Assembly: GCA_017934545.1 (NCBI GenBank)
Contig: JAGBJI010000007.1
Span: 1-64,000 of the forward strand
DNA: 64,000 nt
Reading direction: 5' to 3'
From: Bacteroidales bacterium
GTDB lineage: Bacteria; Bacteroidota; Bacteroidia; Bacteroidales; P3
Below are positions 1 to 64,000 of this stretch, piece by piece. The notes beneath the pieces were generated by a model. The model saw only the letters and a list, made by a program, of their open reading frames with translations. It was not told where the DNA came from and did not search any database. A program made the translations under genes and the position numbers. Each line of letters starts with the position of its first letter. Position 1 is the stretch's first letter.

Positions 1-1
1 T

Positions 2-130
2 CGACCAGAAGTAACAATCGTTTATTTACCACACGGACGAACCACCATCCACACAACTGAGATATATGCTGACGTGGTGATGGACAAGAAAGTGGATGCC
101 GTAAACCTGATGACAGGAATCTTTGGATAG
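2..130 (+). CDS. Tyrosine recombinase/integrase, C-terminal fragment
   Basis: An open frame enters from the left edge and stops at 128-130. Its 42 residues end in the pattern TIHTTEIYADVV followed by a short basic tail, which matches the box II region of phage-type integrases: a His before a TT-x-x-Y motif, with the nucleophile Tyr encoded at 65-67. Known role: strand cleavage and exchange during integration and excision. Only the end is visible, so completeness cannot be judged. The residues just before the motif (LPHGRTT) differ from the usual LGH-type box, and a lesion upstream is possible. Confidence 0.6.
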   Translation, partial: RPEVTIVYLPHGRTTIHTTEIYADVVMDKKVDAVNLMTGIFG

Positions 131-231
131 TCCTTGTGTTCAAAAAATGTTTGTGTTCAAATAAATCTGTGGAGTTATCTGAATACAGGCATTTTCGGTG
201 TTCAACAATATCTTTGATTAAAATGGGTGGC

Positions 232-858
232 ATGACAGCAGTAATATACGCTCGCGTTTCCAGTTCTGGGGAACGGCAAAGCACAGAACGACAGGTCAAG
301 GACTTATCGGACTATGCTTTGTATAAGCAGATGGATGTCCGAAAGGTATTTGAGGAGCATATCTCAGGCGCAAAGAAGAATGAAGAGCGTCCTGTGTTAT
401 GCGAAGCCATCGATTATTGCAAGGAACACTGCATTTCCACCCTTCTTGTCAGCGAGCTGTCAAGGATGGGTCGTAATGCGTTTGAGGTGCTTGCCTCTGT
501 CAAGGAACTGCTTGACTGTGGCATCAACCTCTATATCCAGAAGGAACAATTCAACTTGCTTGGGGATGATGGGAAGCCGTCACTTTTTGCCCCTGTCATG
601 TTGGCAACGCTCTCCACTTGTGCGCAGTTGGAGCGAGAGAATATAACCTTCCGCTTGCAGTCAGGCAGAAAGCAGTATATAGCCAAGGGCGGCAAACTGG
701 GTCGGAAGCCAGGTTCTACGAAATCTGCCGACCAAAAGAAAGAAGAATACAGGGATGCTATTTCCCTTTTGAAGAAGGGGTATGCCATCAGGGATGTGGC
801 AAAGTTGACGGGGAAAGGTATCAGCACCATCCAACGAGTAAAGAAAGAGTTTTGCTGA
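232..858 (+). CDS. Serine recombinase (resolvase/invertase family)
   Basis: A roughly 208-residue protein with the resolvase fold. The N-terminus VIYARVSSSGERQSTERQ carries the catalytic Ser and its neighbouring Arg, ELSRMGRN matches the conserved D/E-x-x-R-x-x-R segment, and the last ~35 residues form a Hin-like helix-turn-helix ending in STIQRVKKE. The frame extends upstream to a GTG at 136, but the ATG at 232 (or 223) begins exactly where the family fold starts, so the start is placed there. It lies 100 bp after a tyrosine recombinase; having both types next to each other is unusual and may reflect an inversion or resolution function within the element. Confidence 0.85.
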   Translation: MTAVIYARVSSSGERQSTERQVKDLSDYALYKQMDVRKVFEEHISGAKKNEERPVLCEAIDYCKEHCISTLLVSELSRMGRNAFEVLASVKELLDCGINLYIQKEQFNLLGDDGKPSLFAPVMLATLSTCAQLERENITFRLQSGRKQYIAKGGKLGRKPGSTKSADQKKEEYRDAISLLKKGYAIRDVAKLTGKGISTIQRVKKEFC

Positions 859-1291
859 AAATATCTCTTGCCAATCGTACCAATGTTTATCTGTTATCTG
901 ACAGGTAATCTTTGATACGAATTGGTTCAAGAAAATAGTGAAAAGAAAGGTGAAGGTGACGTTTTGACATAAAAATGAGGTAAAAATCGCCTTCTTCACC
1001 TTATTTAATACAAAGAAGACCCTCTATTTGGATTATTTTTAGTAACTTTGCGCCCATGCAATGTGCGCATAGCTGAACAAGCATGTACACACTTTGACAA
1101 ATGACCCAAATAACCCATAGGCAAAAGATATATAGAACTCCCTTGCAGTGTTGCATAAAGGTTTGGTCGCCTGTCGAGACACTGCTTGGGGGTTCTTTGT
1201 TAAAGAAAATAGATAAATGAAGAATACCGCTCTTATCCGTCATTCTATTGACAGAGCAGATTATTTAATGCAATTCTAAAGGAAATTTATT
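859..1291. other. Intergenic region with long leader of the cargo operon
   Basis: The 433 bp hold no gene. A 9-bp inverted repeat (947-955 with 994-1002) may end recombinase transcription. A -7 promoter box sits at 1043-1050, so the cargo operon would have a leader of about 230 nt. I found no known riboswitch in it. Confidence 0.4.
1043..1050 (+). promoter_or_regulatory. Bacteroidetes -7 box for the cargo operon
   Basis: TAACTTTG followed by C matches the Bacteroidetes sigma-ABfr -7 consensus TAnnTTTG. A TTTG at 1027-1030 is closer than the usual -33 spacing, so the upstream half is weak. No other good box was seen between this and the operon's end. Confidence 0.6.
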
Positions 1292-2215
1292 ATGACTATA
1301 ATTGCTATCATATACGCAGTAGCATGGCTTATTCTATTAGCCACTTATCTTTTCAAGCGTAAAGAAAGTACATTCAACTGGAGCGAAGCAGATGGTACGG
1401 AGAAATTCGTTCTCTTCCTCATTATCTTGTTCGCTCCTATTGTCGTTCTCTTTTTCCCATTTATGCTTTATTCCCAAACGAAAAGCAATAAGAAATCTCG
1501 CAAGGCGGCAGAAGATAGGGATAGTAAAGAACGTGAAGAACACGAATATCGTGCAAAAGCTTTGTCTGCAATACAGCAAGCGAAAGCACCCCCCGCGCAG
1601 GAAGCATCATCAGAATTCAAATCATTCTTAGCTTCTGCAAGGTCATCGTACTCTACGAATTTCTACGCCCACATGCAGAAGGAGGAAAATTATCCCATGA
1701 TTATGAAAATCCTGCATAAGCTATCATTACCCAAAGGTGCCAGTCTTCTTGTTGAGGAATGCCAGCAGCAAGGCATGGGCGATGAAAGCAAACTGTTTGT
1801 GGAAACTCCCGAAGGTACCTATGACTATAGTATTTGGGATTATATAAAAGTAGAAAACTCTGTGGAAGGAGCATGGAACGCATATCTGCTTTACAACCTC
1901 TGGCATGTGCTGCCGATGTTCTGGCACGCCCTCTATAATAGACGCTACTATCTATTCTTTCCAGAATTCACAGATTTCATTGAATACCACCATAATGGAG
2001 ACAAACAAGATTTGAGAAAAGCGATAAAGGAACATTTCGTATCTCCTGATGTTGTTGCAGCTGATGGTAAGTTTTACGTGTCATGCTGCTACTTTACGAA
2101 CTTCGGTGGGCTGATACAAGAAACCGTTGAAATAGCCATTGACAACGGCAAGGCTTCGTTCCATGTAATCGAACAGAAGGCTTTGGTTGAATACGATTGT
2201 GGTATAAGATTTTAA
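1292..2215 (+). CDS. Unknown two-TM membrane protein, first gene of cargo operon
   Basis: 307 residues, family not recognised. Residues 2-20 and about 39-60 are hydrophobic segments separated by a short polar stretch, so the protein is probably a two-pass inner-membrane protein. A charged, probably helical linker rich in Lys/Glu follows (about 65-100), then a ~200-residue soluble domain with many aromatic residues. It starts at an ATG about 240 nt after the predicted promoter, and the next gene begins 15 nt after its stop, so it opens the operon. Membrane anchoring here and at the tail-anchored fifth gene suggests the system works at or senses events at the membrane; that is inference. Confidence 0.7.
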   Translation: MTIIAIIYAVAWLILLATYLFKRKESTFNWSEADGTEKFVLFLIILFAPIVVLFFPFMLYSQTKSNKKSRKAAEDRDSKEREEHEYRAKALSAIQQAKAPPAQEASSEFKSFLASARSSYSTNFYAHMQKEENYPMIMKILHKLSLPKGASLLVEECQQQGMGDESKLFVETPEGTYDYSIWDYIKVENSVEGAWNAYLLYNLWHVLPMFWHALYNRRYYLFFPEFTDFIEYHHNGDKQDLRKAIKEHFVSPDVVAADGKFYVSCCYFTNFGGLIQETVEIAIDNGKASFHVIEQKALVEYDCGIRF

Positions 2216-2230
2216 TAAATTAATAATAAT

Positions 2231-3304
2231 ATGGGACTATTTGACTTTTTATTTGGCTCGAAGAAAAAAGAGCAAGAACGGCTTCGTCAGGAAGAAGAAG
2301 CACGTCGCCAGACATTAGAGCAAGAACGCATTGCGCGTGAAAGAGAGCGTCGGCTTGAAGAAAACCGCCGTAAGGAACAGGAGCGTCAAGCACGCCTGAA
2401 AGCAGAACGGGAACAAGCAGAATCCCTTCAGCCGTTCACTTTCAAATCGAACTGCCATCAGCGTTATGAAAATGGCACTCCAGTACAAGGATTACAAGAA
2501 TGTTTGCGTACCGTTTCCGTTGTCAAAAACACCAATGGGTGTCCTGGATATAGATTGCAGCCTGGTATCGGGTATATTGTCAAGATTTACAATGATGACC
2601 TTGGCAAACCGAATATGTCCGACAAACCCATGAAGGTTGTACGCAAGACAGATACTTCTGTTGAGCTTCGTGGTTTCCCCATCGAGGCGCAATCTCCCTT
2701 CGGATGGCAGGAGGTAGATTACAGCGACTATGGCTTTATCGTATATTTCAAGAACGGACAAGTGGAGAAGTGTGTCCTCCATATGTATGATAGAAATATC
2801 CGTCTTGAATATATGAAATCCGCGCAAGAGAATATCACCCCCAAAGTTGCTAACAACAGGCCATTTAACAACAATGTTTCTATTAGTGCTGTTGCACAAG
2901 GATTTACCTTCAATTTGAAGTTTTCCTCGATACAAGTTGTTAAACAGCCCTATAATGGCCAAGCACAGGAGATTAAGATTTCTCCTTCTGCTGAAGCCTA
3001 TATTGTAAGAAAAGAGTCTGATGGAGTTACAACCTTTGACATTAGCAATATCGCTGAATTAAAACAGAAAGGAATTCTCCAAACCAACCCATCTTTTAAT
3101 CCATCATTCTCTTATAATTCTGACCCACAAGGGAATGAATTTGCATCAGCTGAGGTAGGTAATTCGTTTGCGGCAATGACAAGTGGAAAGGAATACGTCT
3201 CTTTATTCCAGATAACTCGTCAAGGTGGAAAACTGGTATCTTTTATTATAAACAACCTACCCAACGAAGATGATTTCTATTATCTCATAGTCTTTAAGGA
3301 ATAG
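2231..3304 (+). CDS. Unknown protein with charged N-terminal coiled coil
   Basis: 357 residues, family not recognised. After a short hydrophobic MGLFDFLFG start, residues 10-68 are an almost uninterrupted Glu/Arg/Gln-rich helix, likely a coiled coil or single alpha-helix. A Cys-containing beta-rich region (about 70-200) and a second beta-rich domain follow. The N-terminal GLFDFLF segment is like those of small membrane-associated or phage-shock-type proteins, but this is too weak to name a family. It lies 15 nt after the first cargo gene and 4 nt before the DUF1848 gene, so co-translation is likely. Confidence 0.65.
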   Translation: MGLFDFLFGSKKKEQERLRQEEEARRQTLEQERIARERERRLEENRRKEQERQARLKAEREQAESLQPFTFKSNCHQRYENGTPVQGLQECLRTVSVVKNTNGCPGYRLQPGIGYIVKIYNDDLGKPNMSDKPMKVVRKTDTSVELRGFPIEAQSPFGWQEVDYSDYGFIVYFKNGQVEKCVLHMYDRNIRLEYMKSAQENITPKVANNRPFNNNVSISAVAQGFTFNLKFSSIQVVKQPYNGQAQEIKISPSAEAYIVRKESDGVTTFDISNIAELKQKGILQTNPSFNPSFSYNSDPQGNEFASAEVGNSFAAMTSGKEYVSLFQITRQGGKLVSFIINNLPNEDDFYYLIVFKE

Positions 3305-3308
3305 TAAT

Positions 3309-4373
3309 ATGGCATCTTGGGAACATACTGAAATAATGATTGATGGGAAGCCTGTGAAAGCACAGGCTCCCGTCATTGTGTCGGCAAGCAGAAGCACGGA
3401 TATTCCCGCCTTCTATGCCGACTGGTTCTTTGACCGCTTAGAGAAAGGATATTCTGCATGGACAAATCCTTTTAATGGTGTCAAATCGTATGTTTCCTAT
3501 GACCAAACTCGATTTATCGTTTTCTGGTCAAAGAATCCACGCCCCTTGTTACCATACCTATTCATTTTAAAGGAACGTAATATCAAGTGTTACGTTCAGT
3601 ACACCTTGAATGATTATGAACAGGAGAATTTGGAAAAAGTTCCTTCTCTTGCAAATCGTATTGAAACATTCAAGTTGCTTGTTGAACAATTGGGCAGGAG
3701 CGCAGTTATCTGGCGGTTTGACCCCATGATTCTGACGGATGACATAACAGTTGATGGCCTATTAGAAAAAGTTCAAAACATTGGAGACCAACTGAAGGAT
3801 TATACCGAGAAACTGGTATTTAGCTATGCGGATATAGCGATGTACAAGAAGGTAAAGCATAATCTTGAAGTTAGCGGTATTCCATATCACGAATGGGAAA
3901 CGGAGCAAATGGAGGAGCTCGCGGAAAAGCTTTCTGCCATGAACCGTGAACGTGGCTGGAATTTCCAACTGGCCACATGTGGTGAGAAGATTGACATAGC
4001 CAAGTACGGTATTCTTCATAATCGCTGCATTGATGGCGACCTTATAACTCGCCTTGCATGGGATGACAAAGAATTGATGGACTTCATGAAGGTAAAAATT
4101 GAGGAAGTTCCTGCCCCTACATTGTTTGGAGAATTAGAGTTGCCCAAAGGTGCAATACTCCTGCCAAATAACCGTTATTTTATTAGCACCCACAAGAAAG
4201 ACCCAGGACAACGGCAATTCTGTGAGTGCATGGCCTCAAAGGACATCGGTGAGTACAACACTTGCCCACATCTTTGCGAATACTGTTACGCCAATACAAC
4301 AAAGCAAATGGCAATAGAAAATTGGAAACGCCACCAACAAAATAAATTCTCAGACACAATCACTGGAAAATAA
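3309..4373 (+). CDS. DUF1848 family protein (C-terminal Cys cluster)
   Basis: 354 residues with strong DUF1848 hallmarks: an N-terminal VSASRSTDIPAFY strand-turn, the IVFWSKNP motif, an RFDP segment near the middle, and a C-terminal Cys cluster with spacing C-x-C then C-x3-C-x2-C (TCPHLCEYCYA). The Cys group probably binds a metal or iron-sulfur cluster, and the family is thought to be distantly related to radical-SAM proteins; its function is not established. It stands 4 nt after its upstream neighbour and 2 nt before the giant helicase gene, so it is tightly coupled to that enzyme. In this operon it could be a modifying or redox-sensing partner (inference). Confidence 0.85.
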   Translation: MASWEHTEIMIDGKPVKAQAPVIVSASRSTDIPAFYADWFFDRLEKGYSAWTNPFNGVKSYVSYDQTRFIVFWSKNPRPLLPYLFILKERNIKCYVQYTLNDYEQENLEKVPSLANRIETFKLLVEQLGRSAVIWRFDPMILTDDITVDGLLEKVQNIGDQLKDYTEKLVFSYADIAMYKKVKHNLEVSGIPYHEWETEQMEELAEKLSAMNRERGWNFQLATCGEKIDIAKYGILHNRCIDGDLITRLAWDDKELMDFMKVKIEEVPAPTLFGELELPKGAILLPNNRYFISTHKKDPGQRQFCECMASKDIGEYNTCPHLCEYCYANTTKQMAIENWKRHQQNKFSDTITGK

Positions 4374-4375
4374 AT

Positions 4376-7300
4376 ATGCCCTTCATACAAGCATTTAGAC
4401 AAAGAGGCGATATATCGTTTCAAGGCATGCGAAACACCGCACTATCTCTGCTCCCTTCCGACCCGATGGAGAGGGATAGATTATACAAGGACTTGAAACG
4501 AGGCACTGACATCTTGGACGATGATGACCATCTAAATATGTATCTTCACAGCTTTGGCAAAATGCACAAGGCTAAACTTGATACGGCCTTTAACTGTGTG
4601 CCTAATGCGGAAAACCTTTTTGCTTCTGACTTGGAGATATACGATTGGGGGTGTGGACAGGGTACGGCTTCAATATGCTTACTGGATTTCATCCGTGCCA
4701 AAAGGATAAACGCATCTAATATAAAATCTTTTTGTCTTATTGACCCCTCTTCTGCCGCTGTTCAAAGAGCAAAGAATGTCATACAGTGCTATGGCATATC
4801 TTCTGTTAATCAGATAGTAAAAGATTTCGACTCCTTAGTTGCTGATGATTTCCCAAAATCTAATGCAAGGAAACTTCACCTTTTTAGCAACATTCTGGAT
4901 GTTGATGCCTTTGACCTGGCTCATTTTATCCAGCTTTTCCAGCAGGTCTTTGGAGGAGAAAACTACTTTGTTTGTGTTGGCCCTTATTATAGCAATAACA
5001 GACGTGTTGATGATTTTATTGCTGCAACCGACCCTGACACGATGTTCGCCACTGACAACAGGGAGAGAGGCGAATGGCTGAATGAATGGACTATTTCATT
5101 ACGGGTGTTCGCTAAAGACTTCCACCGCATTGAGTCTGTTCAGGACATCAGGAAACGCATTGAAGAATCACACAAGAAAGCACAATTCTTTGCAGGGTAT
5201 ATCCTGGATGCTATTGCAGAAGAATACAAGGGAACGGCTATAGAGAATGAAGCGGAAAGCCTATATAATGCGCTGTCCGCTTTCGATGTTAAATCCAACA
5301 TTCCGCTTGATGATAACGCTGAATGTGATTCAAAGCTGGCCGTCCTTGCGAATATCATATCAAGAGGATTGCCGACGAAAGCACCTATCCTTCTTGAAAA
5401 TATTTTCTCTGACATTTACCACTTATCTCAAAAGCCCGAGGAAGGAGCTGTAATTGATTACCACTCTACCCATACTGTCAAAGCAAAGGAAATTCATGAA
5501 GCGTTGCATGTGATTGACCCTCGCTTTAACGTGGATTCATACAACGGTGATATGTTAGGAAGTTCCTTTGAAAAATCATTTGTTGAGAATTTCCTTAATG
5601 GGTCTGAATGTGAATACCTCATTCAATTGTTGGAACCACAACGCTTGCTTTCTTCTATCGTCACCATTCCAGACAGGAAGTTTAGCAAAGACCAACGAGT
5701 GGACTTCGCTTTTGAAATCCCTTATGGCGATACGAAAACAGGCTTTATTCTGGAAATGGATGGACAACCTTACCATTCTAACATCTTCCAGCGTCTTCGA
5801 GACGAACGCCGCGACAGAATGGCTTCACAAGGTGGATGGGATACTTATAGAATAACACAGCTTCAGAATAATAATTTCTTGGATAGCTGGCAAACAGAGG
5901 CATCCTCTAACAGATTTCTCTCTATCATTAAAAACAACCACGCCAAACCGCTAACAGGTTCATGGAACAATACGTTACAAGCTGTTCTCGCGCCTTTGGC
6001 TGTCGCTCGAATTGAGCGTATGTTAATAGAGGCCATGGTGTCTGGTGCCCTGAATGTATCTTCTGAAGAATGGAACATCGCTGTGGTTGAAAGAGACGTA
6101 CCCTGCGCCGCCTTAGCAATACAGGATTTAACTGACAAGTATTCACATATTTGTCAGTTGGCTGGCTCGTCCGACCATCTACCCAAAATAAACTTGACGA
6201 TTGTCTCTACGGACGAGTTCAAATCTTCTCCGCTACATTTGGGGTACAAGCCAACTACCGAAATGCCACAATCGCATTTTGACATCTGTCTCGATGTTTC
6301 AATGTTACTGCGTGACAACATTGATGCTTTACCGCTAAGTGTCGATGCGGATGTATTCTATATCATACGCACCTCACACTACAAGAAACGGGAACGGAGG
6401 GTTTGTGCTGCTGAGAACATTGTTTATCCGGCATTTGTAAAAAAGGATAGTACTGGAAACTATGTTAATATCAAGGAACGAGAAGATTTGCTCACATACT
6501 TCTTACAGGAGATTTTCAGGAAAGCATCCTTCCGTCCAGGGCAGTTGCCTATCCTAAGCCATTCTTTGGCTGACAAAACCACGATAGGTTTGCTTCCTAC
6601 TGGTGGAGGTAAGTCTCTGACATACCAATTGTCTTGCATCCTACAACCAGGAGTCTCAATCATTGTCGATCCTCTTGTTTCTCTCATGGTTGACCAAGTG
6701 AGAGGACTGCGAGATATTCGCATAGACTCTTGTGAAGCAGTGCATAGTGGACTCGCCACCGATGAAAAGAGGAAGAAATTGGCATTGCTCCAGCAGGGGG
6801 CATCTCTCTTCATGCTCCTTTCGCCAGAAAGGTTTATGATGGAAAACTTCCGCGATAGCCTAATTACAATGACAGAGAAAAACCATGTATATTTCTCTTA
6901 TGGTGTCATCGATGAAGTGCATTGCGTATCTGAGTGGGGACACGATTTCCGAACGTCATATCTGCATCTTGGACGCAATATGATTAACTACATGAAGACG
7001 AAATCTAAGCGTCCCTTGTCTGTAATGGGTCTCACAGCAACGGCATCATTTGACGTTCTTGCTGATGTGGAAAGGGAGCTGACTTTAGGCGGAAATCTTT
7101 CTATTGATAGCGAAACCATCGTTCGCCCCGAAAACGATACTCGCCCAGAATTATCATACCGCATTTACAAAGTCAACCCATCGTTTGACGAATTAAAAGA
7201 CCCTCTGGAGCAATATAAGTTAAGGTGCGAAAGCGATTGGGATTTGAAAGATGTTGTGGCTGAAACGAAGAAAAGAACGTTGGTTGATATGTTTGCAACT

Positions 7301-9583
7301 ATCCCTTCTGATATTGAAGCCGTAAACGACGCTGAAGCTCCTTGCTATATAGAGCACTTCAATGCTGAGGATTTCTATTCACCTGACAGCGAATATAAAT
7401 ATCAAAATGCGGGTATTCTCTTTTGTCCTCATGCCAGGGGAACATTTGGCGTTCTAACAAACGTATGGAATACGAGACCTGGCATCTCAAATCATTTGAT
7501 TGAGAATGTTGGCCAGTTGAATGTCGGCACATTTGTTGGTGGTGATCGCCCATCGGGTGACATGAAACGTTTTAATGAAAACGAGCAGAACTTGATGGTG
7601 GCCACTAAAGCATTTGGCATGGGTATAGACAAACCGAATGTCAGATATACCATCAACTTCAATCATCCATCTTCCATAGAAAGCTTTGTACAAGAAGCTG
7701 GTCGTGGCGGTCGAGACCGAAAACACGCCATCTCTTATATATTGTTCGACAACTCACAATATATCCATCTTACTGCCGATAAAGTTAATGACATTCGGTA
7801 TTATATGGGGCAAGAGAATGACCCACAATGGCTTCACCACTATATTCACCGATTTGTTCTTTTGGAGGATTTCCCTGAATTGTGTAGAGCAAACAATGCG
7901 ACAGAGGAACAGATAACATCGCTGCTGAATATCATTCATAATCACGGCTTTTTGGAAAATGTAGATAAGAACATTGTTCTCTATTTCCACAACAAATCTT
8001 TCAAAGGGTTGTATAAGGAAAAGGTTATTCTATCAGAATTGACTGACCGCATTATGAATGTCAGCCCAAGTTACATTACCGAAGTTCAAGGAAGACTGAG
8101 GGAAGTAACTGGAAATACTGATGTGTGCCTGAAAGTGGATACCAGAAGAAACGCCGTCAAAATTTTCTCTGAGGAAGAAAACCAAGACCAATATGGCTAT
8201 ATCTTTTTAGAAAATCTTCGAGCCACTTACAATTACATCAATTTCGACAGGGCCACATGTGAATATATCTCTAACTGCCTTGTAAATATTTTACAGACAT
8301 ATTCTGACCATTCTGCTGCTGGATTATTGCAGCCTTTGGATGGTGAGAATAACATCACAGAAGGTATATACCAAGCGATGGAGCACGCCGACTCTAACGG
8401 TTATGTGTATGTTACCGTCACTTGGGAGAATCAAATCAAACAAGACCCTGAGGAGTTTGAGCGTGAGATTAAGCGTCAAATAACCAAGATAGCACAAAAC
8501 CAGGGTTGGAATGACATTGATGAAAATCATTATGGCAGGCTGAATCTAAGTAAAATCAATGATTTTGATGAGCTTCTTGAAAGAATTTCAAAATGCTCTG
8601 GCGATTTGAGATGGTTACAATATCACGCTGCCGAGAATCTTTACAAAGGGCTGAAAAAGGCCTTCTGCATGAAACGCGACAAAGATGATACCGATAAAGC
8701 CATTTATCGTATGTGCTGCATTGGTCTTGTAGAGGATGTTACCATTGACTATCTCGCTCAAACCTATGAGCTGAAAGTGAAGAAACAAACCGATGACGAA
8801 TTTAAGCAGCACATGCTTGACTTCTTCCGCAAGTATTATTCATTGGAGCAGGCTCAAAGGAAAGTGGATGAAATAGATAGCCAAAGAGGAAGAAACTACT
8901 TGGATAAATGTCTCGGTTATCTCACAGGGTTTGTTTATTCAAGCCTTGAAAAGAAACGTTATCGTGCCATTGAAGATATGCGTATCGCATGTGAAGATGG
9001 CTATGCTCACAGGCAAGAAGATAATAATGACGAGTGGCTTAAAGAGTTCATACATCTGTATTTCAACTCTAAATACGCCCGTACTGGATACCAAGTAAAC
9101 GGAAGTGACTATTCACTAACAGAGGATACCGATCAAGAGGGACGTGATGATTTCTACATTGTAAAGAAATACATTGAGGTCATCCCACTTGACAGCAGTT
9201 CTGGTAGCGAAATAGACAATGTTAAGCACCTGTATGGCGCAACATTACTGAACCTCAGAGCGCATCCAGATAACGCTGCCTTGCAGTTGCTGTTAGCTTA
9301 TTGTATCGCCTTTCAAGGGCCTGGTACAAACGAAACTCTTAAAGCAAATGCTTATAACGGCTATGTGGATGGCTTCATTTCAATGTATGAGAAATCAGGT
9401 CAATCCGTTTGGTCTTTTGTAAATGAGTTTAACACCTACCTTAAAGCAAAAGCACATCCTGACTATGATGTAAACTCCTTAATAAAGGATGGGCAGGATG
9501 CCCTTATGCTTTACATTCACGGGAAAGAGTTGGATACGATTGTAAACAAATACCTTGCCAATAACTCTGAAGATATAATATAA
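4376..9583 (+). CDS. Methyltransferase-like / PD-(D/E)XK nuclease / RecQ-type helicase fusion
   Basis: A 1735-residue multidomain enzyme. Residues ~60-250 resemble a class I methyltransferase fold, with the SAM-loop-like D90-WGCGQG. Around 430-500 is a DUF559/Vsr-like PD-(D/E)XK nuclease: D443, then E460-M-D462, then H467 and a DxxR helix ending in a W-x-x-Y-R-I strand. Residues ~725-1130 are a RecQ-family SF2 helicase: Walker A PTGGGKS (K746), DEVH box 846-849 followed by the RecQ-type CVSEWGHDF, motif III LTATA (886-890), and motif VI QEAGRGGRD (1106-1114). The last ~600 residues are helical and not recognised. RecQ alone is ~600 residues. I see no methyltransferase NPPY/DPPY motif, so the first domain may bind SAM or nucleic acid without methylating. 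Likely role: DNA recognition, unwinding and cleavage in defence (inference). Confidence 0.85.
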   Translation: MPFIQAFRQRGDISFQGMRNTALSLLPSDPMERDRLYKDLKRGTDILDDDDHLNMYLHSFGKMHKAKLDTAFNCVPNAENLFASDLEIYDWGCGQGTASICLLDFIRAKRINASNIKSFCLIDPSSAAVQRAKNVIQCYGISSVNQIVKDFDSLVADDFPKSNARKLHLFSNILDVDAFDLAHFIQLFQQVFGGENYFVCVGPYYSNNRRVDDFIAATDPDTMFATDNRERGEWLNEWTISLRVFAKDFHRIESVQDIRKRIEESHKKAQFFAGYILDAIAEEYKGTAIENEAESLYNALSAFDVKSNIPLDDNAECDSKLAVLANIISRGLPTKAPILLENIFSDIYHLSQKPEEGAVIDYHSTHTVKAKEIHEALHVIDPRFNVDSYNGDMLGSSFEKSFVENFLNGSECEYLIQLLEPQRLLSSIVTIPDRKFSKDQRVDFAFEIPYGDTKTGFILEMDGQPYHSNIFQRLRDERRDRMASQGGWDTYRITQLQNNNFLDSWQTEASSNRFLSIIKNNHAKPLTGSWNNTLQAVLAPLAVARIERMLIEAMVSGALNVSSEEWNIAVVERDVPCAALAIQDLTDKYSHICQLAGSSDHLPKINLTIVSTDEFKSSPLHLGYKPTTEMPQSHFDICLDVSMLLRDNIDALPLSVDADVFYIIRTSHYKKRERRVCAAENIVYPAFVKKDSTGNYVNIKEREDLLTYFLQEIFRKASFRPGQLPILSHSLADKTTIGLLPTGGGKSLTYQLSCILQPGVSIIVDPLVSLMVDQVRGLRDIRIDSCEAVHSGLATDEKRKKLALLQQGASLFMLLSPERFMMENFRDSLITMTEKNHVYFSYGVIDEVHCVSEWGHDFRTSYLHLGRNMINYMKTKSKRPLSVMGLTATASFDVLADVERELTLGGNLSIDSETIVRPENDTRPELSYRIYKVNPSFDELKDPLEQYKLRCESDWDLKDVVAETKKRTLVDMFATIPSDIEAVNDAEAPCYIEHFNAEDFYSPDSEYKYQNAGILFCPHARGTFGVLTNVWNTRPGISNHLIENVGQLNVGTFVGGDRPSGDMKRFNENEQNLMVATKAFGMGIDKPNVRYTINFNHPSSIESFVQEAGRGGRDRKHAISYILFDNSQYIHLTADKVNDIRYYMGQENDPQWLHHYIHRFVLLEDFPELCRANNATEEQITSLLNIIHNHGFLENVDKNIVLYFHNKSFKGLYKEKVILSELTDRIMNVSPSYITEVQGRLREVTGNTDVCLKVDTRRNAVKIFSEEENQDQYGYIFLENLRATYNYINFDRATCEYISNCLVNILQTYSDHSAAGLLQPLDGENNITEGIYQAMEHADSNGYVYVTVTWENQIKQDPEEFEREIKRQITKIAQNQGWNDIDENHYGRLNLSKINDFDELLERISKCSGDLRWLQYHAAENLYKGLKKAFCMKRDKDDTDKAIYRMCCIGLVEDVTIDYLAQTYELKVKKQTDDEFKQHMLDFFRKYYSLEQAQRKVDEIDSQRGRNYLDKCLGYLTGFVYSSLEKKRYRAIEDMRIACEDGYAHRQEDNNDEWLKEFIHLYFNSKYARTGYQVNGSDYSLTEDTDQEGRDDFYIVKKYIEVIPLDSSSGSEIDNVKHLYGATLLNLRAHPDNAALQLLLAYCIAFQGPGTNETLKANAYNGYVDGFISMYEKSGQSVWSFVNEFNTYLKAKAHPDYDVNSLIKDGQDALMLYIHGKELDTIVNKYLANNSEDII

Positions 9584-9605
9584 ATATCGAATAATTTATC
9601 AAAAT

Positions 9606-10436
9606 ATGCCATACGACATCAATACCGCCCTACAGAGGCTTGAACAAAATCTGAGTGACCTGACTTCTGCCAGAAAGCAGGTCGAAGACACCGTAAAAGC
9701 AAGCAGCGAACTTCAAAAAGTTGTTGCTGAGTATGTATCATCAATCGAAACGCTGTGTGCTCACTTAAAAAGACGGGATGCCGACTTAGGTAATCGTGAG
9801 AGTTCTCTTTCACATGAAATCGAAAACATGATTTCTCAGCTAACTACGTCGAATACACAAATTGTTTCGGCATTCAAGAAATCAGTAGAAGATACGACTG
9901 CTGACTTTAGCAATAAAACGAATGCTGAAATCACCAAGTTTGTTGAGCAGAACAACAAACTTGCGGAGCGTGTCCAAGAATTGAACAAACTCCGTGAAGA
10001 GATTAAGAATTCTACTGGTGAGATAAAGGCTATCAAAGAGTCATCTATCCAAATCTCAAAAGATTTGAAAGAATCTCAGGAAGGACAGGATGTCCTACTT
10101 GATGATATTAAGACAAAAGTTGCCTCAGTTGACACTGCTACGCAAAATATAATCAGTTCGCTTGAAAGTCTTAACCAGAGTGTAACCTCGGGCTTTGATA
10201 ATCTTTCTACAAGAACCGATGCGATAGCTAATGATATTGCCCAGCTCACAAGCCTTTGTCAATCAATTAAAAATGCAACTACTGCAATAGGTACTTCTAT
10301 AAAGACTTCCACATCGCAGATTGAAAACAAAATAAACGAAGCCAAAGATATTGTTTCCAAAGCGACAAACATTAACCGATGGATTCTGATTGCAGGGATT
10401 ATACTTATGGCTATTCTTCAATTTGTCATTAAGTAA
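9606..10436 (+). CDS. Long coiled-coil protein with C-terminal membrane anchor
   Basis: 276 residues. Residues ~5-250 are almost entirely polar heptad-like helix (Leu/Ile/Val spaced among Lys, Glu, Ser, Thr, Asn). The last 20 residues (WILIAGIILMAILQFVIK) form one transmembrane helix, so it would be tail-anchored with the coil in the cytoplasm. No enzymatic motif. It sits 22 nt after the helicase gene and 9 nt before the protease gene. Layout resembles signalling or tethering partners of proteases, or MCP/syntaxin-like rods, without belonging to a family I can name. It could be the protease's substrate or membrane platform (inference). Confidence 0.7.
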   Translation: MPYDINTALQRLEQNLSDLTSARKQVEDTVKASSELQKVVAEYVSSIETLCAHLKRRDADLGNRESSLSHEIENMISQLTTSNTQIVSAFKKSVEDTTADFSNKTNAEITKFVEQNNKLAERVQELNKLREEIKNSTGEIKAIKESSIQISKDLKESQEGQDVLLDDIKTKVASVDTATQNIISSLESLNQSVTSGFDNLSTRTDAIANDIAQLTSLCQSIKNATTAIGTSIKTSTSQIENKINEAKDIVSKATNINRWILIAGIILMAILQFVIK

Positions 10437-10445
10437 CAATAAAAC

Positions 10446-11021
10446 ATGAAAAATTATGTTTTCCCAACTGTAGATGATTTGAACGACGGGTGCGGCGTAC
10501 TTGTAGGAAACCTATTTGTCACCGCAGCTCACGTTGTTCAAGAACACGACTTTCGTCTATGGGTAGATGGAAAAGAAGTTCGTCTGAAAAAGGATGATTC
10601 TATACTGTTCAAATACAAACAGGCAGAAGACGGTGCGGACATTGCTGTGTTTCGTTTAGAAGGCTTCAATAGCCCTCTTGAATTTGACACATCTACGCCA
10701 CAAACGGATATGCTTCTTGACAGTATTAGTTATGAGCACATTGTTGAAGGTAGCCCAAACACAGATAACATCTTCCTTGATGAATCAAGGGATTGTTACA
10801 AGTTGATTGAATGTAATGCTACAATAGAAGAATTAGCCGGGAACTTCTATCAATGCAAAACTTCAGTTATCTTGAAACCAGGAAGCAGTGGTAGTCCTGT
10901 GTTTCACAATGGAAAAGTGTTTGGCATTCTTCATGGCGGCCAATTAGGAACAAATCATTGTGTGTTTCAATCAAGTAGTTCTATCCTGACATTATTGCGC
11001 CAGGCGGAAACTCTGAAATAG
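10446..11021 (+). CDS. Trypsin-like serine protease (S1 fold), last cargo gene
   Basis: 191 residues with a complete chymotrypsin-like triad: H29 in FVTAAHVV, D65 in ADIAVF, S148 in GSSGSPVF, followed by a GILHGG strand. There is no signal peptide or PDZ domain, so it is a cytoplasmic protease, unlike DegP/HtrA proteins. It ends the cargo operon 9 nt after the tail-anchored coiled-coil gene. Trypsin-like peptidases recur as effectors in prokaryotic conflict systems, where activation cleaves a partner or host proteins; here a role as the killing or signalling effector is inference from context. Confidence 0.85.
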   Translation: MKNYVFPTVDDLNDGCGVLVGNLFVTAAHVVQEHDFRLWVDGKEVRLKKDDSILFKYKQAEDGADIAVFRLEGFNSPLEFDTSTPQTDMLLDSISYEHIVEGSPNTDNIFLDESRDCYKLIECNATIEELAGNFYQCKTSVILKPGSSGSPVFHNGKVFGILHGGQLGTNHCVFQSSSSILTLLRQAETLK

Positions 11022-11137
11022 ATTTCAAATTTCTTGTTGTTTCACTTTTCCACGTCATGTCTTCTATTCCTTATTCTGATGTCCAATTTCTTTACAACCA
11101 CATTCTTGTGAATGCTTCAATCATCGACATAAACTTA

Positions 11138-11668
11138 TTATAACACAAACAACTTTAACACCCCTAAGACAATCTCCGCGATTATGATACCGAAGCTGAT
11201 GAAGAATACGGTGCATAGTCGTATGAATGTCTTCCTTCCGAAATAGACGCCATCGCCTTTGCTGATAATCTCATAGCACCTTTTCTCGTTCTGGTCAAGC
11301 GCATCACCAATCTTTTTGCGATGCTGATTGAGCATTCCTTCTTCCTTTTCTGAATAGTCTGAATACTTGGCCTGTAACTGTGTGATGGTTTCATCATCCA
11401 GTTTGTTAGTGAAGACTACCTTCCGACTGTCAAGAATAGCCTTAACAATGGCATTCACGGAATTGTCAGTACATTTGCTGGCAGCAATCACTGCGGTAAC
11501 TATTTTCTGCAAGTCATCTTTGGCTTGTACGAGTTGATTGACGATGCCTTTCATCGTCTCCACGTCTGTAGTGACTTGGCTTAACTGTTCTGCCAGATTG
11601 TCTTTCTGTTCGGCTATCTCTTCCTGCATGTTGATATTCTCAACAAGGTTGTCATATTTATTCTTCAT
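11138..11668 (-). CDS. Coiled-coil protein with C-terminal TM, downstream of relaxase
   Basis: 176 residues, family not recognised. The first ~65 residues are a Glu/Gln-rich coiled coil, the middle is polar, and the last ~28 residues (from FIRLCTVFF to LKLFVL) are a hydrophobic membrane segment. It starts 12 nt after the relaxase stop on the same strand, so it belongs to the mobilization operon and might anchor the relaxosome at the membrane or coupling protein (inference). It converges with the cargo operon; about 116 bp separate the two stops. Confidence 0.65.
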   Translation of the reverse strand: MKNKYDNLVENINMQEEIAEQKDNLAEQLSQVTTDVETMKGIVNQLVQAKDDLQKIVTAVIAASKCTDNSVNAIVKAILDSRKVVFTNKLDDETITQLQAKYSDYSEKEEGMLNQHRKKIGDALDQNEKRCYEIISKGDGVYFGRKTFIRLCTVFFISFGIIIAEIVLGVLKLFVL

Positions 11669-11680
11669 ATCGATTTGTGT

Positions 11681-12916
11681 TTAACGTCCATATCCTTTAC
11701 TTCTCTTGATGGGCTTGCATAGCCACTTGGCATGTTGGGCACAACGTCTTGCCCATTCACGCTCATCCTCGTCCTTGTCCTTGCCCCAGTCAGAGGAAGT
11801 ACCCCCACCGCCACCACTGGATTCTGCAACGGTAGTGGCTGCATCGACGTAGTTCATGAACAGTAGCATAGCAACGTTCAATACATTCTCAACAGGTACA
11901 GATTCATCAGGTGCGGTGGTGTTTGCTTCCATAGCCTTGTATGCTTCCAATGGCATTGCGATAGAATAATTCTTGCCATCAACAGACAATATCTTCCTGA
12001 AAACAGATGGTGCTTCCGTCTTGGGTTGGGCAGCGTTCTGACGCTCTGCATAGCGTTCTGTGAGAGGCTTTCTTGCAGCGGTCTGGGAGTTGCCCAAGGT
12101 AGTACTGGGTTTCACAACTGTTGGAGCAACTGGACGAAGTTTCTTCCATGCGGCTTCAAGTTTGGATGCTGTCAAGTCTCGACCTTTACCCAACTTGGAT
12201 GACTTGAAACGGGAGCTGCCACGAAGTACGGTGTACCCATGCAGCACTCCTTCTTTGTCACGTTGCTCATGGACTTTGTAACCTCGGCTTTCAAGTCCGT
12301 GCTTATAACTGTCCCAATCATATCTTGACATTCCACGGAGGATGTCGTAACAGGCATCTGTTATCTCCTTCAAGTGAGCCTCGTGAATGTCCTCGGGCAA
12401 CTCCCAACCACGTTCTACATTGATGGCATGGGCAGCCTTGGTTGCACTTTCTCCGATGAAGGAGTCATTCATGAGGTTGCCGTCAAGGTCAATGCGGTTG
12501 ATGAGGATGTGAAGGTGCGGGATGCCGGACTTCGCATCAAAGTGAAGACAGGCGAAAATCTGCGCTCTGTCCAGATTGAACTTGCCAACTCCCTTCTTCT
12601 TGCCGTCCTTGGTCTGAACTTCTTTCTTGAACTCTTCAAGAAACCGCTGCGCATATTGATACCAGTCATTGAGCGTCCAACCCTTTGTCTCTTCAAGAGA
12701 TGGGGAAACCTCCATCCGAAGGGTCGGCTTGGTGACGGGTTTACGTCTGAATTTCGGTTCATACTTCTGGTGGATGGTTTCCATCGCTCCCCACATGGCG
12801 AGAGGAGTAAGTCCCTCGTCAAGATTGCGTGTCAGCACGATGTCGGCACGGTTATGTTTGGTGGCATAGTTCGTCATGGCTGAGCCATGCGATATGGGCT
12901 TGGCTTTTGCTATCAT
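11681..12916 (-). CDS. Relaxase / mobilization nuclease (HUH type)
   Basis: 411 residues. The N-terminal ~260 residues form a relaxase domain: candidate metal-binding His residues at H125 and in the HLH motif H134-L-H136 (GIPHLHILINR). The N-terminal SHGSAMTNYATK segment resembles the strand before the catalytic Tyr, with Y17 a candidate nucleophile. After ~265 comes a low-complexity, proline- and alanine-rich linker, then a Ser/Gly-rich stretch and basic tail. It nicks oriT and pilots DNA during mobilization. The MobC-like gene ends 4 nt upstream. Family: Bacteroides-type mobilization proteins. Confidence 0.85.
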   Translation of the reverse strand: MIAKAKPISHGSAMTNYATKHNRADIVLTRNLDEGLTPLAMWGAMETIHQKYEPKFRRKPVTKPTLRMEVSPSLEETKGWTLNDWYQYAQRFLEEFKKEVQTKDGKKKGVGKFNLDRAQIFACLHFDAKSGIPHLHILINRIDLDGNLMNDSFIGESATKAAHAINVERGWELPEDIHEAHLKEITDACYDILRGMSRYDWDSYKHGLESRGYKVHEQRDKEGVLHGYTVLRGSSRFKSSKLGKGRDLTASKLEAAWKKLRPVAPTVVKPSTTLGNSQTAARKPLTERYAERQNAAQPKTEAPSVFRKILSVDGKNYSIAMPLEAYKAMEANTTAPDESVPVENVLNVAMLLFMNYVDAATTVAESSGGGGGTSSDWGKDKDEDEREWARRCAQHAKWLCKPIKRSKGYGR

Positions 12917-12920
12917 ACCA

Positions 12921-13283
12921 TTATCTTCTAAACATTCCTTCTATCTCTACAAGGCGGCGGATAAGGCTGTTCACGCCCTCAATCCACTGCTTCATAAACT
13001 GCTCGTTGCGGAAGTATTTCTTACGTTGTTCCTGGGTAGTGCCGTGAAGGGCATTCTTTATCAGGACAAGCTCACCTCGGGCAGCTTTCAGCGACATAAG
13101 GGCATCAGCCTCTTTGTCGCTCATCATCACCTTTGGCTCCTGCCCAAGGGATGTGTCATGGATATACTGGCTCTTCTTCAGCCCACAGGCTGTAGCCATC
13201 CTTACAATCTTCTCGTTCTCGTCGGGCGTATAGCACACGGTAATGCGTGGATTGCGCCCTTTGCGTTCTATGTTCTGTACCAT
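12921..13283 (-). CDS. MobC-like plasmid mobilization accessory protein
   Basis: 120 residues. The N-terminus (RNPRITVCYTPDENEKI) fits a ribbon-helix-helix strand and helix, and the GLKKSQYI segment and helical remainder match MobC-type relaxosome proteins, which bind oriT and help the relaxase nick. It is the first gene of the mobilization operon, 4 nt before the relaxase. The 182-bp gap upstream is the likely oriT. Family assignment rests on pattern and context. Confidence 0.75.
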   Translation of the reverse strand: MVQNIERKGRNPRITVCYTPDENEKIVRMATACGLKKSQYIHDTSLGQEPKVMMSDKEADALMSLKAARGELVLIKNALHGTTQEQRKKYFRNEQFMKQWIEGVNSLIRRLVEIEGMFRR

Positions 13284-13465
13284 TGTCAGATGGTTTTAAC
13301 TGTTGGTTATAACTGGGCTTGGTCAACCCAATGCGAGCCTGCGAGTATTGCAAGAGGTCAAACGGTCTGGCAAGTAGCGAAGCGGATTGTCGGACATTGA
13401 CACTTCTTGTTTAGAGAGTACGAAAATCCAGGCTCCCTTCGGGGGTGTCCCAAAGCATTGGGTAA
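13284..13465. other. Candidate oriT region upstream of the mobilization genes
   Basis: A 182-bp gap directly upstream of the MobC-like gene. It contains short inverted repeats such as CCCAA-AGCA-TTGGG (13449-13462) and TGGG-9 nt-CCCA near 13311. In Bacteroides mobilizable elements oriT normally lies just upstream of mob genes. No nic site could be recognised. Confidence 0.35.
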
Positions 13466-14389
13466 TTATCCGGCATCGTCGGGTGTCGTTTCGGCAGCGA
13501 CGATGGCGGTAGCATCTGGAGGGGTATCACCAGGCGGTTCAGAGGACGGCTGTGCCTCGTTCTCTGGCTCGTTCCCTGCCCTGTCATAGAGATAGGCGGC
13601 ATCTGTCAAGGTGATGGATGGGGACGTGTTGTTGAGCGCAAGCGAAAAAAGGTTTTCTTCATTCGGTGTGGTCGGCTCGACACCATCATTGAATGGTTTC
13701 CTTTCCCTATCGTTACCATCATTTGAATTGTCATGGCTAACGGGGTCGGAATGCTTAAAGGTGTACTCATCCCTTTGTTCGATGGTTTGCCCATCTGATT
13801 GATGTGCGGTTTGCTCCAAATCGCTATCGGTTGAAGAAAGGGATAAGGAATTGCTCTCATCGGCGTAATTGCCATTGTTGACATCGGCTACCGTTCTGTT
13901 GGCAACAACACCATTGGCAATTGCTCCATCGGTGGCGGTTCCATTGCCGACATTACAAGTGGCAGCACTCTGGCTCTTGTGGTTTGCCTTGATGCGTGGC
14001 TCTACTTGGGGATTACGTGAGTAATGCGTATTGCGGATTTCCTGACCACCCACATACCAACTGGCGATACAATGGACTGTGAAGACGGTGGTACGGAAGT
14101 TAGGCACGGATGATACAAGTCCCACCTCATGAAACATGTCAACCATCTTGGAGGCAGTCTTGCGATTGCACTTCCAGAGCTGGGCAAGTTCCACTTCCGA
14201 AATGGCAAACTGCCCTGGGGTCAGGTCAACTGAATACTCCTTTTTCTCATAGTGCGTCGGCTCCTTCACTGACATTTGCAAGAAGGTAGCAAAGCACTTC
14301 ATGCGGTCGAATCCCTGTGGGTAGTTGAACAGGAAATCCAACTGTCGGTCTGATAGAAACAGACCATAAGATAAATCATCTTTGTACAT
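13466..14389 (-). CDS. Winged-helix-like DNA-binding protein (possible replication/regulatory protein)
   Basis: 307 residues. Residues ~1-110 look like a helix-turn-helix domain: FAISEVELAQLWKCNRKTASKMVDMFHEVGLV fits a wHTH recognition helix as in replication-initiator or GntR-like folds. The rest (from ~140) is Asn/Ser/Thr- and acid-rich low-complexity sequence with no domain. Similar proteins accompany mob genes on Bacteroides mobilizable elements, but I cannot assign a role. It ends 182 bp before the MobC-like gene and starts 67 bp after the small gene at 14457. Confidence 0.55.
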   Translation of the reverse strand: MYKDDLSYGLFLSDRQLDFLFNYPQGFDRMKCFATFLQMSVKEPTHYEKKEYSVDLTPGQFAISEVELAQLWKCNRKTASKMVDMFHEVGLVSSVPNFRTTVFTVHCIASWYVGGQEIRNTHYSRNPQVEPRIKANHKSQSAATCNVGNGTATDGAIANGVVANRTVADVNNGNYADESNSLSLSSTDSDLEQTAHQSDGQTIEQRDEYTFKHSDPVSHDNSNDGNDRERKPFNDGVEPTTPNEENLFSLALNNTSPSITLTDAAYLYDRAGNEPENEAQPSSEPPGDTPPDATAIVAAETTPDDAG

Positions 14390-14456
14390 GGTACGTTGTC
14401 TTTAATTGTTTACGGGTGCGGACACCCACTAAGTTCATTTCTCATTCTTGGTTTAC

Positions 14457-14765
14457 TCATCTGTGGAAACCCCTGCTGCGAGTCTCTGGCAAGTCATCGG
14501 CAATGCTGATAAGGGCTTCGTTCAACTTCTGCTCCTCCGCTTTGTTTAGCAGATGGATGGCATCGATGTTGATGGCGAGTGCGGCGGCTTCGCGTCCGTA
14601 CCTGATAGCCTCTTGGTCATCATCAATCGCCTTGTTCGCTCCTATTGCGTCGATGTAGGCATTCACCTTGTCGCGCATGGTGAAATAGCCCAAGCCTGTC
14701 TTTGCCCAGTTAGCGGCTGAGTTAACGGCACTCTCTTTGAGTGCGGATAGTTCCTGTTCCTTCAT
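14457..14765 (-). CDS. Small helical protein of unknown function
   Basis: 102 residues, not recognised; mostly helical and rich in Ala, Glu and Asp, with a basic tail (RSRGFHR). Its ATG overlaps the stop of the excisionase-like gene by one base (TGATG), so the two are translationally coupled. A role in element regulation or excision with its partner is inference. Confidence 0.6.
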   Translation of the reverse strand: MKEQELSALKESAVNSAANWAKTGLGYFTMRDKVNAYIDAIGANKAIDDDQEAIRYGREAAALAINIDAIHLLNKAEEQKLNEALISIADDLPETRSRGFHR

Positions 14766-15103
14766 CAGTGCTTCTTGCTAAGGGTTTGCATGTGAATACG
14801 GGCAGCATCGTCAATCTCTTCTTGGGTATAGACTCGGTTCCTCCGAATCCATGAAAGAATGTCTGCTTTCTCGAAGTAGATCATCTTTCCATTGGGTCGG
14901 TAGAAAGGAATACTCTGCTCGCACGTCATCTTGTAAAGGGAACTGCGAGCCATGCCCATGAACTTGGCGGCTTCCTCGACGGTTAATACTTCCTTGCTTG
15001 AATCAAGGATGTCTTCCAGAACGTCAACGCGCTTCTGGAGTTCTGCAACCTGCTTGTGCAGTTGGGTGTCCTTCTGGACGGGGTTCTGTTGTGTCATTTT
15101 CAA
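14765..15103 (-). CDS. Excisionase-like MerR/HTH_17 DNA-binding protein
   Basis: 112 residues. An N-terminal coiled coil (residues ~15-40) is followed by LTVEEAAKFMGMARSSLYKMTCEQSIPFYRPNGKMIYFEKADILSWI, the typical helix-turn-helix, wing and final helix of the excisionase/HTH_17 family. These proteins bend DNA near attachment sites and bias recombinases toward excision, or regulate such operons. It is the outermost gene at the right side of the element, where such genes commonly sit. Confidence 0.85.
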   Translation of the reverse strand: MKMTQQNPVQKDTQLHKQVAELQKRVDVLEDILDSSKEVLTVEEAAKFMGMARSSLYKMTCEQSIPFYRPNGKMIYFEKADILSWIRRNRVYTQEEIDDAARIHMQTLSKKH

Positions 15104-15482
15104 CTTACTTTTTTGTTTTACCTATTTATATTATACACATTTGTCACTCCATGACTGCCACATGTGCTGACCAGATAACAGAGGGTGTTTGTCGGTCAAA
15201 AGAGGAATGCGGCAGTGCTAAGTTAGTCCTATAGGATGGGCTGGAAAAATAATCGGCACAGAAAAGTTCGATTTTTGACTGTTCTTAACTGGCGAGTATG
15301 ATTTTGCAGCAATAATCATACTAATAAACCGTTCGGGATGCTTGTTTTCGTTGGGGATGTTACCATCCGAAACAAGCATGTCAGAAGCACCACTTTGTGC
15401 CACTTCTTGCCACCAAAACCGAGGGTCGGCTTGCCCGATTAAAAAAGTTGCAACATATCGCATATATCTCAATTATTTTTCG
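15104..15482. other. Right-end junction region of the mobile element
   Basis: About 380 bp without a gene. It holds the excisionase-like gene's upstream region and a hairpin (separate entry at 15338-15379). The rpe promoter follows. The element/chromosome boundary must lie here, but no direct repeat of the left end can be tested because the left end is outside. Confidence 0.4.
15338..15379. repeat. Inverted repeat near the element's right end
   Basis: ATGCTTGTTTTCG (15338-15350) pairs with CGAAACAAGCAT (15368-15379) with one bulged T, leaving a 17-nt loop. No T-run follows on either strand, so it is not a simple terminator; it could be a recombinase or excisionase arm site or a transfer-related structure. 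Confidence 0.45.
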
Positions 15483-15490
15483 TAACTTTG
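15483..15490 (+). promoter_or_regulatory. Bacteroidetes -7 box for rpe
   Basis: TAACTTTG at 15483-15490 followed by CAG. Transcription would start near 15497, giving a very short leader and favouring the GTG at 15513 as rpe start. Confidence 0.65.
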
Positions 15491-15512
15491 CAGAAAATTT
15501 TTGAATAAAAAA

Positions 15513-16169
15513 GTGAAAATTCAACAAAAAAAAGTGGCTGCATCGTTGCTTTCCTGCGATTTTGCACGCCTTAAGGACGAAATAGAGATGTTGAACAACA
15601 GTGAAAACGATTATGTTCACTGTGATGTGATGGACGGACATTTCGTTCCTAATATTTCTTTCGGCCAACCGCTGATAAAAGCCGTTAAGGCACACGCAAA
15701 GCAACCGTTGGACGTGCATTTGATGATTACCGATGCCGACAAATATTTGGAGGAATTCGCACGCTTGGGTGCCGACATCATAACAGTGCATTACGAAGCC
15801 TGCACGCATCTGAACAGAACGCTTTGCACCATAAAGCAATTGGGTAAAAAAGCCTGCGTTGCACTCAACCCCCACACTCCGGTGTTGCTTACAGAAGACA
15901 TATTGCCTTTGTGCGACATGGTTTTGCTGATGAGCGTCAATCCGGGCTTCGGCGGACAGAAATTCATTGACAATACGTTCAGTAAAATTCGCACCCTAAA
16001 ACAGATGATTGAGCAAAAACAATTGCAAACCTTGATTCAAATAGACGGAGGTGTCAATACGGACAATGCCGCACAGCTTTACCAAGCGGGTGCAGATGTA
16101 TTGGTGGCGGGCAGCAGCGTGTTTAAAAGCAAAAATCCGTTGCAGACAATTCACAATTTAAAGAATTAG
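15513..16169 (+). CDS. rpe: Ribulose-phosphate 3-epimerase
   Basis: Interconverts ribulose 5-phosphate and xylulose 5-phosphate in the cytoplasmic pentose phosphate pathway. The TIM-barrel family motifs are present: ASLLSCDFARL near the N-terminus, HCDVMDGHFVPNISFG with the catalytic Asp, LDVHLMI, MSVNPGFGGQ, and IDGGVN with the second Asp. No ATG exists before the conserved core. The frame opens at TTG 15501, but GTG 15513 gives MKIQQKKVAASLL, which aligns with the usual family start, and the promoter lies only ~25 nt upstream. First chromosomal gene after the mobile element; the PHP phosphatase gene follows after 13 nt. Confidence 0.93.
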   Translation: MKIQQKKVAASLLSCDFARLKDEIEMLNNSENDYVHCDVMDGHFVPNISFGQPLIKAVKAHAKQPLDVHLMITDADKYLEEFARLGADIITVHYEACTHLNRTLCTIKQLGKKACVALNPHTPVLLTEDILPLCDMVLLMSVNPGFGGQKFIDNTFSKIRTLKQMIEQKQLQTLIQIDGGVNTDNAAQLYQAGADVLVAGSSVFKSKNPLQTIHNLKN

Positions 16170-16182
16170 ACACTGTAAAGAA

Positions 16183-16914
16183 ATGGGATGGTTTTTTAAA
16201 AAGAAAAAAGCGGTAGACTTGCAATACATCAAAACGGACATACACTCGCATATGTTGCCCGGAATTGACGACGGAGCGTCGTCAATGGCGGAAAGCGTGC
16301 ATTTAATCAAGCAGATGCGGGATTTGGGTTACAAAAAAATGATAATAACCCCGCATGTAAGGTTCGGTTCGTTTGACAATGATACCGCAGAGTTTGAATC
16401 GCGTTTGAGGGATGTAGTCTATGCCTTGCAGGAATCAGGTATAGAAATGGAATTGGAAGTAGGTGCCGAGCAGACAATAGATGAAGGTTTCAAAGAGCAT
16501 TTCCGTAACGGCGAGTTGAAGCATTTCGGCAGAAACAAGTATCTTTTGATTGAATTCCCTTTCAATATGTTGCCGATGAATATCAAAGACACCGTGTTTG
16601 ATTTGCAAAGTGCAGGTTACAGTCTTATTTTGGCTCACCCCGAGCGTTATCTGTATCTGCGGGAACAGAAAGATATGATAGACTATCTGCATGATTCCAA
16701 CGTTTTGTTCCAATTGAACATTCTTTCTTTGACGGGATTTTACGACAAAGCCACGAGAAATTTCGCCCGTTGGCTGATTAAACAGGATTATATTGACTTG
16801 GTGGGAACGGATTTACACCATCAAAAACATTTGGACGGAGTAAAAAAAGCCTTAACCGACAAATACCTGCACAAATTAGTTGATTGTGACAGATTAATGA
16901 ACAGTATGTTTTAA
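16183..16914 (+). CDS. PHP-domain tyrosine-protein phosphatase (CpsB/YwqE-like)
   Basis: 243 residues. KTDIHSHMLPGIDDGASSM carries the first metal-binding His pair of the PHP fold; ITPHVRFG, EVGAEQ, LAHPERY and GTDLHH supply the remaining His/Asp/Glu ligands. Family members are Mn-dependent phosphotyrosine phosphatases that control capsule or exopolysaccharide export kinases; in Bacteroidetes they are often free-standing, as here. No polysaccharide genes are nearby. It lies 13 nt after rpe and 16 nt before purB, so it is probably part of one transcript. Confidence 0.88.
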   Translation: MGWFFKKKKAVDLQYIKTDIHSHMLPGIDDGASSMAESVHLIKQMRDLGYKKMIITPHVRFGSFDNDTAEFESRLRDVVYALQESGIEMELEVGAEQTIDEGFKEHFRNGELKHFGRNKYLLIEFPFNMLPMNIKDTVFDLQSAGYSLILAHPERYLYLREQKDMIDYLHDSNVLFQLNILSLTGFYDKATRNFARWLIKQDYIDLVGTDLHHQKHLDGVKKALTDKYLHKLVDCDRLMNSMF

Positions 16915-16930
16915 ACAAAAAGATAATATT

Positions 16931-18292
16931 ATGGACAGTTTGTGTGCAATATCCCCCGTAGACGGACGCTACAGAAGCAAAACGGAGCGTTTGGAGAATT
17001 ATTTTTCCGAAAAAGCTTTGATAAATTACCGCATAAAAGTGGAAATAGAGTACTTTATAGCCCTTTGTAAGAGCGGAATAAAACCGTTGGACAAAGTAAA
17101 GAGCGAAGTGTACGGCAAATTGCGTGAAATATATCTTAACTTTACACTTGAAGATGCACAAAAGATAAAAGATACGGAGAAGATTACCAACCACGATGTG
17201 AAGGCTGTGGAGTATTTTATCAAGGAAAAAATTGACAAAGACTTCCCCGAACTTACAGATTGCAAGGAATACATCCATTTCGGGTTGACTTCGCAGGATA
17301 TAAACAACACTGCCGTTCCGTTAAGCATAAAAGATTTCAACGAACAGGTGCTTTACGGCGAGTTGGATAAGATTACGGAGTTGATAGACGCAAAAGCATC
17401 GCAGTGGAAAGACGTTCCGATGCTTGCACATACGCACGGACAACCCGCATCACCCACTATGCTGGGCAAGGAACTGAAAGTATTTTCTTACCGTCTGAAA
17501 CAACAAGCGGCATATTTCGCTTTGATACCTATGAATGCTAAATTCGGCGGAGCGACAGGCAATTTCAATGCCCACCATGTAGCCTTTGAAGACGTTGATT
17601 GGTTGAAATTCGGCGATGAATTCATAGATTCGTTGGGATTGCAACGCCAATTGTACACCACCCAAATAGAGAATTACGACAATATGGCGGCATATTTTGA
17701 CAACCTACGCAGAATAAACACCATTCTTATTGACTTTTGCCGCGATATATGGATGTATATTTCGATGGAATACTTCAAACAAAAAATCAAAGAGGGCGAA
17801 GTAGGCTCGTCGGCTATGCCTCACAAGGTAAACCCTATTGATTTTGAAAACGCAGAGGGTAACTTGGGCGTAGCCAATGCACTTCTTACGCATTTGGCAA
17901 TGAAGTTACCCGTTTCCAGAATGCAGAGGGATTTGACCGATTCCACCGTTACGCGAAACATAGGCGTGCCTTTGGCACATATGCTTATAGCTTTTGCGTC
18001 GTTGGAAAAAGGTTTGAACAAACTTATTCTTAACCAAGACAAGTTGCATGCGGATTTGGAAAACAATTGGGCGGTGGTTGCCGAGGCTTTGCAGACGGTT
18101 TTACGCAGTATAGGCTACGATAAACCTTACGAAACGTTGAAAGCTTTGACCAGAACCAATACCCACATCACCGAAAAGTCAATAAAAGACTTTATAAACA
18201 CACTCAACGTAAGCCAAGAGATAAAAGACCGTATGCTTAAGATAACTCCGCACAACTATACGGGCATATACCCCGAAAGTGCGGACGAATAA
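16931..18292 (+). CDS. purB: Adenylosuccinate lyase
   Basis: 453 residues, normal family length. Catalyses two beta-eliminations in purine synthesis (SAICAR to AICAR; adenylosuccinate to AMP). The superfamily signature GSSAMPHKVNP starts at residue 292 and contains the catalytic Ser loop. The N-terminal SPVDGRYRSKT and TSQDINNTA motifs, and the THGQPASPT segment with the general-acid His, are of the E. coli-like clade. It overlaps nothing; the ABC transporter gene begins 3 nt after its stop. Confidence 0.95.
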   Translation: MDSLCAISPVDGRYRSKTERLENYFSEKALINYRIKVEIEYFIALCKSGIKPLDKVKSEVYGKLREIYLNFTLEDAQKIKDTEKITNHDVKAVEYFIKEKIDKDFPELTDCKEYIHFGLTSQDINNTAVPLSIKDFNEQVLYGELDKITELIDAKASQWKDVPMLAHTHGQPASPTMLGKELKVFSYRLKQQAAYFALIPMNAKFGGATGNFNAHHVAFEDVDWLKFGDEFIDSLGLQRQLYTTQIENYDNMAAYFDNLRRINTILIDFCRDIWMYISMEYFKQKIKEGEVGSSAMPHKVNPIDFENAEGNLGVANALLTHLAMKLPVSRMQRDLTDSTVTRNIGVPLAHMLIAFASLEKGLNKLILNQDKLHADLENNWAVVAEALQTVLRSIGYDKPYETLKALTRTNTHITEKSIKDFINTLNVSQEIKDRMLKITPHNYTGIYPESADE

Positions 18293-18295
18293 ATT

Positions 18296-20098
18296 ATGAC
18301 AAAACAGGAAAAAACATTCATAAAGCAGTTTGCGGGCAAATACCGTATGCACTATGCACTCTATTTTTTGCTTGTCGTGCTTATGAGTGTTTTTTCCATT
18401 TGCTCGGTGCTTTCTTTAAACAACTTCCTTCAGATACTTTTTCCCATTGACAACGCCTCCTCGTCAACTTCGGAGCTGAACAAGATGTTGGAAAACGTCT
18501 ACGGATATTTTTTGAAGTTCGGAAAACAAAAAGCGTTGTTTTATTTCACGGCAATAATTATAGTTGTCTATTTGCTCAAAGACGTGTTTACTTATTTGAG
18601 TCAATACCAGATAGGCCGCATACGCAACAAGATACTGTTCAACGTACGTAATGCCATGATGGAAAAGTGCGTAGGACAGGATATATCCTTTGTTAACAGG
18701 TACAAAAAGGGGGATTTGCTTTCGCGGTTTTCGTCCGACGTGACTGAAACGGAAGAAACACTGTTAAAACCCTGCCAAACCATAATCAACAGTGTGGTCA
18801 TAGTACTGTTGTATCTTGTGATGCTTTTCTATATTGACTATTTACTTACTCTGTGTGCATTGATTTTGTTCCCAATAGTGGCGTTTTTCACTTCTTTGCT
18901 CTCACGCAAACTGCGCGGACAGTCAAAAAAACTACAGTCGGACAACGCCCGGCTTATCTCCGTTACCGAAGAAACGGTTGCGGGATTGAGAATAATCAAG
19001 TCGTTGGCTGCAATAGAATACATGAACCGCCGTTTCAGAGAGTTTAACCAGAGTTTCACCGCTTTGAGAAACAAAGTATACCGCAGGGTTGACCTTTCTT
19101 CGCCGCAAAGCGAGTTTGTTTCGTCCATAGTTATAAGCATTATTTTGTTGATAGGCGGAACGGAGATAATGCAAACGCACAGTCTTTCGCCCTCAATGTT
19201 CGTTGTCTACTTGGTATTGTTTATTCTTATCATCAAACCCGCCAAAGACGCTTCTACGGCATATTACAATATAAAGCGTTCTGCGGGTGCGTTAAGCCGT
19301 ATATGCGACATTGTTTATTCCGACCGTGATATACAGGAACCGCTTTGCCCTAAAGCAATGCCTGTTTTGACCAAAGGCATAACCTTTAAAGACGTTAACT
19401 TTTCGTACGGTGACAACCAAGTGCTGAAAAATGTCAACCTGTGCTTTGAAAAAGGCAAAACCACCGCCGTTGTCGGTGCTTCGGGGTCGGGCAAAACCAC
19501 TATGGCGGACTTGATAATGAAGTTTTACCAACTGAAAGACGAAAATTCCGATATATTGTTTGATGATGTATCGGTCAATGATATAAACGGCGAAGAGATA
19601 CGCCGCCATATAGCCGTGGTTACGCAGGAAACGGTGCTGTTTAACGACAGTGTTCAGGGCAATATAGCGTTCGGCGGCGACTATACTTTTGAGCAGATAA
19701 AGCATGCAGCGGATATAGCCAACGCTACTGAATTCATAGAGATGATGCCCGAAAAATTCAACACCAATATAGGCGATAAAGGCAGCAAACTCAGCGGCGG
19801 CCAACGCCAAAGGCTGTCCATAGCCAGAGCGGTGTTGAAAGACGCTTCGGTGCTTATACTTGACGAGGCTACAAGTGCGTTGGACACCGACAGCGAACGC
19901 AAAGTGCAGCAGGCGTTGGACACCGTATCCAAAGACCGTACTACCATTGTCATTGCACATAGGTTGAGTACCGTTGTCAACGCCGACAAGATAGTGGTTT
20001 TGGACAGAGGCGAAATCAAAGAACAGGGAACCCATAAGGAGCTTTACGCTCTGCACGGCATTTATTACAATCTTTACCGCATGCAGCAAATAGGTTAA
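18296..20098 (+). CDS. ABC transporter, fused permease-ATPase (MsbA-like exporter)
   Basis: 600 residues. Six predicted membrane helices in residues ~20-320 form an ABC type I exporter domain. The ATPase follows: Walker A GASGSGKTT with K400, signature LSGGQRQRLSIARA near 500, Walker B VLILDEATSALD, and the H-loop IAHRLST. It is a half-transporter working as a homodimer; MsbA-like lipid A/lipid export is the common role of this clade in Bacteroidetes, but the substrate is not shown by sequence. It begins 3 nt after purB and is followed by a dispersed intergenic element. Confidence 0.9.
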   Translation: MTKQEKTFIKQFAGKYRMHYALYFLLVVLMSVFSICSVLSLNNFLQILFPIDNASSSTSELNKMLENVYGYFLKFGKQKALFYFTAIIIVVYLLKDVFTYLSQYQIGRIRNKILFNVRNAMMEKCVGQDISFVNRYKKGDLLSRFSSDVTETEETLLKPCQTIINSVVIVLLYLVMLFYIDYLLTLCALILFPIVAFFTSLLSRKLRGQSKKLQSDNARLISVTEETVAGLRIIKSLAAIEYMNRRFREFNQSFTALRNKVYRRVDLSSPQSEFVSSIVISIILLIGGTEIMQTHSLSPSMFVVYLVLFILIIKPAKDASTAYYNIKRSAGALSRICDIVYSDRDIQEPLCPKAMPVLTKGITFKDVNFSYGDNQVLKNVNLCFEKGKTTAVVGASGSGKTTMADLIMKFYQLKDENSDILFDDVSVNDINGEEIRRHIAVVTQETVLFNDSVQGNIAFGGDYTFEQIKHAADIANATEFIEMMPEKFNTNIGDKGSKLSGGQRQRLSIARAVLKDASVLILDEATSALDTDSERKVQQALDTVSKDRTTIVIAHRLSTVVNADKIVVLDRGEIKEQGTHKELYALHGIYYNLYRMQQIG

Positions 20099-20122
20099 AT
20101 AAGTTATAACGCCTTTTAGTTA

Positions 20123-20275
20123 TTGCCCTTTGCGAAAACAATCCCGGAAAAACCTATTTTTTTAACTCAAAAAACCATATTTTTTGACCGAAAAAATCAG
20201 ATTTTTTTCACATTACTTTCGCAAGGGGCAGAAATTTTATGCCGTAGGGCAAAAATAAAAATAAAAAGGGCGGCG
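20123..20275. repeat. Dispersed intergenic element, ATCAGAT-type core
   Basis: Outer arms TTGCCCTTTGCGAAA (20123-20137) and TTTCGCAAGGGGCA (20217-20230) pair almost perfectly. Between them are three A/T-flanked units (around 20153-20164, 20168-20185, 20190-20210), the last being AAAAAATCAGATTTTTTT. The architecture matches the elements at 31267, 38391, 48118, 54530 and 63501. Lies between the exporter gene and msrA. Confidence 0.7.
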
Positions 20276-20357
20276 GGAAAGAAAGGTTTTGAGATTGTTA
20301 ACGGCAATAAAACCAAGCCTATTGCGTTATTTAAACAAATTGAAAACGTGATTAAAA

Positions 20358-20870
20358 ATGAAGACAATATATTTTGCAGGCGGTTGTTTTTGGGGTACGC
20401 AGCATTATTTCAAACAAATCAAGGGCGTAATCAGTACGCAGACGGGCTATGCCAACGGTTCAACGCTTAATCCGACCTACGAACAGGTCTATACCGACAC
20501 TACGGGCTACGCCGAAACGGTTTGCGTGTCATACGACGAACATACGGTAAGCACGGAGTTTCTTATTGAGATGTTTTTCCATGCCGTTGACCCCACAAGT
20601 CTGAACCGTCAGGGCGGCGATTGCGGAGTGCGTTACCGTACGGGCATATATTCTTTGAATGAAGACGATTTGTCGTTGGCTGAAAGCATAATACACGAAA
20701 AGCAAAAACAGTTTGAAGACAAAATAGTAGTTGAGGTGCTGCCGCTGAAGAATTTTTATCCTGCCGAAGAATACCATCAAAACTATTTAGACAAAAATCC
20801 CGACGGATATTGTCATATTCCGTCGGAATTGTTTGACTTTGCACGCCGGGCAGGTATGGTAAAACCTTAA
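20358..20870 (+). CDS. msrA: Peptide methionine-S-sulfoxide reductase
   Basis: 170 residues. Reduces the S-epimer of methionine sulfoxide in proteins. The active-site motif GGCFWG has the catalytic Cys at position 10; TGYANG, NPTYEQV, HAVDPTSLNRQGGD and YHQNYL are conserved family blocks. Cys in GGDCGVRYRTGIY is a candidate resolving Cys. No MsrB domain is fused. Start ATG at 20358 places the active site at its usual distance. It converges with the T9SS gene; the stops lie only a few bases apart. Confidence 0.94.
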   Translation: MKTIYFAGGCFWGTQHYFKQIKGVISTQTGYANGSTLNPTYEQVYTDTTGYAETVCVSYDEHTVSTEFLIEMFFHAVDPTSLNRQGGDCGVRYRTGIYSLNEDDLSLAESIIHEKQKQFEDKIVVEVLPLKNFYPAEEYHQNYLDKNPDGYCHIPSELFDFARRAGMVKP

Positions 20871-20876
20871 GCGTTT

Positions 20877-23800
20877 TTATTGTTTAATCCATTTAAGCGT
20901 TTTTCCCTCCGTGCGTAAATAGTATACACCGTTCTTCAGGTCGCTTACATCTATTGTCAATAGCCTTGCAAAAGCTTTGAGTTCAACGGTTTTCACGGTT
21001 TTGCCTGAATTGTCGGTTATTTGAATCTGCACGCTGTGGTTTACAGGCGTCATCTGCAGGGTTATCTTTTCGTTTGCAGGGTTAGGGTAGAGTAACAGTG
21101 TATTGTCTTGCTGCACCTGAATCAAAGCATTTCCGTCTTGGTATTGATAGTACGTTATTTTTGTTACACTACTGTCGCAACCGTCAACGCTTTGAAGCGT
21201 TTGCAAAAGCACGGTGTCCGAATAGTTTTCGCCCGTTTGTTCAATCAATACGGTGTCGTATACAAATGTATTATACACAGGGTTGATTGTAAGGGACAAA
21301 ACCGTGATGCTGTCAAGGTATTTGTTGACATTGACAGTGTCGTAATACGTTCCGCTTTCCTTGAGAGTCTTTCCGTTGAAATCGTACGTTTCCCCGCTGC
21401 ATGCCGTTGCCGATGTGTAGCCGTAGACGGTATCCACGGTGTTGTCATAATCGTAATAAGTGATGAGGGTTACCACACTGTCGCAACCTAAATAGGTTTG
21501 GTTGTTGTTAACTACGGTGTCGCTGTAATCTTCGCCCTTTTCACTTAAAACAATTGTGTCAAAAACCAACGTATTGTACACGGGGTTGACGGTAAAGGTC
21601 AAAACGGTGATACTGTCAAGGTATTTGTTGACGTTAACCGTATCGTAATACGTTCCGCTTTGTGATAAAGTTTTGCCGCCAAATACATACGTTCCGCCCT
21701 GACATACATCTGCGTCTATGTTTTTATAAACCGTGTCCACGCTGTTGTCATAGTCGTAATATTTAATGACGGTTACCACGCTGTCGCAGCCTAAAAAGGT
21801 CTGGTTTTCGGTGACGGTGGTGTCGCTGTAATCCTCTCCTTTGACGTTGAACTTAATTGTGTCAAAGACAGTTGTGTCATAAGCCGTGTTAACCGTAAGA
21901 TTCAGATAAACTATACTGTCTTTGACTTCGCTTATTTCTATCGTGTCGGTGTAAAGACCGGCATCAAAAAGCATTTTTCCGCCGAACTGATACGTTTCGT
22001 TTGAGCATATGGACTGACTGTATTCGTGTTTGACTGTTTGTTTTTCGTCAACATAATCCCACCAAGTCTTTTTGGTGATTATGCTGTCGCATCCTTTTAC
22101 GGTTTGCAGCGTGTCTATAATCACCGTTTCCTTGTCCGTGCCGAGTTTGTCCGTTACTTTGATTGTGTCAAGCAAGGTTATACTGTACACAGGATTGATT
22201 GTGAGGGATAAAACCGTAATACTGTCGCGGTATTTGTTGACATTGACCGTGTCGTAATACGTTCCGCTTTCCTTAAAGGTTTTTCCACCCAATTGATATG
22301 ATTCTCCGTTGCATTTTTCCGCCGCTATGTACTTGTAAACCGTGTCTACGGTGTTGTCATAATCGTAACGGGTGATGACGGTTGTCACACTGTCACAACC
22401 CAAATAGGTTTGGTTGTTTTTAACTACGGTGTCACTGTAATCTTCTCCCTTTTCACTTAAGACAATCGTGTCAAAAAATGTCTGATTGTAGGTCTTGCCG
22501 ACCGTAAGCGACAAAACATAAAGCGTATCAGCAGCCAATGTGGTGTGGACAAAATAGGAATAATCGCCGCTTTGTGAATATTCGCTGCCGTGAAATTCTG
22601 TTTTTCCGCCCTCGCATATGGTTTTCTTTACCGTATCTATGACATAATTTTTGGCAAAGGTCACAAAGTTGAACGTACTTTTGCCTTCGGTCAGTTTGTT
22701 TACACCTTTCTTGTCGCCGAGTACAGTGTTTTTTATTGTCATCTTATACTTGCCGCTCAAGTTAGTGTCTTTCGGCGAAAGCGAAAACTCAACCAACGCA
22801 CCCGAAGTGTCTTTTACTGCGTTGTTTTGCATGGAAAAAACCAGCAACCTGTAGGTTGAATCGTTCAAAGCGACAACGTTCAGTGTGTGATTGTCACTGC
22901 GTGAGGTCAAAGTAAAGTCCGACGGGTCTAAAGTGTAGTTCCACGCCGGAAAACCGATGTCCGTTTGTATTGCAGTCAGAGTTGAATAGTTGTTTATCAC
23001 TATCTGTCCTTTTATATCGTCACTTGCAAGCAGTGTGTCCTCAAATGCAAGCGATATATGGTTGGGTTCGTAGCGTGAAAGGCTGATTTGTACGGGTTTC
23101 ATCGGATTTTGTGCGTCCGAAGAGTATATATTCATTTGGCAGGTGAAGTTTCCTTCGCCTTGATTGTAAGCACAGACGGTCAAAGTTTTGCTTTTGCCCT
23201 GTTCAATCTCAAACGGCAGAGCTTCTTTAACAAAATAACCCTCTTGGGTGAACACCGCAGAGTTTATCTTCAGCGTTGCATTGCCTGAATTGTAAATACT
23301 CAGCGTTTGTTTGGCGGTGTCTTTGACGGAAAGCGTGCCTAAATCCAACGAAGAAGAGCAACTGATTTTGCCGCTTCTGATTTGAATGGAGGCATTGCTC
23401 ACTGCGGACACCACATTGTTGGCTTGCTTGTCGGCAATTGCCGTTTGGACAAGTTTAGGATAGTAATAACCGCCGCTGCCGTGCAAAAGAACGTCAAAGG
23501 TGGCTATAACGCCGTCGGTATCTTTCACCGCAGAGTTGTCGGGCGAATATATAAGCAAAGAAAGCGTATCATTGTTCAAACCTGCATACGCAATATGGTT
23601 GGTTTTTCTTGCTTGGTTGATTTTAAACGAATTTTCCACGTATTGCAATGCCGCAGGCATGACGATGTTTGTCTGCAATCCCGCCACGGAATCCATGTTG
23701 TTCATCTTCAGTTGCAATGTTATCACGCTGTCATTATATCCTAACGCACTCAAAAGGTGCAATTCGTTGACCGAATACGCATCGGCGGCAAGCACTTGTT

Positions 23801-24527
23801 GTTGCATTCCGTTCACACCGTCGGAATACACGCTTACTTTGTTCAAAGCTTTGCCGCTTTTGACGGGTGAGTATTTTACGGTGAGGTTTTTTGACGCTCC
23901 GGCGTTGATTGTCATCGGCGAAAACGCACATGAATATACCGTGTCGTCAAACTGAACCGACGAAACCGTCAAAGCCTGCGTTCCGGTGTTTTTCAACGAA
24001 AGTGTCTTGGTGTATTGTTTGCGTATAGGTATGTGTCCGAAGTTCAAAGTGTCGCTTACAATCTGCAACTTGGGTGCAAGGATTTTTATGCTTGCGTTTT
24101 TAACCGTGCAGGATTTGGCTTTGCCTTCGGCGGAAGAAAGTTTGACCTGTACGGCTTCGGCTTTGTATGTACCGGGTTCGCTGCCCAGTATCAGTTTGAA
24201 CTGAACTATCTCCCCGTCGGAGTTTTTCAATGGTTTTAAACTCAAAGAGTAGACATATATTTTCAGAGTGTCCTTGCTTACGGCGGCATAAAGCACATGT
24301 GAGTCCGAACGCAAAGCATTCAATATGCAGGAGTTTTCCGCATAGGTTAGGTTCGGGTTTAGCGGAATCATTATCTGCAATGCCGTTACAGTGTCCGTGT
24401 TGGCAAGTTGTACGGATACATTGACCGTATCTTTGGGTTTGCCGTCCGAAGATGTTATTGTGAGTTTGTTAGCCGCACTGACTGCAGTTGTCAGTATTAA
24501 TATCAATGTAAAGACTGTGTGTTTCAT
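20877..24527 (-). CDS. Secreted T9SS protein with three cohesin-like modules and tandem repeats
   Basis: 1216 residues. A signal peptide (MKHTVFTLILILTTAVSA) is followed by three cohesin-like beta modules (about 20-150, 250-380, 485-620), each with the pattern of an early 'ALQ-x-x-I' strand and a central Y-E-N-S turn. Two ASH/immunoglobulin-like modules with paired NTG or NSG turns lie between them. From ~622 to 1132 are five to six ~100-residue repeats with motifs SGTYYDTVNVNKY and LGCDSVVT. The end (LYPNPANEKITL to LKWIKQ) is a type A T9SS sorting domain, so the protein is exported and anchored at the surface. It follows the dockerin-bearing subtilase gene on the same strand, which suggests a scaffold-partner pair. 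Confidence 0.85.
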   Translation of the reverse strand: MKHTVFTLILILTTAVSAANKLTITSSDGKPKDTVNVSVQLANTDTVTALQIMIPLNPNLTYAENSCILNALRSDSHVLYAAVSKDTLKIYVYSLSLKPLKNSDGEIVQFKLILGSEPGTYKAEAVQVKLSSAEGKAKSCTVKNASIKILAPKLQIVSDTLNFGHIPIRKQYTKTLSLKNTGTQALTVSSVQFDDTVYSCAFSPMTINAGASKNLTVKYSPVKSGKALNKVSVYSDGVNGMQQQVLAADAYSVNELHLLSALGYNDSVITLQLKMNNMDSVAGLQTNIVMPAALQYVENSFKINQARKTNHIAYAGLNNDTLSLLIYSPDNSAVKDTDGVIATFDVLLHGSGGYYYPKLVQTAIADKQANNVVSAVSNASIQIRSGKISCSSSLDLGTLSVKDTAKQTLSIYNSGNATLKINSAVFTQEGYFVKEALPFEIEQGKSKTLTVCAYNQGEGNFTCQMNIYSSDAQNPMKPVQISLSRYEPNHISLAFEDTLLASDDIKGQIVINNYSTLTAIQTDIGFPAWNYTLDPSDFTLTSRSDNHTLNVVALNDSTYRLLVFSMQNNAVKDTSGALVEFSLSPKDTNLSGKYKMTIKNTVLGDKKGVNKLTEGKSTFNFVTFAKNYVIDTVKKTICEGGKTEFHGSEYSQSGDYSYFVHTTLAADTLYVLSLTVGKTYNQTFFDTIVLSEKGEDYSDTVVKNNQTYLGCDSVTTVITRYDYDNTVDTVYKYIAAEKCNGESYQLGGKTFKESGTYYDTVNVNKYRDSITVLSLTINPVYSITLLDTIKVTDKLGTDKETVIIDTLQTVKGCDSIITKKTWWDYVDEKQTVKHEYSQSICSNETYQFGGKMLFDAGLYTDTIEISEVKDSIVYLNLTVNTAYDTTVFDTIKFNVKGEDYSDTTVTENQTFLGCDSVVTVIKYYDYDNSVDTVYKNIDADVCQGGTYVFGGKTLSQSGTYYDTVNVNKYLDSITVLTFTVNPVYNTLVFDTIVLSEKGEDYSDTVVNNNQTYLGCDSVVTLITYYDYDNTVDTVYGYTSATACSGETYDFNGKTLKESGTYYDTVNVNKYLDSITVLSLTINPVYNTFVYDTVLIEQTGENYSDTVLLQTLQSVDGCDSSVTKITYYQYQDGNALIQVQQDNTLLLYPNPANEKITLQMTPVNHSVQIQITDNSGKTVKTVELKAFARLLTIDVSDLKNGVYYLRTEGKTLKWIKQ
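21130..22660 (-). repeat. Tandem ~310-bp coding repeats in the cohesin-like T9SS gene
   Basis: Five to six copies of a ~100-codon unit are visible at DNA level; for example the segment encoding GTYYDTVNVNKYLDSITVL recurs near 21310, 21625 and 22215 with few changes. High identity between some neighbouring copies makes copy-number change by recombination possible. Confidence 0.75.
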
Positions 24528-24572
24528 CTTTGTAAAAACTTTGCATTAATATGTGAAATAATGTTTTTGCGG

Positions 24573-24703
24573 AATTGTTTTGTGAAAAGAGTTTCAAAAA
24601 ACATATGTTTTTGAAATGAAAAACATATGTTTTTTAATCAAAATTCATATGTTTTTTTGAAAAAATACATATGTTTTTTTATTTCTCCTTTCACAAAACA
24701 ATT
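24573..24703. repeat. Dispersed intergenic element, CATATG-type core
   Basis: Outer arms AATTGTTTTGTGAAA (24573-24587) and TTTCACAAAACAATT (24689-24703) are a perfect 15-bp inverted repeat. Inside are four units of CATATG flanked by A-runs and T-runs, spaced ~20 nt. The same 84-nt core recurs at 50716 (same orientation) and 60080 (inverted). Confidence 0.75.
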
Positions 24704-24718
24704 TTTTACGGCAAAACT

Positions 24719-27700
24719 CTATTTGTTTACTATCAGTTTGTATGTGTGGGCAAGCATACCGTCCAAACGCAACTGCACGAAATATATTCCGTTGTGCATA
24801 AAAGAAGCGTCCCACTTGTATTGATACTCTCCCGTAGAGGGAATGTCAAAGCGTTTTTGCCCAATCACTCTGCCCGTAACGTCGCTAAAGGTCAAAACAG
24901 CCGTCTTTACGCTTTTGTTACCTACGGCAAAGGTTATGTTGAACACGTCTTTGCTCGGATTAGGGTATACTTGGGTTATTGCCGATTGCAATTCCATAAC
25001 GTCAGTCAGACCTTGCTGCGAAGCAAGTATAGGTATTATGTTTTTACCTGACGTATCTGACAGAACTATCTGCTTTATCTCCGCTCCGTTGAGTTTTATT
25101 AAAGCCGTCTTTCCTTTAGGCAATTTCTTACCGCTTAGAGAATACGCCATAAACATATAATTGCCTTCCGGCGTCCATTGTTTTATTTGTTCAAACTGAC
25201 TTAAACTTTCAAGGGATTGTATCTTGTCAGTTGTAAATGAGAACTGCACTCCAGCCATAGGTACAGGCGAATCAACAAAAAGTGTATCGTTTTCTATAAA
25301 GTACAGTGCCGTCACATCGTTGCCAGCTTTGCTGGAAGTAGTGTTACCCATTATTATGTTGATAATGCCCACGATGTCCAATACGTCTATCGTTCCGTCG
25401 TCGTTTACGTCTGCTGCTTCAAATATAAACGGTTGCGGGTTCTGGTTGGTGACATAATTGATGGTTGTTATTATGTCTGCAACGTCTACACTCATACTTC
25501 CGTTTGCGTCACCTTTGATTGAGGACAATGGCATGGAGGAAACAGTCTTGGAAGGAGAGTTTTCGTCCAACGAAGTACGCAATATCTTGTAGTAATAGTA
25601 GTATCTCTCACCGGGAACGACGTCATAATCGGTAAACAATGTGTCTACAATCAAAGAAATGTTTATCATAACTGTGTCACCCGGCAACCAAGTAGTGTCT
25701 TCGTCGGTTATCTGCATTTTATTGTACTGATAACGGTACATATTAAAGCCCAAAAAGTCGTCAACGTTCATCTCTTGGTTGTTCCATTCCAATTCTACTT
25801 TACCTAAACCTGCCGTTGCCTGAAATCCTGCGGACATTGAACCAGATGATTCTACATATACGTTGAACCTTTGGTTCTCAAACGGAACTTCAAAATGCTC
25901 ATCATCTTTTGCTCCGTCCACATAGATACGGTTCAATCCGTCTATAGCGTCCTTGCCTGTAAGGGTTTTGTAACAGGTGTATATGGTGCTGTCATCGCTC
26001 CACGAACCGTTTTCACCTATGGCAGTCTGCGTGTAAGGAGGTCTTACTCCCATAGCCACGATAGGCGTATAAGCGGTGTCGCATGCACGGTTGAAATAAA
26101 CCTTGAACTCATGCTTGCCCACACCCAGCGGGGGTATTGAGTCAAACTCGTCCTGTGCATCATGTCCGTCTACTTCCACTTTCCAAACTATGCCGTGTGC
26201 TTCTTTAAACGGCCGTTTTGCCATCTTTGACAAATCAATTTTGGTAAATACAGTGCTGTTCGGATAGTCAAAGTCGTAGACTCTTTGCCGTACAATCTTT
26301 TCCGACCCCGAACCGTAGTACATTGTGTCCAGAGTTTGTGTACCTATTCCGCCGTTGTATGCATATATTATATATTCGAAACGTGTCAAATCATACGGCA
26401 GAATGTTGGAATAAGATATGTTTGCAAACTTGTCAGGTATATAAGTGACGTATTGATTATCACAATCGGGGGAAATATAGTTGTTGGCAAAGTTACAATA
26501 TTCTGTATAAGACTGATTAAAGCTGCCTGAAATTTTTCCGTTGATTATATTTGTATAAGACGCTTGTCCTTCTACACCATATAATTGAGTGGTGTTTCTT
26601 ACTATGCAGTTATTAAGTTGTGCTTTAGATGGAAAAAAGTTGCCATAGTCAAATAAACAGTATGAAAATTTTTGAAAAGGGAATTGCGAATTCCAATGGT
26701 CGTATGCTTCCATATCTCTTTTTGTGAATGTTATCAAACTGTCGGGCGTTCCGTCAGATACAACATGGCCTTCACATTTCCATGTAGCATTTTGGTTAAA
26801 TTTCAATACAGTACCCGGCATAATAACAAGAGTATCGCCTGCGGGTATACCTAATTTCTCCACTATATAATGGACATCAGGCCACAGCGTATCGTTGCCG
26901 TTAAGAATTTTGTTGAGTTTTACTCCGTTGGTTACGAAAATAGTGAAATCATATCTTGTTGTGTCCTTGCATTTAGGTGAAAATGCACACATAGTTAATT
27001 GTATTGCTCTGCGGTCAGATATGTTTTGCTTTAAAGTAATGTCAATAGGATTATTGCCTTTTGCCTTTGCATAGGAGGATAAAGAATGTCCTAATGCCAC
27101 ATGATTGCTGTTGAATGTAAACAATGTGGTGTCTTCGTATTCTTGGAACTCCAACCACACCGTTATACTGTCCGCCGCGGCACCTACGGTGCGTATTGTT
27201 GGGTATATCTGTATTCTTTCACCTGCGTCGGCGTACCATGAACCGTCGCCGTACAGCGTGTCATTGATTTCATAATTCACTATCTGCAACTGGGCAGGCA
27301 AAGCATTGATACTGTCATAGACTTTGATAAAGTTAACGGATGTAAACTCATCCTGCCAATGTATAAGATTTGATAAAAGCAATTCTTTAGAGGCAAATTG
27401 CTGTCTGTCTAACAACACACTTATCCCTCCTGCAACTAAAGGACAAGACATTGAAGTTCCCTGAAAAGATTTGTATAATCCGTTAGGGACTGTTGAAATT
27501 ATGTTTACGCCGGGAGCGGAAAGTTCGTAGTTGTATAATTGTTCTTCACTGTATTGAGAAAAAGTAGGACCGTCGCAATCAATATTTGAAAAATCCGCTA
27601 AATAGCCGTTGTTTTCATCGAAATATGATTTTGTAGCTTGAACACCTATGACAAAAGAATAAGCTGCGGGAAAAAGCGGTTGGTCCATACTTGCATGACC

Positions 27701-28917
27701 AGGACCTAAAGGACAACATTTGGGGTCTAAATGCAGAGCATCATTACCTGCAGAGGCTACAATCACTGCTGTTTGGTAAGCATATGCCAATGCTTGTTCT
27801 TGAGCTATGGAATAAAGACCGCCGCCCAAAGACATAGAAATGATATCTGCTCCGTTATCTGCAGCATAGTGTATTCCCTTTATAACAGTTGCTACATCGC
27901 CCGTACCGTTTGATTGCAAGACTGCCACAGGCATAATTAAAGCATCCGGATTTGCACCTGTTATTCCTATTCCGTTGTCTCCTACTGCCGCTGCGATGCC
28001 CGCACAGTGCGTTCCGTGCGAATTAAAATCATGCATATCCCCTGTTTGATTAACAAAATCCCATCCGTGAATGTCGTCTTTAAACCCGTTGCCGTCGTCA
28101 TCGGTGTTTGCCGCACCGTTTTTCTCCGCTTCGTTGGTCCAAATGTTAGCCTTTAAATCGGGGTGTTCTATATCCACGCCCGTATCTATTATAGCTATAA
28201 CCTTGCGTTTTGCGTTTTGCAGTTTAGGTTTCTGCCACAATTCATTCAGATGTGTGGCAGGTATTCCCCATTGCTGCGAATACATAGGGTCGTTAGGCGT
28301 TCCCTGTGTATAAGTCTTCACTGCGGTTTTGTCTTTTGCGGAACTGATTGCATTGTTTGTGCCGTCTGCAAAAGCGTTTTGATTTTCCGTACCGTTGTTT
28401 TGCCCGAATCCCAACGCAAATTGTATGTAATTCGGCTCTGCATAGTCAACCAATTCCAACGCTTTTAGTTCTTCAATCAGCGAAAAATTGTTCTTCTGCG
28501 GCGAAGCGTCCTGCTGCAATGTTATAAGGTACAACTGCGACAGGTCATGTTCCGTTACGTCAGTGCCGACAAACGATTTGCTTACTCTGGGACGCTCTTT
28601 GTTGTATTTGAAGTTGGGAAGCAACTGCTCAACGGACTTTATGTCGTAAGCGGAAAGCACTTCCAATACTTCTTTAAGCCCTTTTGTGTTTTGTGCTTTT
28701 GTGTTTGATTGTTTTGAGGTTCGTAAATCTTGGAGTGTAATGCCCGCACCGTCGTTGAATTTGACAAGCAACTGATTAGGAACCGAAGCATGACGGTTGT
28801 ATGTTTCTATTTTAACAACCTTATCTTCGTTGTTGTTGCTTTGTGCGTTTAGTTTAATCCCCCCCCCATGCACATTACAAGGGTAAGGGCTAAAACCATT
28901 GTCTTTGTTTTTCTCAT
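24719..28917 (-). CDS. Subtilisin-like serine protease with dockerin and T9SS sorting domain (signal peptide out of frame)
   Basis: The continuous frame (GTG 28873) gives 1384 residues with an S8 protease domain: D230 (AIIDTGVD), H286 (SHGTHCAG), S474 (GTSMSCP). A beta-rich middle, a type I dockerin (~1118-1180, two DxNxDG-type calcium loops) and a C-terminal T9SS domain follow. The frame lacks a signal peptide. An ATG at 28917, 61 nt below the promoter, encodes the hydrophobic MRKTKTMVLALTLVMCM, but nine Gs (28859-28867) put it out of frame; ten or seven Gs would join it to the body and give a normal signal peptide ending near LNAQS. The gene is therefore either off by phase variation or damaged. 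Its product would be a secreted, surface-attached protease. Confidence 0.85.
28859..28867 (-). repeat. Nine-base poly-G tract at the signal peptide/body junction
   Basis: A run of nine C on the plus strand (G on the coding strand) separates the signal-peptide frame from the subtilase frame. Such tracts slip during replication and act as phase-variation switches in many bacteria. Confidence 0.85.
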
Positions 28918-28977
28918 AGGTGTTCTTTGTTTTATGCCCTGCGGCGTTATGATGTTAAAAATTAATTGTCAATCGTG

Positions 28978-28985
28978 CAAAGTTA
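28978..28985 (-). promoter_or_regulatory. Bacteroidetes -7 box for the subtilase gene
   Basis: TAACTTTG on the minus strand followed by CACG. It places the transcript start near 28971, upstream of the ATG at 28917, which supports that ATG as the intended start. Confidence 0.6.
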
Positions 28986-29103
28986 CACATTTTTTCGGAT
29001 ATTACCATAATAAAAGCGGCGGAAAGTTGAATTTTTCCACCGCTTTTGTGCCGCCAAACCTCTGCGGCACGTGATGCAATCTATATAAGTATAATCTGTT
29101 GTC

Positions 29104-29982
29104 TTATTTTACCAAGATTACCAAGAACTTGCTTTTTGCCCAAAACGCCGATGCGTCGGTTATGTCCAACGCCGTAGCTTTTTCGGCTCCGCCTTCCAAC
29201 TCGTAAGACGAAGACGGGTGGGAAGTAAGTATCTGGGTTTTGTGTCCCGGCAGCACTATGTGTTTAATTCTTCGTGCATCTATTTTGGTATATGAAGCCA
29301 AATCCGAATCGCTTGTAAGGTTTGTCTTCTTGCCTATGCCCAAAAATCCTCCCGAAGAAGATATAATGCCTTTTTGTTTCAACTGTTCCTTGGTTCCGAT
29401 TATATAATAAACGGTGTTGCGTTCGTCTTCCACTTTCATTATATGCTCGTCTTTCTCTTTGTTTTGGCTTGTTAATTCCTCTAAATTGCGGCTCAATGTT
29501 GAAATAGTAATATTCTTTTTCTGCAATTCGGTAGTCATCAACTGCAATTCTTCTTCCTGTTCGGCTATACGCTGTTGCAGTTTTTCTATAAAGGCAGTCA
29601 GTTGTTTGTTGTTGTTTTGCGATTTTTGCAATTGTGCGGTCAGGTTGGATATTTTCTGTTTGTTCTGTGCCAGAATCTCGTTTATGTCCTGTATTTGCGA
29701 GGTTATCTTGCTTCTTCGGTCGTTGTTTATCTCCCCGGAGGTGTTTTTGATGGTTGCAACGTCGGAATATTTGCTTGTAACCACATCCAAATCGCTTTCA
29801 ATGGCGTTCAGTTGTTCAAATAATCCCTCCAACTCTGCATTCTTTGCGTCCAACGCAGCCTGAACAGAGTCTTGGACGGCTTTTTGGTTTACTAATTTTT
29901 CTTCCATTTCCTTTTTGCCACAGCCGTACATGAACATCAGTGATATTAATCCCGTGGCTAACAAAATCTTCTTCATTTTCAA
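29104..29982 (-). CDS. Cbp1-like coiled-coil lipoprotein
   Basis: 292 residues. A lipoprotein signal ends in LMFMYGC with the Cys as lipid attachment site (about residue 21). Residues ~25-195 form a long coiled coil. The C-terminal ~95 residues (VYYIIGTKEQLKQKGI to KFLVILVK) match the conserved end of the Bacteroides Cbp1 collagen-binding-like family, with the YYIIGTKEQL and LTSHPSSSYEL blocks. It is probably anchored in the envelope; adhesion to collagen is known only for some family members. It has its own promoter at 30031 and is transcribed away from thiD. Confidence 0.75.
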   Translation of the reverse strand: MKMKKILLATGLISLMFMYGCGKKEMEEKLVNQKAVQDSVQAALDAKNAELEGLFEQLNAIESDLDVVTSKYSDVATIKNTSGEINNDRRSKITSQIQDINEILAQNKQKISNLTAQLQKSQNNNKQLTAFIEKLQQRIAEQEEELQLMTTELQKKNITISTLSRNLEELTSQNKEKDEHIMKVEDERNTVYYIIGTKEQLKQKGIISSSGGFLGIGKKTNLTSDSDLASYTKIDARRIKHIVLPGHKTQILTSHPSSSYELEGGAEKATALDITDASAFWAKSKFLVILVK

Positions 29983-30293
29983 TCTTGGTTTCTTTGTTGT
30001 TTAAATAATTGTATTTCTTACTTCAATGTGCAAAAATATAACATTTTTACTTTCCGTTTGCGGTCTTTTGCTTATTTTTGCACCCAAATAATAAAACGGT
30101 GTTTTGTTTTATTTATTTTATTTGATGAAAAATTTTGTGAAAATGCAGTCTTTGAAAAACTGTTTTCACAACCGCAAAAAATAAAAAGCCGTTTTACAAA
30201 AACTCTTTTCAGAAAAGAAAAAATTGTTTTCAGAAAAGGATTTTTTAAAACGACGCTTTGTTTTGACACAGTATAACTTATTGATTTTTAAAT
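29983..30293. other. Divergent promoter region with degenerate hairpin repeats
   Basis: Between the lipoprotein gene and thiD. Back-to-back -7 boxes lie at 30031-30038 (minus) and 30073-30080 (plus, TATTTTTG). Downstream is an A/T-rich stretch with a GTGAAAA...TTTTCAC hairpin (30137-30169) and repeated TTTTCAGAAAAG segments, possibly a decayed member of the dispersed element family. No TPP riboswitch is seen before thiD. Confidence 0.45.
30031..30038 (-). promoter_or_regulatory. Bacteroidetes -7 box for the Cbp1-like gene
   Basis: TATTTTTG on the minus strand, 49 nt upstream of the lipoprotein start. Confidence 0.55.
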
Positions 30294-31124
30294 ATGCAAA
30301 CCGATAACATCAAAAGCGTTCTTACCGTTGCAGGAAGCGACTCCGTGGGCGGAGCAGGTATTCAGGCGGACATAAAAACTATTTTTTCTTTGGGCTTATA
30401 TGCTTGCAGTGCGATTACTGCAGTTACTGCACAAAACACTTGCGGAGTCAGAGCCGTGCAAGCCGTAGACAGCAATATACTTTACGAACAAATCACCGCA
30501 GTTTTGCAGGATATTTCAGTTAATGCCGTAAAAATCGGTATGGTTTACACAAAACAAAACCTCATGGCTATAAAAAACGCCTTGAAAGACAATAATTACA
30601 ATAATTATATAGTGCTTGACCCCGTTCTTGTGGCAACTTCGGGCGACAGTTTGGCAAAAGAAGATTTTTTAGAGGCATTAAAACAAGACCTTTTCCCGCT
30701 TTGCGATATTCTGACGCCCAATCTTTCCGAAGCAATGACCATCTGCAACCGAAAAATCAATAGTGTAGACGATATGATTGTCTGCGGAAAGGATATTATC
30801 AAGACTTACGGAGTTAAAAACGTACTTGTCAAGGGCGGACACTCAAAAGACGATAATATGACCGACGTTTTGGTTTTTGAAGATTTGTCTTACAAAACTT
30901 TTACGGCAAAAAAAATCAACAGCCGCAACACTCACGGCACGGGTTGTACGCTTTCGTCGGCTATTGCTTCATATCTGGCAATGGGATTGACTGTTGAACA
31001 AAGCGTAAAGCACGCCAAAGACTATGTTTATAACGCTATACTTTCGGCCAAAGACCATACAATAGGACAAGGACACGGTTCCACAAATCATTTTTACAAT
31101 TTAACACATATCCACCCCGTATAA
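30294..31124 (+). CDS. thiD: Hydroxymethylpyrimidine / phosphomethylpyrimidine kinase
   Basis: 276 residues. Phosphorylates HMP and HMP-P to HMP-PP for thiamine synthesis. The ribokinase-like fold shows the N-terminal VAGSDSVGGAGIQADIKT, the VLDPVLVATSGDSL segment, VKGGHS, and the anion-hole motif NTHGTGCTLSSAIA. It stands alone, 3.6 kb before the TPP-riboswitch cluster, with its own promoter and a ~200-nt leader. Thiamine-gene separation of this kind is common in Bacteroidetes. Confidence 0.93.
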   Translation: MQTDNIKSVLTVAGSDSVGGAGIQADIKTIFSLGLYACSAITAVTAQNTCGVRAVQAVDSNILYEQITAVLQDISVNAVKIGMVYTKQNLMAIKNALKDNNYNNYIVLDPVLVATSGDSLAKEDFLEALKQDLFPLCDILTPNLSEAMTICNRKINSVDDMIVCGKDIIKTYGVKNVLVKGGHSKDDNMTDVLVFEDLSYKTFTAKKINSRNTHGTGCTLSSAIASYLAMGLTVEQSVKHAKDYVYNAILSAKDHTIGQGHGSTNHFYNLTHIHPV

Positions 31125-31266
31125 ACCGCCGTCAATTACCGTATAACAAACTGTCAATCCTCATATAATAAACCTCAACCCCACATAACCCGCATTCGAT
31201 TCATACTCTGAATAAATCTTTATTGCACTTCAATGCCGCCCCGTAACGTTTTACTGTTGCCCTGCG

Positions 31267-31397
31267 GCGTTTGGTTTTTGCCCCTTGCGAAAGTAAAAGC
31301 AAAAAAATCTGATTTTTTACCTCAAAAAAATAGTTTTTTTGACCCAAAAAATCAGATTTTTTTCAAACTCTTTTCTGAAAGGGCAAAAACCAAATGC
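31267..31397. repeat. Dispersed intergenic element, ATCAGAT-type core
   Basis: Outer arms GCGTTTGGTTTTTGCCC (31267-31283) and GGGCAAAAACCAAATGC (31381-31397) form a 17-bp stem with one G-T pair. Inside are three A/T-flanked units; the first (AAAAAAATCTGATTTTTT) and third (AAAAAATCAGATTTTTTT) are reverse complements and can pair. The core resembles that at 20153-20210. Confidence 0.75.
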
Positions 31398-31504
31398 GAA
31401 AAAGCAAAAACAAAAAACGGCAGGGCAGAGGTGGGGCGGGAAAATATTTGTGTTTATAAGTAAAAATATTATTTGCAGTTCAAAAAACTTTCGTATTTTT
31501 GCAG
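31371..31504 (+). repeat. 134-bp direct repeat, copy 1 (contains promoter)
   Basis: Aligns without gaps to 32221-32354, with differences mainly in the first 75 bases; the last ~60 bp, including the TATTTTTG box, differ at about one position. The copies bracket the two-gene cassette at 31525-32134. Confidence 0.85.
31494..31501 (+). promoter_or_regulatory. Bacteroidetes -7 box for the small cassette
   Basis: TATTTTTG followed by CAG, 24 nt before the ATG at 31525. Identical context to the box at 32344. Confidence 0.6.
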
Positions 31505-31524
31505 ATAGGAAAAATGTAAGCGGT

Positions 31525-31680
31525 ATGGAAGATATAAAAGAAAAGAAAAAGCAAAAGAAAGATAATTTCTTTTTAAAATTGCTTGAGGACAAAAAAGCAA
31601 TAAAAGAGTGTATTCAAAACGGCGGCGATATTGTAAAAACGGCTGAACAACGTGGCATCAAACTCGCAACTCCGCTATAA
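31525..31680 (+). CDS. Small basic protein of unknown function (51 aa)
   Basis: ATG at 31525 lies 24 nt downstream of a good promoter box. The 51-residue product starts with a Lys-rich helix (DIKEKKKQKKDNFFLKLLEDKK) and ends in IVKTAEQRGIKLATPL. Its 3' end overlaps the next frame by 29 nt. Not recognised; the overlapping small-gene pair resembles toxin-antitoxin or antitoxin-like layouts, without further support. Confidence 0.5.
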   Translation: MEDIKEKKKQKKDNFFLKLLEDKKAIKECIQNGGDIVKTAEQRGIKLATPL

Positions 31681-32134
31681 TTGGATTCAAGAAGGTTTGT
31701 CTTATACTTTTATCAACAAAGACGGTATAAAATACCGTGCATATTTTGTTGACATATCGGACTATTATCCGCAGTTTCCTAACACATATTCTTTCAGTAT
31801 AGAACCCGAAAATCCCAAAGCACATCCTGTTGACAACAGAATATCAGTTACTGTTGCCGAGATATTGAAACAATTTTTTCAAAAGAGGGAAAATGCCATG
31901 ATAATGGTGTGTGACAGCGTTGACGGCAAGGAAGAAAAACGCAGGAAATTGTTTGACCGCTGGTTTGATAAGTATGCGGACGGTAATATATTGAAATATG
32001 ACGCTTCGGCACCGTTGGATGATTACAGATTGTTTATCTCTATATATTTTTCCAAGAACAATCCTAACAAAAAATTATTGCTTCAATCGTTTTACGATTT
32101 ATTAAAGACGGATTTATATCAAATAGGAATATAA
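31652..32134 (+). CDS. Hypothetical protein, possibly DUF6169-like
   Basis: 160 residues from a GTG at 31652; no earlier ATG in frame. It overlaps the upstream 51-codon gene by 29 nt. The sequence has YRAYFVDISDYYPQFPNTYSFSIEPE near residue 30 and a C-terminal DYRLFISIYFSKNNPNKKLLLQ, resembling small Bacteroidetes proteins of DUF6169. No catalytic motif was seen. It lies within the direct-repeat-flanked cassette and may be an accessory insertion. Confidence 0.55.
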   Translation: MASNSQLRYNWIQEGLSYTFINKDGIKYRAYFVDISDYYPQFPNTYSFSIEPENPKAHPVDNRISVTVAEILKQFFQKRENAMIMVCDSVDGKEEKRRKLFDRWFDKYADGNILKYDASAPLDDYRLFISIYFSKNNPNKKLLLQSFYDLLKTDLYQIGI

Positions 32135-32220
32135 TCCGATATATTATATGTAATAAGGTATAATAAAAGGTCGGTTAATTACTCTGTTTAGCCCTTTTTA
32201 TCATACATTTTTTCACAATC

Positions 32221-32354
32221 TTTTCTGAAAGGGCAAAAATCAAATACGAAAAAGCAAAAATCAAATGCGGTAGGGCAGAGATAGAACGGGAAAATATTTG
32301 TGTTTATAAGTAAAAATATTCTTTGCAGTTCAAAAAACTTTCGTATTTTTGCAG
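32221..32354 (+). repeat. 134-bp direct repeat, copy 2 (contains promoter)
   Basis: Counterpart of 31371-31504, 850 bp away in the same orientation. Its TATTTTTG box (32344-32351) drives the structured leader and the T9SS gene. Confidence 0.85.
32344..32351 (+). promoter_or_regulatory. Bacteroidetes -7 box for the BspA/T9SS gene
   Basis: TATTTTTG, about 330 nt before the gene start; the interval is the structured leader. Confidence 0.6.
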
Positions 32355-32357
32355 GTG

Positions 32358-32683
32358 CTTATCAATAGGATAAGGGATAATAACCGTTTATTCGGTTGTT
32401 ATACGTTTTGACATTATGGAAGCGTTATGCTTAAATAGCTTATACTAACAAAGTGTGAGAAGCTTTAATGAGTAAGTTATGCATAGTGGGTTCATCCAAT
32501 GCCTGTATCGGCGTGGATTGCACTGCTTATTATATCTTCTCATTAAGGTTTTATAATTCTCACACACCTGTTAGTAAGGGTATAATAAAGTTGTATGTGA
32601 TTTCACGCTTTCTTTTTTGTAATTAATACAGGTTATAAAGGAATAACCTTTCCTTTTGAAATCACGGGAAAAACATTAAAAGT
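32358..32683 (+). promoter_or_regulatory. Structured 5' leader RNA, copy B (unrecognised family)
   Basis: Arms ACTAACA-AA-GTGTGAGAA (32444-32461) and TTCTCACAC-ACC-TGTTAGT (32557-32575) close a domain with an inner stem CTTTAATGAG/CTCATTAAGG (32463-32472 with 32539-32548). A second domain is closed by GTGATTTC/GAAATCAC (32597-32604 with 32658-32665). It holds hairpin GGTTAT-AAAGGA-ATAACC, whose loop can pair with TCCTTT (32651-32656) as an H-type pseudoknot. Copy A at 47672-47890 keeps the structure with compensatory changes. It ends 18 nt before the ATG, so a cis-regulatory role is likely. Confidence 0.75.
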
Positions 32684-33727
32684 ATGGAGAAACAAAAAAT
32701 TGTCAGTAAAATGACCAAATTGTTGAAATCAATTACCGCATTTGCCTTTGCGGTAATCGTAAGCGGAAATGTGTTTGCACAAAACGAACAAACAGGAATA
32801 TGGGCGACGGATATTACAGATACGTCTGCAATTATTCATTATCATACTGATGTTTGGGAAGGGGCTAAAGCGGTAGGATTGACATTGAAATTCTACATAC
32901 AAAACGATGATTATTACGTTCAAGAAGAAGCATTGGATATTGACGACAAGGAATATTATTGTCATATAACAAATCTTCATCCAAACAGAACTTACCATGT
33001 GCAATTTATACCTTCTTATCAAGGGACGGCAGGAATGGCAGAAGACAATGAAGGTACGTTTTCCACTAATTTTTCATTTGAAGTGAACGGAATATGTTAT
33101 AACAGGATTCTTAATTCAAATAATCTTTGTGAAGCAACATTCAGTCCTAATAAATATGAAAACACTGTCAATATTCCGAAGGAAGTAATGCATGAGGGAA
33201 AAACATATACTGTCAATGCAGTGGACAGAACCTGTTTTAACGATTGCGTAAATCTGACTTCGGTGTTGTTGCCGGAAAGTGTGCAAAAAATAGGTGACAG
33301 TGCATTTGTCGGCTGTTTTGGATTGGATTCAATTATTTTAACATCTGAAACTCCTGCCGAGATGGGTGAAGATGTCTTTAAAGGACTGAATTTAAATAAT
33401 GTTATATTGCATGTTCCGTGCGGAACAAAACAAGAGTATAAGAAACATCCGAAATGGACATTCTTTACAAATATAGAGGAAGACTGTGGGGACAACGGTA
33501 TAGATGAAGCGATTTTGGACAATGCAGTAATTGTTTATCCGAATCCTGCAAAAGACAGGTTAACAATCAGTGCTGACGGAGAGGTATCAATAATAAATTC
33601 TTTGGGACAAGTTGTTAAATTTTGCAAGAGTGTTAACGGTATTAGCGAAATAAATATTTCCGACTTGGAAAGAGGTGTTTATTATATTAAAGTAAAAAAT
33701 GCAATTAAAAAATTGATTGTTGAATAA
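32684..33727 (+). CDS. Secreted BspA-like leucine-rich repeat protein with T9SS domain
   Basis: 347 residues. A signal peptide follows a basic start (ITAFAFAVIVSGNVFA, cleavage near residue 32). Residues ~35-130 resemble a fibronectin III module, and ~165-255 carry BspA-type (LRR_5) repeats with patterns such as CVNLTSVLLPESVQKIGDSAF. The last ~70 residues (VIVYPNPAKDRLTI to KKLIVE) are a type A T9SS sorting domain. It is probably a surface adhesin or binding protein. It lies directly behind a ~330-nt structured leader and ends at a strong terminator. Confidence 0.85.
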   Translation: MEKQKIVSKMTKLLKSITAFAFAVIVSGNVFAQNEQTGIWATDITDTSAIIHYHTDVWEGAKAVGLTLKFYIQNDDYYVQEEALDIDDKEYYCHITNLHPNRTYHVQFIPSYQGTAGMAEDNEGTFSTNFSFEVNGICYNRILNSNNLCEATFSPNKYENTVNIPKEVMHEGKTYTVNAVDRTCFNDCVNLTSVLLPESVQKIGDSAFVGCFGLDSIILTSETPAEMGEDVFKGLNLNNVILHVPCGTKQEYKKHPKWTFFTNIEEDCGDNGIDEAILDNAVIVYPNPAKDRLTISADGEVSIINSLGQVVKFCKSVNGISEINISDLERGVYYIKVKNAIKKLIVE

Positions 33728-33747
33728 CACAATCACGTTGTTTGTTA

Positions 33748-33785
33748 ATCGGGGATGCAGTTCTTTGCGTCCCCGATGTTGTTTG
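33748..33785 (+). terminator. Rho-independent terminator of the BspA-like gene
   Basis: ATCGGGGATGCA (33748-33759) pairs with TGCGTCCCCGAT (33766-33777), a 12-bp stem with one wobble pair, followed by a T-rich run. Confidence 0.75.
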
Positions 33786-33803
33786 TAATTGAATAAATAT
33801 TTG

Positions 33804-33811
33804 TATCTTTG
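33804..33811 (+). promoter_or_regulatory. Bacteroidetes promoter of the PIN module
   Basis: TATCTTTG at 33804-33811 with TTTG at 33782-33785, 18 nt apart, close to the full -33/-7 consensus. It is 26 nt before the antitoxin-like gene. Confidence 0.7.
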
Positions 33812-33837
33812 CAGGCAAAATAAAAACTTATACAGTA

Positions 33838-34050
33838 ATGATGACAAGCGATGCGTTAATGCAAGGAGTTTATTTGAATATACCCGTAAAAGATTGGAAT
33901 TTCTTTAAGGAATTGATTGTTAAAATGGGGTGGAAAGCACAGACAAAGGAAGAGTTGTTGGATGGGTTTATATCTTCCCGCAATGAAGAATCTCCGTTGA
34001 CAGAAGAAGAAATACTAAATGAAGTCAGAGCTGTAAGATACGCCAAATGA
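33838..34050 (+). CDS. Antitoxin-like partner of PIN toxin
   Basis: 70 residues with two adjacent ATGs at 33838 and 33841. The sequence is a short helical protein ending in an acidic segment (SPLTEEEILNEVRAVRYAK), as in many small antitoxins. Its stop overlaps the PIN gene start in an ATGA overlap (34047-34050), typical for antitoxin-toxin coupling. It would bind and inhibit the PIN nuclease; inferred from size and order. Confidence 0.7.
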   Translation: MMTSDALMQGVYLNIPVKDWNFFKELIVKMGWKAQTKEELLDGFISSRNEESPLTEEEILNEVRAVRYAK

Positions 34051-34457
34051 AAGTTATTTTAGATTGTAATATTTGGATTTCTTTCTTGTTGTCAAAGCAA
34101 AACGGTTTGTTGAAACGTATCTTAACGGATATGCGTTTTGATGTATGCGTTTGCAAAGAATTGATAAACGAAATAAAAAACGTTTCATCACGACAGAAAA
34201 TAAGAAAATATGTAAACGACAATGATGTAAATACATTATTGGAAATTATTAATGCGTTTTGTCAGTACGGTAGTATAACCTCACAGGCAGAAAGTAATAT
34301 AAGAGATAAGAAAGATTTGTATTTATTGTCGTTTGCAGAAAGTATAGATGCTATTTATATTGTTTCGGGTGATAAAGATTTGACGGAATTGCGACAACAC
34401 AACAACACAAAGATAATTACTTTGGCAGAATTCAGGCAACAAATGATGTTGTTTTGA
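34047..34457 (+). CDS. PIN-domain toxin (COG1569-type)
   Basis: 136 residues. The PIN fold shows VILDCNIWISFLLSKQNG with the first acidic residue, a mid-protein CKELINEI with Glu, and SGDKDLTEL with further Asp residues that bind the metal. These proteins are RNases of toxin-antitoxin modules. It overlaps its antitoxin by 4 nt and is followed by a terminator, so the pair is a self-contained module. Confidence 0.85.
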   Translation: MKVILDCNIWISFLLSKQNGLLKRILTDMRFDVCVCKELINEIKNVSSRQKIRKYVNDNDVNTLLEIINAFCQYGSITSQAESNIRDKKDLYLLSFAESIDAIYIVSGDKDLTELRQHNNTKIITLAEFRQQMMLF

Positions 34458-34480
34458 AATATTGGAATAATATTTATACT

Positions 34481-34529
34481 AACAGCGGATTGAAGAATTG
34501 ACTTATTCAGTCCGCTGTTCTGTTTTAAT
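34481..34529 (+). terminator. Terminator of the PIN module
   Basis: AACAGCGGATTGAA pairs with TTCAGTCCGCTGTT (14 bp including one wobble), 11-nt loop, then a T-rich tail. Confidence 0.75.
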
Positions 34530-34681
34530 TATGATATACCTTGTATTTTAAATTATTGTTTTGTGGCGCCATCGATAATTAATTCTTTTTTTTGTCGTAC
34601 GGCAGGTAGTGTTTTGCATATCTATTATGGGGTTTGTTGTACAAAAATGTGCGGATTGATTTCAGTGCAAATAAATTTTAC

Positions 34682-34689
34682 TATCTTTG
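34682..34689 (+). promoter_or_regulatory. Bacteroidetes -7 box for the thiamine operon
   Basis: TATCTTTG followed by CAAG, about 20 nt before the riboswitch aptamer. Confidence 0.65.
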
Positions 34690-34708
34690 CAAGTTGAACA
34701 ATGGTTTT

Positions 34709-34792
34709 GCAGGGGTGCTTGTACGGACATAAAACATAAAAGCAGGCTGAGATTATACCCTTTGACCGATTCGGTAATGCGGATACGGGAAA
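34709..34792 (+). promoter_or_regulatory. TPP riboswitch (THI element)
   Basis: The aptamer shows the conserved order: AGGGGTGCTT, then GGCTGAGA with TTATACCC, then GACC, TCGGTAATGC and GGATACGGGA. These are the TPP-binding core segments. It lies in the leader of the MBL-thiS-thiE-thiG operon and should reduce its expression when TPP is plentiful. Confidence 0.92.
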
Positions 34793-34970
34793 AATATTTT
34801 CTCATATGCTTGTTTTTAAGCATCGTTAAGTATTCCTCGAATCAAAATAATGGACAGATAAAACGGCGGACGGCGGAAATAAAGCGTTGCATTGCGTGAG
34901 TTGACGGTGGTTTTATTCTGGTTAAAGTGTAGGAATAGATTAATAAATTAATGCTTTATAAAAATTAATA

Positions 34971-36089
34971 ATGAAAACTAAAAAGAGAAAAAGACGTGTT
35001 ATGTGGATTGTATTAGTAATTATCGCCGCAGTATTAGTATTTGCAGGGGCGAAAACATGGGTTGCGGCAGGCAGGTTGCCACGCGGTGAAAGATTGGAGA
35101 GAGTTAAAGCATCACCTCATTACAAGGACGGACATTTTCAAAATACCGTTGAAACAACTACTATGACGGGCGACAAGAGTTTCGTAAAAAGTATGTGGGA
35201 TTTCCTTTTCGGTAAAAACAAGTATGCAACGCCCAAAGAAGCATTGCCAACCGTCAAAACGGATATACGCAATATTGACCGCAAAGAAGAATTAGTTTTA
35301 TGGATGGGGCATTCTACGGTATTCATTCAGCACGAGGGCAAGCGTTATTTGTTTGACCCTGTCTTGGAATTGGGATTTCCGTCCAATTTAATGATGACTG
35401 CCTACAAGGGAACGAAGATTTACACCTCTGATGACATACCTGAGATAGATTATCTCTTGATTACTCACGACCATTGGGACCATCTTGACCACAAGACTAT
35501 AAAGAAATTAAAGGATAGAGTGAAAAATGTCGTTTGTGCGTTAGGTATAGGCGAAAATTTTGAATATTGGGGTTACGACAAGGCAATTATACACGATATG
35601 GATTGGAATGACAGCCTTAAAGTTGATGACCATACAACAATATACGCACTTGAATCGCGTCATTTCTCGGGTCGGTTGTTCGGAAGTGCCAAAGCGTTTT
35701 GGTGTTCGTATATGATAGCCGGACAAAAACACTTTTTCGTTACGGGTGACGGCGGTTACAGCGACCGTTTCTATGATATAGCAAAACGTTTTCCTGTTAT
35801 AGACTTGGCAATTATGGAAAACGGGCAGTACAGCGAGGATTGGAATCAAATACATACCATGCCCGAGCAGTTAGGCAAGGAAATAGAGATTTTAAATCCT
35901 AAAAAAGTTATGACTTATCACAATTCCAAATTCACACTTGCCAATCATGCTTGGTATGAACCGATGGAGTTGATATATAATAAGGCAAAGGAAAAAGGTT
36001 ATCCGCTATTAACTCCTAAGATTGGCGAGAAAGTTTGTTTGGATAGGCAGCAGAGTTTCGCTAAATGGTGGAAGACGGAAAAAGAATAA
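34971..36089 (+). CDS. Membrane-anchored MBL-fold metallohydrolase (NAPE-PLD/UlaG-like)
   Basis: 372 residues. A basic N-terminus leads into one membrane helix (residues ~11-30), so the catalytic domain probably faces the periplasm. The MBL metal motif THDHWDHLD spans H166-H171; LWMGHSTVFI, LESRHFSGR and VTGDGGYSD add further ligands, in the pattern of the NAPE-PLD/UlaG group. It is the first gene behind the TPP riboswitch, 24 nt before thiS, so it is expressed with thiamine synthesis. A role in salvage, for example cleaving a phosphorylated thiamine or pyrimidine compound outside the cell, is inference. Confidence 0.85.
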   Translation: MKTKKRKRRVMWIVLVIIAAVLVFAGAKTWVAAGRLPRGERLERVKASPHYKDGHFQNTVETTTMTGDKSFVKSMWDFLFGKNKYATPKEALPTVKTDIRNIDRKEELVLWMGHSTVFIQHEGKRYLFDPVLELGFPSNLMMTAYKGTKIYTSDDIPEIDYLLITHDHWDHLDHKTIKKLKDRVKNVVCALGIGENFEYWGYDKAIIHDMDWNDSLKVDDHTTIYALESRHFSGRLFGSAKAFWCSYMIAGQKHFFVTGDGGYSDRFYDIAKRFPVIDLAIMENGQYSEDWNQIHTMPEQLGKEIEILNPKKVMTYHNSKFTLANHAWYEPMELIYNKAKEKGYPLLTPKIGEKVCLDRQQSFAKWWKTEKE

Positions 36090-36113
36090 TAATTACAAAA
36101 ACATATAATCACA

Positions 36114-36317
36114 ATGAAAGTAAAGGTAAACGACAAAGACAAAATTGTTCCGGTAGGTTGCACTTTGGAAACTTTATGTCAAATCATTGGAATCAAAGAA
36201 AACGAACCTGTTGCGGTGGCTTTGGGTACGGAAGTTATAGAACGTTCGGCTTGGGCGGAAACTAAACTTAACGACCACGACAAAATAACAATCATAAGGG
36301 CAACATGCGGAGGCTAA
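36114..36317 (+). CDS. thiS: Sulfur carrier protein ThiS
   Basis: 67 residues with the ubiquitin-like fold and the obligatory C-terminal Gly-Gly (RATCGG), which is adenylated and thiocarboxylated to donate sulfur for the thiazole. The ALGTEVIERSAW segment is typical. Its end overlaps the thiE start by 13 nt. No thiF is seen in this window. Confidence 0.92.
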   Translation: MKVKVNDKDKIVPVGCTLETLCQIIGIKENEPVAVALGTEVIERSAWAETKLNDHDKITIIRATCGG

Positions 36318-37465
36318 TTGGCATTACACCAGAGCAAGATGTATTTTGCGAACAGCGGCGTATAACTAATATGCTGCGAAGCGGAGAAATAACTTATTTT
36401 CATATCCGCAAACCGCATTATACCGAGCAGATGATGAGGGATTATCTCTCCTTGTTTGCTACCGATGTAAAAGAGAAATTGTCTTTGCATGATTTCCATT
36501 ATTTAGCATCGGAATTCGGCATAGGCGGAATACATCTTAACAGACGTAATTCCGAATTAAAAGAAGAATACCGTAATAAGCGCATTTCCGTTTCTTGCCA
36601 TACAATAGAACAAGTGCAAAAGTGGAAAAACAAAGCGGATTATCTGTTTCTTTCTCCTATATTTGACAGCATAAGTAAGCAAGGTTATACTTCCAAATTT
36701 GATTTACAAGAGTTGAAAGCGTTATTTGAACAGAATATTCTTAACGAAAAAATCTGTGCATTGGGAGGTGTTACCTATAATAATATAGATGTATTGAAGG
36801 AAGCGGGATTTTCTTCTTTTGCGATGCTTTCTGCCGTCTGGGATTTGCCTAAAACGATGTTTATTTCGCACACAAACGAGTTTTTTGATTACTTTGCTTC
36901 TTGTAAGACGGCAATTGAAGGCGGTATAAAGTTCGTTCAGTTGCGTATGAAGGATGCTGCGGATGATGAAGTGATAAATACTGCAAAACAACTGCGTCCT
37001 CTTTGCGACAAACACGCATGCATGCTTACCGTTGATGACAGAATACATTTGCTTGACACTAATCTTTTTGACGGAGTGCATTTAGGCAAGAACGATATGC
37101 CTATAAAACAAGCCAAAACTATAACAAAAAACAAGTATTTGTTAGGTGCAACGTGCAATACCATAGAAGATGTTTTCAAAGCCATAGATGACGGAGCGGA
37201 TTACTTAGGTATCGGTCCTTTCCGCTACACTCAAACAAAGAAAAACTTATCTCCCGTTCTCGGCATTGCAGGTTACAATGATATAATGGAGAAATTGTCC
37301 GCCAAAAACGTAAATATCCCCACTTATGCCATAGGAGGAATAACTACGGAGGATTTACAAGCCATTAAATCCACAAATATTTACGGCGTAGCGGTAAGTT
37401 CCGCCGTCATAAACACCCCTCAAAACACCCAAGAAAGAATTAACGAATTTTTAAAGGTATTTTAA
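36305..37465 (+). CDS. thiE: Tandem ThiE fusion (thiamine phosphate synthase, two domains)
   Basis: 386 residues, nearly twice the family length. Residues ~1-185 form a degenerate ThiE/TenI-like domain (ITYFHIRKPHYTE, GGIHLNRR, LFLSPIFDSISKQGY, CALGGV). Residues ~190-386 form a full ThiE: FVQLRMKD, LTVDDRIHL, DGVHLGKND, LGATCNT, YLGIGPFRYTQTKK, AIGGIT. The second domain should join HMP-PP and thiazole phosphate. The first lacks some usual substrate-contact residues and may be regulatory or act like TenI. In Bacteroides relatives two separate thiE-like genes are known; here they are fused. Confidence 0.88.
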   Translation: MRRLIGITPEQDVFCEQRRITNMLRSGEITYFHIRKPHYTEQMMRDYLSLFATDVKEKLSLHDFHYLASEFGIGGIHLNRRNSELKEEYRNKRISVSCHTIEQVQKWKNKADYLFLSPIFDSISKQGYTSKFDLQELKALFEQNILNEKICALGGVTYNNIDVLKEAGFSSFAMLSAVWDLPKTMFISHTNEFFDYFASCKTAIEGGIKFVQLRMKDAADDEVINTAKQLRPLCDKHACMLTVDDRIHLLDTNLFDGVHLGKNDMPIKQAKTITKNKYLLGATCNTIEDVFKAIDDGADYLGIGPFRYTQTKKNLSPVLGIAGYNDIMEKLSAKNVNIPTYAIGGITTEDLQAIKSTNIYGVAVSSAVINTPQNTQERINEFLKVF

Positions 37466-37477
37466 TACAATACAGCG

Positions 37478-38278
37478 ATGAATGATAATTTAATAATAGC
37501 AGGAAAAGAATTTAAAAGCAGATTGTTTATCGGTACGGGAAAGTTCCCGTCCAACGAAATTATGAAACAGGCAATCATTGCCTCCAAAGCCGAAATCGTT
37601 ACTACGGCATTGAAACGTTTGAATACGGAAGACTCCGCCAGCGAGGATATTATTCCGTTTATACCCGAAAGTTGTATGCTTCTGCCTAACACATCGGGAG
37701 TCCGCAACGCTAACGAGGCTGTTTTTGCGGCAAAAATGAGCCGTGCGGCGTTAAATACAGAATGGGTTAAGTTGGAAATCCACCCCGATGCTAAATATCT
37801 GTTGCCTGATGTCAAGGAAACGATTATTGCAACGCAGGAACTTGTCAAGTTAGGCTTTAAAGTTATGCCTTATATCACGCCTGACCCTGTTGCATGCAAA
37901 CAATTGGAAGAAGTGGGGGCAGTCTGCGTTATGCCGTTGGCATCTCCTATAGGAAGCAACAAAGGAATAAAAAACGAGGATATGCTTCGTATTATTATTG
38001 AGCAGAGTAATGTTCCCGTTGTTATTGATGCAGGAATCGGAGTACCGTCGGATGCAGCCAAAGCAATGGAAATGGGAGCCGATGCGTGCATGATAAACAC
38101 CGCAATCGCTATTGCTGACAACCCAGTGCGAATGGCGGAAGCCTTTGCTATGAGTATAGACGCAGGACGCATGGCTTACAATGCAGGATTGGGAGTTATG
38201 AGTGATTTTGCCGTTGCAACATCACCGCTAACCGCATTCTTGGACGACGAACAAGCCGAAATAGACAAGCTACAATAA
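37478..38278 (+). CDS. thiG: Thiazole synthase
   Basis: 266 residues. Forms the thiazole phosphate ring from DXP, dehydroglycine and ThiS-thiocarboxylate. Family blocks are present: [16 protein letters not shown] with the Schiff-base Lys, [24 protein letters not shown] and [11 protein letters not shown]. It begins 12 nt after thiE. Its usual partner thiC is separated from it by the restriction island, and thiH by a further ~3.4 kb. Confidence 0.94.
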
Positions 38279-38635
38279 ATAAGCACTTATTAATAAGTTG
38301 TACCACTAAAAAAGGTGGTACAGTTAAAACGGATAAATGAGATTTTAATACTGCTGAATGTTGATTAATTTGTGCTGAATATGATAAGGATTTTGCCACT
38401 TGCGGAAAGAGGTTTAAAAAGAGGGGGTATTTTTAGTGAAACTACCGGGTATTTTGAAGTAAAAAAGGGGGGTGTTTTTTCTATTATTATCGCAAGTGGC
38501 AAAAACAAATCGGCAAATAGCAAATTTTAAGTTAAATTTGGCTGTGGTTTTAAAGAGTATTGCAGGGATAAGACGGGTAAAAACGATAGGAAGATTAGTT
38601 GAAACAAGAGTAACGAATAAATTGATAACAAGATT
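38279..38635. other. Intergenic region at the left edge of the restriction island
   Basis: Holds a dispersed element (38391-38504) and no gene or clear -7 box. The point where the thi operon was interrupted lies in or near this stretch. Confidence 0.5.
38391..38504. repeat. Dispersed intergenic element, GGGGGTAT-type core
   Basis: Outer arms TTTTGCCACTTGCG (38391-38404) and CGCAAGTGGCAAAA (38491-38504) are a perfect 14-bp inverted repeat. Inside are three units with GGGGG or CCGGG followed by TATTTT or TGTTTT. The core matches those at 48145-48210 and 54555-54619. Confidence 0.75.
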
Positions 38636-39085
38636 ATGGCGATAGGTTATAGGAAAACGATTAAAAAGTATATGGATAACGGCGAGATAAAGGAAAAATA
38701 TTTCGCTAAAATTCTGTCAAGCGGAGAGATACATCTGAAAGATATTGCACGGGAAGTTGAACATGCCTCTTCAATGACGGCCGAAGACTTTGAGGCGGCA
38801 GTAAAACACCTTGCAAGGTTGTTAGAGAAGCATCTTGCTAACGGCAAAACGGTAGATTTGGAAGAATTGGGACGTTTTAAACCGTGTTTTAACTCAAAAG
38901 CAACGGACAAATTGAAAGATGTTTCTTCGGAAATCATTGACAACGTCCGCATAAACTACAAAGCAAGCAAAGAACTGCTGAAAGCTGTCAAGGAAACACC
39001 ATTAGTTGAGGACAGACGCCTTGACGAATACGGTCGTTTAGTAGAATACTCCCACACAAAGAACAAAAGAGTACAAGAATTGTAA
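38636..39085 (+). CDS. HU-like DNA-binding protein (Bacteroidetes HU family)
   Basis: 149 residues. The helical start and the HLANGKTVDLEELGRFKP segment match the HU/IHF fold as found in Bacteroidetes HU-like proteins, with a C-terminal extension rich in charged residues. These bind and bend DNA. It is the first gene of the restriction island, 63 bp before the DUF1016 gene. A role in the island's regulation or integration is inference. Confidence 0.8.
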   Translation: MAIGYRKTIKKYMDNGEIKEKYFAKILSSGEIHLKDIAREVEHASSMTAEDFEAAVKHLARLLEKHLANGKTVDLEELGRFKPCFNSKATDKLKDVSSEIIDNVRINYKASKELLKAVKETPLVEDRRLDEYGRLVEYSHTKNKRVQEL

Positions 39086-39148
39086 TGTTTGCAAAGTATA
39101 AGTAATTGTAAATTTGACGGAGATTGTTATATAACATAGGAAACGAGA

Positions 39149-40156
39149 ATGAACAATATAAGTACTGAAATAAAAGACGTTGTACGTGATGTTAGAACGA
39201 TAATTGATTCTTCCCGCAACTCTGCAATAAGAAGTGTGAATTTTGCACGCGTTCAGATGTATTGGAATATCGGCAAACGTATCTTAGAAAAGGAACAACA
39301 AGGCAAGCAACGGGCAGATTACGGCAAATACATAATAAAAAATCTTGCTTTGGCATTGGAACCTGAATACGGTAGCGGTTTTTCCGTCCGTCAATTAGAG
39401 ATGTGCCGTCAATTTTACAGAATGTATCCAATTGCGAACGCAGTGCGTGCGGAATTGAATTGGACACAATACCGTATGCTCATATCTATTGCCGATGATG
39501 ACAAAAGAGAATATTACGAATTGGAAGCGGTGAATAACTGTTGGACTTCAAGAGAGTTGGAACGGCAAATTAATTCTATGCTTTACGAAAGGCTGCTTTT
39601 GAGTAATAATAAAGAAGATGTACTTGCCGTTGCACGCAAGGAACGAATACCTGAAAATCCGAAAGAAATAATCAAAGACCCTATGGTTCTGGAGTTCTTA
39701 GGCTTGGAAAGAAAATCCCATTATTACGAAAAAGACATTGAAACTGCATTAATAGACCATTTGCAACAATTTCTTTTGGAGTTAGGAAACGGATTTACTT
39801 TTGTTGCCCGTCAAAAACGTATTTTATTGGAAGATGATGAGTTTTTCGTTGATTTGGTTTTGTATAACAGACTGTTGAAATGCTTTGTTATTATAGAATT
39901 AAAGACAAATAAACTTACACATCAGGATTTAGGACAACTGCAAATGTATGTCAATTATTTTGACCGTGTAGAAAAACTGCCCGAAGAAAACTCAACGATA
40001 GGTATATTACTATGTACGGCAAAGAATGATATGGCGGTTAAAATGACTTTGCCTGAAAACAATTCAACAATTCTTGCAAGTGAATATAAATTATACCTGC
40101 CTACACAAGAACAACTGTTAAAAGAAATAAACGAAGTAAATAATTTGTTTGAATAA
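39149..40156 (+). CDS. DUF1016/YhcG-type PD-(D/E)XK nuclease
   Basis: 335 residues. The N-terminal helical domain (YWNIGKRI, YGSGFSVRQLEMCRQFY) and a C-terminal PD-(D/E)XK core (FFVDLVLYNR then FVIIELKTNKLTHQDLGQLQMYV: D, E-x-K and a Gln helix) define the family. DUF1016 proteins often occur next to restriction-modification genes and are suspected nucleases of mobile or defence loci. Here it lies 29 nt before the methylase gene. Confidence 0.88.
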   Translation: MNNISTEIKDVVRDVRTIIDSSRNSAIRSVNFARVQMYWNIGKRILEKEQQGKQRADYGKYIIKNLALALEPEYGSGFSVRQLEMCRQFYRMYPIANAVRAELNWTQYRMLISIADDDKREYYELEAVNNCWTSRELERQINSMLYERLLLSNNKEDVLAVARKERIPENPKEIIKDPMVLEFLGLERKSHYYEKDIETALIDHLQQFLLELGNGFTFVARQKRILLEDDEFFVDLVLYNRLLKCFVIIELKTNKLTHQDLGQLQMYVNYFDRVEKLPEENSTIGILLCTAKNDMAVKMTLPENNSTILASEYKLYLPTQEQLLKEINEVNNLFE

Positions 40157-40185
40157 ACAAGAACATAATAATAAGTAATAATATT

Positions 40186-42219
40186 ATGGCAAAGATAAAT
40201 AAAAGTATAGAAGAGATAATTGAAGATATTGCTAAAAAGCAACTTGACGCTGTCGGAGTAAAGTATTTTACCAAAACCAGTGAGATAAACTCCGAAATAG
40301 ATGAGGCATTGACCAAAGCACCGAGCAAATCAGGAGGAAAAGGAAAGAATTATCCTGACATAAAAGCCTTGATTATTATGAAGGATTTACGTCAGATTCC
40401 TGTAATGATAGAAGTCAAAGGTAAAAAAGGTGATTTGATAAAACTTAATGAAGACGGTGCAATAGAAAACCTCACAAAAGACAAAAAACCTCACTATACT
40501 AATATATCAAAATATGCCGTCAATGGTGCGGTGCATTATGCCGAAGCCATAATAAGAAATACCTCAACATACAAAGAAGTTATTGCCATAGGCTTTTCTG
40601 GGTATGACGATAACAATCAACATATAACCGAACTCGGTGTATATTATATTTCGCAGGATAATTTCCTTGTCCCGAAAAAGATTGATGATTACTCGGATTT
40701 ATCATTCCTTGCCCCAAAGAATATACCAGCTCTTATTGAGAAAATAAACAACCTTTCTTTGTCTGACGAAGAGATAGAAAACAAAGCAAAAGAGTTTGAA
40801 AACGAAATAGAAATAAAACTCAAAAATCTTAACCAGGAGATGCACGATGTGTATAATATTTCGGTAGGCTCACGTGTGCAATTAGTCTGTGGCATGATAA
40901 TGGCAGGTTTAGGCGTTGAAAACAAAGTATCTCCTCTGTTGATTACAGATTTGAAAGGTCAAGGCGGAAAGAACAGCAATGACGGTGCGGTGATAATAAA
41001 TAAGATTGCGGACTTTTTGAACGAAAAACATCTGCCGGAAGAAAAACGCGAAATGATTATAAGAGATTTATCGCAAGTCTTTATATCTTCAAATCTTTGG
41101 CAGGCTACGGACGGAGAAAGCAAACTGAAAAAAGTTTATTCTACGGTATATAAAGATATTATGCCGATATTCACATCCGCCAAACATTTGGATTTTACTG
41201 GTAAATTGTTTAACGTTTTAAACGCTTGGGTAGATCCCGACAGCGAAAGAAACGATGTTGTATTAACGCCTCGCTATGTTACGGATTTGATGGCTAAAAT
41301 AGCAATGGTTAATATGGATTCGTATGTTTGGGATTATGCGGTGGGAAGTGCAGGTTTCCTTATCTCTTCTATGAAGATGATGTTAAAGGATGCCGGAAAG
41401 AGAATAAAATCTCCGAAAGAGTTTTCCGAAAAAGTAAGGGATATTAAATGCAAACAACTCTTGGGTATAGAGAAACGTGCAGATATTTATATGCTTGCCG
41501 TATTGAATATGATACTTATGGAAGACGGCTCGGCAAATATACTTCACAAAGATTCGCTTACTGAATTTGACGGCAATTATGAACAAGGAGAAATGAAAGG
41601 GCAGGAATTTCCTGCAAACGTATTTCTTTTGAATCCTCCGTATTCGGCAGACGGCAAAGGATTTGTATTTGTTGAAAAAGCATTGTCGCGGATGCACTCA
41701 GGAAGAGCCGTTATTCTTATTCAGGAAAACGCAGGTAGCGGCAACGGTTTGCCTTACACTCAAAGACTTTTGAAGAATAACTCTCTTATAGCCTCTATTC
41801 ATATGTCCGACATATTCTACGGAAAGGCAGGAGTACAGACTGCTATATATGTTTTCAATATTGGTATTCCTCACGATGAGAAACAATTGGTTAAATTCAT
41901 AAACTTTGAAAATGACGGCTACACTCGGCAAAACCGAAAGAAATCTTCGCAGGATACAAACCTGAAAAATACTGACCATGCAACCGAAAGGTATGAAGAA
42001 ATTGCAAATCTTGTTCTGTATGGCAAAACATACTTACATTATTTTACTGAAGAAGATTATACGGAAGACACAATAACCCTAAAAGGTGATGATTGGACAT
42101 TTTCGCAACACAGAAAAATAGACACCATTCCGGCAGAAGCGGATTTTAAACGGGTCGTAAAAGATTATCTTGCTTGGAAAGTATCTAACGTTCTGAAAAA
42201 CGAAGACGGAAATTTTTAG
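40186..42219 (+). CDS. Type IIG/IIB-like restriction-methylation subunit (N6-adenine)
   Basis: 677 residues. The N-terminus is a nuclease domain with YPD58 and E76-V-K78. A helical linker follows (~190-300), then an N6-adenine methylase: motif I around D383-YAVGSAGF and motif IV NPPY at 483-486. No HsdR-type helicase is present in the window, so this is a bifunctional R-M subunit of the BcgI (type IIB) or related IIG kind rather than type I HsdM. It methylates and cuts at sites chosen by the S frame that overlaps its 3' end. A -1 slippery heptamer sits just before its UAG stop. Confidence 0.87.
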   Translation: MAKINKSIEEIIEDIAKKQLDAVGVKYFTKTSEINSEIDEALTKAPSKSGGKGKNYPDIKALIIMKDLRQIPVMIEVKGKKGDLIKLNEDGAIENLTKDKKPHYTNISKYAVNGAVHYAEAIIRNTSTYKEVIAIGFSGYDDNNQHITELGVYYISQDNFLVPKKIDDYSDLSFLAPKNIPALIEKINNLSLSDEEIENKAKEFENEIEIKLKNLNQEMHDVYNISVGSRVQLVCGMIMAGLGVENKVSPLLITDLKGQGGKNSNDGAVIINKIADFLNEKHLPEEKREMIIRDLSQVFISSNLWQATDGESKLKKVYSTVYKDIMPIFTSAKHLDFTGKLFNVLNAWVDPDSERNDVVLTPRYVTDLMAKIAMVNMDSYVWDYAVGSAGFLISSMKMMLKDAGKRIKSPKEFSEKVRDIKCKQLLGIEKRADIYMLAVLNMILMEDGSANILHKDSLTEFDGNYEQGEMKGQEFPANVFLLNPPYSADGKGFVFVEKALSRMHSGRAVILIQENAGSGNGLPYTQRLLKNNSLIASIHMSDIFYGKAGVQTAIYVFNIGIPHDEKQLVKFINFENDGYTRQNRKKSSQDTNLKNTDHATERYEEIANLVLYGKTYLHYFTEEDYTEDTITLKGDDWTFSQHRKIDTIPAEADFKRVVKDYLAWKVSNVLKNEDGNF

Positions 42220-42259
42220 ATAGCCCACGCTTAAATAAAGATTTTCCGAAAGCGTGGGC
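42210..42259 (+). promoter_or_regulatory. Candidate -1 programmed frameshift signal
   Basis: In the methylase frame A AAT TTT (42210-42216) has the X-XXY-YYZ form of a slippery heptamer and is directly followed by the UAG stop. Six nt later starts a perfect 10-bp stem, GCCCACGCTT (42223-42232) with AAGCGTGGGC (42250-42259) and a 17-nt loop. A -1 shift here leads into the specificity frame. Confidence 0.6.
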
Positions 42260-43382
42260 ATATAAAGATTTTCTAATCGGAGGCAAGGACGGATTATTTA
42301 CATCACAAACAGGTAACTTTGACATACAAAAGATACATATAAATAATAAAGGTACTTATGTTGTAAGTTCAGGAGAACAAAATAACGGTATTATCGGCAA
42401 AACAGACGTTGAGGCAAAGATTATAAAACCAAATACTATTACCGTTGATATGTTCGGTAATGTTTATTTCCGAGACCACGAATACAAGATGGTTACTCAC
42501 GCAAGAGTATTTACTTTGGAACTAAAACAAAAAGAACTCAGTAAAGAAGTCGGAATGTATATTGTTGCACAAATGCACTATTTCAGACAAGTGTTTTCCT
42601 ACAACAATATGGCAAGTTTCGAAAAGATAAAAGATATAAACATATCTTTGCCCGTTACACAAAAAGGAGAGATTGACTTTGATTATATGGAGAAATACAT
42701 CCGCGAGCTTGAACTCGCTCGCATCCGCGAGCTCGTAGCATATTTGGAAGTTTGCGGATTTAAGGATTGCTCTCTTTCTACGGAAGAACTCTCCGCAATA
42801 GATAAATTTACACGGGGGGGGGTAAAACACATTGAATACAAAATAGATACACTATTCAAGAAAATGAATTTAAAATTCTTAAAATCAAACTTTGATAAAT
42901 TAAGAGATATATCAAAAGAGCAAAATAAGGAATATAATATACCATTAGTTAATGCCAAAGATGGGGATAACGGTATTATGTACTATGGTCGTGAAACTGA
43001 TTTTGAAACAACTGAAATGTCTATTGATATTGTTAATGACGGTGCAGTATCTACTGGGAACGTTTATCCTCAACCACAAAAAACAGGTGTATTATACAAT
43101 GCTTACCTCGTTAAATTTAAAAATTATACCCCAACAGAGGAAGTATTAATATATTGTTCCGCAAGCTTACAAAAGTCTATAAAGAAAAAGTTTGGATATG
43201 ATAATAAAGCAGGGTGGAATAAAGTTAAAGAAGAAAATATATTCTTACCTATTGATGATAACGGTGAAATAGATTATAAATTTATGGAAACATATATCCG
43301 TGCAATAGAGAAACAATGTATAAAGAATGTTATTGCTTGGAAAGATAAAATAATCCAAACAACAAAAGAAGTAGTGGGATAA
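42216..43382 (+). CDS. Specificity subunit (S) of the type IIG/IIB system, probably made by frameshift and phase-variable
   Basis: The frame is open from 42189 to 43382, but has no ATG, GTG or TTG before 42450. Starting at 42450 would remove the first ~75 residues of target recognition domain 1. Translation is best explained by a -1 shift from the methylase gene, giving a fused R-M-S protein. The protein has two recognition halves (to ~42690 and from ~42870), each ending in a Glu/Asp-Tyr-helix repeat (GEIDFDYMEKYIRELE and GEIDYKFMETYIRAIE). Nine Gs (42814-42822) lie between the halves: eight Gs would give an immediate TAA, ten a TGA within five codons. Confidence 0.75.
   Translation, partial: LDSPRLNKDFPKAWAYKDFLIGGKDGLFTSQTGNFDIQKIHINNKGTYVVSSGEQNNGIIGKTDVEAKIIKPNTITVDMFGNVYFRDHEYKMVTHARVFTLELKQKELSKEVGMYIVAQMHYFRQVFSYNNMASFEKIKDINISLPVTQKGEIDFDYMEKYIRELELARIRELVAYLEVCGFKDCSLSTEELSAIDKFTRGGVKHIEYKIDTLFKKMNLKFLKSNFDKLRDISKEQNKEYNIPLVNAKDGDNGIMYYGRETDFETTEMSIDIVNDGAVSTGNVYPQPQKTGVLYNAYLVKFKNYTPTEEVLIYCSASLQKSIKKKFGYDNKAGWNKVKEENIFLPIDDNGEIDYKFMETYIRAIEKQCIKNVIAWKDKIIQTTKEVVG
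42814..42822 (+). repeat. Nine-base poly-G tract inside the S gene
   Basis: The run lies in frame as CGG GGG GGG G, encoding Arg-Gly-Gly. Any change other than three bases truncates S after its first recognition half. G-tracts at such a position in other S genes cause phase-variable specificity. Confidence 0.85.
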
Positions 43383-43417
43383 ACTGAATACACCAGACAG
43401 TGTCTGGCATATTCAGT
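43383..43417. repeat. Inverted repeat between S gene and RhuM gene
   Basis: ACTGAATA-2-CCAGACA...TGTCTGG-2-TATTCAGT covers the 35 bp directly after the S stop. There is no T-run, so it may be a processing or regulatory hairpin rather than a terminator. Confidence 0.5.
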
Positions 43418-43437
43418 AAGAATTAAAAATAATAACT

Positions 43438-44436
43438 ATGCAGGAAACAAACTTAATAATATATAAATCGGAGAATAAAAATATCAGTGTTCAGGTACAG
43501 TATGAAGACGGTACTTTTTGGCTTACACAAAAACGTATGGCAGAATTGTACGATGTAGAATCTAACACTATAACATATCATCTGCAAGAAATTTATAAAA
43601 GCGGAGAATTACAACACGAAGCAACTACTCGAAAAATTAGAGTAGTTCAAAGGGAAGGTAACCGTGATGTTTCTCGCAATTTAGATTTTTATAATTTGGA
43701 TGCGATAATTGCTGTTGGTTACCGTGTTAATTCTTTTCAGGCAACGAAGTTCAGAATATGGGCAACACAAACGCTGAAAGAATATATTGTTAAAGGTTTT
43801 GTGTTAGATGATGAACGATTAAAGCAAGGCAAAGACTTTGGTAAGGATTATTTCCGAGAGTTATTAGAGCGTGTGCGTTCAATCCGTGCAAGCGAAAGAA
43901 GAATATGGCAACAGATTACTGACATATATGCCGAATGCAGTACGGATTATGACAAGAACTCCCCGACAACGAAGGATTTTTATGCAATGATTCAAAACAA
44001 GTTTCATTATGCAATAACAGGACAAACTGCAGCGGAAATTATCTATCATAATGCAGACCATACAAAAGAGAATATGGGTTTGACTACTTGGAAATATGCA
44101 CCTGACGGAAGAATACTAAAATCCGATGTAAGCATTGCAAAAAACTATTTGGACGAAAAACAAATCAGACGGTTGGAGCGAGCAGTAACAGGATATTTTG
44201 ATTATATTGAGGATTTGATTGAGAATGAGAATACATTTACAATGCAAGAGTTTGCAACAAGTGTCAATGAATTTCTTTCGTTCCGTAAATTCAAAATATT
44301 AAAAAATAAAGGCAGTGTTTCAAGACAACAATCCGTTGAGAAATCTGAACAAGAATACGATATATTTAATAAAACCCAAAAGATAGAATCGGATTTTGAC
44401 AAACAAATAAAACAGATTATAACAATTAAAAAATAA
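43438..44436 (+). CDS. RhuM family protein
   Basis: 332 residues matching RhuM of Salmonella pathogenicity island 3: an N-terminal Bro-N/KilA-like segment (VQVQYEDGTFWLTQKRMAELYDVESNTITYHL), the FYNLDAIIAVGYRVNS block, and an alpha-helical C-terminal half. Function is unknown; such proteins are often carried next to restriction systems and on islands. It lies 55 nt after the S gene, and thiC begins 7 nt after its stop, so thiC may now be cotranscribed with the island. Confidence 0.9.
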   Translation: MQETNLIIYKSENKNISVQVQYEDGTFWLTQKRMAELYDVESNTITYHLQEIYKSGELQHEATTRKIRVVQREGNRDVSRNLDFYNLDAIIAVGYRVNSFQATKFRIWATQTLKEYIVKGFVLDDERLKQGKDFGKDYFRELLERVRSIRASERRIWQQITDIYAECSTDYDKNSPTTKDFYAMIQNKFHYAITGQTAAEIIYHNADHTKENMGLTTWKYAPDGRILKSDVSIAKNYLDEKQIRRLERAVTGYFDYIEDLIENENTFTMQEFATSVNEFLSFRKFKILKNKGSVSRQQSVEKSEQEYDIFNKTQKIESDFDKQIKQIITIKK

Positions 44437-44440
44437 ATAA

Positions 44441-46120
<1,680 letters not shown>

Positions 46121-46151
46121 TTTTACGGTAACAGTTTTCGATACGTAAAGA

Positions 46152-46188
46152 AAGAAGAACTTGTGCAATTTTTGCACAAGTTCTTCTT
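46152..46188. terminator. Bidirectional terminator between thiC and the zeta-like gene
   Basis: AAGAAGAACTTGTGCAA (46152-46168) and TTGCACAAGTTCTTCTT (46172-46188) form a perfect 17-bp stem with a 3-nt loop. It serves the convergent thiC and zeta-like genes and touches the latter's stop codon. Confidence 0.85.
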
Positions 46189-46786
46189 ATATTTCATAAA
46201 AACTATTTACTGCCCACAATGGCAAAGTTTTTATGTATTGTTTAAATAATCTTCCATTCACAAATCTAAATAATAATTTTGCATCTTCGTTATCGGTTGA
46301 ATTGTCGTATACATAAGTTCTGTCAGCAAATTTAGAAACGATAACACAGTTTGTAATAGATTTATAGTAGCGTGAAATTATTTTATCAATAGGAACCGTA
46401 TGTCCGCCTTGCATAACTCTCTTTGCAATTCGCGAGGCATTTATTGAAGGGTTATCTGTTCCGACAACGAATAATCTAATGAAGAAATCCATATCTTTTG
46501 CATGCTTAATGAAGTTTACTTTTTCTTCTGTGGATAAAACAGTTTCAAAAATAAGGCTTTTATGTTCTTTTAAACAGTTTTCCCTTTGCTGCTCACAATA
46601 TTTTAATGCCTTTAGTATAGATTGTTCATTATTCCAATCTCCGAAAACTTCTTGTGCCACAATATCCGGGTTGATATACAAAGCATCTTCCATCCATTCG
46701 TGTTTTAATAGTTTGGATGTAACGGATGTTTTACCTGAACCATTAGGACCTGCAATTACAATAAGGACTGGTTTGCGTTTTTTCAT
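46187..46786 (-). CDS. Zeta-toxin-like P-loop kinase
   Basis: 199 residues. The N-terminus carries Walker A IAGPNGSGKTSV followed by a PDIVAQEVF segment like the zeta toxin substrate loop; FETVLST and RVMQGGHTVP complete the family pattern. Zeta-type toxins phosphorylate UDP-GlcNAc and block wall synthesis. It ends in the bidirectional terminator and lies 3 nt after its small partner gene. Confidence 0.82.
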   Translation of the reverse strand: MKKRKPVLIVIAGPNGSGKTSVTSKLLKHEWMEDALYINPDIVAQEVFGDWNNEQSILKALKYCEQQRENCLKEHKSLIFETVLSTEEKVNFIKHAKDMDFFIRLFVVGTDNPSINASRIAKRVMQGGHTVPIDKIISRYYKSITNCVIVSKFADRTYVYDNSTDNEDAKLLFRFVNGRLFKQYIKTLPLWAVNSFYEI

Positions 46787-46789
46787 ATA

Positions 46790-46975
46790 CTATAATGAGG
46801 CTGAATTTAGATTATTTAATGCAGTAGCAACCGACTGTCTTAACTTTGCATAATGTTCTTTAAGAGTTATTGCAGTTTTTTCCCTGACTTCCGTTCCGAC
46901 TTCGTGCATCAATTCATTCAGCATTTCATCCGTAGGTTCTTCTATTGATATTGTTTTTGTTGAATTGTCATTCAT
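46790..46975 (-). CDS. Small antitoxin-like protein upstream of zeta-like gene
   Basis: 61 residues, helical and acidic at the start (ISIEEPTDEMLNELMHEVG). It precedes the zeta-like kinase by 3 nt and shares its promoter, in the antitoxin position. Not similar to epsilon antitoxin by eye; function inferred from order. Confidence 0.6.
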   Translation of the reverse strand: MNDNSTKTISIEEPTDEMLNELMHEVGTEVREKTAITLKEHYAKLRQSVATALNNLNSASL

Positions 46976-46995
46976 TTTTCAAAAATTTTACTATG

Positions 46996-47003
46996 CAAAA
47001 GTA
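46996..47003 (-). promoter_or_regulatory. Bacteroidetes promoter of the zeta-like module
   Basis: TACTTTTG (minus) with TTTG at 47023-47026, spacer 19 nt: full -33/-7 consensus, ~20 nt before the gene. Confidence 0.7.
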
Positions 47004-47135
47004 CATAATTATTTTATAATGACAAAGTTTTAAATCGGAAATAGTAATATGCGAAATCTGCATATTACTGTATGAATAAAAATACTCCGTCTGTATTAAG
47101 CATCGGAGGGATGTATATAATAATATAATGTGCTG

Positions 47136-47651
47136 TTATTTTTGAATATCAATATCGGTATCTGCCGCAACGGTAACGGTTGTTGTATAACCTGCCTCCA
47201 TTTTTGCTTTTTCTCCTGTTACAAATAAAATCGGCCAACACACTAATACCCCGACAGGAACAACCCATGCAACTCTGCTGTCACCGTCAAAGTTCAAGGT
47301 CTTGCTTGATAACGGTACTCTTTCACCTGACGGCAATATAATGTAATTTAATTGTATTGAAAGTTTACCTTTTATTCCGAATATTTTACTTCTTTTTGCC
47401 TTCAGAACATTTCCTATTACCAATGAATTATACGGTATTGCCGTAACTCCGTTTACTTTTACTGCCGTCATAACTCTGAATTCAACATCTTCTCCTGTTT
47501 TTGTATGTATAGCACGCAATCCGTTCTCGGATGAAATTTGTATCGTAGTTCCGCCTTTTATTGTTACAGTGTTTACATCTTGTGCAAAAATACAATTACT
47601 TATAAATGCTAATAAAGTAATGACAAAAAAGGTTAAAGCATGTTTTACCAT
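47136..47651 (-). CDS. Secreted or periplasmic protein of unknown function
   Basis: 171 residues. A signal peptide (HALTFFVITLLAFISNCIFAQD, cleavage near residue 24) is followed by a beta-rich domain with TIKGGTTIQI and VNGVTAIPYNSLVIGNV, then a hydrophobic stretch (VVPVGVLVCWPILFV) that may be a membrane segment. It resembles small Bacteroidetes outer-surface or TraB/LPS-type periplasmic proteins, but no family can be named. It stands behind copy A of the structured leader RNA, so it may share regulation with the BspA-like gene at 32684. Confidence 0.65.
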   Translation of the reverse strand: MVKHALTFFVITLLAFISNCIFAQDVNTVTIKGGTTIQISSENGLRAIHTKTGEDVEFRVMTAVKVNGVTAIPYNSLVIGNVLKAKRSKIFGIKGKLSIQLNYIILPSGERVPLSSKTLNFDGDSRVAWVVPVGVLVCWPILFVTGEKAKMEAGYTTTVTVAADTDIDIQK

Positions 47652-47950
47652 AATTACTTCTTTTTTCCTTTGTGATTTCTTAAAGGAAAGGATATTCCTT
47701 TATATCCTGTGTTTGTTAACAATAAAATAAAGCGTGAAATCACTATGTCTGTTATACCTCAGGTTGAGGTGCGTGAGAAATATTGTAAACCTTGACAACA
47801 AGATATAACGACAGCAGATAACACGCCTACACAGGCGTACGGCTAACTGCCGTGCTGAACTTGGTTGTCAGTTTCTCACGCTTTCAACCTGCAAGTTATA
47901 AAGCACAAACGCTTTCCGTTACAAATTTTTGTGTGATACGCACGTATCAC
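47652..47950 (-). promoter_or_regulatory. Structured 5' leader RNA, copy A (unrecognised family)
   Basis: Read on the minus strand. P1: AGGTTGA-AA-GCGTGAGAAA (47872-47890) with TTTCTCACGC-ACC-TCAACCT (47761-47780), keeping the same AA and ACC bulges as copy B while six pairs change compensatorily. Inner stem: 47860-47871 with 47791-47802. Pseudoknot domain: GTGATTTC/GAAATCAC (47736-47743 with 47672-47679), hairpin GGATAT-AAAGGA-ATATCC (47690-47707), loop paired with TCCTTT (47682-47687). It ends 20 nt before the ATG. A perfect GTGATACG/CGTATCAC hairpin opens the leader. Confidence 0.75.
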
Positions 47951-47955
47951 CGGTG

Positions 47956-47963
47956 CAAAAGTA
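47956..47963 (-). promoter_or_regulatory. Bacteroidetes -7 box for leader copy A
   Basis: TACTTTTG (minus) just upstream of the structured leader; a TTTG at 47988-47991 is slightly farther than usual. Confidence 0.6.
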
Positions 47964-48117
47964 CAAATAAATTTTGAATTGACAAGACAAACACTGCGAA
48001 AGAATGCGTTTATCGGCAATTGCGGTGCATATTCCGCAGTTATATGCTCTGTTTACGGACGGTTTTTCAATTCTTTTTTCTGCCGATACTTGTTTTAAAA
48101 TTGCCGAAACGCAGATT

Positions 48118-48234
48118 GTTTTTGCCGAAACGCACTTTAGTGTGAAAAATACCCCCTCTTTTTACTGGAAATACCGGGTATTTTTGCTCAAAATACCCCC
48201 TCTTTTTGACAACGGTTTCGCATTTGGCAAAAAC
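48118..48234. repeat. Dispersed intergenic element, ACCCCC-type core
   Basis: Arms GTTTTTGCC (48118-48126) and GGCAAAAAC (48226-48234), with CGAAAC/GTTTCG further in, enclose three units: AAATACCCCCTCTTTT, AAATACCGGGTATTTT and AAATACCCCCTCTTTT. Same family as 38391 and 54530. Confidence 0.75.
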
Positions 48235-48452
48235 ACAGTGCGTAAAGGCAATGAATTTTTTGCTTGCGGCAATACACAGATAAAGTAGTGAGGAAAATAA
48301 AACCGAACATTGTTCAATCAATATACGTTTTTGATTTTATGAAAAAAGCGTTTTTGGGGCTGCAAGCAATAAAAAGAGGTTCGGAAAATTAATTGAAATG
48401 AATGTTTTGATAATTTATTATCAAATACTTGTTGGATATTGATAATTTTTTG

Positions 48453-48460
48453 TATCTTTG
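48453..48460 (+). promoter_or_regulatory. Bacteroidetes -7 box of higBA
   Basis: TATCTTTG followed by CAAAC, 20 nt before the toxin-like gene; a TTG about 19 nt upstream could be the -33 element. Confidence 0.65.
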
Positions 48461-48480
48461 CAAACTGACAGTGCATAACT

Positions 48481-48807
48481 ATGATTATAATATTTAAAGA
48501 TAAGGATTTGCAGCAACTGATAGAAACAGGCAAAAGTAAAAAGTACAAAGCTATTGCCAAGGATAAAAAACTTGTACAGCAATTAGCGGATACTTACAAT
48601 GCTATGGCGGAGGCTGAAAACATAAACGTAATGGCTAAAATCAGTTTTTTGCATTATGAAAAATTAAAACATTCGTACAGCGGCAAGAGTTCGGTGCGTC
48701 CGTTCGGTAAAAGAAGAGTTGAAAGACTTATTTTTACGGAAAACGACAACAAAATAGAGATAACAATATTGGAAATGGAGGATAATCATTATGGAAACAA
48801 AAAATAA
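48481..48807 (+). CDS. HigB-like toxin (RelE/ParE fold)
   Basis: 108 residues. The start IIIFKDKDLQQLIETG and the C-terminal RVERLIFTENDNKIEITILEMEDNHYG match HigB-like ribosome-dependent mRNA interferases. It precedes its HigA antitoxin and overlaps it by 17 nt; toxin-first order is typical of higBA. Confidence 0.82.
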   Translation: MIIIFKDKDLQQLIETGKSKKYKAIAKDKKLVQQLADTYNAMAEAENINVMAKISFLHYEKLKHSYSGKSSVRPFGKRRVERLIFTENDNKIEITILEMEDNHYGNKK

Positions 48808-49210
48808 GAGAATAATTCCCGTGACGGCAACACACCCGGGCAGAATTTTAAAAAGAGAATTGGAAGAAAGAGGGATAACACAAAAAGATTTTGCACGGCA
48901 AATAGGTCTGTATGCTTCTAATTTGAATGACATAATAAAGGGAAAACGCAATATAAACGAAGCGTTGGCACAGAAATTAGAAGAGGCTTTGGGTATAGAT
49001 GCGTCGTTTTGGACAGGATTGCAACGGAGATATTTTGAAGACACTGAACTTATTGAACAACGCCAACAACAAAGCACAACCGCAAAAACAAAAGACACAT
49101 CACTGTTGGCGGAACTTATACAGATGAGGGAAGAAAGTGCCAGAATAACTGCCCGTTTGGACATCCTTATTGCACGGCAACAGCACCCTGCAACAGCATT
49201 GCAACGGTAG
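48791..49210 (+). CDS. HigA-type antitoxin with XRE helix-turn-helix
   Basis: 139 residues. THPGRILKRELEERGITQKDFARQIGLYASNLNDIIKGKRNI is the HigA-specific HTH block beginning with the conserved THPG. A C-terminal extension (~75-139) is Gln/Thr-rich and longer than usual. It neutralises the HigB-like toxin and represses the operon. Overlap with the toxin indicates coupling. Confidence 0.9.
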   Translation: METKNKRIIPVTATHPGRILKRELEERGITQKDFARQIGLYASNLNDIIKGKRNINEALAQKLEEALGIDASFWTGLQRRYFEDTELIEQRQQQSTTAKTKDTSLLAELIQMREESARITARLDILIARQQHPATALQR

Positions 49211-49535
49211 ATTACGTTGTTTTGACAGTCTTAAATCAGGCGTTGTAACCTTTGCCACGCCGACCCAGAAACAAGATACATATGTTTTTTGTTTTTGTGT
49301 TCTGAAAGTAATATATAAAAATGTCCGTCGGGGCGGGGAGAAGGTGGAAAAGACGGTTGCAAGGTTGTGGGTTAAAGGTGCGATTAATTGGTGAAATTGT
49401 ATTGAAAATACTTTTAATTGTCGTAATTTTGCATTTCAAAGACTACTATCAACCATAAACCATTGCTGATTGCGGCTGATAATACATCTGAATTTGAATA
49501 AATTTGTGCTTAAAAGTAAAAACAAAACAACAACT
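49211..49535. other. Intergenic region before thiH
   Basis: Contains a -7 box (49424-49431, TAATTTTG) for thiH. I see no TPP riboswitch here and nothing else supportable. Confidence 0.45.
49424..49431 (+). promoter_or_regulatory. Bacteroidetes -7 box for thiH
   Basis: TAATTTTG followed by CAT; leader of ~105 nt to the ATG. Confidence 0.55.
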
Positions 49536-50645
49536 ATGGAATTTTATGATACGATAAAGGATTTGGTATGGGAAGAAGTCACAAAGAGTGTTTATGAAAA
49601 AACCGATGTAGACGTCAGAAAGGCGTTAAGCAAGGAAAGTCTTACGGTTGAAGATTTTAAGGCGTTGATTTCGCCTGCCGCAGAGAAATATTTGGAACAG
49701 ATGGCGGTGATGTCGCGGCGTATAACGCAAAAACGCTTCGGCAAGGTTATGCAGTTCTATATTCCGATGTATCTTTCCAACGAGTGCAGCAACCATTGCA
49801 TTTACTGCGGATTTAATCACAACAACGACATTGCACGCAAGACTTTGACAGATGAAGAAATCCTTGAGGAAATCAAAGTAATAAAGTCAATGGGTTATGA
49901 CAATGTTTTGTTGCTTACGGGAGAGTTTCCGCGTTTAGTGGGAGCGGATTATATAGAACATGCGATAAAACTTTGCCGTGAACATTTTTCAGCCGTTAAT
50001 TTGGAAGTTTATCCTATGAAAACCGAAGAATACAAACGTATGGCGGCGGCAGGGTGCAATTCGGTCTATATCTACCAAGAAACATTCAACGAAAAACGTT
50101 ACAAGGTCTATCACCCGAAGGGTATGAAGAGCAATTACCGTTGGCGTTTAGGTACTCCCGAGCGTGTGGCACAGGCAGGAATGCACCGCGTGGGCATGGG
50201 AGCGTTGATAGGTTTGGAAGAATGGCGTACGGAAATGGTTTATTTGGCTATGCACTTGCGGTTTATGACCAAGAACTATTGGCAGACCAAGTACAGTTTG
50301 TCGTTTCCGCGTATGCGTCCCGCAGCTGGCGGCTACCAACCTAATTTCCTTATGAGCGAAAAGCAGTTTGCCCAGGCTCTGTGGGCGTTCCGTATCTTTG
50401 ATAACGACATTGAAATCAGTATGTCCACAAGGGAAACGCGTAATATGCGTGACCATTTTATTACTTTGGGCGTTACCTCCGTCAGTGCGGGTTCGCACAC
50501 CGACCCGGGAGGATATGCACACCCCGACACCGAGTTGGAACAGTTTCATATCAACGACGACCGCGACGTAAAGGCAATGGAAGCAATGGTAAGACGTCAG
50601 GGTTACGACGTTATATATAAAGATTGGGACAGGGGACTTAATTAA
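49536..50645 (+). CDS. thiH: 2-iminoacetate synthase (tyrosine lyase)
   Basis: 369 residues from ATG 49536; the frame is open further up (TTG 49470) but family alignment favours MEFYDTIKDLVWEEV. Radical-SAM enzyme that splits tyrosine to dehydroglycine for thiazole formation by ThiG. The C-x3-C-x2-C cluster is NECSNHCIYCGF; GEFPRLVG, EVYPMKTEEY and VSAGSHTDPGGY are family blocks. It normally sits beside thiC/thiG; here it is 3.4 kb after thiC behind two toxin-antitoxin modules and its own promoter. Confidence 0.94.
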   Translation: MEFYDTIKDLVWEEVTKSVYEKTDVDVRKALSKESLTVEDFKALISPAAEKYLEQMAVMSRRITQKRFGKVMQFYIPMYLSNECSNHCIYCGFNHNNDIARKTLTDEEILEEIKVIKSMGYDNVLLLTGEFPRLVGADYIEHAIKLCREHFSAVNLEVYPMKTEEYKRMAAAGCNSVYIYQETFNEKRYKVYHPKGMKSNYRWRLGTPERVAQAGMHRVGMGALIGLEEWRTEMVYLAMHLRFMTKNYWQTKYSLSFPRMRPAAGGYQPNFLMSEKQFAQALWAFRIFDNDIEISMSTRETRNMRDHFITLGVTSVSAGSHTDPGGYAHPDTELEQFHINDDRDVKAMEAMVRRQGYDVIYKDWDRGLN

Positions 50646-50715
50646 AAAACAGCAAACACTTCTTTTATTCAAGTACGGCAAGGCATTAAAAAATTGTTTT
50701 GCGTAATGAAAAATA

Positions 50716-50797
50716 AAAAACATATGTTTTTGAAAAGAAAAACATATGTTTTTTGATTAAAATTCATATGTTTTTTTATAAAAATACATATGTTTTT
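50716..50797. repeat. Dispersed intergenic element, CATATG-type core
   Basis: Four CATATG units with A/T flanks, nearly identical to the core at 24596-24680 and in the same orientation. The outer arms are less clear here than in other copies. Confidence 0.7.
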
Positions 50798-50881
50798 TCA
50801 AAATGAATTCAGAAAAGAATGTTTTGTATTGAAAAAGAAGAATTTTTTACAATAATATTGTCCCATCTTGTAAATATTTTA

Positions 50882-50889
50882 TAATTTTG
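50882..50889 (+). promoter_or_regulatory. Bacteroidetes -7 box for the FKBP gene
   Basis: TAATTTTG followed by CCG, ~35 nt before the start codon. Confidence 0.6.
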
Positions 50890-50923
50890 CCGACTGTTAA
50901 AACAAAGAGATAAACAAAAGGAA

Positions 50924-51676
50924 ATGAAAAGAATTTGTATGATTGCAGTTGCATCGGCGGTGTTGGGAATGCTTGTGCTGTCGTGCGGAAGAAAACAATC
51001 GGATGTAAGTATTAAGGACTTGAAAGACCTTAAAGATTCGGCGTCGTATGCGTACGGATATTTGAGCGGATTGCAAGCCAAAGAACAAGGCAATGTTGAG
51101 TTGAATGCAGAAATTTTTGCACGGGCATTTCAACAGGGTTACGCCCAAGACTCAACGGCGGTATTTACGCAGGACCAAAGCATGAACATACTTGAAAAAT
51201 ATTCCCGTTCGCAGCAACAGCAGCAATATCAAAATGCAGTAAGCAAAGCCAAACCCAATATTGAGGCTGCGGAAAAGTTTTTGGCGGATAACAAAACCAA
51301 ACAAGGAGTGAAAACAACGGCGAGCGGATTGCAGTACAAGGTTGAAAAACAAGGCAAAGGCGTGTTTCCGCGTTCGGGTCACGGCGACAGAATACGGTTT
51401 TTGTATTCTTTGAACGTTTTGGATAAAGACGGAAAACAGCACAAAGTACATTCCGATTTTGACAAGCCTGACACGCGTCCGCAATTGATGGGAGTGGACA
51501 ATTTTATTCCGGGTTTTGTTGAAGCGGTGCAGATGATGAACGCCGGCAGCAGATACACCATTTGGATACATCCCGATATGGGTTACGGCATGCAGGATTC
51601 GCCCGACATACCTGCGGGAAGTCTTTTGATATTTGATATAGAAGTAAATGACGTTTTGCAGGGTGAAGACAGGTAA
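50924..51676 (+). CDS. FKBP-type peptidyl-prolyl isomerase lipoprotein
   Basis: 250 residues. A lipoprotein signal ends in MLVLSC (Cys ~21). An N-terminal helical dimerisation-like domain (~30-125, EYS/Q-rich) precedes an FKBP domain with VGVDNFIPGFVEAVQMMNAGSRYTIWIHPDMGYG and IPAGSLLIFDIEV. FKBP lipoproteins in this phylum act as periplasmic folding factors. Some active-site aromatic residues are replaced, so catalytic strength is uncertain. Its own promoter lies upstream; rpsO follows. Confidence 0.88.
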   Translation: MKRICMIAVASAVLGMLVLSCGRKQSDVSIKDLKDLKDSASYAYGYLSGLQAKEQGNVELNAEIFARAFQQGYAQDSTAVFTQDQSMNILEKYSRSQQQQQYQNAVSKAKPNIEAAEKFLADNKTKQGVKTTASGLQYKVEKQGKGVFPRSGHGDRIRFLYSLNVLDKDGKQHKVHSDFDKPDTRPQLMGVDNFIPGFVEAVQMMNAGSRYTIWIHPDMGYGMQDSPDIPAGSLLIFDIEVNDVLQGEDR

Positions 51677-51722
51677 ATGAAAATAAAATGCAATATTTCT
51701 TTGTCAGTTTTGGGAAAATTGC

Positions 51723-51730
51723 TAACTTTG
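51723..51730 (+). promoter_or_regulatory. Bacteroidetes promoter of rpsO
   Basis: TAACTTTG with TTTG at 51700-51703, spacer 19 nt: a full consensus promoter. Confidence 0.75.
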
Positions 51731-51783
51731 CAACTTGAAACATTATAGAGGATAAAATAAGTTTAAGAAAAATTAAAAACAAA

Positions 51784-52053
51784 ATGTATTTAACAAGCGA
51801 GAAAAAGAAGGAAATTTTCGGTAAGTTCGGTAAAAACGAGCAGGATACCGGTTCGGCAGAAGGACAGATAGCATTGTTCACGTTTCGCATTCAGCACTTA
51901 ACTGAATATTCCAAGCAGCACAAGAACGATAACTTTACCAAACGTGCATTGGTCGGTCTTGTGGGCAAAAGAAGACGTATGTTGGACTATCTGAAAAAGA
52001 AAGACATCAATCGTTACCGTGAAATAGTAAAAGCATTGGGTCTTAGAAAATAA
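51784..52053 (+). CDS. rpsO: 30S ribosomal protein S15
   Basis: 89 residues, the usual length. Binds 16S rRNA and nucleates the platform. GSAEGQIALFTFRI, LTEYSKQHKND, and LVGKRRRMLDYLKKKDINRYREI are conserved. It ends at a strong terminator before pnp, a common rpsO-pnp order. Confidence 0.97.
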   Translation: MYLTSEKKKEIFGKFGKNEQDTGSAEGQIALFTFRIQHLTEYSKQHKNDNFTKRALVGLVGKRRRMLDYLKKKDINRYREIVKALGLRK

Positions 52054-52101
52054 AACAAAGATACTTTGTTTGTTTTACAAATCAAATAGCAGAAAAACGT
52101 T

Positions 52102-52137
52102 AAGGCAATCAACAATAACAAAGATTGCCTTTTTTTG
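52102..52137 (+). terminator. Rho-independent terminator after rpsO
   Basis: AAGGCAATC (52102-52110) pairs with GATTGCCTT (52123-52131), followed by seven Ts. Confidence 0.85.
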
Positions 52138-52242
52138 TATTGTTTTTATATTTTATGTTAAAAGAAAAGAGTCAGATGGTTTAGTATTCAGAGTGTATCC
52201 TTTTTCAGGCTCTTTATGGATAAGATGAAAAATTATTAAAAG

Positions 52243-54510
52243 ATGATTGGATTTAAAAAGGTCTTCTCATTAGCAGACGGAAGACAGATTGAAATTGAAA
52301 CGGGCAAACTTGCAAAGCAAGCTGACGGCTCGGCAGTGGTTAGAATGGGCGATACGATGATACTTGCAACTGTTTGTGCAAAGAAAGAAGCAGGTGCAGA
52401 CGTAGACTTTATGCCTTTAAGCGTGGATTACCAGGAAAAATATGCCGCAACGGGAAAATTTCCGGGCGGTTTCTTTAAACGGGAAGCCCGTCCGAGTGAA
52501 TACGAGATACTTATAGCACGTTTGGTTGACAGAGCGTTAAGACCGCTCTTCCCTTCAAACTACCATGCAGAAGTTCAGGTTCAGATAACTTTGATTTCCG
52601 GTGACAGACAAAACCCGCCTGATGCATTGGCTGCACTTGCCGCTTCGGCAGCATTGGCATGCAGCGACATACCTTTTGAAGGTCCTGTAAGCGAATGCCG
52701 CGTTGCAAGAATAAACGGTGAGTTTGTTATCAACCCTGACTATTTGCAGCAGGAAGAAGCCGATTTGGATTTGATTGTAGCCGCAACCAAGGACAATATA
52801 ATGATGGTTGAAGGCGAAATGAAAGAGGTAAGCGAAGAGGTAATGCTCAATGCGTTGAAAGCAGCTCACGAAAGCATTAAGTTGCATTGTGCTGCATTGG
52901 AAGAATTGACCGCAATGACGGGCAAAACCGTAAAACGTGAATATTGCCATGAAGAAGACGATGAGCAGATTAAGCAACAGATGACGGACGCTTGCTATCA
53001 AAAATGTTATGATTTGGCAAAACAAGGCATTAAATCCAAGCAGGAACGCGGCGAAAAGTTTGATGCCGTTTATGAAGAGTTTCTTTCAACGTTGGACGAA
53101 GAGTATATAGAAGAACACAAAGTGATGTTGAACCGTTACTTCCACGATATACACAAAGAGGCAATGCGTGACATGGTGTTGAACGAAAGAGTTCGTTTGG
53201 ACGGAAGGCAGTTGGAGGAAATACGTCCTATTTGGACAGAAATAGATTATCTGCCTTCGGCTCACGGTTCTGCAATCTTTACCCGCGGAGAAACGCAATC
53301 TTTGTCTACATGTACGTTAGGAACCAAACTTGACGAACAAACCATAGACGGAGCTATGATTGAGGGAAGCAACAGGTTCATCTTGCATTACAATTTCCCG
53401 GGTTTTGCAACGGGCGAAGTGAAAGGCAACAAGTCAACGTCAAGAAGGGAAATCGGACACGGCAACTTGGCAATGCGTGCATTGAAACAAGTGCTTCCTA
53501 ATGAAGAAGACTGTCCTTACACTATACGTGTGGTGAGCGATATATTGGAATCCAACGGTTCATCATCAATGGCTACCGTTTGTGCGGGTTGTTTGGCGTT
53601 GATGGATGCAGGAGTTCAAATCAGCAAACCTGTATCTGGTATTGCTATGGGCTTGATAGAGAAAAACGGAAAGTGGGCTGTGTTGTCCGATATATTGGGC
53701 GACGAAGACCATTTGGGAGATATGGACTTCAAAGTGTGCGGTACACGTGACGGTATCACTGCCTGCCAGATGGACATCAAATGCGACGGACTTTCGTACG
53801 AAATTCTTGCACAGGCATTGGCACAGGCAAAACGCGGACGTGAACATATATTGAACATAATCACCGATACTATTGCAGCTCCGAGGGAAGATTACAAACC
53901 TCATGTGCCTCGTATCATTTCCATGTTGATACCTAAAGAATTTATAGGTGCCGTTATAGGACCGCAGGGTAAGAACATACAGGAAATACAAAAGGATACG
54001 GACACGGTGATAGTCATTGAAGAAAAAGGGGAATACGGAGTATGCGAAATATCTTCAGCAAATAAAGAAGGCATTGAGCGTGCGGCTGCAAGAATCAAAG
54101 CCATTACCACCGTTCCTGAGGTTGGTGAAGTGTACGACGCTACGGTTAAATCCATTATGCCTTACGGAGCGTTTGTTGAATTTCTTCCGGGCAAAGAGGG
54201 ATTGTTGCATGTGACCGAAATAGATTGGAAACGCATAGAAAAAGTTGAGGACGTATTGAAAGAAGGTGACGAGATACGTGTCAAACTTATAGGAATAGAC
54301 AAACAAAGCGGCAAGTTCAAACTTTCGCACCGAGTTTTGATTCCTAAACCTGAGGGATATGTTGACACCAATCCTAAAGGCAACAGACCGCAACGCTCGA
54401 ATACACCGAAAAATGACAAAGGCCGCAACAACCAACCGCGGCACAACAATTCCAACGGTGAATCGGCACACACGGATAATATAAACATAAGACGCGAAAG
54501 CCGCTTTTAG
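52243..54510 (+). CDS. pnp: Polynucleotide phosphorylase
   Basis: 755 residues. 3'-5' phosphorolytic RNase of the degradosome. Two RNase PH domains (~1-230, 325-560) flank a helical linker; [17 protein letters not shown] and [17 protein letters not shown] mark the catalytic parts. A KH domain has [11 protein letters not shown] (GxxG), then an S1 domain ~620-700, and a basic, Asn/Arg-rich tail. It follows rpsO after a terminator with a 190-bp gap. Confidence 0.97.
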
Positions 54511-54529
54511 CAAAGCCAAACGGCAATAG

Positions 54530-54646
54530 GTTTTTGCCAAAAGCCAAAAGGCGTTAAAAAATACCCCCTTTTTTGTATGAAAAAAGGGGGTATTTTGTAT
54601 GAAAAAAGGGGGTATTTTTATTAATGAAACGACGTTTGGCAAAAAC
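54530..54646. repeat. Dispersed intergenic element, ACCCCC-type core
   Basis: Arms GTTTTTGCCAAA (54530-54541) and TTTGGCAAAAAC (54635-54646), perfect 12 bp. Inside, the first unit AAAATACCCCCTTTTTT can pair fully with the next, AAAAAAGGGGGTATTTT, across a 5-nt loop; a third unit repeats the latter. It is a strong hairpin between convergent pnp and folD. Confidence 0.8.
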
Positions 54647-54699
54647 GTTTTTGCATAAAGCAAATTTGTTTTCAAAACAGGCAGCGGTGCAATGGCAAA

Positions 54700-54743
54700 T
54701 AAAAAATAAATACCTGTGTTTTACGGTTGTAAACACAGGTATT
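54700..54743 (-). terminator. Terminator of folD
   Basis: AATACCTGTGTTT (54709-54721) pairs with AAACACAGGTATT (54731-54743); on the minus strand a T-rich run follows. Confidence 0.7.
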
Positions 54744-54818
54744 GTTGTCTTTGGTTTTAAGTATTATCAGGCGGTATTGCCGCAGTATAATTTTGTTTTT
54801 TGAAATTTCAACCGTTTA

Positions 54819-55700
54819 TCAGTCGTTGTATATTTCGTGTTTGTATGCTTTCAAAGTGTTGGTCAACAATGAAACTATCGTCATCGGTCCTACACCGCCC
54901 GGAACAGGCGTTATATAAGAGCATTTCGGAGCAACCTTTTCGTAATCAACATCTCCAGTGACATAATAACCCTTTTCGCTTCCGTCGGCAATGCGGTGTA
55001 TGCCCACGTCAATGACAACCGCTCCGTCTTTGACCATATCTTCGGTTACAAAGTGCGGCTTTCCTATGGCTGCAATCAATATATCGGCATTGCGGCATAT
55101 GTCTTTGATGTTTTGCGTTTTGGAGTGGCAAAGCGTAACGGTGCAATCCGTTCCTTTTCTTGACATCAAAACCGCCATAGGCGTGCCTACAATGTCGCTT
55201 CTGCCCAAAACAACGCAATTCTTTCCTGCGGTTTCAATGTTGCTGCGTTCAATCAACGTCATTATTCCGAAAGGTGTTGCAGGCAAATAAGAGGGCATGG
55301 ACAAAAGCATACGTCCTGCATTTGCAGGGTGGAATCCGTCCACGTCTTTTTTAGGGTCTACATGGGCTATTACTTTCTTTGTGTTGATATGTTTCGGCAA
55401 CGGCAGTTGGACAATATATCCGTCTACTTCAGGGTCATTGTTCAGAAAATCTAAAGTTGCAAGGAACTCTTTTTCGCTTATATTCTCTGGGAATTTATAC
55501 ACCGATGAGGTAAATCCGACCTCTTTGCTTTGTTTTTCTTTGCTTTTTACGTACGAAAGACTTGCCCCGTCGTTGCCCACGATTACGGCAACAAGATGAG
55601 GGGGACGCTTTCCGCTGTCCAAAAGCCGTGCTACTTCTTCTTTGATTTCCTCTTTGATTTTTTGAGCAATGATTTTGCCGTCAATAAGAATAGGTTTCAT
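54819..55700 (-). CDS. folD: Bifunctional methylene-THF dehydrogenase / cyclohydrolase
   Basis: 293 residues, normal length. Converts 5,10-methylene-THF to 10-formyl-THF in two steps. GNDGASLSYVKSKEKQ carries the catalytic Lys region, VDGYIVQLPLPKH the family signature, VLGRSDIVGTPMA the NADP-binding region, and PVPGGVGPMTI the C-terminal signature. It starts 10 nt after the ffh stop on the same strand, so both are co-transcribed. Confidence 0.96.
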   Translation of the reverse strand: MKPILIDGKIIAQKIKEEIKEEVARLLDSGKRPPHLVAVIVGNDGASLSYVKSKEKQSKEVGFTSSVYKFPENISEKEFLATLDFLNNDPEVDGYIVQLPLPKHINTKKVIAHVDPKKDVDGFHPANAGRMLLSMPSYLPATPFGIMTLIERSNIETAGKNCVVLGRSDIVGTPMAVLMSRKGTDCTVTLCHSKTQNIKDICRNADILIAAIGKPHFVTEDMVKDGAVVIDVGIHRIADGSEKGYYVTGDVDYEKVAPKCSYITPVPGGVGPMTIVSLLTNTLKAYKHEIYND

Positions 55701-55710
55701 ATTATATTAT

Positions 55711-57054
55711 TTATCTTTTTGTAAATTTTTTCATATTTCTCATCTGTTTCAATTGCTGCATCTTGTTGCCCGAAAGCGAACGCATCATCTTACGTGTTTG
55801 GTCGAATTGTTTTATCAGCTTGTTCACTTGGTCAACTTTGCATCCCGAACCTTTGGCTATACGGTTCTTCCTTGAAACATCAATAATGTCGGGGTTGGCA
55901 CGCTCCTGCGGGGTCATACTTCCTATTATTGCTTCAATATATTTAAAAGCATCGTCTTTAATGTCCACATCTTTCAACGCCTTGCCTACACCGGGTATCA
56001 TACCAACTAAATCTTTCAGATTACCCATCTTCTTTATTTGTTGGATTTGTGCTAAAAAGTCGTTGTAATCAAAAGAGTTTGTATGTATTTTCTTGCTTAA
56101 TTTCCTTGCCTGCTCTTCGTCGTATTGTTCTTGGGCTTTTTCCACCAATGAAACTATGTCGCCCATTCCTAAAATACGGTTCGCCATACGGTCGGGGTGA
56201 AATACGTCCAATGCGTCAAGTTTTTCTCCCAGCGAAATGAATTTTATAGGTTTGGAAACGACACGGCGTATGGTCAAAGCGGCACCTCCGCGTGTGTCAC
56301 CGTCCAATTTTGTAAGCACAACGCCGTCGTAGTTCAGGCGGTCGTGGAATGCTTTTGCCGTGTTCACTGCATCCTGTCCTGTCATGGAGTCCACAACGAA
56401 CAGGGTTTCGGTTGGGTTGACTGCATTTTTGATTTCGGCAATCTCGTTCATCATTTGCTCGTCCACAGCCAACCGTCCCGCAGTGTCAATTATGACTGCA
56501 GTGTAATTTTCCGCCTTTGCTTTCTTAATGGCATTAAGAGATATTTCAACAGGATTTTTGTTGTCGTTTTCCCTGTATACATCTACGTTGATACTGTCCG
56601 CAAGCACTTGGAGTTGGTCAATAGCTGCTGGTCTGTAAACATCTCCCGCAACCAAGAGAACTTTTTTGTTTTTCTTGGATTTTAAATATAGTGCGAGTTT
56701 ACCCGAAAAAGTTGTTTTACCCGAGCCTTGCAATCCTGCGTTAAGTATGATTACGGGATTCGGTTTCAGATTCAGTTCCTCCGTATTGCTGCCCATTAGG
56801 GTTACGAGTTCGTCGTGAACCATTTTAATCATCATCTGACTCGGGTCAACACTCGTTAAAACATTTTGTCCCAACGCTTTTTGCTTGACTTGGTCGCAAA
56901 ATTCTTTTGCTATTGCATATGAAACGTCGGCATCAATCAATGCTTTTCTGACTTCTTTGATACTTTCGGAAATGTTAATTTCGGTTATCTTGCCCTTACC
57001 TTTTATGATTTTAAAGGCACGTTCCAGTTTTTCGGATAGATTTTCAAACATCAC
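55711..57054 (-). CDS. ffh: Signal recognition particle protein Ffh
   Basis: 447 residues. GTPase that binds signal peptides and 4.5S RNA. N domain (1-90), G domain with GLQGSGKTTFSGKLA (P-loop), DTAGRLAVDEQ and TKLDGDTRGGAAL, then a Met-rich M domain near the end (MRSLSGNKMQQLKQMRNMKKF). All motifs intact. A -7 box lies at 57084-57091. Confidence 0.96.
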   Translation of the reverse strand: MMFENLSEKLERAFKIIKGKGKITEINISESIKEVRKALIDADVSYAIAKEFCDQVKQKALGQNVLTSVDPSQMMIKMVHDELVTLMGSNTEELNLKPNPVIILNAGLQGSGKTTFSGKLALYLKSKKNKKVLLVAGDVYRPAAIDQLQVLADSINVDVYRENDNKNPVEISLNAIKKAKAENYTAVIIDTAGRLAVDEQMMNEIAEIKNAVNPTETLFVVDSMTGQDAVNTAKAFHDRLNYDGVVLTKLDGDTRGGAALTIRRVVSKPIKFISLGEKLDALDVFHPDRMANRILGMGDIVSLVEKAQEQYDEEQARKLSKKIHTNSFDYNDFLAQIQQIKKMGNLKDLVGMIPGVGKALKDVDIKDDAFKYIEAIIGSMTPQERANPDIIDVSRKNRIAKGSGCKVDQVNKLIKQFDQTRKMMRSLSGNKMQQLKQMRNMKKFTKR

Positions 57055-57083
57055 TGTATTCTTATTATCTTTAATTTGAGTTG

Positions 57084-57091
57084 CAAAATTA
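57084..57091 (-). promoter_or_regulatory. Bacteroidetes -7 box for ffh-folD
   Basis: TAATTTTG (minus), ~30 nt before the ffh start. Confidence 0.6.
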
Positions 57092-57146
57092 CAAAGATTT
57101 AATGTAACTTACAATGAATTTGTTAAAATTTGTGATTATCCGCATT

Positions 57147-57905
57147 TTACCAATCCTTATAGACGGGAAATTTAGAACGCATAAGATTTAATTCTTCTTT
57201 GTCCAAAGTGAAATACAATATATTTTCCGTAGAATGCGGCAAGGCTTTTATTTCTCCGCCTTTGCAGTTGAATACAAAGCAATTTTGTCCGTATTCAATG
57301 CCCTTTGAATCTTTCCCCGTGCGGTTTACACCGATACAAACACACATATTCTCAATGGCACGTGCCTGTAAAAGTGTTTTCCATTGCACGCTGCGGCTTT
57401 GCGGCCACGAAGCTACAAAGACCGAAATGTCGTATTTGAATTCTCCGTTGAGGTATGAATTTTTGCAGATGTCACAAAACCGTAAGTCATAACAGGTTTT
57501 AAGGTTTATTTTCCACTCTTTATAACTTACCGTTGTGTCTTTGCTGCCGCAGGATATGGTTTTGGGTTCGTCGGAAAGAGAAAAAAGTTTTTGTTTGTCA
57601 TAATAATAAACATCCGAAGGTGTAACAAAATAATGTCTGTTGTAATATTTTCCGTTGTCTTCTGCCAACAGCGAACCCTCAACGGCACATTGTTTCTGAC
57701 GGGCAAGCGTTTGCATAAACTGCAATCCCTCTTGTTTGCTCTGCAATGCCGATTCGGTGTCGGTAATAAAGCCCGTGAGAAACATCTCGGGGAAAATAAT
57801 CAAATCCGTATCAGAATTGACGGAGTCGGATATATGTGATAAATTTTCAAGGTTACGCTTTATGTCAAAATCGTATATTTCCGATTGAACCAATGCAATA
57901 TTCAT
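57147..57905 (-). CDS. Nitrilase-family amidohydrolase (omega-amidase-like)
   Basis: 252 residues with the E-K-C triad: E40 (FPEMF), K104 (YDKQKLF) and C138 (KTCYDLRF). The YDLRF sequence after the Cys is typical of omega-amidases, which hydrolyse alpha-ketoglutaramate and similar compounds formed by transaminases. The gene starts 1 nt before its upstream neighbour's stop region, so it is the second gene of an operon with the LPG-synthase-like protein. Confidence 0.85.
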   Translation of the reverse strand: MNIALVQSEIYDFDIKRNLENLSHISDSVNSDTDLIIFPEMFLTGFITDTESALQSKQEGLQFMQTLARQKQCAVEGSLLAEDNGKYYNRHYFVTPSDVYYYDKQKLFSLSDEPKTISCGSKDTTVSYKEWKINLKTCYDLRFCDICKNSYLNGEFKYDISVFVASWPQSRSVQWKTLLQARAIENMCVCIGVNRTGKDSKGIEYGQNCFVFNCKGGEIKALPHSTENILYFTLDKEELNLMRSKFPVYKDW

Positions 57906-57906
57906 G

Positions 57907-59004
57907 TCAGTGTTTGTGCTTTATATCTGATTTGTTCTGCATTTTTCTTTCGTGTACCTGCCTTGTGAAAACGGGCAACACTATAAGACCTATTATTATA
58001 TACGGATAGTAAGTGAACAAACGCCACAACAATGCCAACACGCCCTCAAATCCTTCGGTCAGAAATCCGTTTAAAAACAGCGGAAAGGCAAACTCCGCCA
58101 CTCCGCTTGAACCCGGAGTCGGTGAAATGCAAAGAACAATCCACATAACCAATTGCCGCACGTATATAACCGCATGGTTGGTTATTGCGGGGTTGAATGC
58201 CGCCAATATACAGTTGAGAACCAAAAATCTGCACGACCATGACGCCACTGTAACCAGATAAACTTTGACCCAATATACAAAAGGTTTGTTTTTAAACTCA
58301 TGGGCCGACGTCAAAACGTCATCGCCCATCTTTACGAACTTATGTTCCCAACGGCGGAACAGTTTCTTACGGCCTAAACGGCAGATAAAATTTTTAAACT
58401 TTGCAGGATAGAAGAATATGGCGGACAGAATAATCAAGGTAAGCAAAACCATAAAACCGTAACCTATGAAAAAGACATGGGTTTCGCTTATCTTCATTGA
58501 AAGAAAAGAGAATTTGAATTTTGTGGCAAACGACATTGAAAAACCGCAAACGAAAACCATTATCGGTGTAACTATGATGTAAAACAGTTCGTCCAATAAC
58601 GTTGCCGTTAAAACCATTGCCGTGCTTCTTCCTGCCGACAATCCCGACAGCGGGAGTATGAACAACGCCACTGCAGAGCCGCCTACGCTTGTCGGAGTTA
58701 CGGTTGAAGAGAACTCCCACAGCATTATGATATGAAAAGCCTGCTTCCACGAAAGTTTGTTGTCAGAAAGCATGCGGATACGTACCATATAGGTTATTTC
58801 CCTTCCGCATTCAAACATAACTGCAAGCAACAAACAAAGCACGGAACTGACGGAAAACATAGCTCCGAGTTCGCTGAACAGCGAAGAGTTTCGGGAATAC
58901 TCCCTTGAAACCATAAACAAACCGACACCCAATCCTATAACAATCGGTATGATTATTTTGTTGAAACGGAATATTCCTAAAGGATTGCGTGACGGTTCGC
59001 TCAT
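57907..59004 (-). CDS. LPG-synthase-TM / UPF0104 family membrane protein
   Basis: 365 residues with eight or more hydrophobic segments. TPTSVGGSAVALFIL and SPTPGSSGVAEFAF are the paired Pro/Gly-rich motifs of the lysylphosphatidylglycerol-synthase TM (DUF340-like, UPF0104) family. Members without the catalytic MprF domain are flippase-like or of unknown role, as here. It ends 1 nt before the amidase start and lies 18 nt after mscS. Confidence 0.85.
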   Translation of the reverse strand: MSEPSRNPLGIFRFNKIIIPIVIGLGVGLFMVSREYSRNSSLFSELGAMFSVSSVLCLLLAVMFECGREITYMVRIRMLSDNKLSWKQAFHIIMLWEFSSTVTPTSVGGSAVALFILPLSGLSAGRSTAMVLTATLLDELFYIIVTPIMVFVCGFSMSFATKFKFSFLSMKISETHVFFIGYGFMVLLTLIILSAIFFYPAKFKNFICRLGRKKLFRRWEHKFVKMGDDVLTSAHEFKNKPFVYWVKVYLVTVASWSCRFLVLNCILAAFNPAITNHAVIYVRQLVMWIVLCISPTPGSSGVAEFAFPLFLNGFLTEGFEGVLALLWRLFTYYPYIIIGLIVLPVFTRQVHERKMQNKSDIKHKH

Positions 59005-59022
59005 TTTATGCCGTGCAGTTGA

Positions 59023-59868
59023 TTAGTTTTTCATTCCTACAACGGTATACGGACAAGGCAAATCTTCTTTGACAACATAGTTGTACAATTCCCTTTGAAG
59101 ATATGCGTACAAAGTCCAATAATCCGAGCCTTTGCACCATGCCCTTACCTCAAACGACACTGTTCCTGGGCCTATTGTCACCCATACGACAACTGTAGGG
59201 TCTTGCAAAGTAAGAGGTGAAGCAGTAGCAATGGCGGTTAAATCTTTTTCAATCTTGTCTATAACTACTTTTTTGTCGCCTGCCACTTGGATAGCTACGT
59301 CTACACGGCGTTTTTCCATAGTGGAATAGTTGGTCACATTGCCGCCCGAAAGCGTTCCGTTAGGAAGTGTGATAAGTTTGTTGTCCCATGTACGGATTAC
59401 GGTAGAAAATATTTTCATTGATTCAACAAAACCTTCCACGCCCTGCGTTGCAATATAATCGCCCAATTTGAAAGGACGGAAGATAAGTATGATTATACCG
59501 CCTGCAACGTTTTGAATGGTTCCGCTCAAAGCCATACCGACAGCCAAACCTGCGGCACCTAACAAAGCGATGAACGAACTCATAGGTATGCCTATGTAAC
59601 CTACCACTGCCAAGATAAGCATTATTTTTAAGCCTATTGAAACAATGGACGTTATAACGGGTCTTAACGTTGAGTCAAGGTTTCTTTTTTCAAATGCTTT
59701 GGCTAATTTTTTGCGTATGAATTTGATGATTCTGAATCCTATGTACAATATAATAAGACCGATGACTATTTTTTTAACGGCGTCAAGACCGTTTGTGGTA
59801 AACCAACTAATAACCGAATTGACAATGTTATTAGGGTCACCTGCTGCTGTTGCTTGTAGAAATAACAT
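59023..59868 (-). CDS. Small-conductance mechanosensitive channel (MscS family)
   Basis: 281 residues from ATG 59868; an upstream TTG (59943) lies ahead of the promoter's transcript start and is less likely. Three TM helices, then the pore-helix motif GAAGLAVGMALSGTIQNVAGG and the FKLGDYI beta-domain entry typical of MscS. It opens to release solutes at low osmolarity. Its own -7 box is at 59914-59921. Confidence 0.9.
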   Translation of the reverse strand: MLFLQATAAGDPNNIVNSVISWFTTNGLDAVKKIVIGLIILYIGFRIIKFIRKKLAKAFEKRNLDSTLRPVITSIVSIGLKIMLILAVVGYIGIPMSSFIALLGAAGLAVGMALSGTIQNVAGGIIILIFRPFKLGDYIATQGVEGFVESMKIFSTVIRTWDNKLITLPNGTLSGGNVTNYSTMEKRRVDVAIQVAGDKKVVIDKIEKDLTAIATASPLTLQDPTVVVWVTIGPGTVSFEVRAWCKGSDYWTLYAYLQRELYNYVVKEDLPCPYTVVGMKN

Positions 59869-59913
59869 GACTTTAAAATTTTTGTTTATAAATACTGTTT
59901 GAACTATTTTTTG

Positions 59914-59921
59914 CAAAATTA
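59914..59921 (-). promoter_or_regulatory. Bacteroidetes -7 box for mscS
   Basis: TAATTTTG (minus), 46 nt before the ATG at 59868. Confidence 0.6.
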
Positions 59922-60053
59922 CGAAAAAACGGGAGAAGTGCAAAAAGAATGCTTGCTTTTCTTTTGCATTTGAGAGTGCAAAAGATGTTCATCGCAGCCA
60001 AAGTTACGCAAAATTCCGTTGCAAATATATAACTTGCGTATATGAATTGAAAA

Positions 60054-60182
60054 ATTCCTTTTCAGAACGCAAAAATAAAAAACATATGTATTTTTTCAAA
60101 AAAACATATGAATTTTAATCAAAAAACATATGTTTTTCGTTTTAAAAACATATGTTTTTTATTTTTAGTTTCAGAAAAGAAT
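60054..60182. repeat. Dispersed intergenic element, CATATG-type core (inverted)
   Basis: Four CATATG units. The reverse complement of the core aligns to those at 24596 and 50716 over ~84 nt with few changes. Outer arms ATTCCTTTTC and GAAAAGAAT pair with one extra base. Confidence 0.75.
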
Positions 60183-60259
60183 ATCTTTAATCGTTGTTCC
60201 GCAATAAGAAAAGCGGAATAAAAGCAAAAAGAAAATCACAATTGAGTTACGTACAACAA

Positions 60260-60296
60260 ATAAAAAAGGCAGGGAATCGGTGATTTTCCTGCCTTA
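60260..60296 (-). terminator. Terminator after atpA
   Basis: On the minus strand AAGGCAGG (60288-60295) pairs with CCTGCCTT (60266-60273), then TTTTTTA. It ends the partial ATP synthase operon right after alpha. Confidence 0.75.
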
Positions 60297-60317
60297 AAGT
60301 ATGATTTTGTCCGATTG

Positions 60318-61901
60318 TTATTCGGTTATGTATTTGTGCGATGCCTCTTGGGTGGCTTTATGCAGTGTTTCCAAGATTTCATCGTCTATCTTACCTTGCT
60401 TGATTGCCGTTAAAGTGTCTTTATAGTGTGCATTCAACAGCATAAGGTAATCTTTTTCAAAATCCAAAACCTTGTTTACGGGAATATTACTCAACCATCC
60501 CTTTGTTCCGCAGGCAATCACCGCCACCTGTTCCTCAACTTTCATCGGGGAATACTGGTCTTGTTTCAATATCTCCACATTACGTTTTCCTTTTTCCAGC
60601 ACCATCTTGGTTGAAGCGTCCAAATCCGAGCCGAACTTGGAGAACGCTTCCAATTCCCTGTATTGTGCTTGGTCTATCTTCAACGTTCCCGCAATTTTTT
60701 TCATGGATTTTATCTGTGCCTTGCCTCCTACACGCGATACGGAGATACCTACGTTGATTGCGGGGCGTACGCCCGAGTTGAAAAGGTTGCTTTCCAAGAA
60801 TATTTGGCCGTCGGTGATGGATATAACGTTGGTCGGAATGTATGCACTCACATCCCCCGCCTGCGTTTCTATAATCGGCAACGCCGTTAAAGAGCCTCCG
60901 CCTTTTACTTTGTCTTTCAAGCACTGCGGCAAGTCATTCATCTGCCGTGCAACCTCATCGTTGTTGATTATCTTGCAGGCACGTTCCAACAAACGAGAAT
61001 GCAAATAAAACACATCGCCCGGGTAAGCCTCACGTCCGGGCGGACGGCGGAGCAACAGTGACACTTCACGGTAAGCAACGGCCTGTTTGGACAAATCATC
61101 ATATATTACAAGGGCATGGCGTCCGGTATCACGGAAATATTCTCCGATGGCAGCCCCGGCAAACGGAGCATAAAACTGCATAGCCGCAGCATCGGAAGCC
61201 GTAGCTGCCAATACGACGGTGTATTTCATTGCATCGTGCTGTTCCAACGTCTTTACTAAATTGGCAACGGTAGAACCTTTTTGTCCGCATGCGACATAAA
61301 TACAGTAAACTGGATTTCCCGCTTCGTAAAATTCCTTTTGGTTGATGATAGTATCTATTGCTATTGCCGTCTTTCCAGTTTGTCTGTCGCCTATAATCAA
61401 TTCTCTCTGTCCTCTTCCTATAGGAATCATGGAGTCAACGGCCTTCAGACCCGTTTGCAACGGCTCTTCAACGGGTTGACGGTAGATAACACCGGGGGCT
61501 TTACGCTCTATCGGCATTTCAAGCGTTGCTCCGCTGATTTCACCTTTACCGTCGATGGGCTGACCTATGGTATTGATAACGCGGCCGAGCAATCCGTCGC
61601 CGACTTTCAACGACGCAATCCTTCCCGTCCGCTTTACAGTGTCACCTTCGTTGATATCACCCGTATCACCCAACAATACAATTCCGACATTGTCCTCTTC
61701 CAAGTTCTGAACAACCCCTTTAGTGCCGTTATGAAACTCAACCAATTCACCCGATTGTGCATTCAAAAGTCCGTAAACACGTGCTATTCCGTCACCTATT
61801 GACAACACCGTGCCGACTTCTTCCATTTGGGTTTCCAAAGAAGAATTGGTCAGTTGCTCACGCAGTATTGCCGTAACTTCCGATGGTTTTAAAATTGCCA
61901 T
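60318..61901 (-). CDS. atpA: F1 ATP synthase subunit alpha
   Basis: 527 residues. The P-loop is [15 protein letters not shown]; the family signature [14 protein letters not shown] and ELIIGDRQ are intact. Non-catalytic nucleotide-binding subunit of the F1 hexamer. It starts 9 nt after atpH. A terminator follows at once; atpG is not adjacent. Confidence 0.97.
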
Positions 61902-61910
61902 TTTTACGTA

Positions 61911-62447
61911 TTATTTAATTATTTCTTTTCTTAAATCGTTCAATTTCCGCAAATACGAAGCGTCGTATTGCTTTCCGTCAATTTCAAGTATAAATCCGCC
62001 GATAAGATTTGCGTTAATAAATTCTTCGGTCTGCACTTTGCAGGAAAATTCCGCCTCAAGTTTTTGCTTGATTGTGTTTACAGCTTGAGCGTTTAACTTT
62101 GCAGCGGAAGTAATCTTCACCGTCTTAATATTATTATAGGTATTAAAAATTTCCCTGAACGAAGTACAGATTTCTTTTAAGTAAATCTCACGTCTTTTAG
62201 CGGTAACCAAAGAAAGAAAACGCATTGTAAGTTCTTGGCAATTGTTTTCAAACAAAGCAAACAGGATTTCTTTCTTTTTTAACGGTTTGATAATGGGATT
62301 TTTTAATATGGAACACAATTCCCTGCTCTGATTACAGGTTTGAAGTATATTATCAACATCGTTCGATACATTATTGATAATATCTTTTTCCCTTGCCAAA
62401 TCAAAAAGACTCTGGGCGTAACGTTTTTGCAGCCTTTTCTCGTCCAT
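61911..62447 (-). CDS. atpH: F1 ATP synthase subunit delta
   Basis: 178 residues. Peripheral-stalk subunit linking F1 to b. KRYAQSLFDLAREK start and the C-terminal LIGGFILEIDGKQYDASYLRKLNDLRKE match the OSCP/delta family. It begins 2 nt after atpF, so it is coupled. Confidence 0.92.
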   Translation of the reverse strand: MDEKRLQKRYAQSLFDLAREKDIINNVSNDVDNILQTCNQSRELCSILKNPIIKPLKKKEILFALFENNCQELTMRFLSLVTAKRREIYLKEICTSFREIFNTYNNIKTVKITSAAKLNAQAVNTIKQKLEAEFSCKVQTEEFINANLIGGFILEIDGKQYDASYLRKLNDLRKEIIK

Positions 62448-62449
62448 AT

Positions 62450-62944
62450 TTATTTGAAACTAATCTTTTCCAATTGCTTTGCAATCAACTCCGAACTTAC
62501 CTGAGGGTTTTCAACTTCGCGTTCAATAACTTTCTGTGCTATATCCAACGAAAGTTGTGCCATTTGGGTTTGAACTTCCTTGATTGCCTTTTCTTTTTCA
62601 AAGTTTATATTTTCCCGTGCCTGCAGAATAATTTTGTCAGCTTCAAGTTTGGCTTGTTCCCTTGCCTGCTCTATCATCTGACTGCCCGCCTGCTTGGCTT
62701 CTTTTAGGATATTATCTCTCTCCTGCCGTGCTTGTAAAAGAAGTTCTTCGTTGCCTGCTTTCAGCTTTTCCATCTCTTTTTTTGCGTTTTCAGCCGCAAG
62801 CAACGAGTTTTTTATATCCTCTTCCCTCTTTTTCAAACCTTTTATTATAACAGGCCACCCCCATTTGCCGAGAATGAATAAAACCACGGCAAAGGTAAGG
62901 GTCATCCAAAAAACCAAACCTATATCAGGTGTTAACAATCCCAT
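62450..62944 (-). CDS. atpF: F0 ATP synthase subunit b
   Basis: 164 residues. One N-terminal TM (FWMTLTFAVVLFILGKWGWPVI) and a long charged coiled coil (AAENAKKEMEKLKAG to the end) are the peripheral stalk. 67 nt after atpE. Confidence 0.93.
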   Translation of the reverse strand: MGLLTPDIGLVFWMTLTFAVVLFILGKWGWPVIIKGLKKREEDIKNSLLAAENAKKEMEKLKAGNEELLLQARQERDNILKEAKQAGSQMIEQAREQAKLEADKIILQARENINFEKEKAIKEVQTQMAQLSLDIAQKVIEREVENPQVSSELIAKQLEKISFK

Positions 62945-63011
62945 ATTTTCTTTCAGATTAAAGTCTTTGAAGCCCTTAACATTGCGGCGTTAAGGACTTC
63001 AAAACCATACT

Positions 63012-63275
63012 TTACTTCATTAATATTACAAGTAAGCACGTAACTACGGCAAACAACGAAACCGCTTCCACCAATGCAGCGGCAAGAATCATATTGCTTC
63101 TTATGTCGTTAACTGCATCCGGCTGGCGTGCAATAGATTCCATTGCATTTTTTCCTATGTTTCCTATACCCAAACCTGCTCCGATTGCAGCCAAACCTGC
63201 TCCGATACCTGCCAAACCGTATCCGAACGGAATATAGTCGGCAACTGCTTGTAACATTACCATTAGTGTTGTCAT
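63012..63275 (-). CDS. atpE: F0 ATP synthase subunit c
   Basis: 87 residues. Two TM helices with a polar loop (ESIARQPDA) and the ion-binding Glu E70 in ALVEAV. The AGIGAGLAAIGAGLGIGNIG glycine-rich first helix is typical. No extra Na-binding Gln pattern was seen, so H+ coupling is likely. First gene of this operon with its own promoter; atpB is not upstream. Confidence 0.94.
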   Translation of the reverse strand: MTTLMVMLQAVADYIPFGYGLAGIGAGLAAIGAGLGIGNIGKNAMESIARQPDAVNDIRSNMILAAALVEAVSLFAVVTCLLVILMK

Positions 63276-63339
63276 GTCTTTTATGTTTTTATAAATTTAT
63301 AATGTATTCCAAAATTATATATACTTCTATTTGGGAAAT

Positions 63340-63347
63340 CAAAAGTA
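63340..63347 (-). promoter_or_regulatory. Bacteroidetes -7 box for atpE
   Basis: TACTTTTG (minus), ~65 nt before the atpE start. Shows that transcription begins at atpE. Confidence 0.55.
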
Positions 63348-63500
63348 CTAAATATTTTTAATCTAAAAATGTTTTTTATTGTGTTTTTTCTGCCCCAAAA
63401 TTATATACACCTGATATACAAATATTTAACTACGATAAAACTGCTATTTATATTGCATTTGAAAAAATCCTTTTCGCATTATAATTTTACCGAACGCAAA

Positions 63501-63623
63501 TTGATTTTTGCCGAACGCCGCTTTAATATCAAAAAAAAGTGGTTTTTTACCTTAAAAAAAGTGGTTTTTTGAGTAAAAAAACCACTTTTTTTCCGCACTG
63601 AAGCGTCGTTCGGCAAAAATCAA
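63501..63623. repeat. Dispersed intergenic element, AAGTGG-type core
   Basis: Arms TTGATTTTTGCCGAACG (63501-63517) and CGTTCGGCAAAAATCAA (63607-63623), perfect 17 bp. Inside are AAAAGTGGTTTTTT, AAAAGTGGTTTTTT and AAAAAAACCACTTTTTTT; the last two pair across a 4-nt loop. Confidence 0.8.
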
Positions 63624-63807
63624 ATGCGGTAAGGCGAAAATCAAACCTCATTCGGCTGAAATTTTTAATAGTTTTTCCGTTTTAAAGCGTAGTAAAAAGA
63701 TTTTCAAATTTATTTTATGCTTTTCACAATACACTTTAACTGTTGGTGTTAGGTCACCGGAAAGATAAATTTTGAGAAAATTATTTTGCAGATATTAAAA
63801 ATGTTTG

Positions 63808-63815
63808 TAATTTTG
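63808..63815 (+). promoter_or_regulatory. Bacteroidetes promoter of the tRNA pair
   Basis: TAATTTTG with TTTG at 63785-63788, spacer 19 nt: full consensus; 25 nt before tRNA-Lys. Confidence 0.75.
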
Positions 63816-63840
63816 CAACTCCAAACTTTGAAACAAAGTT

Positions 63841-63913
63841 GTCTTTGTAGCTCAGTTGGTAGAGCAATTGACTCTTAATCAATGGGTCCAGGGTTCGAGT
63901 CCCTGCAAGGACA
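63841..63913 (+). tRNA. tRNA-Lys (CUU)
   Basis: Acceptor GTCTTTG/CAAGGAC with wobbles, D-loop AGCTCAGTTGGTAGAGC, anticodon stem ATTGA/TCAAT around loop CTCTTAA (anticodon CTT), T-arm GGGTTCGAGTCCC, discriminator A. CCA not encoded. Confidence 0.95.
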
Positions 63914-63927
63914 CTCTTTTTTCAAAT

Positions 63928-64000
<73 letters not shown>

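Follow-up and report, generated by a model that had tools for sequence, protein, structure and literature searches.

ShosTA, PsyrTA and RqlHI each combine a catalytic domain, on or beside a RecQ helicase, with a dedicated partner gene. Two papers credit DprA-PRTase pairs with anti-phage activity (PMC9122126) and with toxin restraint (PMC4670107); in passages from two others (PMC13092281 and PMC12458937) the word RecQ does not occur. The locus described here resembles these systems in layout, but a methyltransferase (MTase) domain and DUF1848 replace the PRTase and DprA, and the core includes a tail-anchored protein. Neither PRTase nor DprA was among the matches of the proteins of the window (the whole 64,000-nucleotide stretch that was analysed), and we do not place the locus in this group. 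In an enterobacterial relative of P4, however, the same core carries parts resembling ShosT and ShosA. The gene set is not described in the literature we searched (open-access PMC articles), in which no paper names DUF1848.

The original prediction held that six tightly packed genes are carried here on a mobilizable element. We found six plus-strand open reading frames, P1 to P6, exactly where it had placed them (Table 1), separated by 15, 4, 2, 22 and 9 nt. Its domain calls for P3, P4 and P6 were also confirmed, as were the hydrophobic segments of its two predicted membrane proteins, P1 and P5. The mobilizable element was borne out by two minus-strand genes just 3' of the operon, encoding a relaxase (over the cutoff for Pfam Relaxase; 116 of 400 bits for MbpB) and a NikA/MbpA-like protein; recombinase genes are present in the window too. 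Base 1 of the window is the first base of its contig, so the element is cut off on its left side. Within positions 1 to 16,000, the largest of at least 60 families of direct repeats and the largest of 83 inverted pairs included none readable as element ends.

Table 1. The six genes (window coordinates) and the parts of P4 (residues)
Feature	Position	Strand	Description
P1	1292..2215	+	Two N-terminal hydrophobic segments; C-terminal domain with CGIRF at its end; lineage-specific accessory of uncertain membership
P2	2231..3304	+	Charged N-terminal stretch and uncharacterised domain; occasional accessory
P3	3309..4373	+	DUF1848, radical-SAM-like; CxxxCxxC (C319, C323, C326) near C-terminus; partner of P4 MTase domain
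P4	4376..9583	+	METTL17/Rsm22-like MTase, MTES_1575/PD-(D/E)XK nuclease and RecQ helicase core
P4 MTase domain	residues ~1-262		METTL17/Rsm22-like, N-terminal
P4 nuclease insert	residues ~400-520		MTES_1575/PD-(D/E)XK; D443, E460, D462
P4 RecQ helicase core	residues ~705-1130		K746
P4 C-terminal part	residues ~1195-1735		Conserved
P5	9606..10436	+	Coiled-coil-like, predicted tail-anchored core partner of RecQ
P6	10446..11021	+	Trypsin-like serine protease without hydrophobic leader (H29, S148); rare accessory

What kind of protein is P4? Residues 84-191 matched Methyltransf_31 (E 9e-6, slightly under the curated Pfam cutoff). By structure the domain qualified as a class I methyltransferase fold, with METTL17/Rsm22 as top matches, and it keeps the SAM-type motif DWGCGQG. 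A profile search against PDB sequences returned generic methyltransferases alone, weakly (E 0.04-0.1), and the Rsm22 Pfam family was absent from the P4 matches. The domain resembles the METTL17/Rsm22 small-subunit assembly factors in fold and SAM-type motif but is fused to a nuclease-helicase. Residues 438-495 matched the MTES_1575 REase family (PF18741) at E 7e-4, under cutoff, and the D...ExD core of PD-(D/E)XK nucleases is present. The RecQ-type DEAD (721-896) and Helicase_C (1063-1113) matches were both above the Pfam cutoff. The Walker A lysine K746 and the nuclease residues D443, E460 and D462 are invariant across 19 aligned homologues. At 236 bits against a RecQ equivalog cutoff of 640, the helicase is RecQ-like and not a RecQ orthologue.

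Two regularities, neither of them noticed in the original prediction, stood out when relatives of P4 were compared. The first concerns P5, whose single hydrophobic segment by hydropathy begins at residue 257 of 276. A tail-anchored, coiled-coil-like gene lies immediately 3' of the RecQ gene in 64 of the 68 testable loci, compared with 14 of 769 other genes at the same loci. The partner is found whether the MTase domain is present (34 of 36 loci) or absent (30 of 32), and the partners of the two classes matched each other in a profile-profile comparison (E 1.4e-18). We conclude that an MTES_1575-nuclease/RecQ protein (P4) and a tail-anchored coiled-coil protein (P5) form a near-universal core. 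The RecQ and tail-anchored pair was seen in Bacteroidota, in the one E. coli and the one Klebsiella plasmid inspected, on two plasmids from Rhodothermota, and in individual records labelled Actinomycetota and gammaproteobacteria; relatives of P4 occur on 12 plasmid records. Among phage records P4 had no match at E 1e-30, and IMG/VR yielded one locus. A single plasmid record aligned with the DNA of P1-P3, along 5% of the query and within a DUF1848 gene.

The second regularity ties the MTase domain to DUF1848 or AlkB. P3 is a DUF1848 protein (PF08902, E 3.8e-89) with a radical-SAM cluster motif at its C-terminal end, the three cysteines of which are invariant in 20 of 20 sequences. DUF1848 accompanies 40 of 47 RecQ loci with an MTase domain and an AlkB demethylase replaces it in four, one or both being present in 44 of the 47; among 44 RecQ loci without the domain, 12 of them viewed with short flanks, none has DUF1848. 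The AlkB-type partner (E 1.7e-38 to ALKBH3) serves as companion in some flavobacteria and relatives, and in six distinct loci its gene stands immediately ahead of the MTase-RecQ gene or of its DUF1848; AlkB/ALKBH2-3 demethylases are absent from the window, where DUF1848 holds their place. A gene of about 204 aa at L075, L081, L084 and L087, tried as a remote DUF1848, gave no alignment (hhalign probability 0.1) and is AlkB.

The pairing extends beyond RecQ. Away from the RecQ set, DUF1848 and the MTase domain lie close together at 10 of 11 places within the family and at 15 of 21 loci within the order (the counts have two loci in common), although just 20 of the order's 99 genomes contain any DUF1848 at all. 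Two MTase-DUF1848 fusions were found (L171 and L074). Outside RecQ the domain is fused to SF1/UvrD helicases, PIN, Sel1 or LRR, shares an operon with an ADP-ribosyltransferase, or occurs alone; where it pairs with DUF1848, its fusion partners are of five kinds: RecQ, UvrD-like, SF1-PIN, Sel1 and LRR. The MTase domain of P4 and DUF1848 thus look like an exchangeable front end on the RecQ core.

A different front end is seen in the E. coli form (L124). There the partner gene is a DprA corresponding to ShosA (E 7e-68), the RecQ protein has ShosT (E 1.5e-7), REase, RecQ and HAD matches, and the tail-anchored protein is 163 aa long. We take the ShosT-like part to be a PRTase. Among 5,426 genomes, 7 have this DprA / HAD-ShosT-REase-RecQ / tail-anchored locus, and in two of the 7 it contains an insertion sequence. 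Its RecQ protein matched 30 phage records, and the matches of the 15 listed are confined to the helicase part, 22-23% of the query. In enterobacteria, then, a ShosTA-like set (the HAD/ShosT part plus DprA) forms the front end on the same core.

The original prediction matched the operon to no named system, and our Pfam, PADLOC and NCBIfam comparisons agree: by its predicted content, the gene set fits none of those checked. The RecQ part of P4 resembles DpdF (PADLOC E 1.9e-66; NCBIfam 145 bits against a cutoff of 550), but no DpdA-DpdE model, and so no DpdA-type transglycosylase, was among the matches of P1-P6 (for P5, the best 25 of 32 weak PADLOC matches), and the sole other Dpd match was DpdJ, to the P4 helicase motif (E 0.004). 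PglZ, BrxC and PglX of BREX were absent from the P1-P6 matches, and BrxHI matched the P4 helicase motif only (E 6e-7). Of DISARM (DrmA, DrmB, DrmC), DrmA was matched by the C-terminal helicase motif of P4 only (E 8e-4). Of Druantia (DruE, a YprA-type helicase, with DruA-D or DruH), DruE matched the P4 helicase motif only (E 1.7e-3), and P5 matched DruC as a coiled coil (E 8e-4). Two candidates raised by P5 were rejected: Zorya, where only residues 331-580 of 699 of the MotA-like ZorA matched (E 3e-10), taken as coiled coil, and ZorB was not among the matches; and Lamassu, where LmuB matched through an internal coiled-coil stretch only (E 1.7e-6) and none of the six proteins is an SMC ATPase. 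Lamassu and the RT-protease systems do have a trypsin-like protease weakly similar to P6, but the six genes include neither SMC nor reverse transcriptase, and the core is conserved without P6. Mokosh and Gabija-like systems likewise join a helicase to a nuclease or second effector, and Mko-like and GajB-like helicases occur as fusions with relatives of the MTase domain; the helicases of those systems, however, are of the SF1 type, whereas that of the window is RecQ-like with an MTES_1575 nuclease.

The remaining genes behave differently from the core. P1, with no Pfam family above cutoff, has homologues in 3 of 295 genomes, its own included; it occurs in another genome (L185) with no core gene in view, and in one locus (L033) a 966-aa protein encoded downstream of P5 ends in a partial, domain-level relative of P1. 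P2 has no hydrophobic segment and no family in Pfam, PADLOC, NCBIfam or PHROGs. Homologues of it lie in seven other RecQ loci (L035, L049, L094, L084, L032, L062 and L066), and it was found in 4 of 295 genomes, its own included, the three other matches containing stop codons. P6 is trypsin-like above cutoff (PF00089, E 4e-7; PF13365, E 1e-6), lacks any strongly hydrophobic segment, weakly matches the LmuA and RT-protease models of PADLOC, and has the serine protease SplA as closest solved sequence (E 1e-4). The only other copy found, in L032, lies directly behind P5, as here, and this sole close relative conserves H29 and S148. We conclude that P1, P2 and P6 are probably add-ons of the host lineage, P2 occasional and P1 and P6 almost absent elsewhere.

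We favour, at a probability of roughly 0.5, the reading that P3-P4-P5 is a mobile anti-virus or anti-plasmid cassette: a helicase with a predicted nuclease and a predicted membrane partner, and an exchangeable front end. The genomic context makes a defence role likely; the chemistry we infer. P5 would hold the complex at the membrane, RecQ would open DNA that invades or replicates, and the nuclease, where present, would cut the opened DNA. The MTase domain may methylate exposed bases, creating a toxic or blocking lesion, and DUF1848, or AlkB, may act as the antidote by removing or resolving the mark on self nucleic acid, much as DprA-like proteins restrain PRTase toxins. Tentatively, and with some doubt, we extend this to a new mode of immunity, in which a membrane-tethered RecQ nuclease would write methyl lesions through its METTL17-like domain while a dedicated eraser, DUF1848 (as a radical-SAM enzyme) or AlkB, shields the host. 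DUF1848 and the MTase domain would then be a portable writer-eraser, toxin-antidote module taken up by many helicases, nucleases and repeat proteins.

Might the MTase domain instead mark the host? The tight pairing with DUF1848, the conserved nuclease triad beside a helicase in one protein and the resemblance to DpdF, of a modification-based system, would all suit self-marking restriction, in which the MTase and DUF1848 (or AlkB) hypermodify a host DNA base and the nuclease-RecQ-P5 set attacks DNA lacking it. We consider this unlikely: the domain also occurs with LRR, Sel1 or ADP-ribosyltransferase partners, or alone; 18 of the 47 MTase-RecQ members score no nuclease domain; and neither a target-recognition domain nor a DNA-MTase family was among the Pfam matches of P4. 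A rather improbable alternative takes up the METTL17/Rsm22 likeness: this domain and DUF1848 would act during infection on structured RNA or on the small subunit of the ribosome, by binding or by modification, with the helicase-nuclease and P5 as executors of an abortive response.

The relaxase and recombinase genes adjoining the operon and the plasmid-borne relatives would also suit genes for maintenance of the mobile element (replication, recombination, transfer) instead of immunity. That reading is quite improbable, given that among 102 loci a relative of the window's relaxase was found in two and of its MbpA in none (distant transfer genes would escape this search), and that the front end swaps as those of conflict systems do. 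The neighbours of the relatives are, moreover, rich in defence families: their flanks matched 170 PADLOC families through 110 proteins, against 7 through 104 control proteins, and included PglZ and BrxL of a neighbouring system (L079), a type I methylase (L073), DrmA (L102) and a DruE-like protein (beside L121). The original prediction of a six-gene candidate defence system is thus supported as to the neighbourhoods but not as to the genes, of which only P3-P4-P5 are conserved. It had further read the operon as one system with the protease and two membrane proteins as effectors. The tight spacing of all six genes, the shared position of P6 and its L032 relative, and the weak matches of P6 to protease-bearing Lamassu and RT models agree with that reading, but beside the core elsewhere P6 is found in one locus, P1 in part in one and P2 in seven. 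With P1 and P2 in so few genomes, we rejected a conserved six-gene unit; with P6 in one other locus, the protease is not a general effector. This reading is highly improbable.

That DUF1848 keeps company with a single MTase domain in fusions of five kinds, and can be replaced by AlkB, gives the family a testable role. If the writer-eraser proposal is true, it would join alkylation repair to phage defence and give DUF1848 its first function. The RecQ and tail-anchored pair would be a widespread, unnamed core for swapping toxin-antitoxin-like pairs.

Re-reading the ORF coordinates placed all six genes of the operon, P1 to P6, where the original prediction had put them, all on the + strand and tightly packed (gaps of 15, 4, 2, 22 and 9 nt). 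Its domain calls also held: DUF1848 for P3, a methyltransferase-like/MTES_1575 nuclease/RecQ fusion for the 1735-aa P4 and a trypsin-like protease for P6. Hydropathy revealed two N-terminal hydrophobic segments in P1 and a single one at the extreme C terminus of P5. Because the window and the contig share their first base, the element's left end is not visible. A short motif ahead of P1, TAACTTTG, resembles the Bacteroidota -7 promoter element. The small coiled-coil-like protein encoded behind the relaxase gene has a hydrophobic segment at its C terminus, beginning at residue 153 of 176, and no homologue among 102 loci scanned.

Features of the window and of related loci (L-numbers)
Location	Coordinates	Strand	Feature
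Window	136-858		Serine recombinase related to Mpi invertases, upstream of operon
Window	1043-1050		TAACTTTG, ~240 nt ahead of P1
Window	1292-2215	+	P1
Window	2231-3304	+	P2
Window	3309-4373	+	P3
Window	4376-9583	+	P4
Window	9606-10436	+	P5
Window	10446-11021	+	P6
Window, downstream of P6		-	Relaxase gene and NikA/MbpA-like gene (family matches)
Window	11138-11668	-	Second small coiled-coil-like protein, directly behind relaxase gene
Window	15465-15491		Stretch similar to TAACTTTG region, ahead of ORF starting 15501
L022	5087-9970		~1628-aa protein between DUF1848 and P4
L026	5090-9970		~1628-aa protein between DUF1848 and P4
L037	7017-20684		Core locus plus second MTase-UvrD gene
L100	about 9663-9998		Truncated DUF1848 (~last 110 residues)
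L113 (contig C14 of the host)	6932-9411		Host's second set: DUF1848, 291-aa MTase, overlapping 186-aa tail-anchored gene; without RecQ
L124 (E. coli plasmid)	5743-11887		DprA / HAD-ShosT-REase-RecQ / tail-anchored set, beside replication genes
L178 (also L177, L183)	3293-8674		Four-gene operon: DUF1848 / ~380-aa / ~560-aa / ~510-aa MTase-domain gene
L073, L079, L081-L084, L086-L088, L092-L095, L097-L099			Examples of RecQ-MTase members without a nuclease score

Searching with P4 residues 1-690 returned 723 database relatives; the 120 listed were 61-97% identical, nearly all across the full query. The scan of named genomes with P4 confirmed 577 stretches, the best of which gave 78 loci. Relatives were also found in 12 plasmid records and one contig of the viral collection, and phage records contained no match at E 1e-30. 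Among 200 host-related genomes the spread was patchy (18 with a match, the host's own counted); G004 and G009 were among the genomes matching through the methyltransferase (MTase) domain only.

What do these loci share? We called a gene tail-anchored if it followed on the same strand within 120 nt and ended in a single hydrophobic segment. Such a gene lay directly after RecQ in 64 of the 68 loci where the RecQ gene reached its C-terminal part with enough sequence beyond (MTase+, 34/36; MTase-, 30/32; exceptions, L025, L045, L060 and L067), against a background of 14 of 769 other genes in the same loci. The tail-anchored proteins of the two classes align profile to profile (probability 99.1, E 1.4e-18), a score that coiled coil can inflate. 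The same gene order was present on the one Klebsiella and one E. coli plasmid examined, where the tail-anchored protein is 163 aa, and on two Rhodothermota plasmids and one Haliscomenobacter plasmid. The nuclease domain scored nothing in 18 of 47 RecQ-MTase members, and where these aligned the insert was absent. By gene content, the constant part is therefore the helicase plus the tail-anchored protein, and the nuclease is common yet dispensable.

The E. coli plasmid set (L124), which a search of 5,426 genomes of that species recovered in 7, has a different front end. Its RecQ protein has a HAD-like start, a ShosT-matching stretch (E 1.5e-7), presumably a PRTase, and nuclease and RecQ parts; the DprA ahead of it matches ShosA (E 7e-68). 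A DprA-PRTase pair is described as protective against phage (PMC9122126). With MTase/DUF1848 in the window and HAD-ShosT/DprA in E. coli, the same core carries two unlike enzyme-plus-partner pairs.

Partner and MTase domain go together. DUF1848 lay at most three genes away in 40 of 47 RecQ loci that carry the MTase domain at the N terminus (the window included; L003 and L044 are one contig) and in 0 of 44 without it. Of these 44, 12 were seen with ~1.5 kb of flank only, and L027 breaks off within the gene. The seven loci lacking a scored DUF1848 are L075, L081, L084, L087, L038, L003 and L100. The L038 contig begins inside the gene; L003 is a short locus, and a longer fetch of the same place (L116) has DUF1848 three genes on; L100, from the viral collection, retains a truncated DUF1848, with P4 and P5 open. 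Outside the 47, L174 is a clear exception: its MTase-RecQ gene, with nuclease and tail-anchored gene, has neither DUF1848 nor AlkB within 17 kb. In a quick RecQ-domain tree (83 rows) the MTase+ rows fell in two supported clades, so these counts represent one or two acquisitions. The ~1628-aa protein of L022 has NERD, SF1-helicase and weak C-terminal methyltransferase matches. The L037 set is flanked on both sides by related opposite-strand genes (413 and 408 aa), possibly transposases.

MTase-domain copies beyond this RecQ family provide independent evidence for the DUF1848 link. In the host family, 10 of 190 genomes have the domain, at 11 places in all, with DUF1848 nearby at 10 of these places (exception, L117). 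Across the order it occurs in 19 of 393 genomes, or 21 loci once split rows are joined, two of them common to the family set; 15 of the 21 have DUF1848 no more than four genes away, and any DUF1848 is present in just 20 of 99 genomes of the order. Of the six loci without it, L173, L175 and L176 start at a contig start and look like cut copies of the L178-type operon, whereas L169, L174 and L182 do not start there. RecQ fusions remain in these sets (the window, L116, L121, L122, L166 and L174). The other copies stand alone or form fusions with Sel1 repeats, with LRRs, with UvrD-like helicases or with an SF1 helicase plus PIN; in one operon the domain is accompanied by two separate genes, one for an ADP-ribosyltransferase and one UvrD-like. 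In L178, the ~380-aa gene is UvrD-like and the ~560-aa gene has a 2CompART ADP-ribosyltransferase domain. L171 (898 aa, with LRR) and L074 join DUF1848 and the MTase domain in a single ORF.

Of the seven loci without a scored DUF1848, four (L075, L081, L084 and L087) instead have an AlkB-type gene directly in front, and L073 (of which L166 is a repeat) and L079 have it in addition to DUF1848. Its product matches ALKBH3 (E 1.7e-38) and ALKBH2 (E 4.6e-33). Among 1,908 genes of 185 loci, every hit to the AlkB profile (E up to 0.01) lay directly before the MTase-RecQ gene or its DUF1848. Because AlkB 2/3 enzymes strip methyl groups off the pairing face of A and C, this exchange is the strongest hint to the chemistry.

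Relatives of the remaining operon genes were scattered. P2 relatives lie in L035, L049 and L094 (directly ahead of DUF1848), with others in L032 (weak) and L084; L062 and L066 have short ones behind their tail-anchored genes. L032 alone has a P6 relative. P1 resembles the end of a 966-aa protein behind P5 in L033 and has a relative in L185, where none of the core genes is seen.

The original prediction proposed a defence system. We compared 110 flanking proteins, drawn at random from 540 around 70 loci, with a control of 104 proteins encoded on nine stretches that were placed at random in seven of the order's genomes (all that qualified). At E 1e-20 the flanks matched 170 PADLOC families (25 listed) and the control 7, a direction rather than a rate because families, not proteins, are counted and type I specificity models are redundant. 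Named neighbours were PglZ and BrxL (L079), a type I methylase (L073), DrmA (L102) and a DruE-like protein (L121). The control matches included a type II restriction pair, mad3 in four proteins and ShosA/PsyrA models, which would also match ordinary DprA.

The architecture, the linkage and the exchange of parts can be read directly from the loci. Mechanistically, P5 would tether the complex at the membrane, RecQ would open DNA and the nuclease, where present, would cut it. The MTase domain may methylate, and DUF1848 or AlkB may reverse or resolve that methylation; we hold this writer-eraser detail as a tentative possibility. A function in defence or inter-element conflict is probable (about 0.75).
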